This document shows, in pieces, positions 1 through 64,000 of a stretch of 64,000 bases of DNA (position 1 is its first letter; each line of letters begins with the position of its first letter). This DNA is from Coptis chinensis (lineage: Eukaryota; Streptophyta; Magnoliopsida; Ranunculales; Ranunculaceae), in assembly GCA_015680905.1 (NCBI GenBank), contig CM027383.1, positions 89,362,501 through 89,426,500 of the forward strand. The letters are read 5' to 3'. The notes under the pieces are model-generated. The model saw only the letters and a program-made list of their open reading frames with translations. It ran no database searches and had not been told where the DNA came from. Both the position numbers and the translations under genes were made by a program.

Positions 1-149
1 CCCCGAAAAATGAACAATCAATGTTTATATATGTTTTGGGTATAAACATTTATTGTTCATATATGTTTTGGGTATGAACAATCAATGTTCATGTCTGTTT
101 TGGGTTCATGTTTTTTTTGGGTGTGAACATTTATTGTTCATACCTATTG
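1..149. repeat. Minisatellite, about 32-bp unit (first block)
   Basis: Repeated units built from TGAACAATCAATGTTCAT and TGTTTTGGGTATGAAC follow one another with small changes. The units contain the self-complementary core GAACA..TGTTC. The same repeat resumes right after the MITE (664-700) and again at 1071-1400, so the inserted DNA at 159-654 and the unrelated stretch at 710-1070 interrupt one array. The short open frames here are products of the repeat and not genes. Confidence 0.8.
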
Positions 150-158
150 TTCATAGCT

Positions 159-654
159 TCTAAAGCACGGACGCACCTCCTAATATGTTGTGTCCGCGTC
201 TGACGCGGACACGGACGCAGTATGGACGCCCGTCGGACGTGGTCAACATGGTCAGGACACTGGTCAAGACACAGTCAGGACGCGGTCAAGATGGTCAGGA
301 CGCGGATTTGAATTTATTAAAAATAAAAAATAAATCAAAATAATATTAAAAAACTCAATTTTTTCATTTTTTTTGTTTTGTTAAGACTTATAACATGTTT
401 TTAAAGTTTGATTAGGAAATATTAAACTTAATTTTGTGGCTATTTATCTTTAATAGTTTTGAATTTATAAATGTTGATACATTTAATTAAGTTTTTAATG
501 TTTAATTTATATAAAATAAAATTATAAATATTAATTAATTTCTGCGTCCTTTGCCGCGTCTGCGTCCTACTTTTTTGAGATATAACCGAGTCACTGCGTC
601 AGTGTCTGCGTCTGCGTCAGTGTCCGCGTCCGCATCCGTATTCGTGCAACATAG
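159..654. mobile_element. Mutator-like MITE with GC-rich termini
   Basis: The element is flanked by a perfect 9-bp direct repeat TTCATAGCT (150-158 and 655-663), the target-duplication length typical of Mutator-like elements. The empty site is seen in the neighbouring repeat unit near 1240, where TTCATAGCTAATG is uninterrupted. The two ends are GC-rich and carry oppositely oriented runs of GCGTCC/GGACGC motifs (about 165-300 and 540-640). The middle is AT-rich with no coding sequence. The outermost bases pair only loosely as inverted repeats (CTA..GCACG). It is a non-autonomous DNA element of about 496 bp. A hAT origin is the alternative if the duplication is really 8 bp. Confidence 0.65.
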
Positions 655-1070
655 TTCATAGCTAATGTTCATAATTTGGAGTATGAACAGTTATTGTTCA
701 TATCTGTTTTAATAAGCAGTTGATGAAGAACAACTATATAGTTGATTGAGAAGTTATATATGTGATAAAATATATGAAGAAATGGTCACACACCCCATGC
801 TTTCCAACGACAAATATTCCTTATGGGCTTATTAGCGAGTAAAGTGTGTAGGAAAAGACGGCTTTGGATTGTGCTTTTAAACAGACTTAAAGATTACAAG
901 AACTTGAAGGAGAAAAGACAATGGAATTAGAAAGCCTAAAATGAAGTGCACGTCATGTTCAAGTGAAACGTATCAGGGATGGTTAAAGAAGTTAAATGGA
1001 CTTGTATACAAAAGGGTATGCCGCGTTTACGCCTCTACATTACACGCACGCCAAGGCGCTACTTCCCTAA

Positions 1071-1400
1071 AATGAACAATCAATGTTCATATATGTTTTG
1101 GGTATGAACAATCAATGTTCATGTCTGTTTTGGGTATGCACATTTATTGTTCATATATATTTTGGGTATGAACAATCAATGTTCATATCTGTTTTGGGTG
1201 TGAACATTTATTGTTCATATCTGTTTTGTTTATATCTATTGTTCATAGCTAATGTTCATAATTTGGGATATGAACAGTTATTGTTCATATCTGTTTTGGG
1301 TTTATGTTTTCATAGCCACAATCAATGTTCATAGCTGACGTTCAGCATGGGTAGATATGAACAATCAATGTTCATACCTATTGTGGGTATGAATGAAAAT
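1071..1400. repeat. Minisatellite, about 32-bp unit (second block)
   Basis: About ten diverged copies of the unit seen at 1-149. The first 60 bases repeat the window start almost exactly. Variants alternate AATCAATGTTCAT and ATTTATTGTTCAT. Confidence 0.8.
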
Positions 1401-2607
1401 AGAACCTGTCAAGTCTCACAGTTCAAACCAAAAACCAACTTCATTCTAGACATTTTTCACCATAAAATAATAATAATAATAAAAGATTCTAGTGCCTCTT
1501 CAAAGGAAACTAAGACATGTGTGAATATGAATACTAAGGAAGCTTTTCATCACAACAGTAGCAATCCGCTGAAAATTTCCCAGACAGGGTAAATTGTACC
1601 ATACAAAGTGACTTCTAACATCCAAAGAACCAAAACCAAAGGGACATCGGGATCATCATCATGAGAAATTCAAAATGTGGCTATAAAGAGATTGTAGCAT
1701 TCGCATGAAATTTCCGTCTCAAGCACATTGGCGTGTGTAGTTGAAACTTGGAACCGGAGAACACACTATTCCCAAATCGAGTGAAGAATGCAATTAGTAA
1801 CCTCTTCAACAACCCAACCAAGCCATCCATGCATGAACCTCTAGCTGGTGGACATTAATCACTTATCTTGAGTTGTGGGTAGTCTTGATTATTTTAGTTG
1901 ATGGAGACTTGAAATGATTTTGGACCAAGTAATGGAATCATTGGCCGTGAAAATTTCAGAAGTGTAAATAAGGAGGCAAGTATATGATGGTTCAAGGAAG
2001 CAAACCAAGTAGCTAAGCATGTATCCATCCACAAAAACAATGACGTACCTCGAACATGGATGAAGACGGTGAATCGGGAGTGATGGGCGAGAAGATGTCA
2101 TCTCACGATCTAAAGCGAGAAAGTGTTAGTTTTCACCTGGACCCGGTCATGGCGGTGGACATATTCCATGGGCAAAATGTATGTCTTTGCTGATTGGATC
2201 AAACTCCATGCCTTGGCACGATTGCGCCCACTTTAGACACATATTTCAGACATATGTCATCTAGACAAATGCTTCAAGCAAGACTTCAGGGTATATGACA
2301 TTTGTAGTAAGCTTTTCAGCGTTTGGAGGTAGAAAAATACTTACGCGGGCTGTAGAAGTGCACCTGGATAATGCCACATAACTGGCCATGGCTGAAAACT
2401 TCAGTTCAAAGATCGATTCCTACAAACTTCACGGATTGTCCTTGTCAGTTTTTGAATCAGTATGCAAACGGAAAGATGTGAAAATTTTGGAAATTGTTTC
2501 AAGTAAATCTTAAAAGACATGGCTTGACTTGTTTCTAGGCACATAATACAAATTTGACTTTGTGCTAAACGGGAAGGAAGGAGTATCAGACAGTACCTAA
2601 AGTTGCA
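1401..2607. other. No gene recognised
   Basis: Non-repetitive AT-rich sequence with only short open frames that show no domain, splice-consistent exon series or codon structure I can recognise on either strand. Confidence 0.5.
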
Positions 2608-2866
2608 TAGTGCATTGAGGAATACTTCTAGGTACATCCATTTTGTACAAGATTTGTCTTATTTTATTTAGAGGGGGTGTGGGGTGGGGTGGTTAGTGTA
2701 TTGAGGAATACTTCTAGGTACAACCATTTTGTAATGGGGTTGTCTTATTTTATGGGGTGGGTGGGGGGGTGGGGGTGGGGTGGGGTGGTTAGTGTATTGA
2801 GGAATACTTCTAGGCACAACCATTTTGTACATGGTTTGTCTTATTTTATTGGGGGTGGGTGGGTTA
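2608..2866. repeat. Three tandem copies of an 86-96-bp unit with G-rich spacer
   Basis: Copies start at 2608, 2694 and 2790. Each begins TAGTGTATTGAGGAATACTT, continues to TTTGTCTTATTTTAT and is joined to the next by a G-rich run (GGGGTGGGG type). The G-runs at 2670-2692 and 2755-2788 could form G-quadruplexes on the plus strand. No coding role is seen. Confidence 0.8.
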
Positions 2867-3496
2867 TGAGACACATCATAGAGTATTCCCTTTGCACTAT
2901 CATAGTATCTCCCTTCCTAATTGGTATGCTCAATAAAATCGATAACTTCAGGGAAACAACACATTTCGCTCTTACAAGGAACAATAAAATGGTGTAGTCT
3001 ATTCACTAAAATGCTAGAAAATCCAACAAAAAAAAAAGTAAACTTCCAACTAAACCAAAGAATTGTAAAGCCTGTGAATCCTTTTTGAGCACGATGCAAG
3101 CTAAATCGAGAATATTGACATTCGGTTTTTTATAAGAGAAAAATCCAATTTTCTTATAAGAGAAAAATCAAATTCTTATAAATAATCAAAACCAATAAAG
3201 TAATAGGAAAAGTACTCAAGTAGGATCCAAATTAACCAATTACTTATTTTACTGATAAGACCTAAAGTAAGATACAACGATTACAGAATTGAAACTTCAT
3301 CCACTCCCACTACAATTTTCTCTTATAAATTTGCATACGCTTCTAAAATCAAGTTTCATATAGATTTGGAAACGAGGTGAATGCAAGCAAAACCAATTAA
3401 TTTAAGCGTAAGATTATTGATGTTTACAAGTGATCTATTAGAAGGATAAGAAAAAGTATGACTGATTACCATGACCATTTTTTGTTCTTGTTCCTG
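2867..3496. other. Probable 3' flank of the WIYLD gene, no gene seen
   Basis: AT-rich sequence downstream, on the minus strand, of the stop codon at 3497. No further WIYLD-gene exon could be recognised. It probably holds the 3' untranslated region. Confidence 0.4.
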
Positions 3497-3842
3497 CTAT
3501 TCTAGAATTGCCTCAATAAGAATAATGTAAGGTCCCTGCTCAATAATTTCCCAGTGTCCCTGATAAAGCTACAAAAGGAAATCAAAGAAAAAGAAGAATC
3601 AATTAATCCTTGTAACACTGACACTTTCAAGTGAAAACATACCTCCAAAAGTTCATTCACCTTGCGCCGTATTAAAGGAATGTCATATCCCATAGGGCGT
3701 AGTGCATCTATGGCAGCATCCATCCGCGCTTGACCTATCTGCAATGATATTTTCCAAAACATATGGGGAGATAAAAAATCAAAACTAAGAACCTAAGAAG
3801 ATGTACAAAAAATTACAAAAAATTAAAATTAAAACTAAACAA

Positions 3843-3885
<43 letters not shown>

Positions 3886-3944
3886 GTAAATAAATAAAAT
3901 AAATGAAAAGTACAAACCTTTCTTGGGCTCCCTCTACGCGCCAT
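3497..3944 (-). CDS. Small WIYLD-domain protein (SUVR4 N-terminus-like)
   Basis: Spliced minus-strand gene. Exon 1 is 3918-3944 (MARRGSPRK), exon 2 is 3643-3738, exon 3 is 3497-3568. All junctions are GT-AG and in phase 0, giving about 64 residues. Exon 2 begins IGQARMDAAIDALRPMGYD and ends RRKVNELLE. Exon 3 has LYQGHWEIIEQG and ends IEAILE, then TAG. This pattern matches the plant WIYLD domain, known from the N-termini of SUVR1/2/4 histone methyltransferases and from short stand-alone proteins that begin M-A-x-R-G-x-P-R-K. No SET domain is present, so methylation activity is not implied. After the TAG the frame continues QEQEQKMVM to a possible GT donor, so the natural protein may once have been longer, as family members extend past this point. 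Two more copies of exon 1 lie upstream (4112-4137 and 4414-4440). 5' leader exons probably lie at 5213 and 5338. The gene could be functional or a young pseudogene. Confidence 0.7.
3843..3885. repeat. AAT microsatellite
   Basis: Uninterrupted AAT repeats inside the first intron of the WIYLD gene. Similar AAT/AAAT tracts sit at equivalent places beside the other two exon 1 copies (about 4061-4098 and 4344-4402), so the tract was part of the duplicated unit. Confidence 0.9.
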
Positions 3945-4690
3945 TGGCAGATAAGTTCAGACACAGTAAAACATTCCAAAAAAACACCACAATAAGAAGC
4001 AAAAAAGAAAGACACAAATGGAGCCCAACTAATCCAAAAAAGTGTGTGTGTGTGTGGGGGGAATAATAATAATAATAATAAAAATAAATAAAATAAATGA
4101 AAAGTACAAACCTTTCTTGGCTCCCTCTACGCGCCATTGGCAGATATAAGTTCAGACTTGTAAAAACATTCCAAGCAAACACCACACTGTAAGCAAAAGA
4201 AAGACACAAATAGAGCCCAACTAATCTAAACCCCTCAACCCTCTCTCTCTTTTTCTCCCCAACACTCAATTGATCATAAGCACTTTCAAGCTTAACAAAT
4301 AAGTATAAAACAGTCAAAAAGGGTGGGGGTGGGGGTGGTGGGAATAATAATAATAATAAAAATAAAAATAAATAATAAATAATAAATAAATAAAATAAAT
4401 GAAAAGTACAAACCTTTCTTGGGCTCCCTCTACGCGCCATTGGCAGATATAAGTTCAGACCTAAACGATCGAATACAAGTTCAGATCGGTAAAAACATTC
4501 CAAGCAAACACCACACTATAAGCAAAAGAAAGACACAAATGGAACCCAACTAATCTAAACCCCTCAACCCTCTCTCTCTTTTTCTCCCCGACACTCAACT
4601 GATCATAAGCACTTTCAAGCTTAACAAATAAGTGTAAAACAGTAAAAAAGAAGGGGGGGGGGGGGAGGGAGAATGAAAATCACGGCCCAT
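3911..4690 (-). repeat. Tandem triplication of WIYLD exon 1 region
   Basis: Three direct copies (about 3911-4035, 4101-4340, 4404-4690) each contain the GT donor, exon 1, the upstream motif TAAGTTCAGAC and a leader with AAGCAAAAGAAAGACACAAA. Exon 1 copies are 3918-3944 (27 bp), 4112-4137 (26 bp) and 4414-4440 (27 bp). The middle copy lacks one base and would read M-A-R-R-G-S-Q out of phase with exon 2. The outer two keep phase. The copy nearest exon 2 has the shortest leader. Units 2 and 3 also share a CTCTCTCTCTTTTTCTCCCC tract and G-rich run. Confidence 0.85.
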
Positions 4691-5310
4691 TAAAACAAGT
4701 TTAAGATATGTGATTTTTTTCCAAAAAAACACCACAAATTCCACTTCATTTATCACAAATCTAAGCACAAGAAGTAAAACCTATAAACCCCATAAACATA
4801 AACAACTGGAAAGCGTGATACTACACAAACAAGCATTAAACGCATCGAATAAGCAAACACCATGAACACAAGCAAAAGAAAATAGAAAATCACAGCCCAT
4901 TACGCACAATGCAATCTATAAAAAATCAATCCCCCAAAAACCCCTCTTTGTTTGTCAACTCAAACAGTAACAAATAAGCAAACCCCAGAGTCATAAACAA
5001 AGAAAAGCCAAACCACATTCCCAAACATTAACACAAATACTTCTTCTTTTACTTCAACAAAACCCTTCAACTAATGCAACATATATAACAACAAAACCCA
5101 ACTCTAAAAAAAACATGTTTTCTACAAAATAAAAGATGTTCTCGAAGAACCCCAAAGCGTAAACCCTTACCACAGATTCTTGAAAAAGAAACAAGTGAGT
5201 GCAAGTTCTTACCTTTGCAATGTTGCGTGTGTTTTTTTTCACCAAGAGAGCAAGAAGAGAAAAGAGAAAAAGAAAAAAAGGACAGTCCTGAACTTTTAAA
5301 TTCAAATTAA

Positions 5311-5502
5311 TAATAAGATAAACCGAAAAGGTCTTACCTTGATGAGAAGAGATGTGTGAGAGAGTGGCATCAACTAAAAGCTAAAGAGAGCGAGAAGAGA
5401 GAGACGGTAATAAGATAAACCGAAAAGGTCTTATCTTGATGAGAAGAGATGTGTGAGAGAGCGGCATCAACTAAAAGCTAAAGAGAGCGAGAAGAGAGAG
5501 AC
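5311..5502 (-). promoter_or_regulatory. Duplicated 97-bp 5' leader segment, probable WIYLD gene start
   Basis: Two direct copies (5311-5407, 5408-5502) of a segment rich in GAGAGA. On the minus strand the proximal copy holds a good splice donor, CATCAAG|GTAAGA (GT at 5336-5337). The distal copy has GATAAG at the same place, so its donor is lost. Another donor on the same strand, GCAAAG|GTAAGA, lies at 5211-5212. The simplest reading is untranslated 5' exons of the WIYLD gene with transcription starting near 5500. This is inference from splice motifs only. Confidence 0.4.
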
Positions 5503-6159
5503 GGTCGAGAGAGTTATGTTAAATTGAATCTAATGAGGGCGGATGTTGATGTGTAATGCAGCACACGGTCCCGTATAAGTTAGATTGTCCACGTCACAAG
5601 CCGAAAAAACATTGTTAGAGCTGTAGGATGGGGGCCCTGCGGGCCCTACACTGCTATGTATTGTTAATATAGATATATGACCACTGTGTCTACAATCTAG
5701 TGCAATCCTACTAAATGCAAAATTTTGAAATGGATCAGACTCCAAATTTTCAAAAAATTAAAAATATAGAATTATCCACACTTTATTCCATTTTCTGAAA
5801 ATCCAAGATGAAACGAAACTTTAATAATCCATTACTAAACACATTATAGAAAAATGAGATCAAATTAAAACCAAAAGAGCAACTCTTAATCTACAAATAA
5901 AAAAAAATACTAACCAACTTTATTACATCTATTTCAAATAAAAACTTTTCACTTTATAAAACTTAAACCAGTAAAGCTCCAAAAGCGAATCCAACTCAAA
6001 CGTAGTCATCCACTGCATTCTAGTATCTATGTTTTTAAGAACACACCCACGTTGCAAAACAATGCAAACATAGGTCAGCAAATTGAATTTGATTGTATGA
6101 GTAAGACTAAAATAAAATATACATTACTACATTCAATCTTCCAAATAAATAAATATGAC
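5503..6159. other. No gene recognised
   Basis: AT-rich flank upstream of the WIYLD gene. A short GC-rich palindrome GGGCCCTGCGGGCCC lies near 5632. The outer end of the old LTR that starts further right may reach into the last 100 bases but its edge is not clear. Confidence 0.4.
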
Positions 6160-7884
6160 ATTACCAACCATTTCAACTTGAAAGACAAGATAATTCCATT
6201 TTTCAAAATGGCGTATAGTTTCTTCCCAATTAAGATCTCAATTCCATTATCTAGTAAATTAATTTAATTAACATCTTACCTATATCCGCTTACGTGATAT
6301 GGTAGGATAACGTCCCTGCATAAGATGTTAATAAGTTCTACTATCCTGCAAAACAAAGTTAGGTTTTCCAAACATAAATATTTAATTCATACCTCTACTT
6401 CACTCTCACAACAACCATGAGAATACATAATCTGGCATAATATATCATCAATATTAACATTCATGTCACATTCCTTCGTAAGAAATTATATGTATCATAT
6501 AATAATACACAACCAATCATATCCAACAACTCTATAACACCCCGTATTTTAATTTAATATTTTCCTAATACAATAAATAATAATAATAATAAATAAAATA
6601 AAATAAAAATAATAATGATTAGAAAGAGATAGGATAAAGAGGATAAACCTCATTCCCTATTTTTGAGGGGTTTTGAAAAAAGAAAAGAAAAGGGAGAGTT
6701 TTACATAGAGAAAAAAAATAGAGGCTTCTAGAGATACGGAGAGCGTATAACCGTTTTCTACGATTTGTTGGGTTTAAGGGTGTTTACACGAAGTGGCTGT
6801 GGCTGTCTTGGAGATGCTGTTGTGGAAATGTGGTAAGTAAACTCATCGACAATGTTAAAGCCGACTTTGATATATCTCTTCTGTCACATCATTGTTGCTC
6901 AGAAAATACTATGTTAGGACACGTACTTGTCAGTTCCTCAAGGTATGTTACGAATGGTGCTTATTTATTTTTGTGAAGTCGAAACTGGATCAGCAGGACC
7001 AATAGGAGTTTTACATGTGATTTGTGTAACACCGTTTGTATTAGTGTATTCCCATGAGACCATCTAAGATCTAACATTAGACTTTGTCATAACTGCTGTG
7101 TGAAATCGATTCCAGTTTCTAACGTTTGGTATTTTCTACCTGATATTCACCCTTTAAGACCATACTTCAAGACCTTAGTCGAATGATTATCGAAAATATA
7201 TAAAAAAAAAAGGACTTTAGTTGAATATTCTCAACAATGCTTTATCCACTTTATAAAATGTTGTATAAAATTGTTGTAAACAGTTTGGTAACGTTTGTAA
7301 ACCTACCCCTATGTCTATATTCTTTCTATTTTTTGCTTGTAGAGTATGTGAGAAGACATAGTATAAGTCAGAACACTAGGAAGGACTGGGTTTTTCTAGC
7401 TTGTTCAGTCTGTTGTTAAATTATTAGCATTGCACATTTTAGTGCCGTTTTGTGGGATATATTTGTGGAAAATGGGTTTAATCAGTGGTGTTGGGTGGTT
7501 TATCTTGTAAGAGGACTTATTTGGAAGTCTTACTGAGAACAAACACTATTTCGATCCTTGATGTGGTGTCATGGCCGGTAAAATTATTCCTTCTCTGTTG
7601 TGCTTTAAGACTCCTTAGACACTTGGTTTCTAGAAACAATATAGGCCAGAACTTATCAGAACCTCTGTTAGGTAAGGAAGGTAAAAAATAAAATTCAATC
7701 ACATTTGGGAAAGTCCAGTTTCATTAACCAGTTGACATTTTCTTGGTTGATAACGCTTCTTATCCAATTATATTGGTAGTCTGGTATAACAAGGATAAGT
7801 GTATAATAGATTAGTGGAACTAGTCCTTACCATGACTAATGGCGTGCCCATTAGTCTTTTATCCGACGCAGTGAGCCTCATTTA

Positions 7885-8640
7885 ATTTGGATGAGTGACG
7901 GAAAAGATATGACTTCGAAAATTTTATGCATCAGAAATTCTATTTGTCAGAAAATAGTTTTGTGCATAGGGTTTGATCACAAATTGCATAAAGCTAGGAG
8001 GAGAGTTAGAGTTTTTGTAAAACATGAAAAAGTGAGTTTTATGAGTCTTCTTTCTAACTCAATTGGCCTTGTCCAATTACGAGTCCTGTGGAGACAGCTA
8101 TGGTGTCTGGACGTTTGGTTGACAGAAAACAGTGTGGCAGAATTCAGTTTATGCGCACTGTGTTCAAGTCCAGTTAAAATAGTTAGATTGAGAGTTAAAT
8201 TTTTTATAAAACATAAAAAAAAATAAGATTTGGAAGTCTGCTTTCTATTCCAATTGGCCTCATCGCATTCCGAGGCCCGTGGAATTAATTATGGTGTTTG
8301 GAAGTTTGACTGGTAGAAAATAGTGCGTCAGAAATCAGTTTATACGCACTGTGTTCGAGCTTAGTTATCGAACATTTAGAATGAGATTGAGTATTTTTGT
8401 AAAATATAAGAAAGTAAGTTCTGTGTGTTAGATTTTTAACGCAAAAAGCCTTGATGCATTTGGACACATGTGGAAAGCGTTGTGTCATTCGGAAGATAGT
8501 CCGTCAGAAATCTAGTTTGTTGAAAATTAAGATTTTTACCGTTTTCAACTTAAGTTTTCTTCTAGATAGGCTGAGGTTGGGACTTCGAGTTCTACATGAA
8601 AAAGTATGTCTACATACCCTAGTTTCTAAATAATTAAGTT
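7885..8640 (+). repeat. About four diverged 200-bp tandem repeats in the solo LTR
   Basis: Recurring blocks GGAAGTTTGACTGGTAGAAAA, CAGTTTATACGCACTGTGTT and TTTTTGTAAAACAT appear near 7910, 8110, 8300 and 8490 in the same order. These are non-coding repeats of the LTR's U3 part. The open frames seen here run across repeat units and are not genes. Confidence 0.6.
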
Positions 8641-9224
8641 ACATGTCCTTTGGATGAATGTAGGAAAAACTATAGCATTGACTATGTGGCTGGTAAGAAC
8701 TACGAAGGCTTGATTCCAATCTTAAAAGATTTGGATACGTAGACAGCTTTGAGCAAAAGTGCAGCCACTATACTACACTATATCTATAATTTATATATTA
8801 GTTTGTGTGATAACTATGTGATTGTATTAGAAATTACTGTTGTTTTGAGACTACATGAATATATATGTGTGAGATAGAGGTTGTATATGAATATAGACTT
8901 TAGTATATGTGGATCTGTTTTGGACATTAGTGTGTGTGGACTTGAATTTGGGCTAATGAACTATTTGTTTACGATATTGTATATACAAGTGTAGTTATGT
9001 AACTTGTATTTGTTTAATTATAAGTCTGTTTACATTCAATGATATTTAAGTGCTTGATTTGCCTTGAAGCGCGAAAATGACTCTCTGCATGTGTGGTCTG
9101 TTTTGACATGAGTAATGCTAGTATAATTATAAGTGATAATAATGTTTTAATGTGTCGCCCACATCTTTAGAACTCTCCACGCCTCAGGATTTGGTAATGA
9201 GATATTATGACTTGTGATGTCATG

Positions 9225-9490
9225 TGATAGATGGGTATTCATTGAATGTGCCATGAATGACCCAATAGTTTGGACTGCCCTAGAGAGGAACTAAGGTATT
9301 CGCCTTGCGGGTTGGTCGTATTCCTTGAATGTACGGGAATGTAGGTTTGGGTATTCCTTGAATGTGGCAGGAATGACTCAGGGCATTTATTGAATATGCC
9401 ATGAATGACCCGTTAGTGTTATGATGGGTATTCCTTGAATGTGGCGGGAATGACCCAAGGTATTCATTGAATGTGCCATGAATGACCTGA
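9225..9490 (+). repeat. About 60-bp minisatellite in the solo LTR
   Basis: Units of GGTATTCCTTGAATGTGGC plus GGAATGACCCA alternate with GGTATTCATTGAATGTGCC plus ATGAATGACC. The reverse complement of the same array is found at about 11330-11480 in the old LTR, so the array predates the split of the two copies. Confidence 0.75.
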
Positions 9491-10689
9491 TATTTTGTTA
9501 TGCCCAAAAGAGGCTTTGTGATTATGTGTATGGAAAACCCAGAGATGGCTGTGACTCACAAGTTACGAGTTTACAAGATGAAAGTATGTTTCTTGGAAGC
9601 GATATCCCGCTTGGGACATATGTCTTGTAGTGGTACTCGGTGTGAGTGAGGCACACGGATATGTGTGATTTGGCAAATGTGTGTAGTGCAAATCATGGAG
9701 TAGGAACTAAAGGTTAGGATGTGTCTTTTAATAAATGAGTTAACGAGATAATTAATAATCAAAGTAAAATATTAATTTTACGTGTGCTGGAGTTATTGCA
9801 TATGATGTATATGATTTCTTATGAGAAATATTTACGTGGTTTGTATGAGTTGATACTCACAAGAGATGAATGTACTCTTTGGGTGTGATATTTTCCCATT
9901 CTCATAAGTAGACGAGTGGTTTTTAAGTAAAAGTATATGAATTGTGTGATGTTATGGATGTGAGGTGTGACTGTAAATAATTTTAGTAAATGATTGTGAT
10001 TTCTATGTGACTGCGAAATGACTATAACTTGATATGTTATTACGAAAATATCAATGACTTGTGATAGTCTGAGATTTATAGTTATGCATGCATAAACTTT
10101 ATGACGTAATGATGTCATATGAATGACTACCCTTACTATAGGTATTATGATAAGTGGTATTTCCCGAATATGCGGGACGAACCAGGTTATATCAATTATA
10201 CTTAAATGTCTTAAATGAGGTTTGGTTATGAATGGAGATTTGACTGGCTGAGATAAATCCTTTTATTGTGATGTCTAACTCTGTTTTACAGGAGGGTAGG
10301 ATCTATTAATCTTTTCTGCAGGGACGTAAATATCCTACCCTAAGACGACGTGTTGGCTTAAAGGTAAGGTATACCAAACTCAGATTTAATTAGGTTATCA
10401 TATGTGCATTTAATAAATGGAATGTAAGTGGTATTTATGTTGTGAGTTATTTTGGAAAGTGGGAATGATGAGTACTATTATATGAGATTTTTTTGGAATT
10501 TGTATATTGGGGGTGAAATCTTACTTGGGAAGAAACTACACGCCGTTTCGGAAAACGAAACTATATTGTCTTCCAAGTTGAAATGGTGGGTTTGTTTCAC
10601 CCCGGGTTTCTAGATAATTAAATATAATTGTTTTAAATATTGTCTGGGAATTTGGGGTGTGACAAACTCACTCATGTATAAAGCCAATA

Positions 10690-11050
10690 TTTTATTTAAA
10701 CCACTCGTCTACTTTTGAGAATGGAAAAAATATCACAACTAAAGAGTACATTCATCCCTTATGAGTATAAACTCACACAAACTACATATATATTTCTCAT
10801 AAGAAATCATGTACATCATAATACATAAATATTCATATGCAATAACTCACTCACACGTAAAATCAATATTTTACTTTAATATCACTCATCTACTTATGAG
10901 AATAAGGAAAAACATAACTAGGGAGTACATTCATCCCTCGTGAGTATCAACTCACACAAACCACATAAACATTTCCTTATAAGAAATCATGTATATCATA
11001 ATACATAAATATTCATATGCAATAACTCCATCACATGTTAAATCAATATT
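10690..11050 (-). repeat. Tandem duplication of about 180 bp in the old LTR
   Basis: Two full copies and a partial third of a unit with GAGTACATTCATCCCT, GAGTATAAACTCACACAAAC and ACATAAATATTCATATGCAA. The related solo LTR has this unit once (about 9790-9930, other strand), so the duplication arose in the old copy. Confidence 0.7.
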
Positions 11051-12571
11051 TTATTTTGCTTATTAATTATCTCGTTGACTCATTTATTAAAAGACACATC
11101 CCAACTTTTAGTTCATACTCTACGATTTGCACTTCACACATTTGCCAAATTACACATACCCGTGTGCCTCACTCACATCGAGTACCACTACAAGACATAT
11201 GTCCCAAGCGGAGATATCGCCTCTAGAAAACATATTTCAATCTTGTAAACTCGTAACTTGTGAGTCACAACCATCTTTAGGCTTTCCATACACATAAACA
11301 AAGCCTCTTTTGGACATAAAAATATAACAGGTCATTCATGGCACATTCAATGAATACCTTGGGTCATTTCTGTCACATTCAAGGAATACCCATCATAACA
11401 CATTTAATGAATACCTTGGGTCATTCCCGCCACATTTAATGAATCCAGATCTACATTCCCGTACACTCAAGGAATCCAGCCCACCCGCAATGCGAATGTC
11501 TTAGTTCCTCTCTAAGACAGCTTTTCACATGACATCATTAGTCATAAATATTTCATTTCATTTCTTTTCATCAAAGAGGCATGAAGAGATCTAAAGATGT
11601 GGGCGACACATTAAATTTTCACAAGACTTTTTACAACACTTGTTAACACCCACGAGTTATCATTTATTATAATATTTTCATCATAAAATAAACATCTTCT
11701 CACACAGTAGAATCATTAATAAAGATTCTAAACATAATAACCAATCAACTAATCTCATTATCCATTATATAAATAATAGATATCCCGATTCTCAATTATG
11801 ATTAACACGTTAATTAAATGTCTCGTGAATACCTTTTAAACCACCACAAGTACGTACACAATTAAGTACTAACATTGTACATATATAATTATCACAATAA
11901 CTACTATATAATATATAATATAGTGTAGTGTAGTGGCTGCACTTTTGCTCAAAGTTGCCTACGTATCCAAATCTTTCAAGATTGGAATTAAACCTTCGTA
12001 GTTCTTATAAGCCACATTGTCAAAGTCAAAGTCTATCAGTGCTAATATATATTATTGCATGATACCATGTCAAATCTTTATTAGATAGTGACAAACATGT
12101 TTATACAAGTTTTGACAACATCCTATTATTGGATTTATCCACAAAGTTCAATATGTCAAAAGCCTGAAAAGTCAATAATAAAAAGTCAACAGTCAATAGT
12201 CAAAGTCGACGGTCAACAAATTCTAACCCATCTAACCAAAACCCAAAGACTAAGGCCCAAAAGTCTTTAGCCTTCCCCAAGCCCAACTTAAACATAACTT
12301 AAGCCCACAAGTTCTATTTAAAAAAACAACTCAAGCCCACAAGTTTTATTTCGGCCCAAGCCCAGTTTAAACACAACTTAAGCCCACATGTTTTTTTAAA
12401 ACAACTAAAGCCCACAAATTCTAATTAGGCCCAAGCCCAACTGAAACAAAACTTTAGTTCTGGAGCACCGGATCGTGGTCTCCTTCTTCTCCTTCAACAG
12501 CTCGCACCACCACCAAAATCAATCACCACCACTTTCACTCCCCACCACACCAAAACAATTCGGTTTTGATC

Positions 12572-15500
12572 TGTGACGCCCTGAGACCCAACACACACAT
12601 CCCGAGGACGAGGAGTGAATCTCGAGGCTGACACCCATCCCAATTCTACCGAAATTTCAGCAGAGTTTCCTTTGTTTAATCGACATTCGTAAACCCTAAA
12701 ATCTGTCATAAACCTGGACATTTCATAATACCCTTCCAACACCCATATATATACAAAATCTTCACCCTATACACAACTGTGATGCCCATATACAGATCCA
12801 AAATGTTTAAGATTAACTACACTCCAATACATCGGGTATTACATCCAAAATGAGCTAGCTCTCAATATATACAACAAAAAAGAATGGACTAAACTATCTC
12901 TATACAACCCAAAAATATGAACTTGACTCGTCCCTCAAAGCATAAGGGGAATCCTCCCAAATCCCCATAACCATCATCGCTAGGGTTAGGAAAAGCCTCC
13001 TCTCGAAATTCGTCTCGAAATGTTAAGTAGGATGAGCAAACAACTATGCCCATAAACGCACATAACCAATAAATAGTCTACTTATAAAAACATTTAAAAC
13101 ATGCAGGGGTTTCCATAATAAATCAAAATATCGTGACTATATACATACATCACTAACTAGCATAAATCATTTCGACATGTTTCGTTAATATTCAAAATAT
13201 AATTTTCACAATCATCATACAACTATTGTGGTCACGATCCTATTAGAATGGTGAGGGGTACGACCGGTACTCAACCCCACCACAAGCAAATCTCGGTTCA
13301 AGATTTTCCAAAAGAACCATGCACCGTTGTTTTCTGATTTTACTGCGGGAGCTGAAATGCCGTTGTTGTGTTATAATACACAAAATCCCCAAAGCTTTTA
13401 GGGCTCGGGTGGGCCCCGTGACCACGACCCCCCCATACGGGCTGTCACCTAACTTACGGTGGTCAACCGTTCGACGATCTGCTGGATCGCCAGATCCTCG
13501 ACACACATCTAGGAGTGGACTAAACTCTCACTCCTCGCCTAAACCTCATCGAGGTAGCATGTAACCTCACACAAGCTAATCACCATACAAATGGGCACGC
13601 ATAAACATGGTTATCTAGAAAAGTAGAAAAGAAATTCCGGACCACATCCCCGCGGATGCATCCCTTTAAAGGTGGCCCACCACCTCGAAGGTGTACACCA
13701 CAGTTGGAATCCTAGAAATAATTGTCGCCTTCTTCGAAAAATTCTTTATAGAATTCACCAATTCTTTTCCAAATCCCTCGTGATAAGCATAGTATTATAT
13801 ATATATACTCGTATTACTGGTTATTTCAAAATACTATAATTACATATTTAGTTTTCCTTTTAAACTGTTGATTATGTAGGTGTGAGTTCCTGGATTTCCC
13901 GCAATCGAGTAAAACAACCTATGACTCCCAAACGGGCCAGTCATAGTAAATAACAACCGATGATTCCCAAACGGCGAATCATCGTAAATAACAACAACCA
14001 TCCCGGGAACAATCCAGAACCTCCCACCTAGTTACAAACAACCGGGTAATCCTTACCCGCATTACAAAATTCATCTCTCTGTCTCCTTACTGAGACAAGA
14101 GACGCGAACCCTTCCCAAAACTAGTTTTGCTCTTTTAACAAAGAAAATAAATCTCCGCTACCCCGATTTCACAAAAACCATTTTTCACACAAAAGCTATC
14201 CGTATATTTAGTTTATATCGCGGAAACATACAAATGCAAAACATGAATACCATATATACATGCATGGTTGATACGCAAACTATCTTTTAACAATTTAAAC
14301 AAATCAAATCATGCATGAAAATAAACATACTATATATTGGTATGTAGGTTCCTACCTTAGCAAGCTCCGTTCTCCTCAAGCCCACTTAACCGAATCAAGC
14401 CCACTTAACCAAATCCACTCGAGATCACTCCTATAACATCAGATGTATACGTCGGTCGTTAGAGTTTATCAAACTAACGAGGAAATTCTTATCTACGAAA
14501 GTCGAGAAGAATCTCAACGTTAATAATTTGGTTTCGTAGTTAACAGAGATACAGGCCATTGCTAGCACTAATACTCTGACAGGGCTCGGTAGTCCGTTTA
14601 CAGCCACTGTAGGACCTTATGCCCACACCACTCCTATCCATTCCAAATTCTAACTACGACGAATTCTACACCTCTCAATTCACATTAATTCTATTAATAA
14701 AATCGGTAGGTGTTCCTTATCCCTCGATCATTACTCAATCAAATCTTAAACAGTTATAAATCGACATGAATCTCTCAAAATTGGAGTGAATAACCCAAAA
14801 ATTCTTACCAAGTCGGCAAAAATCGCTCCTTAGCTTGCTTCTCCACCAATTTCGCTCACTCTAGCTTCTCCAAATAGCTACTGCCGACATTACCAACACC
14901 CCCATTCAATTAATTTCATCCATACACCCCTAATCCATCGAAATTTAGTTTAAATATCTATTTAGGAAGAAATTAAACTCACCTTTTACCTTGGTACGAC
15001 GCGATTTCCAGAAATTTCGAATCCCCACTCTCGCGTTCAGTGTTGTCAAGGTTTGGGTGTGAGGAATTGAGGTTTTAATCACCGAATTTTTGGTGAATTT
15101 GGGTTTCTCTCTCCTAGGGTTTAAGAGATTGGGCGAAATTGGAGAAAATTGGGTGTGATTTGGTTTTGTTTGGTGCGTTTTTTTTTACGTTTTGATTTAA
15201 TTTGGGCGATATATTAAGGCCCAAGCCCAATATATTCCAATTAGGCTTAAGGTCCTAATTCACTCCTAACCACTAACTCATTTGACGTCGCGTCGTAATT
15301 ATTTTTCCGGCCCATCCCGCTAAATTTAATCTTCTATATTCTATTTCACCGCAATAACAATAACCCACTCATGCGTAAAGTTTAACTCGCGCAAAGCCTT
15401 CAACGCAGAAAAACCGCTTAACCGACATTTTTGGTCAAATTTTCGTATAAGATTTGCTTATCTAACGTGGCTTAGGAGTCTGAGGTAAGTTTCATTAATT

Positions 15501-15603
15501 TATGTACGTTTGAAATGTAACCCGACCGACCAATTATATAAATGTCCCTAGGTTTGCTATGTAATTTATGAAAATACCCTTAACGAGAATTTGAGTTTTT
15601 ACA
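12572..15603 (-). mobile_element. Solo LTR, about 3.0 kb, gypsy-like
   Basis: On the minus strand it starts TGTAAAAACTC at 15603 and ends GGGTCTCAGGGCGTCACA at 12572, flanked by perfect TGATC duplications (12567-12571 and 15604-15608). No gag-pol sequence lies inside. On the minus strand the segment near 14340-14380 reads GAGCTTGCTAAGGTAGG, the kind of block found in the leader part of long gypsy LTRs. It differs in sequence from the 6533 LTR, so it is a different family or subfamily. It sits inside the old LTR. Confidence 0.75.
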
Positions 15604-16386
15604 TGATCCCTCTCAAAAACTCAACTCATTGCCACCTTCAAAACCCAATTCCATCACTTTCAAAAAGATTGACCTTGACTCCATTAACACTTGTAGGAGC
15701 TTCAACATCACCTATTCAAACCACCAAACACCACCGAAACAGTTCGGTTTTGTTCACCAACAAAAACCCCACCCTATGATACAATAAAAACTCGATTACC
15801 CTCACTTACCCAAAAATCGAGTTCGACTTCGTCAACAACCCTCTCGAGCTTTAATAGTACCAAACTCATAACACTCAACATATCCAACTCAACCAACAAC
15901 CAATCGAAATCCTTCAACAACCTAAAGATAATCCAAACATTTCAACAGCTCACACAAATCAATACATATACAATTAACCATTTTTAACAATTACACTTAG
16001 ACAGGATAATATTCGACAGGCTAATCGACATCCACAGTAGATAGACAATAATCAAAATCAATTAATATTTGACCGGATCGACAGTATGTATTCCAATTCC
16101 GACAAGCATGTAGAATAAGCATAGAACGAGCAAAAAAATTTATGAGCAGTGACAGAAGTTCGTAATTTTTTTAAATATTTAAATAGACTATTAGTAACGA
16201 AAAATCTATGAGTTCAATGAAAAGATAAAAATATATACTCACCGGTTATACGCTCTATCAGTATCTCTAGCAAAAAGCCTCTCTTTTTCTGTATCAGTAA
16301 AAACTTTTTTTTTTTTTTTTTTTCCTCAGTGTAAAATTCTCTCTCTCTGTTAACTCTTAGTGTAAACTGCTCTACCGGGTGTTATA

Positions 16387-18060
16387 ACATTTGTGGCCAC
16401 TATCATTATATCATCATTCATGCCTATAGAAAGCTGGTGTGATATATTGGCTGCTGACGAAAGAATCGTCATGTTTTCAACATAGTTTTCGGAATATCAT
16501 CTAGAAGCTGAAAACCCAAATATTTTTCCAAATTTTCGCATTCCGCCATGGTTATAGATTTATTTATTATTATTTTTTTCAACTTCAGGTATTTCGCAAT
16601 ACCTGGTCACCTTGGATATTAGTAAAAGTTGTAGATTTTATGTTTTTTTTTTATAACCAGATACAAATATACAATCATACAAAGGAACAATCCTCCGCCA
16701 AGTTGCCTGAAGATTCAAAGTCAGAAGCATATTTTGTAACTAATTAGCCACATAAAACATTGAATTAACAAGCTTATTCGAAAACCCAAAATGGGTGTTT
16801 ATAATTTATATACATTTATCTATATTTGATTACCATGTAGTCACGTATTCATAAGAGTCGTAACTCATGTAGGCTGGGCTGCAACAAGTTGTCTCCTTAC
16901 CTATTTATCCGGTGCACATGAGTACAACTTATTTGCATAACTGCTATTTTACATTAGTGGGTTAAACACCAATAAAAATAGGTAATTAGTGGGAAATGGA
17001 TGCAAATACATCCCATTACAGTGAACCAAACAGATCATCTAGAGTCTAGATCTTACTTCTTACTGACATTTTGCAATAAATGAATAAAGCACAGGTTGGT
17101 AATGAAACTGGATAAGATAGAGACGTCCAATTAATTTCACACTCTGGCCAGTGGTCCATGTAGTTCTCGTCTTCTCGATCTCTAATTGGCATGGTAGGTT
17201 CACAAGTGTTACTTACGACAAATTAAAGGAAATCAGAAAGAGAGACTTTGGCGCGATCTAGTAATCAAACATGCAGTGGCCGACACACACCCGGTGCCCC
17301 TGTGCTCTACTTCCTGCTTCCCAGTGTCACCCCGTACGGCACTTTGAGGATTTTATTCCAAAATTTTGGGAAATATGGGATGTACTGGTAATGTGAGATT
17401 CTTGCATATATAACCTACCACCACCATGTCGACTTGATGCAAGTGCAATCGGGTCTAGAGCCCCTAACATTATTGATCACAACTTAATGAACTTATGCAA
17501 GAACAGAATATTTAGGACCCCCTAGGATTTAGAAAAAATAAGGGATGTACGGCAGAACAGGTGAAAGGATTTTCTTGGATGTGTGATATACCACAATACC
17601 ACCACCCCATTTCCATGTCGACTTGATTTCTTTACCAAAAAAGATGTCGACTTGATCTAAAATGCCATGGTCCCCTACCCGTATTATTGGAGAACCTTGG
17701 CACCGTTTCAACATAATTGTTTGCACATAAGCCCAATTGTGGTATTATGGACATGCTCAGGCGGCTCAGAGTACCCAGAGTGGAATGTTATCTAGTTTCA
17801 TAAACCGTGTCATCAGTTGATCAGGAATCCATAGTCAAACGAAGAAAACAATACTTAGCTGTGAAGATGCTCTTATGGGCAGCAAGTAAGCAACAATGTT
17901 ATTGAGTTTGTTTAAAGGAAGGGGACAGTCTTAGGTGATAAGGGTGAAGATATCACAATCTGTTGGGCTCCATCCCCTTTGTTTGAAATTTAACTACTCT
18001 CAGTCTCAACTGAAAAACAAATACATATATCTGGTATATGGGTGACACTTTGTTCTCGTA
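16387..18060. other. No gene recognised
   Basis: Intergenic sequence without recognisable genes. A short direct repeat CATGTCGACTTGAT occurs near 17425, 17615 and (partly) 17643. The gap between the LTR cluster and the MITE shows nothing else I can support. Confidence 0.5.
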
Positions 18061-18570
18061 GAGCATCTTTAGGAGTGATATCAACCTAGCATCAAACACT
18101 AAATTTCTAATAATTTGGTGTTTTTTCAATTTTAGGAGAGTCACATGTTGATGAAAACACCAAAAAAATACCAAACCAAATATCAAACCGGCCAATATTT
18201 GGTTCCAAGTTTGATACTGTACCAAATCACTCACGCGGTTTTGCGAACACCTTATGGGCTTGGACTTCTAATTGGGCTTATATGGCGGTTTTGTTTTCAC
18301 AAAACCGCAAAACCGCGCCAGAGATTGGGAAAAAAAAAAAAAAAGCTTATGTGCAATACATGGGGTGGTTTTCTCAAAACCGCGTAGGCTTGGGCATGTC
18401 AGTTGGGCATTAGTGGCGCGGTTTTGGAAAAACCGCGTGGACTATTTGACGCGATTTATCCAAAACTGCGTCGTTTGATGTCGAAAATTTAATGTTGCTC
18501 CTAAATTTATTTGGTGTTTTTTTTATTCAAAATTTTAGTGTTTTTTTGGATAGCTCTCCTAAAGATGATC
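18061..18570. mobile_element. MITE with CATCTTTAGGAG inverted ends and internal hairpins
   Basis: Left end GAGCATCTTTAGGAGTGATA and right end (reverse complement) GATCATCTTTAGGAGAGCTA form terminal inverted repeats, followed by shared CACTAAA-type inner sequence. No clear target duplication (flanks GTA and TTA), so the superfamily is not settled; PIF/Harbinger would fit a 3-bp TWA site. The interior holds at least four separate short palindromes: GCGGTTTT..AAAACCGC near 18290, GGTTTTCTCAAAACC near 18366, CGCGGTTTT..AAAACCGCG near 18420 and GCGATTT..AAACTGCG near 18450. No coding sequence. Confidence 0.65.
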
Positions 18571-20399
18571 TTATTCCTTTTTCATGATCGTTTTTGGTAA
18601 AATGTACTGACTTAGTCATATTTGTCAGCATAGGAACAACAAGCTCAATTGAAGGTTTTGATTTGGCCTATAAAAGTTTATTTAATTTGGCTATTTAGTA
18701 TGATTTCTTTAAATCAAGATTCTATTCTTTTCATTATAATCAAGCTGCTCGCCGTTTCGGTTACTTATAGCTCGCTCAAGCTCATTCGTGCAACAGTAAC
18801 AACCGAGCTTTAATAGATCTATTCTACTCTGTAATGCGGCGTGGGCAAGCGAGCCATTTGCCGTGGCAAATTCCGTTCGCACCAATTCAGACAATTTTAC
18901 CCTCTATTTCTATTTTAAAAATATAAGAAAGTAGCTAAATATAAATGTAATAGTTGTTTTATTTAGGGGCTAAGAGGTAAAAAATGAAACTTGCTTTATT
19001 GATGGCGTGGCCAACTTTTTGATTGAGTTGTCTCTATCAATACAAACTATTGGACGATTCTGTCCCTATTTTACATCTTCAATTACAAAATAATTGTTTT
19101 TATATTATTTTAATATTTGTTATGTTTTAGGGGCAAAAATGTATTTTTTTGAAAAAGTTGGTCAGTGCAAATTGTGGCAGAGTGGCGTAGCCACGTGCTC
19201 AAAACTAGTTTTAGTTAACAGAGGAGCCGAGCCTGAACATACCGAATGCCGTCTGGCTAGTTCCATCTTGACAAGGTAAAAATCCAAGCCTATTCGGGCT
19301 CAACTCATTTTAGCTGTATGTGTATTGAATTTTTAATCCCAACCTAAACATATATTAAAGCGCAGGCTGTTTTATTTTAATTTAGGGTTACCCTTGATTT
19401 ATCTTTTATTTGGTAAGGATAGTTTGGTTGTTCAGGTTATTAAAGCCGCTCTTATTTAGGCCCATAATAGAAAGAAGACCGAAGACCTAACTAATCCAGA
19501 AGAAATGTCTGCAACTACTACAGTCAACAGTACTACTTCCAAGTTTTTCCTTCAAGGCCATGCCTTATAACTAAACTTAAGGGCCCATCTATAAATTATT
19601 TAGTTCGTCACTTCGTTGTAGCTATGAATCTTTAACAACGTGCACCCATCGTTTTCTCTATTTGTTTTCCATGCATTCATGCACCAATTATTTAAAGTGT
19701 TTGCACGGTTATGAATCAAATGATTATTCAGAAGCAAACAAAATAAAGATTGGATAGTTGGAGTTGTTAAATCATTTATAATTATGTCATTATAAAAAAA
19801 AAATCGTACAATTGAGACGGTTTAACACACTTTTATAATGCTTGTGAATGGGAAGCATGATATTTCCTTATCCTATACTAGTCCTTTGTCGACCGTGATA
19901 TGTAGGCATGCATGATACACATTTTTTTTTTTATTTAATTTCAACAAAAAAAAAGGACCGTATGTGAGATCCGCATGAGAGGGGAAAAAAACATACGTGG
20001 AACTCATACTTGGGACTCATATGTAGGACCTCCTTTAAGAAATAAATAAGATAACATGAAATTTCGAGTTTTAAAGTATATATATTAGAATTGGGTAAAT
20101 TTATATTATGGGTAAATTTAATTAAAAATGTTTGTATAATTTTATCTGTAGCACCAATTGTTTTTGAAAAGTTTTAAACAATGGAAAGTTTTAGATTACG
20201 TTCTTTTGGAACAATATGAAGGGGAAAGAGAATAAGAGAGCACACAACTTGTTGTATCTAACAGTTGGATGACATTAGCTAACACTTGTAGAGTTATGCA
20301 TTTGGATACATTTTAGTATGCTCAAGTCCTATTTCCTTTTAGAAATAGGAAAAAAAAAATAAAACTACAATAACAAATTTCTGTAATTAGAGATATATA
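18571..20399. other. No gene recognised
   Basis: AT-rich intergenic stretch up to the CACTA element's left target base triplet. Short open frames lack any recognisable domain. Confidence 0.5.
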
Positions 20400-21182
20400 C
20401 ACTACATTAGAAATGGCCAAAAACGATGGCAAAATCCGTCATAAATCGAGATTTACGACGGGAAATAGTATCCCCGAGTTCGTCGCAAATCACCCTGTCG
20501 TTAATATTAACGACGGGAAAAAACGTGGCAAGTTGAATTAGAAATGCGACGGGCATGCGACAGTAGAAGTTGTCGTTAAATATAGGACACTCATAACCGT
20601 TGCAAATTTCCTTTGTAATGGAATTGCAAATTTTCAAATGTGGAACATAACCACCCGTCGTATATTGCTTCAGGAAGTCAAGTAATGATACTATTTGCCG
20701 TCGTATTGGTTTAATTTTTTTTTTAAATAATAAATATTATTTGGTAGAATCTATTTTGCCATACACCCCTGCTAAATACTACCTAATTTGAGGTTTCTCG
20801 TATCATAAAATAAGGTCACAAACAACATACCAAAAGAACACATTTCAAAAATTAGTATATTATACATTGGTATTTTCCAAAATTTACAATGTAATAGCAC
20901 AAGTCAAACATTCTTAATGGGTGAAGGCAACAAATATTTCCACTTAAATCTTTCTATCGTCCAAATTAACAAGTGTGCACTTGTTTGACATTTCACTAAA
21001 ACAAAAGATTACTAAATTATCAGTTCTAAAAAGGACACTATCAAGAGTATATTTACTGAACAGCAGAATGATTTACCCTAATATGAAACAACCAAAAGAT
21101 GATATTGAAGTCCTTGCATAACAATCAAAGCAAAGGAAAAATGTATCAAACAAGTTTCCATTATGTTAGCTCTGACACTTAC

Positions 21183-23779
21183 ATCCCGTGGTATTCCCTC
21201 AGCTGGTTGTCAGCAAGTTTAATTTTTCTAGCCCCATCGTTGCCTTTTCGATTGTTTAATCGTTCCGTCATATCACAAAAATAATTCTGTAGCATTTTAA
21301 TTTCTTCGTCATGCTTCCCTCGTTCTTCTCTCTTCCTATCTAGCTCCTTCCTTTTGCTTTGGATTTTTGAATTGATGGGAGATACTTCCTCCTTTAACTT
21401 CAAAAGCTTCGGTTGTCTTGGAAAAGGAAGATGTCACGAGGGATAGAACTAAAAGCTTATATAACAGGAATACAAACAAGAAAGCAGGTGCAATTGCAAC
21501 AACCAGTTGCTGCTGAAAATAAGATGAAGAAATTTTAAAAGAAAACATTGATGAATGTTCAATAAGAAGAACAATGCTACACGTGGGGGGGTTAAGATGC
21601 TAGGCTTCCCAAGCGCTGCCTTTGACAAACTACAAGTCTACAACTACGTTCATAAGCAAATCAGCGCCTTAGGTGCCCGGAGGACCTTTGAAAACAAATG
21701 TTTGACAACTTAAGGTCCGAAGAAAAACGTTAAAAATCCACCGATTGCAAAAGAGTGACAAGACCACGACATGTAAAATGTCTCAACAATCTGTCCGCAA
21801 CTCCAGGCCAAGTTCTTTCGTTCGGTTCTAATGAAACTCCATCAATTCCTATGTTTTGAAGCATTAATCCATGCATCAGGACAGTATCTATGAATTACAC
21901 AAATTAAGATGCAACAACTTGTCTCAAATATCATCGTTCACTCTTACAAGCGCATGGGCACTTGCTCAAACACCATGGTTTGTCACCGGTGTGCGGGTAT
22001 GCAGATGAAATGGGATAAGCCACTACCTGAATAAGCGACTTAGCCAAGGTTAAGCCGCTACAATTGATGTGCTCTCTAAGACATTCAAATTCACTGTTCC
22101 TTTTTATAATTATAGGGTAGAGACATAATTTAACATAGTTCTTGAAGGTAATTGAACAAACTTTGAGAATATGGAAGAAGTATAATAAATAAACCCCTTT
22201 AATTGAACACCCAACAATTGAAAGTAAAGCAAAAAGTGGAAAACCAAATCGTATAAATGCCCAAACCAATAGGGGATCAATATTTAAAACCTTTTGATTT
22301 CAAGACTTTGAGTTGGTTGTAAGGGAGTATGACATGGGATTCCAATGGATAAGTCGTAAGTGGGCTAGGGGTTGCTAACCTAGTTGGGGATGTCTAAGTT
22401 TTCTTTGTAGATGCCTATTGATTGACCCGAAAGAGTACTACTATGTTTATATAACAAATGGAATTTTGCTTTCAAGGATCAACGTAAGAAAAAAATGCCA
22501 AACTAATCCAATATGCAACAAAATAGGTTATCCTCTTTGTTAAAATGCCAATGATTTTTGTGTCGTCAAATGCTCATCTAGGTGGCAATATCAATATTCT
22601 AGTCCCCATCTAGCAAAATTTAGTAAAAGAAAAGAAAAGAAAAAGTACAATATAAAGTAGTTTCGAAATCAATGGAAAAGTAAGTACATAACAATAAGAA
22701 GTTGACTAACTTTCTTATCAATTATACTTTTCTTATCTGCAATTCTCTTTTCGCGCAACGTGATCTCTTTTAGGTATCCAGCTTGTTCCCTTCTTTTAGA
22801 ACTTTCTTCAAGTTCATAGTCTTTTTGCTCCTTCAAAACATCTTCGCGACTCCTCGTTTCAGCTTCAAGGTGCTCGTTCACCTTCTCCATATCCTTTTCA
22901 ATGTTCAACAATTGCCATAAGAAATGTTCTCTTTTCAAAGATTTCTGCAAAAAATAAATCAATCAACTCACAAGAATAAAAAAAAGAAAACCTAAGTATG
23001 CCCAACAGAGCAAATTTGGAAGGTAACATACTTTTAGCTTATTATGATAAAGCAAACATATGCAATCCGCCTCTAACAAAGAAAGCTTATGAACACAAAG
23101 TGTCATTTAGTAGTTGAAAGATACGAAAAAAAACTTGGAAGGAAATGAACAATGCAAGATGTGTATGACAGCATAAAAGGCTTACTATAAGACATGATAA
23201 CTATCAAAGATGAGGAGTAGACTACGCAATTAAGTATCAGTCGCCGTCCAACTTCATCGAGGGGTGAAGGAGCAACTATACCATACCACATCAGAACACC
23301 ATTTCACAATAAAATGTATAGCAGATAGACTGCTGAGACATAATTCTTCAATGCAAGCAAGGAGAAAATAATGCACACTACCTCACAGTTAAAATTGCCA
23401 ACGAAGAACATGAGTCCAGTTTCCAATGCAGTTAATGGCGCAAGCCATAGACAAAGTAGTTATAAGCTTATATATAGTTGTATAAATAATAATTTAAAAG
23501 AGGATGACAACAAGCTAAGGTTACAGCAAAAAGTCATAATAAATACCAATTGATCTTGCAAGCGAAGATGCTTTTCAGCCTCTTCTTTCTGCTCCTTTTT
23601 CTGCTTCCTCTTCATGACTATTGTTTTCTTCTTAATAAACAAGTGCTTCTTTTCTTCAGCTTTGGCTTTTTGCTCTTCTAGAGCATCATATTCTCTATTA
23701 AGTTCATCTGAACCAGAGATCTGCTCAAGAAGTCCAGTAAGTTCCTTAGGGTTCTTGGAAGCAATTGATTCCACATCAT
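21183..23779 (-). pseudogene. SMC1: Captured SMC1 fragment (three exons)
   Basis: Three minus-strand exons with introns between them. Exon a (23547-23779) reads DDVESIASKNPKELTGLLEQ and on to EEAEKHLRLQDQL. Exon b (22711-22944) contains KREHFLWQLLNIEKD and EQAGYLKEIT. Exon c (21183-21416) contains LKLKEEVSPINSKIQSKRKE and LADNQLREYH. These match the plant cohesin ATPase subunit SMC1 just after the N-terminal head lobe and into the first coiled-coil arm. Each exon is open and bounded by GT-AG signals (GT at 23545-23546, 22709-22710 and 21181-21182). The Walker A part, hinge, second arm, C-terminal head and promoter are all absent, so cohesin function is excluded. Its place inside CACTA ends points to capture from a functional SMC1 gene elsewhere. 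Confidence 0.88.
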
Positions 23780-24996
23780 CTTGAGCAAAAAAGTTAACTA
23801 GGTGTAAGTTCCAGAAAAAGGAAATGAGCCAACACTTAAATACAGAATAGTAGCACGATGAGCATATTAAGGCACTTGAACATTGTAAATTTGTAACCAG
23901 ACAAGTTAGCAACCACCGAAAACAATTATGTATTCTATATGAATGTTCCAAATTAATTTCGAATCTATATCAACATTTGCTATAAGATAATTGGTTGGGT
24001 AACTTTCTTTTCATTTTAGGCATGCTTAATACAATGCAAGACTTTGCAGAGAGAACAATGATTTGATATAATGTTTGGAATCTTCTATTTATTCTATTCA
24101 AACAGGGATCTACTCGTGCCCTGTCTATAAAGCCCACTCAAATAAGCCAATGACGAAGGCAAAGAACATCAAAAACTAAGTCGCCCTTCGAGTTGCAAAG
24201 TATTGCCTAATTTTCCTCTAATAGACTATATTTCACTCCTAAATACTTAACCTAAAAAACAACCACTAACCTAAAAACATTTGGATTATAACTGACAGCA
24301 GCTCATACTTTGTTCTCCATGGTTTTGCCTTTACATGAAACAAAACATTGGTTTCATAAACATTAGTCGCAGATTAATCCCAGTAAATACCCAACTTAGG
24401 TACAAATTTTATAAGCAACTACATAACCTAAAATATAAACACTCCCATACCTACAATTACCAATTCATTTTTCTTAAAATATAAATATACTCATTCCTTC
24501 ACAAAGTTTATAAACAAAAATTTAAGTCCCACGTCCAAACAATAGGCATATTAATTCTTGTTGTGCGTTGAAAACATAAATTTTCTTATTTCTTGCCGAA
24601 CAGTCGAACACATATACAAATCTGCAATTGAGAAATCCAAATAATGCCCAAGTGTGTTACAAACTAAATTCTTAACTACACAACACAAAACGTAACATAT
24701 GTTACATGGACACGCCATATACTGTCCCTCGACTTCAATTGTATACATTGACATGCTTGACTACAGAAACTAATTATAAGAATCAAAATTAATTTTAAGA
24801 AACTTAAACTAAACAAAGGTATAGCAGACAAACATACAATGGATGATTAAATCGATTTCTGTAATTAATGTTAATAAATATGATTTGATTCCCTATACTA
24901 GCTAACTTTTAGAAGCAAAAATAGTAGAGTATAAAAAAAAATAAGAAAAACTTACGGAGAAAAAGAAAAAGAAAAATGAACTTCATACCTCCAATT

Positions 24997-25480
24997 AACT
25001 GTTCATAGAGTCTCTTACAGTATCTCCAAACTCCAATAACTCCATACTCTTTAGCAGTTTTTCTAGCTTCATCTCCTGGTCTCTCAACCTTCTCTAACAA
25101 GAACCGACCGCTGGTCTACACTCATCTCGTCCCACAACAAACAGAAATGATAGAACCTCACTCCATTGAAAGTGAATCATAGATATCTAATGGCTGAAGA
25201 GTTTTTTTTAATCGAATAGAAAGTTTCAAATCCCATGACTGACCAGTCCATTTGAGATAATGTGAGACACAAATCCCAGAATTTGTGCTTAGAATCATAA
25301 ATAAAAATTTATACTTACCCATATGTGATTGGTTGCAAACATAGCAACTTCAGTACGTTTTGTGAATATCCGAACAGGCAAGGTAGCTGCCTCCTAATAC
25401 TCTTCCTCCACATCTCTGACAACACAATCTTCCTCCTGGATTTATCATCAATAGCTTTTGCAACTTAGTGTCCTTGTTTA
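24997..25480 (-). pseudogene. Unidentified captured exons
   Basis: Two coding-like minus-strand stretches. The first, within about 24997-25116, reads SGRFLLEKVERPGDEARKTA, continues EYGVIGVWRYCKRLYEQ and ends LIGG before a possible donor G|GTATGAAG. The second, about 25322-25480, ends at ATATGGG|GTAAGTA and can be read as a zinc-ribbon-like CCQRCGGRVLGGSYLACSD with later CYVC, but that frame has one TGA. The spacing and donors suggest exons of one captured gene. I do not recognise the parent gene. They lie between the ARP2 and SMC1 pieces on the same strand. Confidence 0.4.
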
Positions 25481-26162
25481 CAAGAGATTCCCATTAAAAA
25501 ATCCAACACAGTTTGAGTAGGAGAGGGAAAATAAAAACACAAAAGTGAAAAAAGATACAATACCTCAGAATATAATATTTTTCAAAAGTTGTGTCTGACT
25601 CGCTTATTCTTATATCAGTTCGGAAGGGGGGATTAGCAGGATCTTTAGCAAGCTATGAATAAGATCAGAGCATCATTTTAGTCACATGAATAATAACTAC
25701 CAGTTCTATGGTTCATACAAAAATGAGATCCTTCCGTGAACCGAAAGTGAGCTTCATCTTTTAAATTCCAAGCCAACGCTTCCAAGGGTATTTAAATAAC
25801 CATGATGTGTTCGAACTCAGGCTACTTCCAAGCCAAAGCTTATTACCATTAAGTTTCAGGAGCACAAAAATTAAATAACAAATAAAGACACTCGATTTTC
25901 TAGGGAGTCTACACTAAGTTCATGCACATAATGGGTCCAAATATACATGTCGTGACTTGACACTTCCTTCCTTATTTTTTTGCTCTCGCTTGTATTGCTT
26001 AAAAAGTCAAATACACACTAATCGATTGTCAACCATGCATGTTTATAAAGATGTTGTCACGACGAGCAATAGAATAGTAAAGTAGGGGAGCTGAAAACTC
26101 ACCCAAAGATCCACAATGAAACTGCAAAAGCATTGTACCCACCATCACCCATTCATTCTTTG

Positions 26163-26395
26163 TCACAAGACCCATCTGCTAGTTTCAAAGTCGCTACTGG
26201 CCGGGGCATTTAGAGTTTCTTCAGTTTCAGGTGGAAAAATCTTATATAGGATATATGGATTAGCTAAAAGAGAAACAGAGAAACAGATGCAGGTAAGCTT
26301 TCAGCCTTGAACAAAGTAACCCATGGACTTCCAATTTTGACCCCAAGTTCCTTGGCTAGCTTGAGGCGCAACAAGTTATTAGCTGCAGCAGTTAG
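26163..26395 (-). pseudogene. Unidentified captured coding stretches
   Basis: About 26300-26395 reads NNLLRLKLAKELGVKIGSPW then VTLFKAES on the minus strand. After a probable acceptor (AG at 26264-26265), 26163-26263 reads ANPYILYKIFPPETEET, then NAPASSDFETSRWVL and TGA. The composition and splice signals look like a real protein, but I cannot name it. It could belong to the same parent gene as the stretch at 24997-25480. It is not part of ARP2 or SMC1 as I know them. Confidence 0.4.
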
Positions 26396-26684
26396 GAATA
26401 TGCTAAACATGTAATATGCAACAAGTTATTAGCTGCAGCAGTCAAGACACCACTAGATGAAACTTATTTGTATGCAATATGCTAGACATGCATTAGTAGC
26501 TAATCACTGCTCACATAATCACATTACCTTAAGTTTGCATATTGAAAATAAAAACACACACACACCACACACACCCAACAGAACAAGATTGACAAATATA
26601 AAACCACAACAGGGCAGGTATCTTGACTCTGGACCAGCTACTGCACTAATATGAGATGTTTGGTCTAAGGATAAACCGTTAAAC

Positions 26685-26755
26685 CATTTTTTCACGATTC
26701 TTTGAAGGATTAAGAGGTGGGTCAGTTAGTAAAATCTTACATTCTGTTGGATCTA

Positions 26756-26851
<96 letters not shown>

Positions 26852-27484
26852 AACCAATCCTATAATCTTTCACAATAAAAGAGTGTCAGGACCAATGAAA
26901 AGATTTACTTTTAGTTCATTGAAACATGCATGATCCCAAACATGGCCCATATCATCCCAATTCTGAACAATCCCATTATTAAAAAGATCATGTTAATTTA
27001 GTAGTACTACCAAATGACGTTATGTTAATTTTGGAATAAATTCATTTATTTATGTATCCTAAATTCAACAACTTCACAGTCCATGGTCACTTCATCACAT
27101 TTTGATTAAACTAGCATTCAAATAACCAAATACATTTACTGAATAACTCCAGAAGAACAAAAACTATTGAACTACAAATAGGTTTCATGTTTTAACATGC
27201 TAACAGAATACCAATATCTAACCAGAAACACCATCACAAGGGACAGCCCAAAAAATACATAAAAAAACACACTTTCACCTAAAACTTGACCAATCAAACA
27301 CATAAAACCTCCAAAACAAGCAATTTCACCACTAATCAAAACCAAAAGCAAACATTTTGATCAAACTCCCTTACAAAAATGAAACTATCTAATTCATCAA
27401 AGTAATAAACACTAACCATATCAAAAAAATAATTATTATTACCCCGGCGCCATTGTCGCAGACGATTACATTTTTGTTGTCCAT
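26685..27484 (-). pseudogene. ARP2: Captured ARP2 fragment (exon 1 and two more exons)
   Basis: Exon 1 (27443-27484) starts at ATG and reads MDNKNVIVCDNGAG before GT at 27441-27442. A second exon (about 26909-26985) reads NGIVQNWDDMGHVWDHACFN then ELK. A third (26685-26756) reads [20 protein letters not shown] then REKM. Together they match the N-terminal third of actin-related protein 2, a subunit of the ARP2/3 complex that nucleates actin branches. The stretch between residues about 15 and 75 of ARP2, and everything after the REKM motif, was not found. The piece includes the parent's start codon and probably its leader (27485-27780), so promoter sequence may have been captured too. No functional actin fold can be made. 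Confidence 0.88.
26760..26849. repeat. AT microsatellite, about 90 bp
   Basis: Pure AT repeat lying directly upstream, on the minus strand, of the ARP2-derived exon at 26685-26756, so it occupies the place of the intron's pyrimidine tract and acceptor region (CAG at 26757-26759). Confidence 0.95.
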
Positions 27485-28087
27485 CTTCTTCTCCGAAATT
27501 TCTCTGATCTACAGCAAAATTTGAAGCGAAAATAAGAAACCTGAAAATTTAAGAAATTTGCACAACCCTTGACTAGAAATTGGGGTTCTAACAAAAACAA
27601 AAATTGATGATAGAGAGAGTGCGTGTGGGTTTCCAAAACTTGAGAGAGAGAGATGAAGCTCTTGCCAATTTTGAAAGAGATTTGAAGCTCTTACTATCAA
27701 ACACTCAGACCACTACCACCAAAGATTTACCGTCAGAGCCCTCCCACCAAATCCTCACTTTCTTCTTATACTAGGGTTAGTGAAAGAAAGAAATAATGGG
27801 CGGGGTAGTCAAATATTCACGAAATGTTGAGCGCGAAAAAGACAAGTGAATCACTTTCTCTCTGAAAATCATATGCGACGGTCACCGAACTGGAAAAGCA
27901 CGCAATGTCTAGTCTTTGATTTGGGACGAAAACTAATGTCGTTCAGTCAACCAAAGTAATCCTAAGTCAACCTAAAAAAGCAGTACGACGGGGTTCAAAC
28001 AATTTAAGACCGTAATTATTGTTCCTAATTAGAGACGGGATATATAGTCCCAAGAGTGTGTCCTAATTCTTAAATTCTGGTGTAGTG

Positions 28088-29269
28088 ATATTGCATTGCC
28101 AAAATGCTATCGATAAGAACTGAAAGCTCAAGAATCTCTAGGGATTCTTTCCATAGGCCATAGGCGGGTGCGAGTCACCGTCGACCGTGCCCCAAAAATT
28201 GAATATGTACACCGACCTTAGGTTGTCGTGGAAGTCATTGTTATGTGCACTATACAATAACACTATGAGCAGCACCCAACAAAGATCTGATTATGGATGT
28301 AAGCTCCCTTCAATACTTCTATGTCAACAATAGAAGCTACGGTGCATGTCAATCATATATAACTTCTGAAGCTGCAAACCTACAATCATTAAATTCTCAA
28401 TAGCAAGGTCCCTTCGGCCTTGGTTATGCCACTCCTAACTTATGATCGTGTCTCCAATACACCTCGACATTCATAGTTAGCACTTTATAATGAAGTGAAC
28501 GTAATTTCCGGCCTATATGTTCAAGTCCCCCTCTTCAATGTCCTATGGAAGGAGAGGTCATACATACCTATTGATATTTGATGTGGTTTGTAATGTAGTT
28601 TTCCTAATCTTAACTAGAGTCCTCATTATTTTACCTATTTGTTACTTCATAAAACTAGGTTTAAAACCCTAATTCCGGTCTTTATTAGCTTAAAACCCAT
28701 TGACTTTATTAATTACACCTAAATCCCACCCGATTTTTTGAAATGTGAAATAAAGGTTCCAACTTCGGTAAATTTCGAGTTTAAGTCTTTTCTTTGTGTT
28801 TCCTTTATTCAAAATGCCCATTTTACCCATTTCAAGTTTTTCCTCACAAACATATCTCTTCTCAAAATATATCTTCATCACCACACTCCAACATACACTA
28901 GCTGTCGACCTTCGCATCTCCCACAATCAAAGTAATCACTTTGCCTCTCCATCTTCTTTTCTCCCCACTCTTTTTTTTTCCTCTAATCGTTCTAAAAAAA
29001 TGAGTGTTTTTATTATTTATGATTTTGGGTTTCAAAATAACCTTTGAAATTTGGTATTGATTGACTTTTTGGATTTCATTACAAATGAAGCATTTCCCCT
29101 TTATGTAGATTAGTTTTATTGCATACTCCTGTGATTTCAAGCGGTTGCTATATATATTGATTGTTTAATTTAATATATGATTTTCTTTACTTTGAATTCT
29201 TGATATTGTTACTACATACTTTGTAAAGTTATACGTTGAATACATTGTGTAATATTCTAATTGTGTTTT
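28088..29269. other. No gene recognised
   Basis: AT-rich sequence between the CACTA element and the MULE transposase remnant. It may include the upstream part of the MULE, but no inverted repeat or target duplication was found. Confidence 0.4.
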
Positions 29270-30093
29270 CAAGGTCATTTAACTCATATTGTTTTTGGCA
29301 CTTGAAGAACAATGTTGGTTATGTTATACAGAAAGATAACAAATTGAGAAAATATGTTGTGAAGCTATTTTCTGATTGTGCTTATATAGCTTCTCATCAT
29401 GAATTTTTGCCTTGTGCTGAAAAGTTAAAGAAACATGGTGGTTTTCCTGTGCGAAGATTTTTGACAGATATTAGATTGGAAAATTGGGCAAATGCATACT
29501 TTCACAGTGCTAGATATGGTAAGATACATGTGCTCGACACTAACTGATCGAATGTTTCAATGAATGATATGGATCACTAAAGAGTGCTTCCTGCCTATTA
29601 TTCCTATGCTTTTTGGAATCATGGAAAAGATGATAGAAATGACTTGGAACAGATTGGAGGAGTCTATGAAATGGAATTCCGTTTTATGTCCAAAAATGGA
29701 GATAGTACTGGTTAGTAAGGTTGAAGCTATAAGGACTTTGAGGGTGGTTAGATCAAATGAAAATCAGTTTCTAGTTCATAGCGACGTCATTCATTCAGTT
29801 GATTTAATGAATAGATCATGTACTTGTAACTATTAGTGTGTCGATAATTGATCCCTTGCATACATGTTATCGCTTGTATTGGTAGTAAGGGTGATTCCTT
29901 TTATAGCTACATTGATGAAGGATATACAGTGATCGCATTCAGGCAATGTTACTCACATTCTATCAAGCCAGTTTCGAATGGTTCTATGCCAAGACATATG
30001 CTTGACTTTCCTACGATTTATCCGTGTAGTCCGAAGATTGGTCCTGGTAGACTCAAGAAGAAAAAAATTGAAAGCACCGGTGTGATTCGTTAG
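29270..30093 (+). pseudogene. MULE (MuDR-type) transposase C-terminal remnant
   Basis: Plus-strand pieces: YCFWHLKNNVG at about 29292, then FPVRRFLTDIRLENWANAYF and HSARYG (to 29520), a pairing typical of the end of the MULE catalytic domain before the SWIM zinc finger. The SWIM motif follows as SCTCNY (about 29815) and PCIHVIACIG (about 29852), then the usual tail YTVIAFRQCYSHSIKPV and a basic KIGPGRLKKKK end. Frames change and stops occur at 29545, 29575 and 29834, and the region before WHLKN is missing, so the gene is dead. It is a plain Mutator-like DNA transposon relic. Ends of the parent element were not identified. Confidence 0.8.
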
Positions 30094-30305
30094 TCTGTGA
30101 TCAGTTTTGATGTTCTTGGCAAACCATATTTTTTTTTGTTATCTTAATTGAGATTTTTAAGTATGGTCTTCTGACATTTATTAATGAGAAATTGATACTC
30201 ATTGTATTCTTTTTATTGAATGTTAGATACTCATTTGAGATTATTCGTTAGTCGTTTTTTTTTTTCATTTGTTATAATGGAATTTATATCCTGTGAAATT
30301 ATTTG

Positions 30306-30545
30306 TGTTGCAATTGTAATTAAGAGTGCAACATTCATGTTGCAGTCATAATTGATAGTGCAACATTCTAATTGGTATGGCAACATTCATGTTGCAGTCG
30401 TAATTGAGAGTGCAACATTCATGTTGTAGTCGTAATTGATAGTGTAACATTTTAATTGAGAATGCAACATTCTAATTGAGAGTGTAACATTCATGTTGCA
30501 GTTGTAATTGAAGATGCAACATCCATATTGCAGTGGGATGTTGTA
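30306..30545. repeat. Palindromic minisatellite, first array
   Basis: About eight units of roughly 28-32 bp built on GTGCAACATTCATGTTGCAG followed by TCGTAATTGA. Each unit contains the self-complementary GCAACAT..ATGTTGC. The units are degenerate. Confidence 0.8.
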
Positions 30546-30637
30546 CAAGAACCATGCGTGAGACTTACTTTTGATGTAATGCATGAGACTTAATGCTAGA
30601 ACTATGTGTGAGACTTAATGCTATATACACATATAAA

Positions 30638-30714
30638 CAAATCTTGGTGGATTTGAACCACCATCCTCTTGGGATTCTTCTCCCAAGCGCTCTACCTTTT
30701 TGAGCTAAAGATCC
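30638..30714 (-). tRNA. tRNA-like gene or pseudogene with oversized anticodon loop
   Basis: On the minus strand the 77-nt stretch has an acceptor stem GGATCTT paired with AAGATTT (two G-U pairs), U8, a D arm GCTC/GAGC with the loop AAAAAGGTA (A14, GG), a perfect T arm GGTGG-TTCAAAT-CCACC, and a 5-nt variable loop. The anticodon arm is abnormal: CTTGG/CCAAG enclose a 10-nt loop, or CTTGGGA/TCCCAAG enclose 6 nt, so no standard anticodon can be assigned. It lies between two palindromic minisatellite blocks. It could be a decayed tRNA, an organelle-derived copy, or a tRNA-derived SINE head. Confidence 0.45.
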
Positions 30715-30861
30715 ATTCTTTTTATGTTAACTTCATCACGATAATACTTATAGTACATTTGAATCAAAAGTAATAAGTGCACTTTCTATTGTGTATAACC
30801 ATTAAGTTCTTTAACATTCATATATGAGTACATGTAATCTCAATTATTTGATGTCAATGTA

Positions 30862-31190
30862 ACAGTGCAACATCCATGTTGCAGTAGAGGTGACAGTGCA
30901 ACATCCATGTTGCAGTGGTAATTGACAGTGTAACATTCATGTTGCAGTGGTTGTTGCAGTGGTAATTGACAGTGCAATATTCATGTTGCAGTATTAGTTG
31001 ACAATGGTTGTTGCAGTAGTAATTGACTATGCAACATCCATGTTGTAATGATAATTGACAGTGCAACATCCATGTTGTAATATGAGTTGACTGTGGTTGT
31101 TGGAATGGTAATTGATTGTGCTACATCCATGTTGCAATGGTAATTGACGTATAGTGTAACACCCATGTTGTAGTAGGAGTTGACAATTGA
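30862..31190. repeat. Palindromic minisatellite, second array
   Basis: About ten units of the same family as at 30306-30545, here with GTGCAACATCCATGTTGCAG then GGTAATTGACA. Some units are shortened to TGGTTGTTGCAG. Confidence 0.8.
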
Positions 31191-31878
31191 AAACAACATG
31201 TAAAATCAAACAACAAGCATCAACATTTAAACTTCATGTTCATTTAAACAAAAAGCAAGTTCATTAAACCAAAACACAAAATACAACTAAAATTAAATAT
31301 ATATATATGGAAATTTTAAATTTAGTTTCTCACTTTTGTAATAGTTGGTTGTTTTTTGTTTCGAGTAGATCTCGGTTTTTAATGTACAAAATCGGTGGAA
31401 TCGCCATTAATTTCAAATTTCAAATTTCCATGTTACACTTTTCATACTTTCAGTTTAATTTGGAGGAACTAGGGTTTGTTTTTTTGTTTTCAAACTATTT
31501 AGATTTTTGTTTGGGGAAGATGGGGTGAGGGACAAATTTGTAATATTACCAAAAAATTGACTGGGTGGGCTTTTAACATAATTACAAAAAGTCTATGTCT
31601 TTTATCCGAAATTAAATTAGAATGGTGGGCTTCAGGCCCAATCTCTGTTGTTACTTCTCCAATGAGTCAGTTAATCTTGGTGCCTGATCATCTTGTGTTC
31701 ATCAAAGAGCAAGCCATAATTACCAAATGTACTTCTTTGCAAGTGTCATACATCTTGCTTGGTTTGCTTGAAGGAGTCGTATGTCTTTGGAGCATCCTCT
31801 GAGGGCGAGATATGATAAATAGAAAAATTTGTGTTATGATGTGATGTAACAGTAGCGAAGATGTGTGAACAGTAGAAT
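31191..31878. other. No gene recognised
   Basis: AT-rich sequence. Open frames at 31307-31528 and 31557-31802 have low-complexity hydrophobic translations without known domains. Confidence 0.45.
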
Positions 31879-32470
31879 TAGTGGCAGAGCTAGGAATATT
31901 GGTGAGGGTTAGCCACTTTAACACAACTAACAAAAAATACACACTAACACATCCAATTTGTCCTTTTAAATCTTCGAAATTACAATTAACATTTCATTTA
32001 GCTTTAGAAAATTAGAAACTTAAAAATAGAAAATATTCTGTATATATGCTTTAGCTAGGAAACCACTTCAAAACTGTATAATTTACAAAAGCAAAGAATT
32101 GTCAGGACTGGAATAAGAAAAATAGCCGAGGCAATGGAAAAAAAGAAATTGTCACCACTCAATACGGCAAAAATATTGTAAAATGGTAGATTTTAGTGTA
32201 TTTCTTTTTGTCTTCACTTACGCATTTGCTTTAATTGTTTTCGTTCTATTCCAAAATTTCAATCAATATCTTAAAGTAGATTCAAAACTAATTTCATTAC
32301 AATAAACAATCAAAATTAGTGTAGAAACACATTCAACAAAATAAATTATCATGGATTTGATTAACCGGTATAATTCATTACAACCAATATTTAAAAATAT
32401 CAAGGAATAAAATGTTTAAATAACGTACCAATGAAAATATATTATGAAATATTGGGACGTGAGTGTTGTT

Positions 32471-32504
<34 letters not shown>

Positions 32505-32790
32505 AAAGAATTACAATAAATGTTTATAAAACTCTTACCAAAAGTATTGTTCTATGAATGAAAAATAGATATAAAGAACAATCCGTGAGAAGATACGAGA
32601 CTGATGAGGTTTTCTTTTTCGTTTTTGGTATGTTACGTACGATGTATGTGTAGGTGTATGTAGGTTAGGTAACAAATCAATATTCATATAAATTGTTTTA
32701 TAATTATTCTCAATATATACATATTAGTTTTTTTTTTCCAAATTTGAGGGTGAGCCAGGGTGTACCCTGACCCCCCTAGCTCCGCCACTG
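31879..32790. mobile_element. hAT-type MITE, 912 bp
   Basis: Ends TAGTGGCAGAGCTAGG and (reverse complement of right end) CAGTGGCGGAGCTAGG form inverted repeats. A perfect 8-bp duplication AGTAGAAT flanks it (31871-31878, 32791-32798), the hAT length. The interior is AT-rich, has a poly-T run at about 32467-32500 and no coding sequence. Confidence 0.85.
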
Positions 32791-32798
32791 AGTAGAAT

Positions 32799-34184
32799 GA
32801 ATAGGAAAAACAGTGTATTGGTACTCTCTAAATCATGAGATATAAAGGAGTAGTCGTTTTCGATCCACACTATATAGTTGTACGTTAGCTACTTGAATGC
32901 ATGTTAGATTGATAAACTACTTACTAATGAAAGTACTAAGTTATCAAAATAGTAGATTAAAGGTATGAAAATAGTAAATAGATGATATGAGAAGAGATTA
33001 GAGAGGAGTTAATCTACCATACGACTCGATTGGCTATTAGCTAGTTTAGTCATCGATTCGCCTTTCTTAATCCCTAGCAAACAACCTACATCTCTATAAT
33101 AATTATCTAACTAGCATGAGAGATTAACATCCCCACAAATCTCTTTGCTGAGGTTTCTAATCTCTAGCCCTTTGTTATGAGTTATATCTTTAGAAACTCA
33201 CAATAAAGGACTTGAAACTCTATTGCAAAAACAATAAATAACTAAAAACTAATCATCCTCACATGACTTCATAAATCCCCCTCTAATGGAGGTTTTAGCC
33301 TTGTGTCATCGGATTATTTATATTAAAATAGTAAAATAATGACATTAAAGTAAAGAGAATAATTGAATTGAAGAACTAAAGACTTTTTATTGATAGGTTC
33401 TAATGGAGGCCAAGTTACACTACAACTAATTACTTAACTAAACCTAACTAAAACTAAACTAAACTAATTATAGACTAAGGGGAGGAAGAGAGAATAAATT
33501 TAGCCTTAACCCTCTTTATATAGGAAAAGGTTAGAGTTACATTTTCGTGCATGGGCCAAAAAAGGGGACTTTGGGCTTCTAATGTGAGCCCAAAGTCCAT
33601 TAGGCTAAGTCTAAAGAGGCCATATCTGCTAAAAATTACTTCAGTGCCCTTTTTGTCCACTTTATAGCTCTGATTAGGACAAAGCCGGATCTATTGGAAA
33701 ACTTATTCAAACGAAGGGTTTTTTTTTACTAAGTTTTCTTAGAATAAATAAAATAAAGATATGAAAATAAGACTGTTTCCTAACTATAATCGATTCCCTC
33801 TTAAATTGTATTAATCTTATTATATCGTTAGATCTCCCAAAACTGTTTTCTCCCTGACCGCTTGATATAACAACATAAAAGACCAAGCTGCTTTATTATA
33901 TAGATATATATATACATTAAAAAATTAATTGCGTTAAAAAAATATAATTTCCAAATTTTAGAATATATCAATATTTCTGTCGGAATTTCACTGTCCTACG
34001 TATGAAAGGGTCCCACTGTAAATTTATTTGTGGTGTGAAAAAATGTAAAGTTCGAATTTTAGAATATATCGAGAATATCGCATGGGATTTAGGTTTAAAA
34101 CTTTTGAAATTTCAGATATGAGATGTGATATGAGATTAGATATGAGATATAATGGTTATTTTAAATTAAGATGATATATGAGAT
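32799..34184. other. No gene recognised
   Basis: AT-rich intergenic DNA. 34108-34190 is a degenerate run of GAGATATGAGAT-like words that served as target for the next element. Confidence 0.5.
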
Positions 34185-34191
34185 GTGAGAT

Positions 34192-34819
34192 TAGGGGGTG
34201 TCAACGGTCTGATTCTTAGTATTGTAAGAACCAATCAATAACCATTTAATTTTACGATTCTGGTTTTTAAAATTGTGGAACCATACCCATAACCATCGGT
34301 TGCTAGTGGGTATTTTTGGTTCCGGTTTTTAAGAGATTCACTATTTACACATATTTTTTTATTGGTCTTATTAAAAATGTGTACTAAAAACACAAAAATA
34401 CCACACGAACGAGTCGATTTTTAAATATTGATATAAGTAATTATGTCATTTAATAATAAGTTAAATAAAATAATATATTTAAATTTGTATGCTATATTTT
34501 TATATTATTTATAACATTAAATACAATGAAAACTACATATTACACTAATAAATAAAATTTATTAATATATAAATGAACGTTTTGAGTTTTTATATTATTT
34601 ATTTTGATATTTTTTATGTTAAAAATACGATAACGTTCGGTTCCGATCCGGTTCCAGTTCTGGTCTGGTTTTTTAGTTTAAAAAACCATTCGGTTTCAGT
34701 TCTAGTTCTATATGGTATGGTTTTTTTAGTACCCATTTTTAAACAATTTCTAAAAATAGGAACCGGAACCATAATTTTTTCTACGGTTCCAGTTAAACGG
34801 GTGCCCATCAACACCTTTA
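34192..34819. mobile_element. hAT-like MITE, about 628 bp
   Basis: Left end TAGGGGGTGTCAACGG and right end (reverse complement) TAAAGGTGTTGATGGG are imperfect inverted repeats of the plant hAT type. GTGAGAT occurs on both sides (34185-34191, 34820-34826), though the flank is itself rich in GAGAT words, so the duplication is less certain. Subterminal zones repeat GGTTCCGGTT/AACCGGAACC motifs in both orientations. Confidence 0.65.
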
Positions 34820-34826
34820 GTGAGAT

Positions 34827-37422
34827 GAAATATGAGATATGAAATATATTAGTTAATTCTAAATTACATTTGTACTCTTACTTTAATTTAAAAATTCAAA
34901 TCTAATGTGTACTTGATAGTGTAATATCAATAACTAGATGGGGGCCAAAATAGAAAACAAAATCGTGGAGTTGAAAAGTTATGTTGGTCGGACGATTTTC
35001 CCCTCCTATTACAATTTGTTGCTAAAATAACATTCCTAATAATAGATAGACTTTAAGAGTAAAACATGTAATTTCTATTGTAGATTGGCTTTCTCTCTTT
35101 ATACTAGTGTAAGATATTTATTTGTTTGATTTTTTTTCCTTAATTAGTCAATTTTTTGTATAGGCGTTTAACTGTTTAAGCACTGCTTTATAAAACCTCA
35201 AGGTCCAGTCCCTAGTCCCCAGTCCCCACAAACACCACATTATTGATCAATTTTTTTTTTAATGCAGAAAACAGATAAATATATATCCTTCGTCATTTTT
35301 TTTCCCGCTAATCTACAATTATCTTTCAAAATATCATTTTGGTTTGCTGGGACCCTTGGAGTCTTGGACTCATAAAATTGATATATTTTAGACTCTGGAA
35401 GTTTGGACTTTGGAGAGCATATATGATACGTACAATATATTGGCATATTATCGGGAAAAAAAATACACAATATACTAGCCATTATTGGCCATTTCTAAAC
35501 TTGAGTTAGGGACTTGGGGCATCTCCGATCGCAGGGGTATAAATAGTATAAAGTGTAAATTTTACCCCCCCTCAAATCTTAAAAAACAAAAGTGTAAAGC
35601 GTAGGTAATTTATTTATTAGTGGAAACCAATGTCCACCGAAATTGATACCTAGACTTTTAGTTTGGGACTTCGGAGGTTGGGAGAAGTTCTTTTGCATTT
35701 ATGTATTTTTTTTTCTATTTATTATTGGCTGATAGTTCCTATATATATATTACGTGATATACGTACAAGTGTACAGCAACAAAAAAGTGCCCTATCGCTA
35801 ATTTGATCTCTAGCTGCATTCGTGCATCTAAAAGAAAGAGGTGATAGAGTTTAAAACTTCCGATTAATTGAAGGCTCCAATGATGGAGATGGTAGGGCTA
35901 GAGGCTCTTATCAACAACAAAAAGGACAGAAGAAAATGTTTCAACAGTCAAAGTAGTCAACACACATAAAAAATATCGCTTTTGGTGGGATTTTTCCTTT
36001 TCCTTTTCAGATTTTAGTTTACAAATTTTACGTATCCAAATACCCAAAAGAAAAATCAAACAAGTCATTTTCAAAGTTTCTTATAAGCGGACTTTTATAG
36101 CTTTGTCACAATCATTACATCACTTTTCAACACTCACTCCACAACACTCATTCTAATCTGTGGTTGAGAACGGATTATCAACAAATTAAAGATTATGTGC
36201 AGGATCTTGGTCTCTTGGTTTGATATTTTCCTATATATCGTCATTTTCTTTGAAGAAACCTTGACCAAACCAGAGAAAAAACGTATGGTGAAGCTTACTT
36301 TCATTATTGATGATGAATCTCAAACAAAATGTGATACCATCATAGTTCAAGATTTCGAAATTATCAGAATTCTAAATTTTTCAAAAACCAGAATTTCAAA
36401 GGGTATATTTCGAGCATATTTTGAAAATTTCGACCTTTAACATATAATTCTGATTTTTTTAAAGAGAAAATCTACTGTGCACAGAAGAGAGAGAGTGTTG
36501 TGGTCAATTGAGGCCACTCATCACAGCAAAAAGTGCGTGTGTATTGCATCACGAAGTATTGTACAAAGGCCCGATTCATCCGTACCGGTGCAGTAGGCGT
36601 ACTCTATAACTGATATTTTTTTAAAATTGAAATGTTTAGTGAAATTTTGAGATTCCGTTTGAAATCACGAACGATAGATACCATATATTTACCATGCAAT
36701 CTGTTCGTTCAACACGAATTCATGGATAATCATGAAAAACACTAAAGATTGATTGTTATGTATACAATACTTCCATTTTCTAAATTAGGTAAGAAGATAT
36801 CAAATCTTCATATCCAGAATTACTCTGACAAAGCAAAACTAATCACATGGACTTATAGTTTTAAGAAAAATTGTTCTTCCTTTCTTCCTTCTAAAATTTA
36901 AATACATTGATAGTTGTTGCTATATGTTAACATATATGTTCTAGGATATGTTACATTGTGTGATTGTGAATTCGGTTAAAAATCCAACTTGGCAGAGTTG
37001 CAGACTCTTATGGACGAAATCAATCAAAAGTTTCCTGGTAATAATCTTTGCCCTTTCGACCTTTTATTTGTCCAAGTCATTCTAGCCTCTCAAACACCTT
37101 CAAGTCTTCAACATTCAAACATTGGCAATGTGCAATGTGGTTTGAGGACCACGGGTGCAATGTGGTTTCATTTGAGACTCTGAGACCGACCAAATAAAAG
37201 GAGAGAGATTTTTTTTTTTTTTATTTTTATTTTTATTTTTTTTAAATTAAATTTTTGTTACTTTAAATTACTCTTTTGACAAAGGAATGCTAACAAAAAT
37301 ATATTTATTTGGAGCAGTCTCATACTCTCATCCCCACATTGAACACTTCAGTTTGTTATTTATTTATTTTTGATTGGTAAGTCTATTTTTAAATGAGATT
37401 AGTAACTCTTTGATGCTGGCGG
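34827..37422. other. No gene recognised
   Basis: Intergenic. Small open frames at 36195-36440 and 36989-37183 begin with plausible starts but show no family match or splice-consistent continuation that I can defend. Confidence 0.45.
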
Positions 37423-37637
37423 CAGGGGTGGATCCAGGATTGCCACTCAAGGGGCTGTCACAACTAACATATACCACAAATATCCAGGATTGCTACTCAA
37501 GGGGCTGCTACAACTAACATATACTACAAATATGTTTTTGAGAGGAATTATATACACTATTATAACTAGTATTTTTTTTTCGATGGAAAAGTTGGGTGTG
37601 TTGCAGCATACCCCCGCCCCCTATAGATCCGCCCCTG
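37423..37637. mobile_element. Short hAT-like MITE, 215 bp
   Basis: Left end CAGGGGTGGATCCAGG and right end (reverse complement) CAGGGGCGGATCTATAGG are inverted repeats. The flanks share TGGCGG (GCTGGCGG left, ATTGGCGG right), an imperfect 8-bp duplication. Inside, a 50-bp segment beginning CCAGGATTGC is tandemly repeated (about 37433 and 37485). Confidence 0.7.
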
Positions 37638-38263
37638 ATTGGCGGGGTTTGAGCCTCATACCTCTGGTATCATCACCCAAAAGTTTTACCGACTTCGCTA
37701 ATCGGCACCTGCAACTGAACACTTTGTTCCAAAGCTCCAATAGCAATGTTACAAGGAGAATGGAAAACTGATATTAATTAAACTCCATTTTCTTAACTTC
37801 AAATTCCGTTTTGAAATTGCAACTATACAGTTTTGAAACAAGAATCACATTGTCATTGAAAAATTGTGGTGAAGTGACATTTTTGTCACATATTACGAAA
37901 GTTGGTCCTTAGAAAAGCCGAGTACCATATTTATACGGTCAATCGTTTTGAAACACAGTTAGCATTTATCATTAACCACATTACCATATAGAGAATTCAA
38001 GAATCAAGATATACATATCTGAAAGATATTATTCTAGGTTTAAGCTTCATCCAAAATGTGTGACTCACCTATTCATCAGTTTTCTGCAATAATATACTTA
38101 GTGGGTCAGACCTGAAGCTTTTAGGGAAGGTCCAGTGTATGGTTCATTGCTCATTGCATAAACACTAATTTAACTGTATAGTTCAGAAGCAAATGTGGAG
38201 AAAAACTTGTGTTATCTGATAAGCCAGCTAGCAGCACAAGTTTAAAGACTTTTTTTTTAAGAT
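37638..38263. other. Upstream region of the potassium transporter gene
   Basis: No gene seen. It probably includes promoter sequence of the transporter, but no TATA box or operator can be assigned with confidence. Confidence 0.4.
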
Positions 38264-38550
38264 GTGGGGATGGAGAGAGAGACTGAAAGAGAAAGAGAAA
38301 GGGGCATTGAATGCATTTCACAACTTCTTTGTACACGCTTTACCTGCTCACTACTTACTACTATTCACTTCCTACATTCTCTAATATTCCAGTCTTTATA
38401 TTTGACCTTTTTGAAGTCATTCTCTTCTTCAAACTACCAAAAAAGAGTACAGAGTGCAAACAAAACTGTAGTCTCACTCACTCACTCACTCACTCCCTCT
38501 TTATACATTTTCAGAACGCTTCTTGTTTTCTGAAGCTAGCTTTTTCAGTC
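38264..38550 (+). promoter_or_regulatory. Probable 5' leader of the KUP1-type gene
   Basis: A GA-rich tract (38272-38300) and a CTCACTCACTCACTCACTC microsatellite (38473-38495) lie just before the start codon at 38551. Pyrimidine-rich CT/GA repeats of this kind are common in plant 5' leaders. Stops lie upstream of ATG 38551 in other frames, but its own frame is open upstream to 38311, so the start was chosen by similarity to the family's short M-N-x-x-P-S N-terminus. Confidence 0.5.
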
Positions 38551-41500
38551 ATGAATCCTACTCCATCAGTTGAAACAGTTGAACAAGGCTTTTTACAGCA
38601 GGTAAACCTTTTCAGCTTCTTTGTCATTGAGTTTTTGTGCATTTTCTGCAAATCATCATACTTTCTACTCAGTTCCAGGATATATGTGAGCTTTTTCTAT
38701 TTACTTTTTAAAGAAACTTTTGGAGTGGCTTTATATTATTGTTGTAATGTTTAGGAAGATGGGGTTTCCATAAGAGGTAAGCAAAGTGCACATTGAAGTA
38801 TCGAACCATAGGAAGGAAACGCAAAGTAGTGATGGATTAGTATTGTTGTTTTGTTTTTAAGAAAATACTTCCTTCCTTGTTTCTTTAGAATGCCTTAGGG
38901 ATGAGTGGATGACCTCTTTTTCTGCTAAGAAGTTGTGAGTTTTGGTCAAGCATCCATTATATAAGTATACGGTATGCAGTAAATTAATTGGCTTAGATTT
39001 CCACCTTTTTTTCCCTGATAGGAATTTTAAATTAAATGTTTATGTATGGATAAATGAAATCCTGGTGAAATATATAATTTTCAATTTGATATTTAATCGA
39101 GCTTTGCAGCAAGGATAATATGGTTGTAATGTTTAGATGGATTTCTATAGACATATACATAGTGGTTCATAAGTTAGAGGTTTAGGGTTACAATGTATAA
39201 TTTTTCGTTGGTTTGATTAAACTTAGTTATTAGATTTTGAGTGCTGAACTTGTCTGTTTTATCAAATAAGCTTCTCTACATTGTTAATCTATCCTATATT
39301 TGTGTTGTTTATTAAAACATTTTGTGTCTTGAACCAGAGTTTCAAGAAGCTTTCCCTCACATTGGCTTACCAAAGTCTTGGTGTGGTGTATGGTGATCTC
39401 AGTACCTCTCCTCTCTATGTCTACAAGACCGCCTTTTCTGGAAAGTTGAGCCTCCATGAGAACGATGAGGAAGTATATGGGGTGCTTTCTTTTATCTTTT
39501 GGACGTTAACTTTCATCCCTCTCTTCAAGTACATCTTCATCGTGATGTCAGCTGATGACAATGGCGAAGGTACCAATCTATCCTCTATCAAATCTTTGTA
39601 CAGGTTACTCAAAATGAGAATCTATGTTGAGCATGTGCACAAACTAATGGCATTGTGCTGCAGTCTTGAGTCCCAAGGTTAAACACTTTTAACCATTAGA
39701 ATAAAAGTAGCTTTACTGAGAATATGAGATATATAATCTTATTTCTGGAGAGGTTCTTGCCAAGACTAAAGACCTCAAATTGTGCTAAGGATGCTAGAAT
39801 TTGAAACTTCAACTATTTAATTTCCAAGTGAAAGAAGGAAAATTAAACCTTCACATTTTGTATATAATGCAGGTGGCATTTTTGCACTGTATTCGCTGCT
39901 CTGCAGACATGCAAGACTTTGCATTCTACCCAATCAACAGGCAGCAGATGAAAAGTTGTCGTCGTATGGACTGGATGGATCAGCAGATACATGGCAGAGT
40001 TCTGTCCTGAAATCAGTTTTTGAGAAGCATCCAAATTTTCGTAATGGACTGTTAGTCTTTGTTCTCCTGGGGACATGCATGGCAATAGGAGATGGTGTAC
40101 TCACCCCGGCGATTTCAGGTGACTATCTAATTATTTCTCAATCTTGCTGTTGTAAAATTGAAAGGGGTTTCTTTTGGTTAATATAGATTTCCCTGATTTA
40201 AAAGCTTGATGTCGTAGGAGTGGTTTATTGTTTCATGAGTTGTTTTAGATGCCACAGCTTTTGCAAAATTCTCCAATTTTTCTTTATGCTTTAAACTAAT
40301 AAAAGATATCTGAATCAATCTCTCACAAAGTAAGAATCTCAACTTTGTTAGTATGGCTGCACCTCATTCTAGTTTTGAGGGGGTATGTTAGTATTTGCAA
40401 CACGTTTGTTCCTTTACGACATATGCATACTGAAAAGAGATGTTAACTGCTTCCATTTCAGTTCTTTCAGCAGTTTCAGGAATTAGAATTAAAGCAACAG
40501 AACTTCATGAGAGTAAGTAATCCATTATCCCCTTCCTTTTCTTATCTTTATTTCTGGACTCAACTCTGTTAGTATGAATTAATATTTTTTTCTTCTTCTC
40601 CCCCAGATTATGTTGTGGCGATCTCATGTGTCCTTCTAGTGGGGCTCTTCTCTCTTCAACATTATGGGACACACAAAGTTGCCTTCTTATTTGCACCTAT
40701 TGTCACTGCATGGCTTATATGTATTAGCGCCATTGGTATATATAACATATTCCAGTGGAATCCGTGTATATATCGTGCTCTTTCTCCGGCCTATATGTTT
40801 AGGTTTCTTAAAAGCACTGGAGTTGAAGGTTGGGTGTCACTTGGGGGAGTGGTTCTCTCCATTACAGGTGTCTTAAAACTTCATACATGATTTTTGAGTT
40901 GGTAGCATAATTCTCAATAGATAGGAAAGTTGTATAGGGACACTTGTCTGATCCCTAGAGAACAATCCATCTCAGGTGCGGAGACCATGTTTGCTGCTCT
41001 GGGTCATTTCTCTCCTGCTTCAATCAAGGTATATTCTTGTGGTAGTATGAATGTATGATCAGTAGCATTGACAATAAGCCTATAATACAAAGAGAGAAGC
41101 ATGCTTCTCAAAGGTGAACTAACAGTTTATCTTCAAATGTCAGATCACTTTCACATTTCTAGTGTACCCCTGCTTGGTTCTTGCTTATATGGGTGAAGCT
41201 GCATTCCTTTCCAGACACCATGAAGATCTTCAGAGAAGCTTCTATAAAGCTATCCCAGGCAAGAAATACTGGAGAACCCCTTCATCTTACCCTGTATTCC
41301 ACCTCTGTATTTAATTTCATTATCTCGCTATGCAGAACCTGTATTTTGGCCAGTATTCGTAGTTGCCACTCTTGCAGCAATAGTGGGAAGTCAGGCCGTT
41401 ATATCCGCGACATTCTCTATGGTTAGCCAGTGCTGTGCACTGAACTGCTTCCCTCGCGTGAAGATTGTTCACACTTCTAGTAAAATATTTGGCCAGATAT

Positions 41501-42704
41501 ATATCCCAGAGATCAACTGGATTCTCATGTGCCTATGTTTAGCTGTGACGATTGGATTAAGAGACACAAACATGATGGGCCATGCTTATGGTGCGTACCT
41601 AAAGTAATCTTTAAAATGTTCCTTCTCTGTATTCATTTCTTTGGCGCATATGTTTTGTGAACTGAGGGCGACCATTTTTTTTGATTTGCAGGGCTTGCGG
41701 TGACAACAGTAATGTTTGTGACAACTTGCTTGATGAGTATGGTGATGATAATTGTGTGGAAGCAAAGTATTGCGGCTTGTGTGGCATTTTTAGTGTTTTT
41801 CGGGTCTATTGAGCTCTTGTACATCTCAGCATCCTTCGTCAAGGTTCCAGAAGGGGGGTGGATCCCTCTTGCATTGTCTTTGATAATCGTGGGCATCATG
41901 TATGTTTGGAATTATGGTACACTGAAGAAGCATCAATTTGATGTAGAGAACAAGGTTTCAATGAAGAGAATAGTGGCTTTAGGGCCTAGCCTTGGCATGG
42001 TCCGAGTCCCGGGTGTAGGACTAGTATACACCAATGTTGTGACAGGAGTGCCAGCTGTTTTCGGGCATTTTGTGACAAACTTGCCTGCATTCCACCAGGT
42101 CTTAGTGTTTGTGTGCATCAAATCTGTCCAAGTTCCTTATGTTGGAGAAACGGAACGTTTCCTCATAGGCAGGGTTGGTGCAAAAGAGTACGGCATGTTC
42201 CGGTGTATTGTCAGATATGGCTACAAGGATCTACAACAGGAAAATTATGATTTTGAGAATAGATTAGTAGATATGATTGTAAAATTTGTAGAGATGGAAG
42301 GAGAAGAAGACATGTTGGGTCCAATGACTAAAGCACGTGAGGAGTTTGAAACATCTGATGGTGACACCTTTGATTATCCAAGGCCCATGTTAACCTATCC
42401 AAATCATGGACTGAACATAGTGCAGTCTTTATCCAGTTCCCAAGTGTCAAAACCCGGGAATGAACTTGCAGAGAATTCTTTTTACAAAGAGGAGTCTGCT
42501 CAAATTCTGAAAGCTAAGGAGTGTGGAGTGGCTTACATTCTGGGTCACTCCTATGCAAAGGCAAAAAAGTCATCCTCCTTCCTCAAGAGATTTGCAATAA
42601 ATGCCGTCTATGCTTTTCTATGCAAGAATTGTAGGGGGCCTGATGTTGTTCTAAGCGTGCCTCACACATCTTTGATGGAAGTCGGTATGGTCTACTATGT
42701 CTAA
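38551..42704 (+). CDS. KUP1: HAK/KUP/KT potassium transporter, KUP1 (POT1/KT1) type
   Basis: Nine coding exons: 38551-38601, 39338-39569, 39873-40118, 40462-40512, 40607-40867, 40976-41028, 41144-41258, 41336-41590 and 41692-42704, total 2277 bp or 758 residues. Phases agree at every junction. It starts [13 protein letters not shown], like Arabidopsis KUP1 (MNQSPSLIEQG). The K_trans family signature [13 protein letters not shown] lies at residues 32-44, [11 protein letters not shown] at about 166-176, [12 protein letters not shown] in exon 8 and the conserved end [12 protein letters not shown]. Multiple hydrophobic segments fit the usual 10-14 membrane passes with a cytosolic C-terminal region of about 250 residues. 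Family members carry K+ (with H+) across plasma or vacuolar membranes. The protein is about 45 residues longer than Arabidopsis KUP1, mainly in the C-terminal domain ([17 protein letters not shown] region). Intron 7 is GC-AG. No damage was seen, so it is probably functional. Confidence 0.93.
41259..41335 (+). other. GC-AG intron (intron 7) of the KUP1-type gene
   Basis: The reading frame requires [12 protein letters not shown], which is met only if the donor is CCAG|GCAAGA (GC at 41259-41260) and the acceptor is TATGCAG (ending 41335). The donor fits the strong GC-donor consensus. Using any nearby GT would break the frame. Confidence 0.8.
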
Positions 42705-43931
42705 CTTGTACAAGAAGTACCATTCTACAAAATGGCATTGCCTCTGTACTGCTTAATCAGCAGGGTCAAAAGGAGAAACTAATATGGCTATGACAAGATG
42801 GACTTCCTGGTTCTGAAAAGAAGGCCTGAGGTTCAGAACCATAAATATGATTAAGCTGCCTGACCACATACACTTCCTATATTTCATAGGTAAGCTCTCT
42901 GTTAGTGCACTTGTATGTATAGAATTATAGATGTAAAAAAAAGTAATAGAAAGAGGAAAAAGAGAGAAGGGAAAAGCCTAACATAGCTGAGCACTGTAGA
43001 AGGAAACTAGAAGTGATAAAATCCTAGAATTTTCTTTTAACGTGGATGATGAAATTTGGTTAACGTTTTTATTAGAATCTGGCAGTGGCCAGTGTATAGT
43101 ATCAAAACCTTATTTTGCCTTTTTGTAATTGATGGTCGTATTGTTGGCCTTCATACTATGTCCGAGAGAATGAGGACCCCTCTCATCTGTGCGATTCTTT
43201 GGGATCTTAACAGAGAACTGAGGTAAGATTCTGATGGGTATTGCGATCATGGCGATGTACATATCACAGAATGCTTTCTAAATTGGATTACACTAGTATA
43301 CCGTAAAACGGTGGAGCCGAACGTAGAAGAGGAAAGAGAAAAATGTATGAACCAAAAATGTACTCTGCGACTTTACATGTCCCACTGGAGCATAGTTAGT
43401 TCTTTGGTACACACCTTGAAACTGTTTACACACAAACGTGGCCTGAGATTTCTACCGGTCCACTCACCTCTCCTACTGAGATCTCCTCTTTTCTTTATTC
43501 TCTCCTCTTCTTATACTGCGGATCCTTCTCTGTTCCCCTCCGTTGGTTGCACTTTCCATCCAACATCCGTTGACCTTCCCTGTGGCCTCATGTGCACCTA
43601 GCATAATTAGGGTATTGCTAATGTGCTACCCTGCTGTCTGTCGTTCCGTCCTTATTATGCATCAGGGTTAGAAGACATGGAATCTTCTTTGGAGAGAGAT
43701 GGGGTGTTTTAGTGTCAAGTGGAGAAAAAAGAAAATGTGTTCGTGATGAAGCGGACAGATGGACAAATGTGTTTAGGCGTCCCTAGCCCAAGACTCACTT
43801 CGTTCGGGATGGAAAAATCATTGATCAAATAGCAATTTCGTTTAGATTGAAGCCTGAATGGACCTTATTTGAAACTTCACCTTGTAAAACTGGTCAGTCC
43901 TGAGTGATTAAACGCTTACCTATTCTATATT
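42705..43931. other. 3' untranslated region and intergenic DNA
   Basis: The first few hundred bases are probably the transporter's 3' UTR. The small open frame at 43311-43601 has no recognisable domain. Nothing else seen. Confidence 0.45.
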
Positions 43932-44274
43932 TTTTTCGATAGAAAAGACATTTCCATTAATCACATCTGAAGAGAGCAGTGTCTACAAAGAGGGGTGGAG
44001 GAGGCCTACTGCCTACATATTTCATTTAAAATCAGAAAATAAACTGCTAAGATTTAAGATAGAATTGACAATGTTCAGAGATTGCCATTTTGATGGTGTC
44101 TTGTGGTCACTGATTGTGTCAATGACCTTCCTATTATCCCCTTGTACTAGGATATGATTCAGCTCCAGTCTTTGAGCTAATTTCAAAGCAACTTCGGAAG
44201 CCAAGAATTCAGCTTGTTCAACACTAATAGCTTGAAATTTTGAGTATGCAGCAGCCATAATCCGTCCATGTTGG

Positions 44275-45539
44275 TAGGGATGTCCAAACGGGTACCCTAC
44301 CCGGCCCGAACCCGATTTTTAAAGGTTTTGAACGGAAAACGGGTTACCCGGCCCGCCCTATTCTTTGGTCAAGGGTCGGGTTCGGGTTCCCGGTGGAGAG
44401 GTATTTGTTAGATACATGTGACCAAACCCTACCCTAACCCTATATTTTCGCATTTTGCTTCGGGTTCTCTCATGAAACATCGGATTTGCGGTTTAGGGTT
44501 ATTATCATGGTAAAACCCCAAATATATGAAATAAAAGAATATTAAATCTCTTCATCGAACGTCATTTTCGGTTATTAGATCTCATCCCGAAAAACTCTTT
44601 TCATCTAATTAATCAAAAGCCATCTTCTTTTATTGGATTTGATCTGCTTTAACTTTAACATCGTAAACCCAATAAATACCATCAAAGATTCAAAACACAA
44701 GGATTGCATTTTTGAAAAGCAAAAAAAGAAGAAAAGTAAACTCATAAAAGCAAAAATTCCAAGACAATAACTTCGATAAGATTGATGGTTTTGGGAGTTT
44801 AAAACACGTGGTGGTGTGAATCGACTTTGATTTGATGATAAGATTGATGGCTTTTGGGAGTTTCGGTTTGAACTTGTGGTGGTGTGAATCCGACTTTAAC
44901 AAATAAGGAAGGATCGATTTGCTTTCGACCTTGGTGACCACATTTAGAAAGAGATATTTGAAAAGGTGCCGCAAATTTTCTCCATGTGAATGCAAACTTA
45001 GCAAAGACTATCAAACCCACCAATCTTGGGTTCATCATGAACGTGTGATTGGGTTGTCTTGTTCTTGGGAGTTGTTGGAGGAATAGAAGAAGAGTAAGTG
45101 GTAAATTCGGTTCAAAGGTAATTTGTCTTGAAGACCAAAAAAATTGTAAATAGTAATGAAAAAGTAAAAGTTTGTTGAAGATAAATAGATAATAAATGAA
45201 AATATAGTTGTTGGGAATTATGGTCCGGTTCGGGTTCGGGTTTTGGTGGGCATTTTACCCTATATAACCGGGTTTTGGGTTCGGTTCTGGAAAATCCTTG
45301 CGATATGGTTTAACGGCTTTTTAACCCTTTTAACGGGTTTAGGGCCAAATTATCGGGTCGGGTTCGGTCGGTCCGGTTTAGATAGTGTGACCAAACCCGA
45401 CCCTATGTATTTCGTCCGGTTCGGGTTCGGGTTTTGTCTGCTCGGGCGTTCGTTTTCAATAAATATAACCATATAGCGGTTTTTTTCGGTTTTGGGCGGG
45501 TTTTTTATGCCCCATAATCGTTTCCAATGGACATCCCTA
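44275..45539. mobile_element. hAT-type element inserted in the LINE RNase H
   Basis: Ends TAGGGATGTCCAAACGGG and (reverse complement) TAGGGATGTCCATTGG are inverted repeats. A perfect 8-bp duplication CATGTTGG (44267-44274, 45540-45547) flanks it. Subterminal zones are packed with CGGGTTCGGGTT-type motifs (right) and their complements (left). No transposase is visible in 1265 bp. Removing it rejoins the RNase H frame of the LINE. Confidence 0.88.
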
Positions 45540-45648
45540 CATGTTGGTCTCTACATATTGCTACTGCAGTTCCACTGTTTCTCAATCTAAGGAAAGAGGC
45601 ATCAAAAGTAATTTTTTTGCTCCTGTATAGTCATCTGCTAGAGCATGT

Positions 45649-48488
45649 TGTAAGAATATTTGTATCAAACAGCAATTAGAGTAGAACGGATGAAATTAGA
45701 TAGGACGAACAAATGAACAAACCAAGGGGGATATAATTCCCATATGATTTTGGTCAATCATCGATAAAGGATCATTAAAGGAAAGATTTCGCCTCTTCCA
45801 CTAGTGCAGAAAAACTACAATGATGTCTTCTCCTCACAGGATTCAATGGTTATAGAAGGCTGGTTTTGCACTAATTAGATTCAATGGGTTCAATGGTCAA
45901 TGGTTGCAAAACGTATATATACATCAGGAGGCTGTTTAGAGCCAATGAGAAGATTTACCAAGAGGTTGCTAACCCACTTAACATCATCACATGCCTTTTC
46001 TAAGGCGATTAGCTTGGATGATATCCAAGACACTCAATTTCCACCAAGTGTAAACACATCAACATTACTGGATCCAATTTATAACACATTACCCTTCCAA
46101 CAATGATGGAAATCTACTAAATATAAGTCCATAATTAATAATTAATGACTCCGCTATAGTACTTGGATAATTTGACAATATACATCCAATATTTCTTATT
46201 GGGTTATCAACTCAGTATGTCATTAATGTAGGCAGTGTCATGTCTCACATATATAATCCATCAAATACAATAAGTTATCAATGATATTGACATATTTAGT
46301 ATGAGAAACACAAATAGATTATTTTTCATAAGATGAATATTTGCCACAGGAGGTGTTAACACATGTTTACTATCATAATACCCATACTTTTCAATGAAAA
46401 ATATTTATACTAAGTGTTATAACAACATAATGAGACTAACATGAGTTTTAATTCCTATATTCACCAGTCATTCAATTCTGTAATGCCTGAAATTTCCCTA
46501 TACCATTCGGCCGGTCTGGTTTAAGGTACGTTGTGGGCTACAACCATATTTAAATGTCAACATCTTGACAACTGAATATAGCAGTTACAGAAATGAGATA
46601 AAACAACATAATTAACTATAATATCACTAATGACAGTCTATATGTGTCTCAATAGGAAATTCTCGATCTGTCTCATAAACATTCTCAATGCTAGCACGTA
46701 CTCATGATATTAAATCATCTAAACAAAAATAGATTAACACATATATGTCTTACTTTACCCTAAAGAAAGTACATATCTTTATCAACATCGTTATTTTGAT
46801 ATCCACAAGACACCAACATACTGTCGAATTTCTCATGCCATTTATAAGCATTTGTATCAACTCATTCAAAGATTTAACTAAATTGTATACCTTAAGCGCA
46901 TCACCTGGTACTACTTGGTACTGTAGTTCCTCAAGTTGATCCATATAATTTTCTTCATCAAGATTGTCGTACTACAATTTTTTTTTAGAAAGCCACTTGA
47001 TGAATAAAATTGTGGATCACAACTACTCAACTAGAGTCTTTAGAATTCTGAAGAAGAAATTCTAGTTACATGAGCAAAGTTCCAAAATAGTATTAGTCTT
47101 GTATTTTGCAATACAACTATCACATTTTAACCTATATATCCCCCAAGAAGTAGATTAACTATCTCCCTTTAATGATTGTGTAAATTAAGAGGAGTTGTAC
47201 CCTTAAAAAAAAGGACATTTCTCATAAATAGACAACATCTTTATAGGTTAATGAATCTTTTTTAAAAAACATGTAAACGTCATCACCATGAATGGTGGAT
47301 GTACTCACTGATAGTCTTCCAAATTTCTTGTTAAGAAATTATGGGATTTTCTTTTTGTAGTTCATTATGAACATTCAACCACTCAATGCCAATTTCACAG
47401 AAAACACAATTTCAAATAAATTAACATATAAAACATTCAATAATAGTGTGGTATCTGCAAGATTGTTATCACTCATGACAACTGAAAACAAGCATCACTA
47501 TTATGAGTTTAACCAATGAACATCTAATAGATAGTTCTAGGTCTCAAAAAATACATATTTTAGATTCATTCACAATAGCCTTGGTAAGGCACCCCCCCAC
47601 ATTTTGAAGCATTTTTTGGATAGGCCCAAGACTTTTCCATACTTTGTAGGTTAGTATCTTTCCAGTTATCTTGTGAGGTAAACAATGGTAAAATACTATT
47701 ATGCATGTGAGTCATAACCCCCCACAGTTCAATATATGGTTACTCAACATAATCAAATTTACATGCAAAATACATTATACCACAAACACTAAAAGAAACT
47801 ACAATAATAATATGCACTCTTATAACAAGAATATACGTTACCTAAGTCTATGATTATGGATCATATTAAACATAGTCATATTATGTTCATACTATCTATA
47901 TGAAAGGAAATCCACAAATGATTCTAATGAATTGAATCTTAAGGAAAGATTTTTGTAGTAGAACAAAGGAGAGTGCTTTAATACGGCAATCAAAAGATAA
48001 GTCTTTTACAGATTTCACCCCTTCCACTGGTGTAGAAAGGCTACAATGACGTCTTCTCCTCACAGAATCCAATGGTTATATAAGGTTGGTTTTGCACTAA
48101 TCAGACTTCTCTCTAGAACGGTGTAATAACTCTCTCTAGCGGCTGATAGTAAGAAGAGAAGGAGAAGCTAAGGTTTTGTTTGTACGAGATCTGTTTCTGT
48201 AAGTATATGTAATCTGGACGCACAGTCTTGGTTATATAGAGAGTCACAGTTGGTTTCCAAAAATAGAATAGGAAACCTACTAGAAACAGAAATCCGAAAC
48301 TTGCTCCAAAATCAAAACAAGTTTAGGCAATAGCCAAGCCACTACCCACTAACAAGGTTAGTAGTGGCCAGGCAATGTGGGACTATATCTTCAATTCCAA
48401 GCACAAAAGTGGAGAGAACACTCAATGTTCTCCACCTCCACTTTTCTCACTCTTAAGTAGATTGAAATACAACAAAGAGATTCCAACA
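45649..48488 (-). mobile_element. LTR-type insertion in the LINE, non-coding
   Basis: On the minus strand it starts TGTTGGAATCTC (48488) and ends AATATTCTTACA (45649), flanked by perfect CATGT duplications (45644-45648, 48489-48493). This fits a copia-like LTR fossil. A block of about 104 bp with GTCTTCTCCTCACAG and GGTTTTGCACTAAT occurs twice in direct orientation (about 45785-45890 and 48003-48108), perhaps remains of two LTRs. No gag-pol sequence was recognised in the AT-rich interior. It may be a non-autonomous element or a very degenerate one. It is broken and clearly younger than the LINE. Confidence 0.55.
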
Positions 48489-49600
48489 CATGTTGCACTC
48501 CATCAGTGTCTTGTCTATGTGCTTCAGTTTCAGGTCCCAAATCTGAGTAAGCTGTAAGAGTGTTTTGCCAAGACATCTTGGCAGATTGCCAGATGTTTGA
48601 CCATGCCATAGGTTTTCTCTCCATTTTTACTTTGTTTCCATGCATCCATATTTCATACAGAAGGATAGAACAATACATATTTCTTTCCCAAAACACATCT
48701 TCTAGACTAGTGTACCATTCCATCAGTAAATCTATAAATTGTCTGTACGTAGTAACAACCAACATATCAATATTCATGCATGCAAGAGAGGCAAACCAAA
48801 CCACTTTGACCCATTCACAGTCCGCAGAAACCACATGAGGCATCCCCTTTAAATATCTTTTGAAGTAGGCAATCCCCTGTTGCCAAACCATTTACATACA
48901 ACTTCCACATGAACTGTTGAACTTTAGCTACTACCTTAAGGTTCCAAATCCTCATGAGGGTGGTTGGGAGCTGGTTAGAGCAGGATCCAATGGTGGTTTC
49001 TTTACAGATGGCTGCATGTGCAGTTTTAACAGAAAAAACTCCATTTTTGCTGCCTAACCAGATGAGTTTATCACAAGAGACATTAGGTCTAATGATGGTA
49101 GATGAGATGAGGTGATGTATTGGGTTAGGAAACAAATCTCCTATCCTATTAAGATTCCAAGTCCTAGTACCAGGAAGGATGAGGTGGTTAACCTTAAAGT
49201 TCTGAAGGTTATGATCATGGTTCTGGGAATCTTGAAGTAAAATAGGTTTGTTATTTAGGGTTAACCAAGGGTCAGAAAGAATGGATATGGAGAACCCATC
49301 CCCAACAGCCCAGAGAATGTTATCTTGAAAGGTCTTGATATGTTGACATATACTCCTCTAGAAAAAAGAACAATCCTGCGGTAGATTATATAGATCCTTA
49401 TGCTGCCACCATTTCCTATAGACTGTTTTGAGAAAACATGCCCAGAGAGATTGGTTGTCAGTATAGAGCCTCCATAGGTGCTTTGATCGAGAGCGCGCAT
49501 GGCTGCATTCATATTTCTAGTTGTTCTGAAACTCAACCTCCCAATCTTTTTGTTAAACATAGTTTCTCCCAACTAACAGTGTGACAAGACTTACCTTGAG

Positions 49601-50641
49601 TACCGAGTTATCAGTTTTTTCCCCATAAATCTGAGTTATCAGTTTATCTCCAAATGTTTTAGTTATTAGCACAACATTTTTGAATCGGGACCTCCGTGGG
49701 CCAATGGAAGTCAATGAATGGCTCTCTAATGGCAGAGCCATTGGATGGTGTAGTACATGGTTGGTTCTGGGTAGTCAGCAAGGGTCCCGTAGCTAGTAAA
49801 GGTACTTGCTGCAATTACCTGAACAACCTTTCCATGTACGTTCTTGTGGAGAGAGTTGGGATGTGAATCGGGCTGCATTCTATACCAACTTATTCAACAG
49901 CAGCTTGCTGGTAAATCTAACTGTTAAATGGTTTCAGTTTTCTTTGCAGATTGCCTCTGCTACCAAAATTCTTTCTTATCAAAACGTTGATGTCCTAAAC
50001 CCACAAAAGATTTGATTGGATTTGGCTTTATGAGTTTATGACATGACTTGAAAATCGAACATAACTATCGGCAAGTTGGGACTTCCATTTCAAACCCGGC
50101 CCTTAATGAAAAGTGAAACCTACGAACCTTCCAAAAATTCGTTATTTTCTTCACCGTCTGGTTATGACTTTTTGACGTGTAGTTTAATGATTTCTTTTTA
50201 GAACAACTGTTGCAAGAGATCAACAAGTTTCCACAGAACTTTACTATTCAAGTAAAAATTCTGTTTATTTAGGAGAACTAGTGGATCAGTGGATGTAATA
50301 ATAATCCAACAAGTTGGTGTATAAGTGCATACTGCTATCCAATTGTAGTTCCGAGTTTTTATTGAGTTAAATGATGAAAACTAGACAATGTCGGCATCAC
50401 TGCACATACCAAAACCATGTTAGTTTTCTTCGACGAAAATTTTATATGAATAAACTCTTTTGAACAAACCCTCTTGAACAACCTGATGTGGCAACTACAA
50501 CACTCGTCAAGTTGCAAAACGGTTAAAAAAAAAAAAACCGAACTCAATCTTCATGGCGCATAACTCAAACACAGTTTTTATGGCGCGTAACCCCCATTCT
50601 CTCTCCCTATACCTTCAACCCTTTATCTTCATTGAACCATG
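49601..50641. other. No gene recognised
   Basis: Flank between the LINE and the copia element. Short open frames show no domain. Confidence 0.45.
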
Positions 50642-51303
50642 TGTTGGCTTTATCCCTCATATGAGGAGGAAAGGATTTCATTATGTGTGGAAATGTCGAG
50701 GCGACGACCAGCGACCAGTTAATTTGACCAAAAGGCGATCAGCCCCATCATTGTAGAAGACTTCTAGTACTTTCAGCGCGACCCGTGCTCGACTTGGTCT
50801 TGCCCGAGGCGCGACCTGTGCCCAAGTTTATTTTCAGAAGAAATTGGGACCGCGAGTTTCCAATAAGAGTTAGAGTTTTTGGCAAAACCTAACACCCATA
50901 AAAACACACGGCCGACACAAAAAAGTCGAGAAAACCCAATCTTGAAAGCTATCAAGATTGAGAGATAACCTTTACGAGAGAGACAACCACCAGAAGAGAT
51001 AAAAGAGTGATTTAGTAAGGTGAAGAGACTGAAAGGAGAGATTGTAATCTTCCTTCCCACTTTATAAATGACTAGCTCTTGTGGAAGTAGGCACCATTGG
51101 CCGAACCACGATATATCTTTGTGTTGTGGTATGCGTTTAATTCTGCTTTACATTATTATTTGTTGTTAATAGTTATTTAACAAGTTGGGCATGTTAGTAT
51201 AGGTTGTAGTTGATATTTAGAATTTGTTTGGAGTTGAAGTGAGTTCAAATATAAGTTATCTGTGTAGTTGGGGAATCGATTGGTATTGGTATAAACCCCA
51301 ACA
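50642..51303 (+). repeat. 5' LTR of the copia element
   Basis: 662 bp, TG...CA ends, followed by the primer-binding site. It has an extra block near 50700-50745 that the 3' LTR lacks. Confidence 0.92.
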
Positions 51304-53147
51304 AGTGGTATCGGAGCCTTGGTTAGATTAGCCTAGGGTGTTATCCAAATCTTGGTTGGAAGGTGTTTGACAAAATTCCTGAGAGAAAATTTGAGTTTAA
51401 ATAACTTGTAGAAATGGACAAATCCGTGAACACTTGCATGACGAATTTGAATAGGAAGAACTACACCATCTGGAAAGCCAAGATGGAAGACTTGCTATAC
51501 TGCAAGGACTTAGCACTACCCATTGAGAATGGGGAATAAAACCGAAAAAAAGATGAGGATTTTGAGTGGAAAAAGCTTGACAGAAAAGCAATTAGATACA
51601 TTCGACAGTGGATTGACGACAATGTCTTTCACCATGTGTCTCAAGAGACTACAGCCTTCAGTTTGTGGAAGAAACTCGAAGACCTTTATGAGAGGAAGTC
51701 GGGTGGAAACAAAGTCTTTGGTCGTTAAAGTTTTTGAACCGCGGCGTACTAAGAAGGTTCTTCAATGTCTGGGCATCTTAACGAATTACAGAATACCATC
51801 AATTAGATGCATTTGATAAAGATTGATTTGGGAGACGAAGTTGAGACTTTGTTTCTATTAGGCTCTCTACTCGAAAGTTGGGAGACATTAGCAGTCTCTC
51901 TACATGGAGCAGCCAAGGATGGAATAGTTACCATGGAGATGGCTACCACGTCTTTGTTGAATGAGGAGACTAGAAGGAGTTCAAAAGGCAGCTCCTCTCA
52001 CTCAGAGATCCTTTTCACAGAGAAACGGGGAGAGGTAAAAGTAGAAAACCATCTCGTTCTAGAGGTGATGACAGAAGTAAATCTAGGGGTGAATCTAGAA
52101 CTCCTAAGGCAGAGAGAAAATGTTACTATTATGCCACCAATGGTCACTTCAGATATGAGTGCAGAACACTGAAGAGGGATGAAAAGAATAACTGTGTACA
52201 TGAAGACATGGTGCAGAGGAACGAACACACAAGCGAGATATACCGCGACTAAGTCGATGACCCAGTGAGAATTGTGTTAGATTGTGGTGTGTCTTTGCCT
52301 TAGTACCTCATGTCGATATCTGAGTGGGTGATAGATCTGAGGAGCATCCTATCCGTCACACCGCCTGAGGGATTCTTCACTACCTACGGTATGTGGTGAA
52401 TATGGTGAAGTGAGGATGGAGTAACGATGGCATCTCGAAGATTATAGGCATCGGAGATGTTCATGTAGAAACCAATGTCGGCTACACCTTGACACTCGAG
52501 GATGTAAGACATGTCCCCGACATCTGGTTAAGCTTTAATTTGGCCGGAAATTAGATGGCGATGGCTTTGTAAACTTCGTTTGGTAATCTGATATGGAAAC
52601 CGAAAGCGAGAGGTTTCATTGTAGCGACCAGGAGGAAGAAAAATTGCTCTCTTTACAAAACACAGGCTAGTTTGTGCAAATCAGAAGTGAATGCGGCAGA
52701 AGAAGAAGCTTCCTCCGAACTGTGGCACAAGAGACTCTGTCATATGGAAATAAAAGGGATGGAAGTTCTTGCTAAGCAAAAGGCCTTGCCAGACATCAAA
52801 GGTACACATTTAAATACATGTACTCATTGTTTAGTAGGAAAGCAACACAGGGTGTCTTTCCAAAGATTCCCGTCTCACAGAAAGGACAATGTCCTTGAAC
52901 TAGTGCCACTACACCATAATAGGATATTTGCAACACGCACCTTTTTTGATTTGCAACGCTTATTTAGCCTTAGTAAGTTTCCAACGTTAAATAAGCGTTG
53001 ATAATGTTGTAAAGCGTTGCTTTATTTGGGTGAATTTCCGAAATTAATTGCTAACGCTTAAAAAGCGTTGGAGAAGTGTTACAAACTTAAAAATTTCGTG
53101 AAAAATTTCGAGAACAGAGGGAAACCAAAAATATCGAAATATAAAAC

Positions 53148-53151
<4 letters not shown>

Positions 53152-53181
<30 letters not shown>
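53152..53181 (+). repeat. CT microsatellite
   Basis: About 15 CT repeats, followed by a leader-like segment up to the splice donor near 53456. It resembles a plant 5' leader, perhaps captured with one of the gene fragments. Confidence 0.9.
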
Positions 53182-53183
<2 letters not shown>

Positions 53184-53909
53184 CCGCATTATCTCAAGAT
53201 CCCTAATCAAAGAAAACAAGAAATGGATTGTTGACATGCATCCTCGACCCAGAAATCATAATATTCTTTAGACCACATACTTGACATCCAACTCATTTCC
53301 TCCATATGGTATCGCGGTGTTGTTGTACAATAGATCCAAAAACAAAAAAAAACCTTCTAGATCCACAAAATTCGTCCTTAGTTGGTTTTTCGTCTCAACA
53401 CATCCAAACAAACAAACCCCAAAGAAGCAAAACAGAAATTAACAACAGCTACAGGTAATTGTTTATTCTTTTGTTCTTCTTTGTTTCATTTGTGAATTGG
53501 CATGATATCGTTTTTCAAAAACCCAAATTGTTTTTGTGCGTTTTTTTATTAAATTGGGTTCGAAAATTGGCGAAAATCAATATTCTTTGAACTAATGTTC
53601 TGATTTTGTTATCTAATCACAATCAATTCCGGAATCTCATATAGTGATTATATTTGTTGAATACTACTTTCAACTCTTATTATGTTTAGTAACTATAATT
53701 TTTATGCAAATACTCTAGTGTTTGTCTTTTGAGCTGGTGATTAAACTTGATAGCTTTCCTATTTAATAAGCAGTTCAGTTTCCAAAACACTTGTTTAGGT
53801 TTGGGCTACTGGGACACTTGCCTTGGAAATATCATTACCTTTCACCGGGGGTTACTGTAAATCTGATTTTGTGCACACTCTTTAACATTGCTGAAAATTG
53901 GAAATGTAG

Positions 53910-54002
53910 GGTGGTGGTAGATCTTCTGCGAGGGAAACCATTGGTAGAGTTGCAGCTGGTGCTGTTGCAAAGATTATTCTTAGAGCATATGCTGGAACAG
54001 AG
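53910..54002 (+). pseudogene. Captured chorismate synthase exon
   Basis: A single 93-bp exon bounded by TGTAG (acceptor, AG 53908-53909) and GT at 54003-54004. It reads [20 protein letters not shown] then [11 protein letters not shown]. This is the chorismate synthase signature region with the RSSARET motif that binds reduced FMN and EPSP in the last step of the plastid shikimate pathway. The rest of the enzyme (about 380 residues) is absent, so no activity is possible. The exon is open and has kept both splice sites. Confidence 0.88.
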
Positions 54003-54146
54003 GTAGGTTTCTTATGCTTCTTTCATAATCATGTAAAGTACAGTGTTTGACAGAGTCAACAAAAATATGGATCCTTTGAACTTTCGCAACCTCAAACTAT
54101 CTGAAGTGGTATCTCCTAATGGACGAAACAGTTATGAAAGGATAGA

Positions 54147-55574
54147 CGGGGTAGGAGAGTTCCACCCTCTGTTACATCTACTATGCATGGGAAAGGGAAG
54201 AATGGATGGCAGCATGAGGTTGCGACAATTGATCATAGTTCTTCTCAGGGAGATGATGACAACAGAGACTGGATTCCCCTTTCAACGATGAATGATGAAG
54301 TGGAAGATAGAACTACAGGGCCTGCACTAGTGGTTCCATCACATGTTAGGAGTCATCAGATGCGAAACTATGTTCCAGCAGAAGTTAGTAGGTCAGAATC
54401 TGTGATACCTGTTACCTCTATGCTTGCGGGTTCTAGTTCGCGCCAAAGAGGGATGGATAATTCTGGGATGGTTCCTTTTGCATTTTACCTTCCTGGGTCA
54501 CCAGTTCCCTTTCTGACGATGCTTCCGGTTTTTAATCTCCCTACCGAGAATGGAAATTCTGACGGTTCTACAAATAATTTTGATAGGGAGGAGACAATGG
54601 ACAAAAGCCATAAAAACCAGTCAGATCAGAACTTTGATTCAGCAGAGAGTCTTGACCAGTCGGAGATCTTCAGTAGTTCTTGTTCTACAAAACATTCTGC
54701 TTCTGTGGACCCATCTGAGGAACCATGTGACCACAACACTGACATTCTTCATAGTAACTTTGCTAGTCATTGGCAAAATTTGCAATATGGAAGATTCTGC
54801 CAAAATCCACGCTATCATGGTCCTCCAATTTATCCTTCTCCTGTTATGGTACCCTTTACGTATTTACAGGGCCATATTCCATGGGAGGGTCCTGGAAGAC
54901 CTGTTTCACCCAATGGCAATATCGTGAGTCACCTCATGAGTTATGACCCTCATCTCGTTTCTGTTGCACCATTTCAGCCTGGTTCCAATAGGCCAACCAG
55001 TGTATATCAGCGTTATGGTGATGAACTACCTAGGTATCGAAGCGGAACTGGGACTTACCTTCCAAATACTGTAAGATGAGAATATTTCTTGCAACCTTTC
55101 GTTGATCCAGTATGTACCTAATTGTAGTATCTTAAATATTTGGGCTATGTATCAGTTTAAGAAGTCTCATCATCTTTTGAATATGGCTGCAGTTTAGCAT
55201 CTTAGTTCAGTTCAATTGGACAGGCATAAAATACTTGTGTGTGTGTGACAGAGAGGAGGAGGGGGGGAGTCTAAATGTGTTCCTTTACCGGTGTTAAATA
55301 CGTCATTGCATGAATCGTTGGTTTAGAAAGAAGATGATTTTAAGCCATCTTTTCGTTCTCCGCCAAGTGCATTATATAATTTTTTGAGTCTCTATATTGT
55401 CTCCTTACGTAACCCAATAGAGAGATCTGATTTTGTTTGAACTTTTCGTAAGGTTTCTTTGAAAGACCGCCATTCTTCAAATAGCGAAAAACCAGGGTAG
55501 AAATTACAACCATGATCATAATGACCGTCATAGTGACAGAGAAGGAAACTGGAACAACAATATGAGATCCCGAG
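54147..55574 (+). pseudogene. Captured PAP/OAS1-type nucleotidyltransferase 3' exons
   Basis: A long exon ending at 55070 (GT at 55071) reads GRRVPPSVTSTMHGKGKNGW, then SGMVPFAFYLPGSPVPFLTM, FASHWQNLQYGRFCQNPRYH and ends RYRSGTGTYLPNT. After an intron, 55496-55574 reads GRNYNHDHNDRHSDREGNW. This matches, from memory, the C-terminal half of plant proteins annotated as PAP/OAS1 substrate-binding-domain nucleotidyltransferases (Arabidopsis AT3G51620 type). The catalytic N-terminal domain is missing. Over 300 codons stay open. Just upstream of 54147 the same frame has a stop, so the fragment's left edge lies near there. Confidence 0.75.
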
Positions 55575-56175
55575 TAGACATTATGTTTAATGCGTTAATG
55601 CGTTAATTAGTTTCGCCATAAATTAATCGGGGTTAATTGTTTTATAGATTTCTTATACGATTGTTGGATGCCTTGCACATTAGAATGTTTTATCGACATG
55701 ACCTCTTCCAATGTTTTATATATATATGTTGGAGTTCCTAGTGTACACTTATGGAGATGTTAGGTTCTTGTTGCTTGTGCTTTGATATTGTCGAGTGCGA
55801 GTAAATCAATCGTTTTAAATAGTTTAATTGGTCATCCCGTTTTTGTAAGTAGCCCACACCAACTCTATTCTTTTCGTTCAACATCATAACTCATACCTCT
55901 AGCCACTTTGTTCTCTTCTCATTTGGCGGTTTTGAAATGTGTCCATTCTTGACCAACGCGGAGAAAATGGTGTAACTCGAGCTCCCATCGGCATTGATTT
56001 GCAAAGAGATGGTTCTCTCAAACAAGCAAATAGTGTTGCAAATTGATAGTAAAAGCCCGACAAAGTTTCGCAAGTGAGTCTTCTTAACAAATCGAGGTAG
56101 ATCTATTTTCTTTCATATTTATGATATTACGTCGTTCTTTTATGCAACTCGGCTTTGCGATATGTTTCTTATTGA

Positions 56176-56990
56176 GGAATGGATAAATTGATTCATGATG
56201 ACAAGGGAAATGCTACTATTTCTAATGATGGTGCTACTATTATGAAACTTCTTGATGTTGTTCATCCTGGCCGCTAAGATTCTTGTTGATATTGCCAAGT
56301 CTCAAGAATCGAGGTATACAATAGAAAACAAATTTACTAATTTTAGTGATTGGTGACTAAAAGAGTGAAATTTTTATGCTAAAGTTTATATTTATCTTAG
56401 AGTGGGTTATGATGGTTGCATTACTACAACATTTAACAGCTTATACTTTAGAGAAGATAATGACCATTAACAAGGACATTGTCTCAGAAAAAGTTGAGAG
56501 GGTATCATTAATAATTGTATTGGTTAGGTTTTAGGGATAAATTTGGAATTCACTTGTAATTTTAATGACCGGATTTATTGTCTACAGGTGGGTGATGGAA
56601 CCACTAGAGTAGTTCTTTTATGGTTGAGGATGGTGTCCACTCAAAGTCTTATAATGTAGTTTTCGAAATGGCCCAATTTGGTAAGGAATTTGGATCTTTT
56701 GGTTTGATTGGATGGATATGTTCATGAGAAATTGTTCTAGAAGCCATGAGTTTGCTACTTGTATTTCAAGCAATTAGCAAAATTAAGGAATTTGTTGCGA
56801 GTATAGAGGAGAAAAATATGGAAGAAAAGAAGAGTTTGTTGGCAAAGTGTGCTGCTACTACACTCTCTTCAAAGCTTTTTTTTTTTTTTTTTTGGAAAGA
56901 CCTCACTCTCTTCAAATCTGATTGATGGTGAAAAAGAATTTTTAACATCTATGGTTGTGGACTCAGTTATTTCAATTGGCAACTATGATA
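56176..56990 (+). pseudogene. CCT7: Captured CCT7 (chaperonin eta) fragment
   Basis: Plus-strand pieces: [20 protein letters not shown] then [11 protein letters not shown] and KILVDIAKSQ (56176-56310), VGDGTTRVV and EDGVHSQSLI (56588-56660), and SIEEKNMEEKKSLLAKCAAT then TLSSK..LIDGEKEF..SMVVDSV (56790-56985). These are consecutive parts of T-complex protein 1 subunit eta, including the ATP-binding GDGTT motif. Frameshifts occur in the HPAAK and GDGTT-EDG parts, and a poly-T run splits the last piece (about 56877-56893), so the copy is dead. CCT folds actin and tubulin in the cytosol; the parent gene must be elsewhere. Confidence 0.88.
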
Positions 56991-59900
56991 TATTGTTTAT
57001 TGTATTATTGTATTCATTGTTTATTGTAGGTTTAGCTGGTCTCGCTACAAAATATGAGAAATTATTATTTTTTTATTAGCAACCCATCAGCAACGGTTTA
57101 TAACCGTTACAAACGAATTTTAAATTATTATTTTTTAAATTAACTAACAACTTTGCAACGGTTACAAACCATTGGTAAAATTTTTAACAAATTACCAACG
57201 CTTAAAAAGCATTTGTGAAATAAAAAACCGTTGCAAAGGTTTTAAATATGTAATGTAAATAATTATAATAAGCGTTGAAAGTTCTCGTTTGTAACGCTTT
57301 TAATAAGCGTTGAAATTTCTTTTGGTAACGCTTTTAAGCAAAAAGGCCTTGTAATATTTCCAACACTTTACCCATGCCATATTTGCAATGCTTAAAAAGC
57401 GTTGCGAAAATTATTAGCAACGCTTTTTTGCCGTTGCAAATAGCCTCTTATGGTGTAGTGTGCACACAGACTTATGTGGTCCTATAAAAGTGAAGTCCTA
57501 TGGGGGAACTTCATACTTCGTGACCTTCATTGATGATGCGTCAAGAAAGATATGGGCCTATAGTCTGAAGACCAAGGATGAAGTATTTGGCGTGTTTGAG
57601 AAATTCCACAGTATGGTGGAAAGAGAGACTGGGAAGTTGTTGAAGTGTGTTCGCTCAGATAATGGGGGTGAGTACATTGGGCCGTTTGAAGAGTATTGCC
57701 AGAGTCATGGGATTCGTCATGAGAAGACCGTTCCGAAGACACCGCAACAGAATGGAATAGTAGAGAGAATGAACCGTACCATTGTAGAGAGGATGAGATG
57801 CATGTTGTCTCACTCAAAGCCACCTAGAACCTACTGGGTAGAAGCAATGCGTACAGCCGTGCATGTTATCAACCTATCGCCGTCAAAGCCTCTAAATAGT
57901 GACTATCTAGAGAGAGTATGGTCAGGCAAAGATGTTGATTATGGATACTTGAGGGTATTTGGGTGCAGAGCATTTGTGCATATTCCGAAGGATGAGAGAT
58001 CCAAGCTTGATGACAAAGCCAAGCGAAGGCATTTTTCCGGTTATGGAGATGAAAAGTTTGGTTACAAACTTTATGATCCGATTAACAAGAAGGTAATCCG
58101 AAGTCGAGATGTTGTGTTCCTGGAAGACCAAACCATAGCAGACTTTGAGGAGGGTGAAAAGCTACAGGTGTTCACCAATGATCTTGTTGATTCAGAACCA
58201 AAAGTTCCTACTGTGGAACGTGCAAAAGGCATTGAGAATGCAGAGAACCATGAGCCTGAAGCTCATGATGAGAATCCTATTGCTCATGATGGAATAGAAC
58301 CTATTGGTATAGAAGATGCAGATGAGATGCATGAACCACCACCAGAGCAAGCAGAAGTGCATCCTCCTGAGGCACCAGCAGATGGGGCAAGGAGGTCAAA
58401 CAGAGAGATACTAGCTTCAACTAGGTATCCACCACATACGTACGTGCTATTATCGGATGGTGGAGAACCTATGTACTATCAAGATGCACTTGAAGGTACA
58501 GACAAATAAAAATGGTTGAAAGCCATGCATGACGGGATAGATTCTTTGCATAAGAATCACACTTATGAGTTAGTTGAGAAACCGCAAGGATGAAAAATTC
58601 TCAAGAATAAGTGGATATACAAAATCAAGCATGAGGAGAACAATCCTCACCCAAGGCACAAAGCTCGCCTTGTTGTGAAGGGATTCGGTCAAAGAAAAGG
58701 GATTGCCTTTGATGAGATTTTCTCTCCTGTAGTAAAAATGACTTTTATCCGGGTGGTATTGGGTATGACCACAAGTATGAACCTAGAGGTTGAGCAGCTA
58801 GATGTTAAGACATCTTTTCTTCATGGAGACCTTGAAGAAGATGTCTACATGGACCAGCCAGAAAGGTTTGAGGTCAAAGGCAAGGAGCACCTAGTATGCA
58901 AGCTGATAAAAAGCTTGTATGGGTTGAAGCAAGCACTGAGGAAGTGGTACATAAAATTTGATTCCTTTATGGCCAAGCAAAGATACAAAAAGTTTGCTTC
59001 CAATCATTGTGTGTTTGTTCAGAGATTTTCAGATGGGGATTTCATAGTGCTGTATGTGGATGATATGTTGATAGTTGGCCCAAACATCAACAAGATATCC
59101 AAGCTGAAGAAAGACTTGAGTAAGTCCTTTGAGATGAAGGATTTGGGTCAAGCACAACATATACTTGGGATGTGGATCACTTGTGATAGAAAGAGTGGGA
59201 AATTGTGGCTTTCTCAAGAAAGCTACATTGAGAAGGTGTTGAAGAGATTCAACATGGATCAAGCGAAGCCAGTCAGTTGTCCGCTTGGTGGCCAGTTCCG
59301 CATGACCAAAGAGATGTGTCCAAAGGGTGAGCATGAGCAGAGTCAGATGGAAAAGATTCCTTATGCATCCATAGTGGGCAGCTTGATGTACGCAATGCTG
59401 TGTACAAGACCGGATATAGCTTTCGCCGTGGGAATTGTAAGCCAATTTTGTCAAATCCGGGGAAAGAGCATTGGGAAGGTGTTAAGTGGATATTGAGATA
59501 TCTCAAAGGTACTTCCAAATCGTGTTTGTGCTTTGAGTGGAAGTAAGCCCTTACTTGAAGGCTACACTGATGTAGACAAGGCAGGTGATGTTGACTCGAT
59601 GAAGTCCACCTCCGGTTATCTAGTTACTTTTGCAGGGGGAGCAGTTTCTTGGCAATCAAAGTTGCAAAAGTGTGTTGCCCTCTCCACTACAGAAGCCGAA
59701 GTATATTGCAGCTACTGAGTGTTGCAAAGAGTTGCTATGGATGAAGAGGTTCTTCGACGAACTAGGGCTAAAGCAGAAACAATTTGTAGTTCTATGTGAC
59801 AGTCAGAGCGCCATCCATTTGAGCAAGAATCCGAGTTTTCATTCTAGATCCAAACACATACACGTGTGTTATCATTGGATTAGAGAAGTACTCAAAGACA

Positions 59901-60081
59901 AGCATTTGTGTATCGAGAAGATCCATACCGACAAGAACGGGTCGGATATGATGACCAAATTAAGTTTACCGAAAGGTAAGTTTGATATTTGTTGTGCTAT
60001 TGTCGGAATGGCACCACACTCCTCCTGTTGATTTGGAAATTGCATGGAGGAAGCCCCCCTCACTGTTCGGGAGGGGGAGAT

Positions 60082-60708
60082 TGTTGGCTTTTTCCCTTAC
60101 ATGAGAAGGAAAGGATTTCATTATGCGTGGAAATGTCAGAGCACGACCCGCACCCATGCCGTAGAAGTCTTCCAGTACTTTCAGTGCGACCCGCGCTTGA
60201 CTTGGTCTTGCCCGAGGTGCGACCCGCGCCCAAGTATATTTTCAGGAGAAATGGGGACCGCGAGTTTCTAATAAGAGTTAGAGTTTTTGGCAAAACCTAA
60301 CACCCAGAAAACACACGAGAGGCAGCACAAAAGTCAGAGAAAACCCAATCTTGAAAGCTATCAAGATTGAGAGATAACCTTTACAGAGAGACAACCTTGT
60401 AAAGAGATAATAGTGATTTAGTAAGGTGGGAGACTGAAAGGAGAGATTGTAATCTTCCTTCCCACTTTATAAATGACTAGCTCTTGTGGAAGTAGGCACC
60501 ATTGGCCGAACCACGGTATATCTTTGTGTTGTGGTATGCATTTAATTCTGCTTTACATTATTATTTGTTGTTAATAGTTGTTTAGCGAGTTGGGCATGTT
60601 AGTATAGGTTGTAGTTGATATTTAGAATTTGTCTAGAGTTGAAGTGAGTTCAAATATAAGTTATCTGTGTAGTGGGGGAATCGATTGGTATTTGTATAAA
60701 CCCCAACA
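60082..60708 (+). repeat. 3' LTR of the copia element
   Basis: 627 bp, same ends as the 5' LTR, preceded by the purine run GGGAGGGGGAGAT and followed by the CCATG duplication. Confidence 0.92.
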
Positions 60709-60713
60709 CCATG

Positions 60714-61349
60714 TGCGCCTCCAAATTTGTTAGCATCCTATTCCAAAAATAAATATTGCTCCAGTCGCCAGTAACCAAATCAATTAGCTTTATACATGAT
60801 CATGAGTGATCATGAGTCGCCAAAGTAAATTCAAGAGTAGTTTTTCTACAAATTTTACTTTTAATTTTAATATAGTTTTTTTCATCATTAACGACATTGT
60901 TTTTAGAATTGGAATAGTCATTGTCGGATATTGATGTAGTGGTTGTCGTCGGAATTTAGTATAATGACTGTCGTCATTGTTGGATTTCAACACTATGATT
61001 GTAATTGATGTTGGAATTTTATAGTGATTTTGTAGCCGTTCTTGCCAAAATTTTATATCGTAATTGTCGTGGTTGCGTCTTATCTGTATGTGTTGGTGCT
61101 GGAAAGCTTCAAAATTCAAACTTTGTCAACTATTAAAGAACAAAACACTACTATTGCAAAACTAATACAATGATGAATCTACTACATTTTAACAAGAAGA
61201 AAAAAAATATAAGTGTACTAAACTTCTTCAATTTCCTCACTACCTTCTATCCCAATTTCCTCATAGTCTTCTTGGTATTTTAGATCAATGCTTGGAGATT
61301 CAATAGAAGGTTCAACGTCCATCCCTTATTTAATATTGAAATGACTATA
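60714..61349. other. No gene recognised
   Basis: AT-rich sequence with imperfect TTGTCGTCGGAATTT repeats at about 60920-61040. No gene. Confidence 0.5.
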
Positions 61350-61357
61350 GTAGTGTA

Positions 61358-61761
61358 TAGGGATGTCAATGGGTTTCGATAACCGGATAACCGACCTGAA
61401 CCAAACCGATAAAAAACGGTTTGGGTTTTGGTAATTTGGTTTGCCCTCCACCGACCCGAAACCGAACCGATAAGATATTGGTTTGGTTTCGGATTTGCCC
61501 TCCACCGAAACGACCCGAACTGATAAGATGACATTTTAGTAATATTTATGATTAATTTTGAATATGTTTATCAATTATGTGGTTGAAATTAATTGATTTA
61601 ATTTAGGATTTAATTGATTTTATAGTTTTCGGTTCGGGTCGGTTCGATTTAGGATGAAATATATATTATTGGTTTGGTTCGGTTTCGGGTTCCTAATTTT
61701 CTTATCGGTTCGGGTTTGGATTTTCCAAAACCTAACCTAAATTGATCCATTGACAACCCTA
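61358..61761. mobile_element. hAT-type MITE, 404 bp
   Basis: Ends TAGGGATGTCAATGGGTT and (reverse complement) TAGGGTTGTCAATGGATC are inverted repeats. A perfect 8-bp duplication GTAGTGTA flanks it (61350-61357, 61762-61769). Subterminal CCGAACC/GGTTCGG motifs repeat in both orientations. Its ends resemble the 44275 element but the inner sequence differs. Confidence 0.88.
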
Positions 61762-61954
61762 GTAGTGTAGCTTAAGACAAAGATTGACGATCACATGTTT
61801 TTTACCTAAGAATTAAGAACATTTTCAAGATAAAATTTTTAGTGCAGAGATTGAAGTTTTAGCTCGAGAGAGATGAAAATTGGAGTGTACGCGCCAGCAA
61901 AGAAAACACTGTTATGAAATCCGTGAGCTTATATGGATGCCCACCATTGATATG

Positions 61955-62214
61955 TGTTATCATGATAATCCTCTATCTTGGTATTTATCCTGATAATATT
62001 TTATCTTGGTGTTTATCCTGATCATCCTCTATCTTACTGTTTATCCTGTTAATCCTTTACCTTAGAAAGGAGGTTACCTAGTTGTATATAAATGTAACCT
62101 CCTCCCATTCAGATTGACCTCAGTGAATAAGAATTCTCTCTATCTTATTCTCTCAATGATTCAATACATGTTAAGTTAGTGTGGTGTTCTCTCTAAATCG
62201 GTTTAATTCTAACA
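61955..62214 (+). repeat. 5' LTR of the second copia element, with U3 tandem repeats
   Basis: 260 bp, TGTTATCATG...TTCTAACA. Positions 61958-62075 hold four diverged 30-bp repeats of the form TCTTGGTATTTATCCTGATAA. TATATAAATG near 62085 is a likely TATA box. The left flank is ATATG; the partner duplication is outside the window. Confidence 0.8.
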
Positions 62215-64000
62215 CGTTATCAGCACGAGAGTCTCTAGCTTTGGATTAAAGGTATGTGTTTTACTTACGATTAATGGTATGTGTTTAACTTGTTATTATG
62301 AATTGTAATCGATACTGTTGAATTTAAATTCGTATTTTGGTATTAAATTCGTTACTGTCGAATTTAACTTTACCATTGGCCAGAAATTGCTCTTGCTAAC
62401 TCTAACATTCTCGCTGCGTTGGTTGTTTCAATTTTTTAGCGTAAATATGCATTATTCTGCAGTTATCAGTATCAGAGTAACTTGTGGCAACTATATGCTC
62501 AGGTTAATTGTAAAATTTACTAAAATGGACGGAAATCGTTAGATTACTAAAATGGATGGGAAATACGCTGTAAGCATCACTTGCATAACAAGGGTTACAA
62601 AAAAAATTGTTAAATTATGTTTTTATACAAAAAAAAAAATAAGAAATTGCTTTGTTAGTACAAAGTGAAGTATGGATGAGACTGTGCAATTGATTGAATG
62701 ACAGTCGATATTTACATGCTTTGAGCGGTGACATCATGATCACAAAGATGGAATTATTAGCATTATAAATTTGTAATTACTATTTGCTGTTAGATTAGTT
62801 TAGTTACATGGATTACGGTGCAATATTTTGAACATTGGAGCAACGTTTGGTTGGAGGAATTTCACTTCCTGGATTAGGTTGAGTTGGAATTATTAGAAAG
62901 TATTAGTTATTATTCTGTGATTATCTAATTATGTTAATTTATTTTATTATATGGTTTTCTCTATAAAGGTATGGATCGTGGAATGCATGATTGTGATAAT
63001 AACTTATGTTTAGTCGACAATGCCACAACACACCACACAATACTGAAAAACCAAAAGTTTTTCTCAGAGTTGGTTTTTAATCCACAAAATATATCCACCA
63101 TAGCGTGACCGATACAAATCATTGAAGGCTCTGGCAGAGCCCATATTATGTTACCAAATGGTACTCATATATTCATCAAAGAAGCATTGTTTTCAAGTAG
63201 TTCCAGAAGAAACTTACTTAGCTTTAAAGACATCAGAATGAATGGGTACCATATGGAAACCATAAGTGAAGAAAACAATGAATATTTATGCATCATCACT
63301 TGTGTGGGAAGCCAGAAGCTTACACTTGAAAAACTACGTACTTTCTCCTCGGGATTATACTATACCAAAATATTATATGTGGAATCACACTCCGTCATGA
63401 GCCAGAAGTTCAAATATGGGAAAAAACTCAAGCTAAGTCTAAAACTTAGTAATCCTAAAGCGTTAACTCTTTGGCATGATAGGTTAGGGCACCTTGGGAT
63501 GAATATGTTAAAGAAAATAATAGATAACTCTAACGGGCATTCTTTAGCAAACCATTAGTTAATTTTTCCAAATGGATTTTTGTGTATACTGTGTTCATAA
63601 GGTAAACTCATCACGAGACCTTATTTCACTAAGATAACTTTAGAATCACCAACTTTCCTTCAACGGATACAAGGTGACATTTGTGGCCCTATAAATCCTC
63701 ACAGTGGACCTTTTCGGTATTTCATAGTCCTCATTGATGCTTCCACACGTTGGACATATGTTAGCCTTCTTTCTTCTAGAAATATGGTTTTTGCTAGTCT
63801 ATTGGCCCAAATCATTAAACTTAGAGCTCATTTTCCTGACCAATCTATTAAGTCTATAAGACTTGATAATGCTGCTGAGTTTACTTCTCAAGTTTTTGAT
63901 AACTATTGTTCATCCATAGGGATAGATGTTGAGCATCCCGTTCCACATGTGCACACACAGAATGGTTTGGCTGAATCTCTTATTAAGCGTCTTCAACTTA
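61955..64000 (+). mobile_element. Second copia element, 5' part (runs off the window)
   Basis: Fossil copia element beginning with a short LTR (61955-62214) and a primer site TTATCAGCACGAG. A stretch of about 850 bp with no clear gag follows. The protease-like region is at about 63000-63100. A GAG-pre-integrase region (63148-63560) contains LWHDRLGHLGMNMLKK. The integrase core (about 63670-64000) contains GDICGPINPHSGPF, DASTRW, RLDNAAEF and TQNGLAES. The rest lies outside. It appears broken. Confidence 0.85.

Follow-up and report, generated by a model that had tools for sequence, protein, structure and literature searches.

A Pack-CACTA element carrying pieces of several host genes, inserted in a copia integrase region of Coptis chinensis

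How did pieces of unrelated host genes come to lie together, on one strand, within a copia sequence of Coptis chinensis? The window analysed here is a 64,000-nt stretch of assembly GCA_015680905.1 (contig CM027383.1, positions 89,362,501-89,426,500, forward strand), and at 52907-57460 it holds a complete CACTA element of 4,554 bp (Table 1). Both element ends have the CACTA-type terminal inverted repeat (TIR) start CACTACACCATAA and subterminal repeats around TTTGCAACGCTT / AAGCGTTG, and subterminal direct repeat families D1-D4 and inverted repeats I1, I3-I5 and I7 occur in the element. In an end-pair scan of the window (pairs 0.8-25 kb apart, at least 15 of 20 end bases matching), 52907-57460 was the sole pair among six with a 3-bp duplication. 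No transposase was seen inside the 4,554-bp element, and host coding DNA lies between its CACTA TIRs, which together define a Pack-CACTA. A whole-element copy on contig C2 (92% identity) has its own duplication, TGA/TGA, so the element is not a chance assemblage and has moved since the captures; sisters sharing its 5' part are located on C5 and C6.

The right flank translates into rve and SH3_retrovirus domains. Using an empty-site query in which the two 200-bp flanks were fused over a single TGC, we found that the joined flanks align through the joint, over 383-400 bases at 90-95%, in all five copia relatives fetched. The element is inserted into a copia integrase region that is intact in these five relatives, which bears out the first-pass annotation, made from the sequence alone, in its placing of a Pack-CACTA with a TGC duplication inside copia.

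Table 1. Features of the element and its target site, in window coordinates (element coordinates in brackets)
Feature	Position	Strand	Evidence
Interrupted copia, left side	52307..52906	+	40 matches scored, 39 of them elsewhere and one the window itself
Left target-site duplication (TSD) copy, TGC	52904..52906	.	flank comparison and copia empty sites
5' terminal inverted repeat, 28 bp	52907..52934	+	93% complementary to 57433-57460
Conserved 5' terminal region of the family, with subterminal repeats	52907..53207 (1-301)	+	87-91% in 12 of 20 loci compared
5' module	53208..53635 (302-729)	+	runs on from the same 5' end in L042 and L044
Probable ETF-ubiquinone oxidoreductase (ETF-QO) intron piece	53635..53859 (729-953)	+	99.6% to L043
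Chorismate synthase exon with intron edges	53860..54019 (954-1113)	+	155 of 160 bases same as L030 (97%, host gene)
Linker	54020..54129 (1114-1223)	+	absent from all but L009, L010 and L011 of 21 loci compared
Nucleotidyltransferase (PAP/OAS1 type) late exon, next intron and exon start	54130..55574	+	96% to donor L017
3' arm of CCT7-carrying subfamily	55558..57460 (2652-4554)	+	family matches
Degenerate CCT7 (TCP-1 eta) exons and introns	56174..56990	+	75% to gene region L032; protein match
3' terminal inverted repeat	57433..57460	-	pairs with 52907-52934
Right TSD copy, TGC	57461..57463	.	flank comparison and copia empty sites
Interrupted copia, right side, integrase core and SH3-like domain	57464..58509	+	translated domain search

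The same annotation had read three unrelated genes on one strand; chorismate synthase, nucleotidyltransferase and CCT7 were all recovered, and a probable fourth piece, from ETF-QO, had been missed. The chorismate synthase and nucleotidyltransferase identities were assigned via host genes; direct Pfam search gave no match for either piece, nor did comparing the chorismate synthase exon with solved structures by phmmer. PF01264 scores 32.1 bits (cut-off 27) at window 53868-54008, a span that takes in stops within the intron edges; the chorismate synthase host gene to which our identity figures refer lies at C5:16.44 Mb, and a further copy at C5:16.32 Mb. The nucleotidyltransferase piece aligns over 1,459 columns with a host gene at C6:91.09 Mb, whose upstream exon shows a weak PAP_assoc match. 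For CCT7 (T-complex protein 1 eta), the protein match (E 3.5e-8) comes from 28 residues, and the better of two host loci compared is at C2:106.06 Mb. The stretch preceding the chorismate synthase exon is very probably a fourth host-gene piece, probably from an ETF-QO intron, as judged from its near-identical match at L043, which adjoins ETF-QO exons, and from PF05187 exons about 740-940 bases downstream in 4 of the 15 other places where it occurs; that no more than 4 of these 15 show recognisable ETF-QO exons counts against the assignment.

These pieces differ in age and distribution. Across five elements the CCT7 piece is 75-84% identical to its gene, against 96-97% for chorismate synthase and nucleotidyltransferase, so its capture looks older. 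By sequence comparison it is part of the family's constant 3' arm, whose most widely shared portion starts at element 3187 (window 56093); because CCT7 sits in that arm and looks older, the captures were not one event of this element. No paper linking CACTA with CCT7 turned up in a literature search. If the pieces had been joined beforehand at a host locus, by duplication or retroposition, and the chimera then taken up by a CACTA in one step, their common strand would follow as in a chimeric gene, but introns and splice-edge sequence are kept and therefore no cDNA was used, identities to the genes are unequal (75% for CCT7, 96-99.6% for the others), and the pieces have other neighbours elsewhere: the CCT7 arm in 36 of the 40 main element matches (counting the window and the C2 sister), the ETF-QO piece at its 15 places, and chorismate synthase sequence in L019, L020 and L028. 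Because of these separate distributions we regard a pre-joined chimera as very improbable. The first-pass annotation named a counterexample, the three pieces side by side and in unchanged order at a place free of CACTA; none was found, since the donors lie on different contigs (the three loci given above); among the 40 main matches the pieces occur together only in CACTA copies.

To what family does the element belong? Exact 17-base end copies number 595 and 602 in the genome for the two end types, and on C1, 29 of the 62 exact 5'-type ends have a facing exact 3'-type end no more than 25 kb away; wrongly oriented pairings number 2, and random placing would give 0.41. Same-ended members carry unlike interiors, including ubiquitin, CK2-alpha and a longer chorismate synthase, and the 12 loci with the conserved 5' terminal region have otherwise unlike middles. 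Among 17 elements with both outer ends (the window element, 14 of 20 loci as fetched, L010 once extended, and L041+L027), the 3-bp duplication is perfect in 14 and matches in two of three bases in the rest. The end census and varied cargo support the earlier suggestion of active gene-capturing families in the case of this one, as regards its record of captures and not any present activity.

One member, L041+L027 (11.2 kb, C3:81612303-81623545), has the same ends and a GTT/GTT duplication and encodes a transposase, with the domains Transposase_21 (PF02992, 1.1e-71), Transpos_assoc (PF13963) and DUF4218 (PF13960); it also holds the CCT7 arm and an amino-acid-permease fragment. The transposase frame in L027 is open for 813 codons and then continues in other frames, so its activity is unproven. 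In one lineage two elements are fused, in line with the published Pack-TYPE model: L010 and L018, at separate loci whose flanks are unrelated, have the same inner A|B junction. The case for a move of this A|B fusion as a single unit is weakened by outer duplications that, in L010, L011 and L018, agree in only two of three bases. We give slightly less than an even chance to the broader reading that a transposase-encoding CACTA lineage made CCT7 a fixture of its 3' arm and that its non-autonomous offspring are swappable cargo vectors, whose middle, between constant ends and the CCT7 arm, is exchangeable and is supplied by the genome or by other members through the fusing of neighbouring elements. 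On this reading several intermediates can still be seen: the arm with a transposase, the arm with a single cargo, the arm with several, a form in which a further stretch is replaced, and the tandem fusion at two loci. A piece in L011 that we tentatively call SEC3-like had no match in Pfam, and its sole PDB match was another protein (E 0.39).

We consider it highly likely that the window element is a non-autonomous Pack-CACTA of this large family, grown stepwise, mobilised in trans, assembled by Pack-TYPE joining and then inserted in copia. The anatomy, the target site, the host genes, the sister copies and the two-locus fusion are observed directly, whereas we infer the mobilisation in trans, the order of capture and the way of joining. 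A transposase of the kind encoded by L041+L027 would probably move the element. The CCT7 fragment would have been captured early and fixed into the family's 3' arm, and the ETF-QO-adjacent, chorismate synthase and nucleotidyltransferase pieces placed later between the 5' end and this arm, most likely by the Pack-TYPE route, in which neighbouring insertions lose their internal ends and mobilise as one, carrying the intervening DNA. The finished element then transposed, one insertion being that in the window's copia. Of three resolvable joints, one shares 1 base, another 3-4, and the remaining one 4 only with an L019-like source and 0 if the source is the host gene read; such short shared sequences are weak evidence.

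Alternatively, the element may hold a new gene under selection, namely the 313-aa frame open at 54138-55079 in the nucleotidyltransferase piece, or else may yield a chimeric transcript that is selected. The window copy keeps this frame open, whereas a one-base frameshift interrupts it in the chromosomal donor; L009 lacks the same base, so its loss may be real or a sequencing error. The frame is, however, a fragment with no catalytic domain and no Pfam match, and it is broken in all three sister copies tested (L009, L010 and L011), in part perhaps through sequencing error; selection on it was set aside, and a selected gene of either kind seems to us a very unlikely reading. A PADLOC library search of the 313-aa frame gave no match. 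An assembly chimera, for which an error-like CAG/CTG signature in the assembly might speak, is close to negligible, given that the same joints recur in the full C2 copy and in partial C5 and C6 copies, each with its own flanks, and that copia is uninterrupted in the fetched relatives.

Multi-gene CACTA elements are already known. Soybean Tgm-Express1, as described in the passages compared, is a 5.7-kb CACTA with five unrelated host gene fragments whose exons and introns are kept (PMC1947982); the Coptis element resembles it in size and in carrying several such fragments, whereas Tgm-Express1 sits in the intron of a gene and contributes spliced fragments to transcripts, the Coptis element lying in copia and being known from DNA. 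The Pack-CACTA and Pack-TYPE elements of Arabidopsis, maize and rice are described as non-autonomous, with conserved ends and varied interiors, some with more than one captured locus and some formed by fused neighbouring insertions, groups AB and BB (PMC8903248; PMC13317346). The Coptis family shares all of these traits; unlike the elements in the Pack-TYPE passages compared, it has a captured gene piece in a constant arm, also in its transposase-encoding member. Gene fragments within transposase-encoding elements are reported for Chenopodium CACTA (PMC8978399), a likeness to the Coptis family, although in the part of that account compared the captured sequence precedes the transposase domains, on the 5' side, and the Coptis CCT7 and permease pieces are in the 3' arm. 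The kind of element is known, but the Coptis family preserves several gathering steps. It offers a well-preserved series for exon gathering and shuffling by plant DNA transposons: captures of differing age sit in a single element, their host genes can be identified, a transposase-encoding relative already carries a captured piece and a fusion occurs at two sites. With about 600 ends of each type in the genome, the proposed capture route could be tested from sequence alone. The family is also a caution that, where a gene fragment belongs to a constant arm, its copies may wrongly be counted as many separate captures.

Some of the differences between copies cluster at CAG/CTG and may be sequencing error, and apparent copy ages in the assembly may be inflated accordingly. 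In the CCT7 arm, CAG is changed at 72 of 306 sites (0.24) versus 325 of 2,193 among triplets matched in composition (p 2e-4); CGC (0.28) and ACG (0.23) change as often, which counts against a pure CAG/CTG effect. Copia relatives show a non-significant excess (30/70 versus 99/319, p 0.07). A literature search on nanopore errors and CHG methylation found, by title and abstract start, no paper on consensus errors at methylated CHG. From the 25 commonest outcome classes, covering 175 of 195 CAG/CTG sites, 75 sites are unchanged, 48 became CGG, CG, CGA or CGT, and 17 became CAA or TAG; CHG deamination was set aside as the main cause of copy differences.

The first-pass annotation had also counted two independent multi-gene captures within 25 kb, but we could not confirm a second multi-gene Pack-CACTA in the window. 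Just one further CACTA-like pair has a 3-bp duplication: 27410-36641, which matches in 12 of 14 end bases. Among 40 of 6,092 candidates scored, copies of its inner stretch 28648-31652 were seen, with ends that are not of CACTA type, along with one copy of its first 678 bases (96%) and one of each of two short stretches; the pair may mark a diverged or rare CACTA.

The element begins at 52907 with CACTACACCATAATAGG and carries the inverted counterpart at its other end, 57460, with 28-bp terminal arms complementary at 93%. Six CACTA-type pairs came out of a window-wide scan (0.8–25 kb spacing, at least 15 of 20 end bases matching), and none but this one is flanked by a 3-bp duplication, here TGC. 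The first-pass annotation had placed the element inside a copia pol region, and rve and SH3_retrovirus domains lie on the copia side of the insertion. Empty copia sites were found as well: copia flanks fused over a single TGC align through the joint for 383–400 bases at 90–95% in all five copia relatives fetched, so the element's insertion into copia is real.

We recovered all three of the gene pieces claimed for the element, from chorismate synthase, a nucleotidyltransferase, and CCT7, all on the + strand. PF01264 exceeds its cut-off for the chorismate synthase piece in the window itself, the nucleotidyltransferase piece runs from the end of a large exon across one intron into the first part of the following exon, and the first exon of the CCT7 piece matches T-complex protein 1 eta. 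Two of several CCT-like loci listed were compared, of which L032 matched and L031 gave poly-T matches only.

Segments of the element, in element coordinates (add 52906 for window coordinates); C, contigs, and L, loci, of the same genome
Segment	Element position	Strand	Likeness or distribution
Family 5' end	1–301	+	shared by the family
5' module	302–729	+	runs on from the same 5' end in L042 and L044
ETF-QO-associated piece	729–953	+	99.6% identical to part of L043
Chorismate synthase exon with intron edges	954–1113	+	155 of 160 bases as in host gene C5:16.446 Mb
Unexplained stretch	1114–1223	+	confined to L009, L010 and L011 across the 21 loci compared
Nucleotidyltransferase piece	1224–2668	+	96% to host gene C6:91.09 Mb
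CCT7 piece	3268–4084	+	aligns at 75% with CCT7 gene region C2:106.06 Mb

The genome that holds the window, a plant's to judge by its genes and elements, totals 935.6 Mb in 116 contigs, nine of them 85–125 Mb. In it, the ETF-QO-associated piece, 225 bp long, recurs in L043 and at no fewer than 14 further places outside the four sister elements, at 91–100% (40 scored of 58 candidates). Exons matching PF05187 (ETF-ubiquinone oxidoreductase) lie ~740–940 bases downstream on the same strand at four of 15 places, which suggests that the piece is probably intron sequence of the ETF-ubiquinone oxidoreductase gene; most of the 15 places gave no match to the downstream exon. Given this number of places, four of them with exons, the ETF-QO gene region is itself multi-copy or within a repeated unit. 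For chorismate synthase, four bases common to all seven element copies compared are absent from the C5:16.446 Mb gene, so either the donor was another paralogue (C5:16.32 Mb) or the piece moved from element to element. The host gene at C6:91.09 Mb has upstream exons that match PAP_assoc weakly (19.8 bits, cut-off 22.6) and OAS1_C more weakly still (12.1 bits, cut-off 19.9), in line with a nucleotidyltransferase of PAP/OAS1 type. The chromosomal nucleotidyltransferase gene has a one-base frameshift within L017:4791–4881, reading GG where the window element and its sisters L010 and L011 read GGG; a third sister, L009, likewise reads GG. This frameshift in the host gene is possibly an assembly error.

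A search with the whole element gave 40 main and 29 short secondary matches (40 scored of 1,815 candidates). The 3' arm bearing CCT7 is present in 36 of the 40 main matches, the window counted, and absent from L003 and L004, which match the 5' 2,690 bases of the element, from the donor gene L017, and from a stretch of nucleotidyltransferase at C2:108.0 Mb; one of the 36 arm matches shares its element (L011) with L004. Full-length copies among the main matches are the window element and one on C2. Twenty loci, one of them the donor gene, were fetched for comparison, and 17 elements have both outer ends (the window element, 14 fetched loci as they stand, L010 after extension, and L041 with L027). 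The 3-bp duplication is perfect in 14 of these 17; the outer duplications of L010, L011 and L018 match at two of three bases. The 5' end was not found within the sequence examined for L016 and L025, and is degenerate in L026. Genome-wide, exact 17-base ends number 595 of the 5' type and 602 of the 3' type, compared with 0 for a reversed-sequence control; the two types are one base apart, and in some copies either type stands at either end. On C1, where the lists of both types are complete, 29 of 62 5'-type ends oppose a 3'-type end at most 25 kb away (median 6.8 kb, range 0.25–24.5 kb), compared with 2 in the wrong orientation and 0.41 expected for random placement (maximum 4 in 1,000 trials).

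The same ends enclose other gene pieces, listed here for the + strand: ubiquitin in L021 (PF00240, 3.9e-13), casein kinase II alpha in L024 (4.5e-22), and, in L019, L020 and L028, more of chorismate synthase than in the window element (415, 411 and 673 aligned columns, respectively). Upstream of its CCT7 arm, L016 has an FBD domain. A piece in L010, L011 and L018 presumably resembles the start of SEC3, a likeness that two follow-up searches did not support, and the pieces of L012, L013 and L020 tried against Pfam gave no match except for chorismate synthase. Beside the CCT7 arm at C4:29982436–29982699 and C4:104215782–104216048, CCT7 residues 1–87 or 1–88 are open and stop-free, pointing to a longer, better preserved CCT7 capture in a subgroup.

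One relative also encodes a transposase. L041 carries the family's 5' end at C3:81612303 with GTT in front of it, and L027 the 3' end with GTT behind it. Transposase_21 (1.1e-71), Transpos_assoc and DUF4218 fall in a frame of 813 codons between the two; DUF4216 and a weak match to Transposase_24 come next, followed by part of an amino-acid permease on the opposite strand (22.3 bits, under its cut-off of 27) and by the CCT7 arm. The transposase coding sequence runs on in other frames. With transposase domains and CCT7 arm in one element, this CCT7 carrier is, judged by its sequence, a potentially autonomous member. Like the window element, the soybean CACTA element Tgm-Express1 combines unrelated gene fragments, five in its case (PMC1947982), and elements combining transposase and gene fragments are described from Chenopodium (PMC8978399). 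The window element's kind is thus already known, and the family around it offers a good series for the study of gene capture.

Shared segments suggest an order of assembly in which the CCT7 arm would be the earliest step. The 5' module and the ETF-QO, chorismate synthase and nucleotidyltransferase pieces would then have been added, giving the form of the window element and L009, and replacement of element 2691–3057 by ~2.27 kb of other sequence would have given L011. Finally, a second family element, B, would have been placed directly behind an element A with a truncated 3' end. The junction between A and B, ATGATATGA followed by CACTACACC, is identical in L010 (C5) and L018 (C2), and L011 runs on without B. 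In the fusion (L010 with L045, L018 with L046) the inner 5' terminal repeat is still legible; in L018, no more than ~22 bases of B's 5' end remain ahead of an internal deletion. Beyond their outer ends, L010 and L018 have flanks that do not match each other. The Pack-TYPE model has a pair of adjacent insertions moving as a single unit (PMC8903248), and the apparent presence of one fusion at two chromosomal sites is what that model predicts. Among three resolvable joints, one has 1 shared base, the second has CGAG in common with L015 or GAG with L012, L013 and L014, and the third has TGTA in common with an L019-like element, if that was the source, and nothing in common with the host gene examined. 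Such short shared sequence is weak evidence for the build-up.

Compared with the donor L017, the nucleotidyltransferase piece (window 54130–55574) in L009, L010 and L011 has differences concentrated at CAG/CTG, with 121 of 195 such triplets altered; among triplets of similar make-up the figure is 110 of 387 (Fisher p 1e-14). Up to 2 bases from CAG/CTG, 244 of 1,281 donor positions differ, compared with 148 of 3,075 elsewhere. Altered triplets became CGG, CG, CGA or CGT in 48 cases, compared with 17 for the C-to-T products CAA or TAG. In the window copy, CAG/CTG is changed at 6 of 47 in the first 960 bases and 7 of 18 in the rest. The excess is weaker in the CCT7 arm, where CG-containing triplets are altered equally often, and not significant in the copia relatives (30/70 versus 99/319). 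The pattern in the nucleotidyltransferase piece may come from bases miscalled in long reads where CHG is methylated; if so, copy identity values understate likeness, frames broken in the sister copies say little about selection, and methylation has left its trace in the assembly.

We could not confirm a second multi-gene CACTA element, claimed within 25 kb of the first. Of the other pairs in the window, the best is 27410–36641, with 12 of 14 end bases matching and AAA on either side. Among the matches listed, one further place has the first 678 bases of this stretch, at 96%. Its inner part, window 28648–31652, recurs near full length at no fewer than 18 other places (83–95%; 40 scored of 6,092 candidates) with non-CACTA ends, and two short stretches of 27410–36641 recur next to one of these 18, again among the matches listed. 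The 3-kb unit 28648–31652 may be another DNA transposon. Its start is not CACTA, and an identical 10-base sequence, TTGTTACTTC, adjoins both of its ends.
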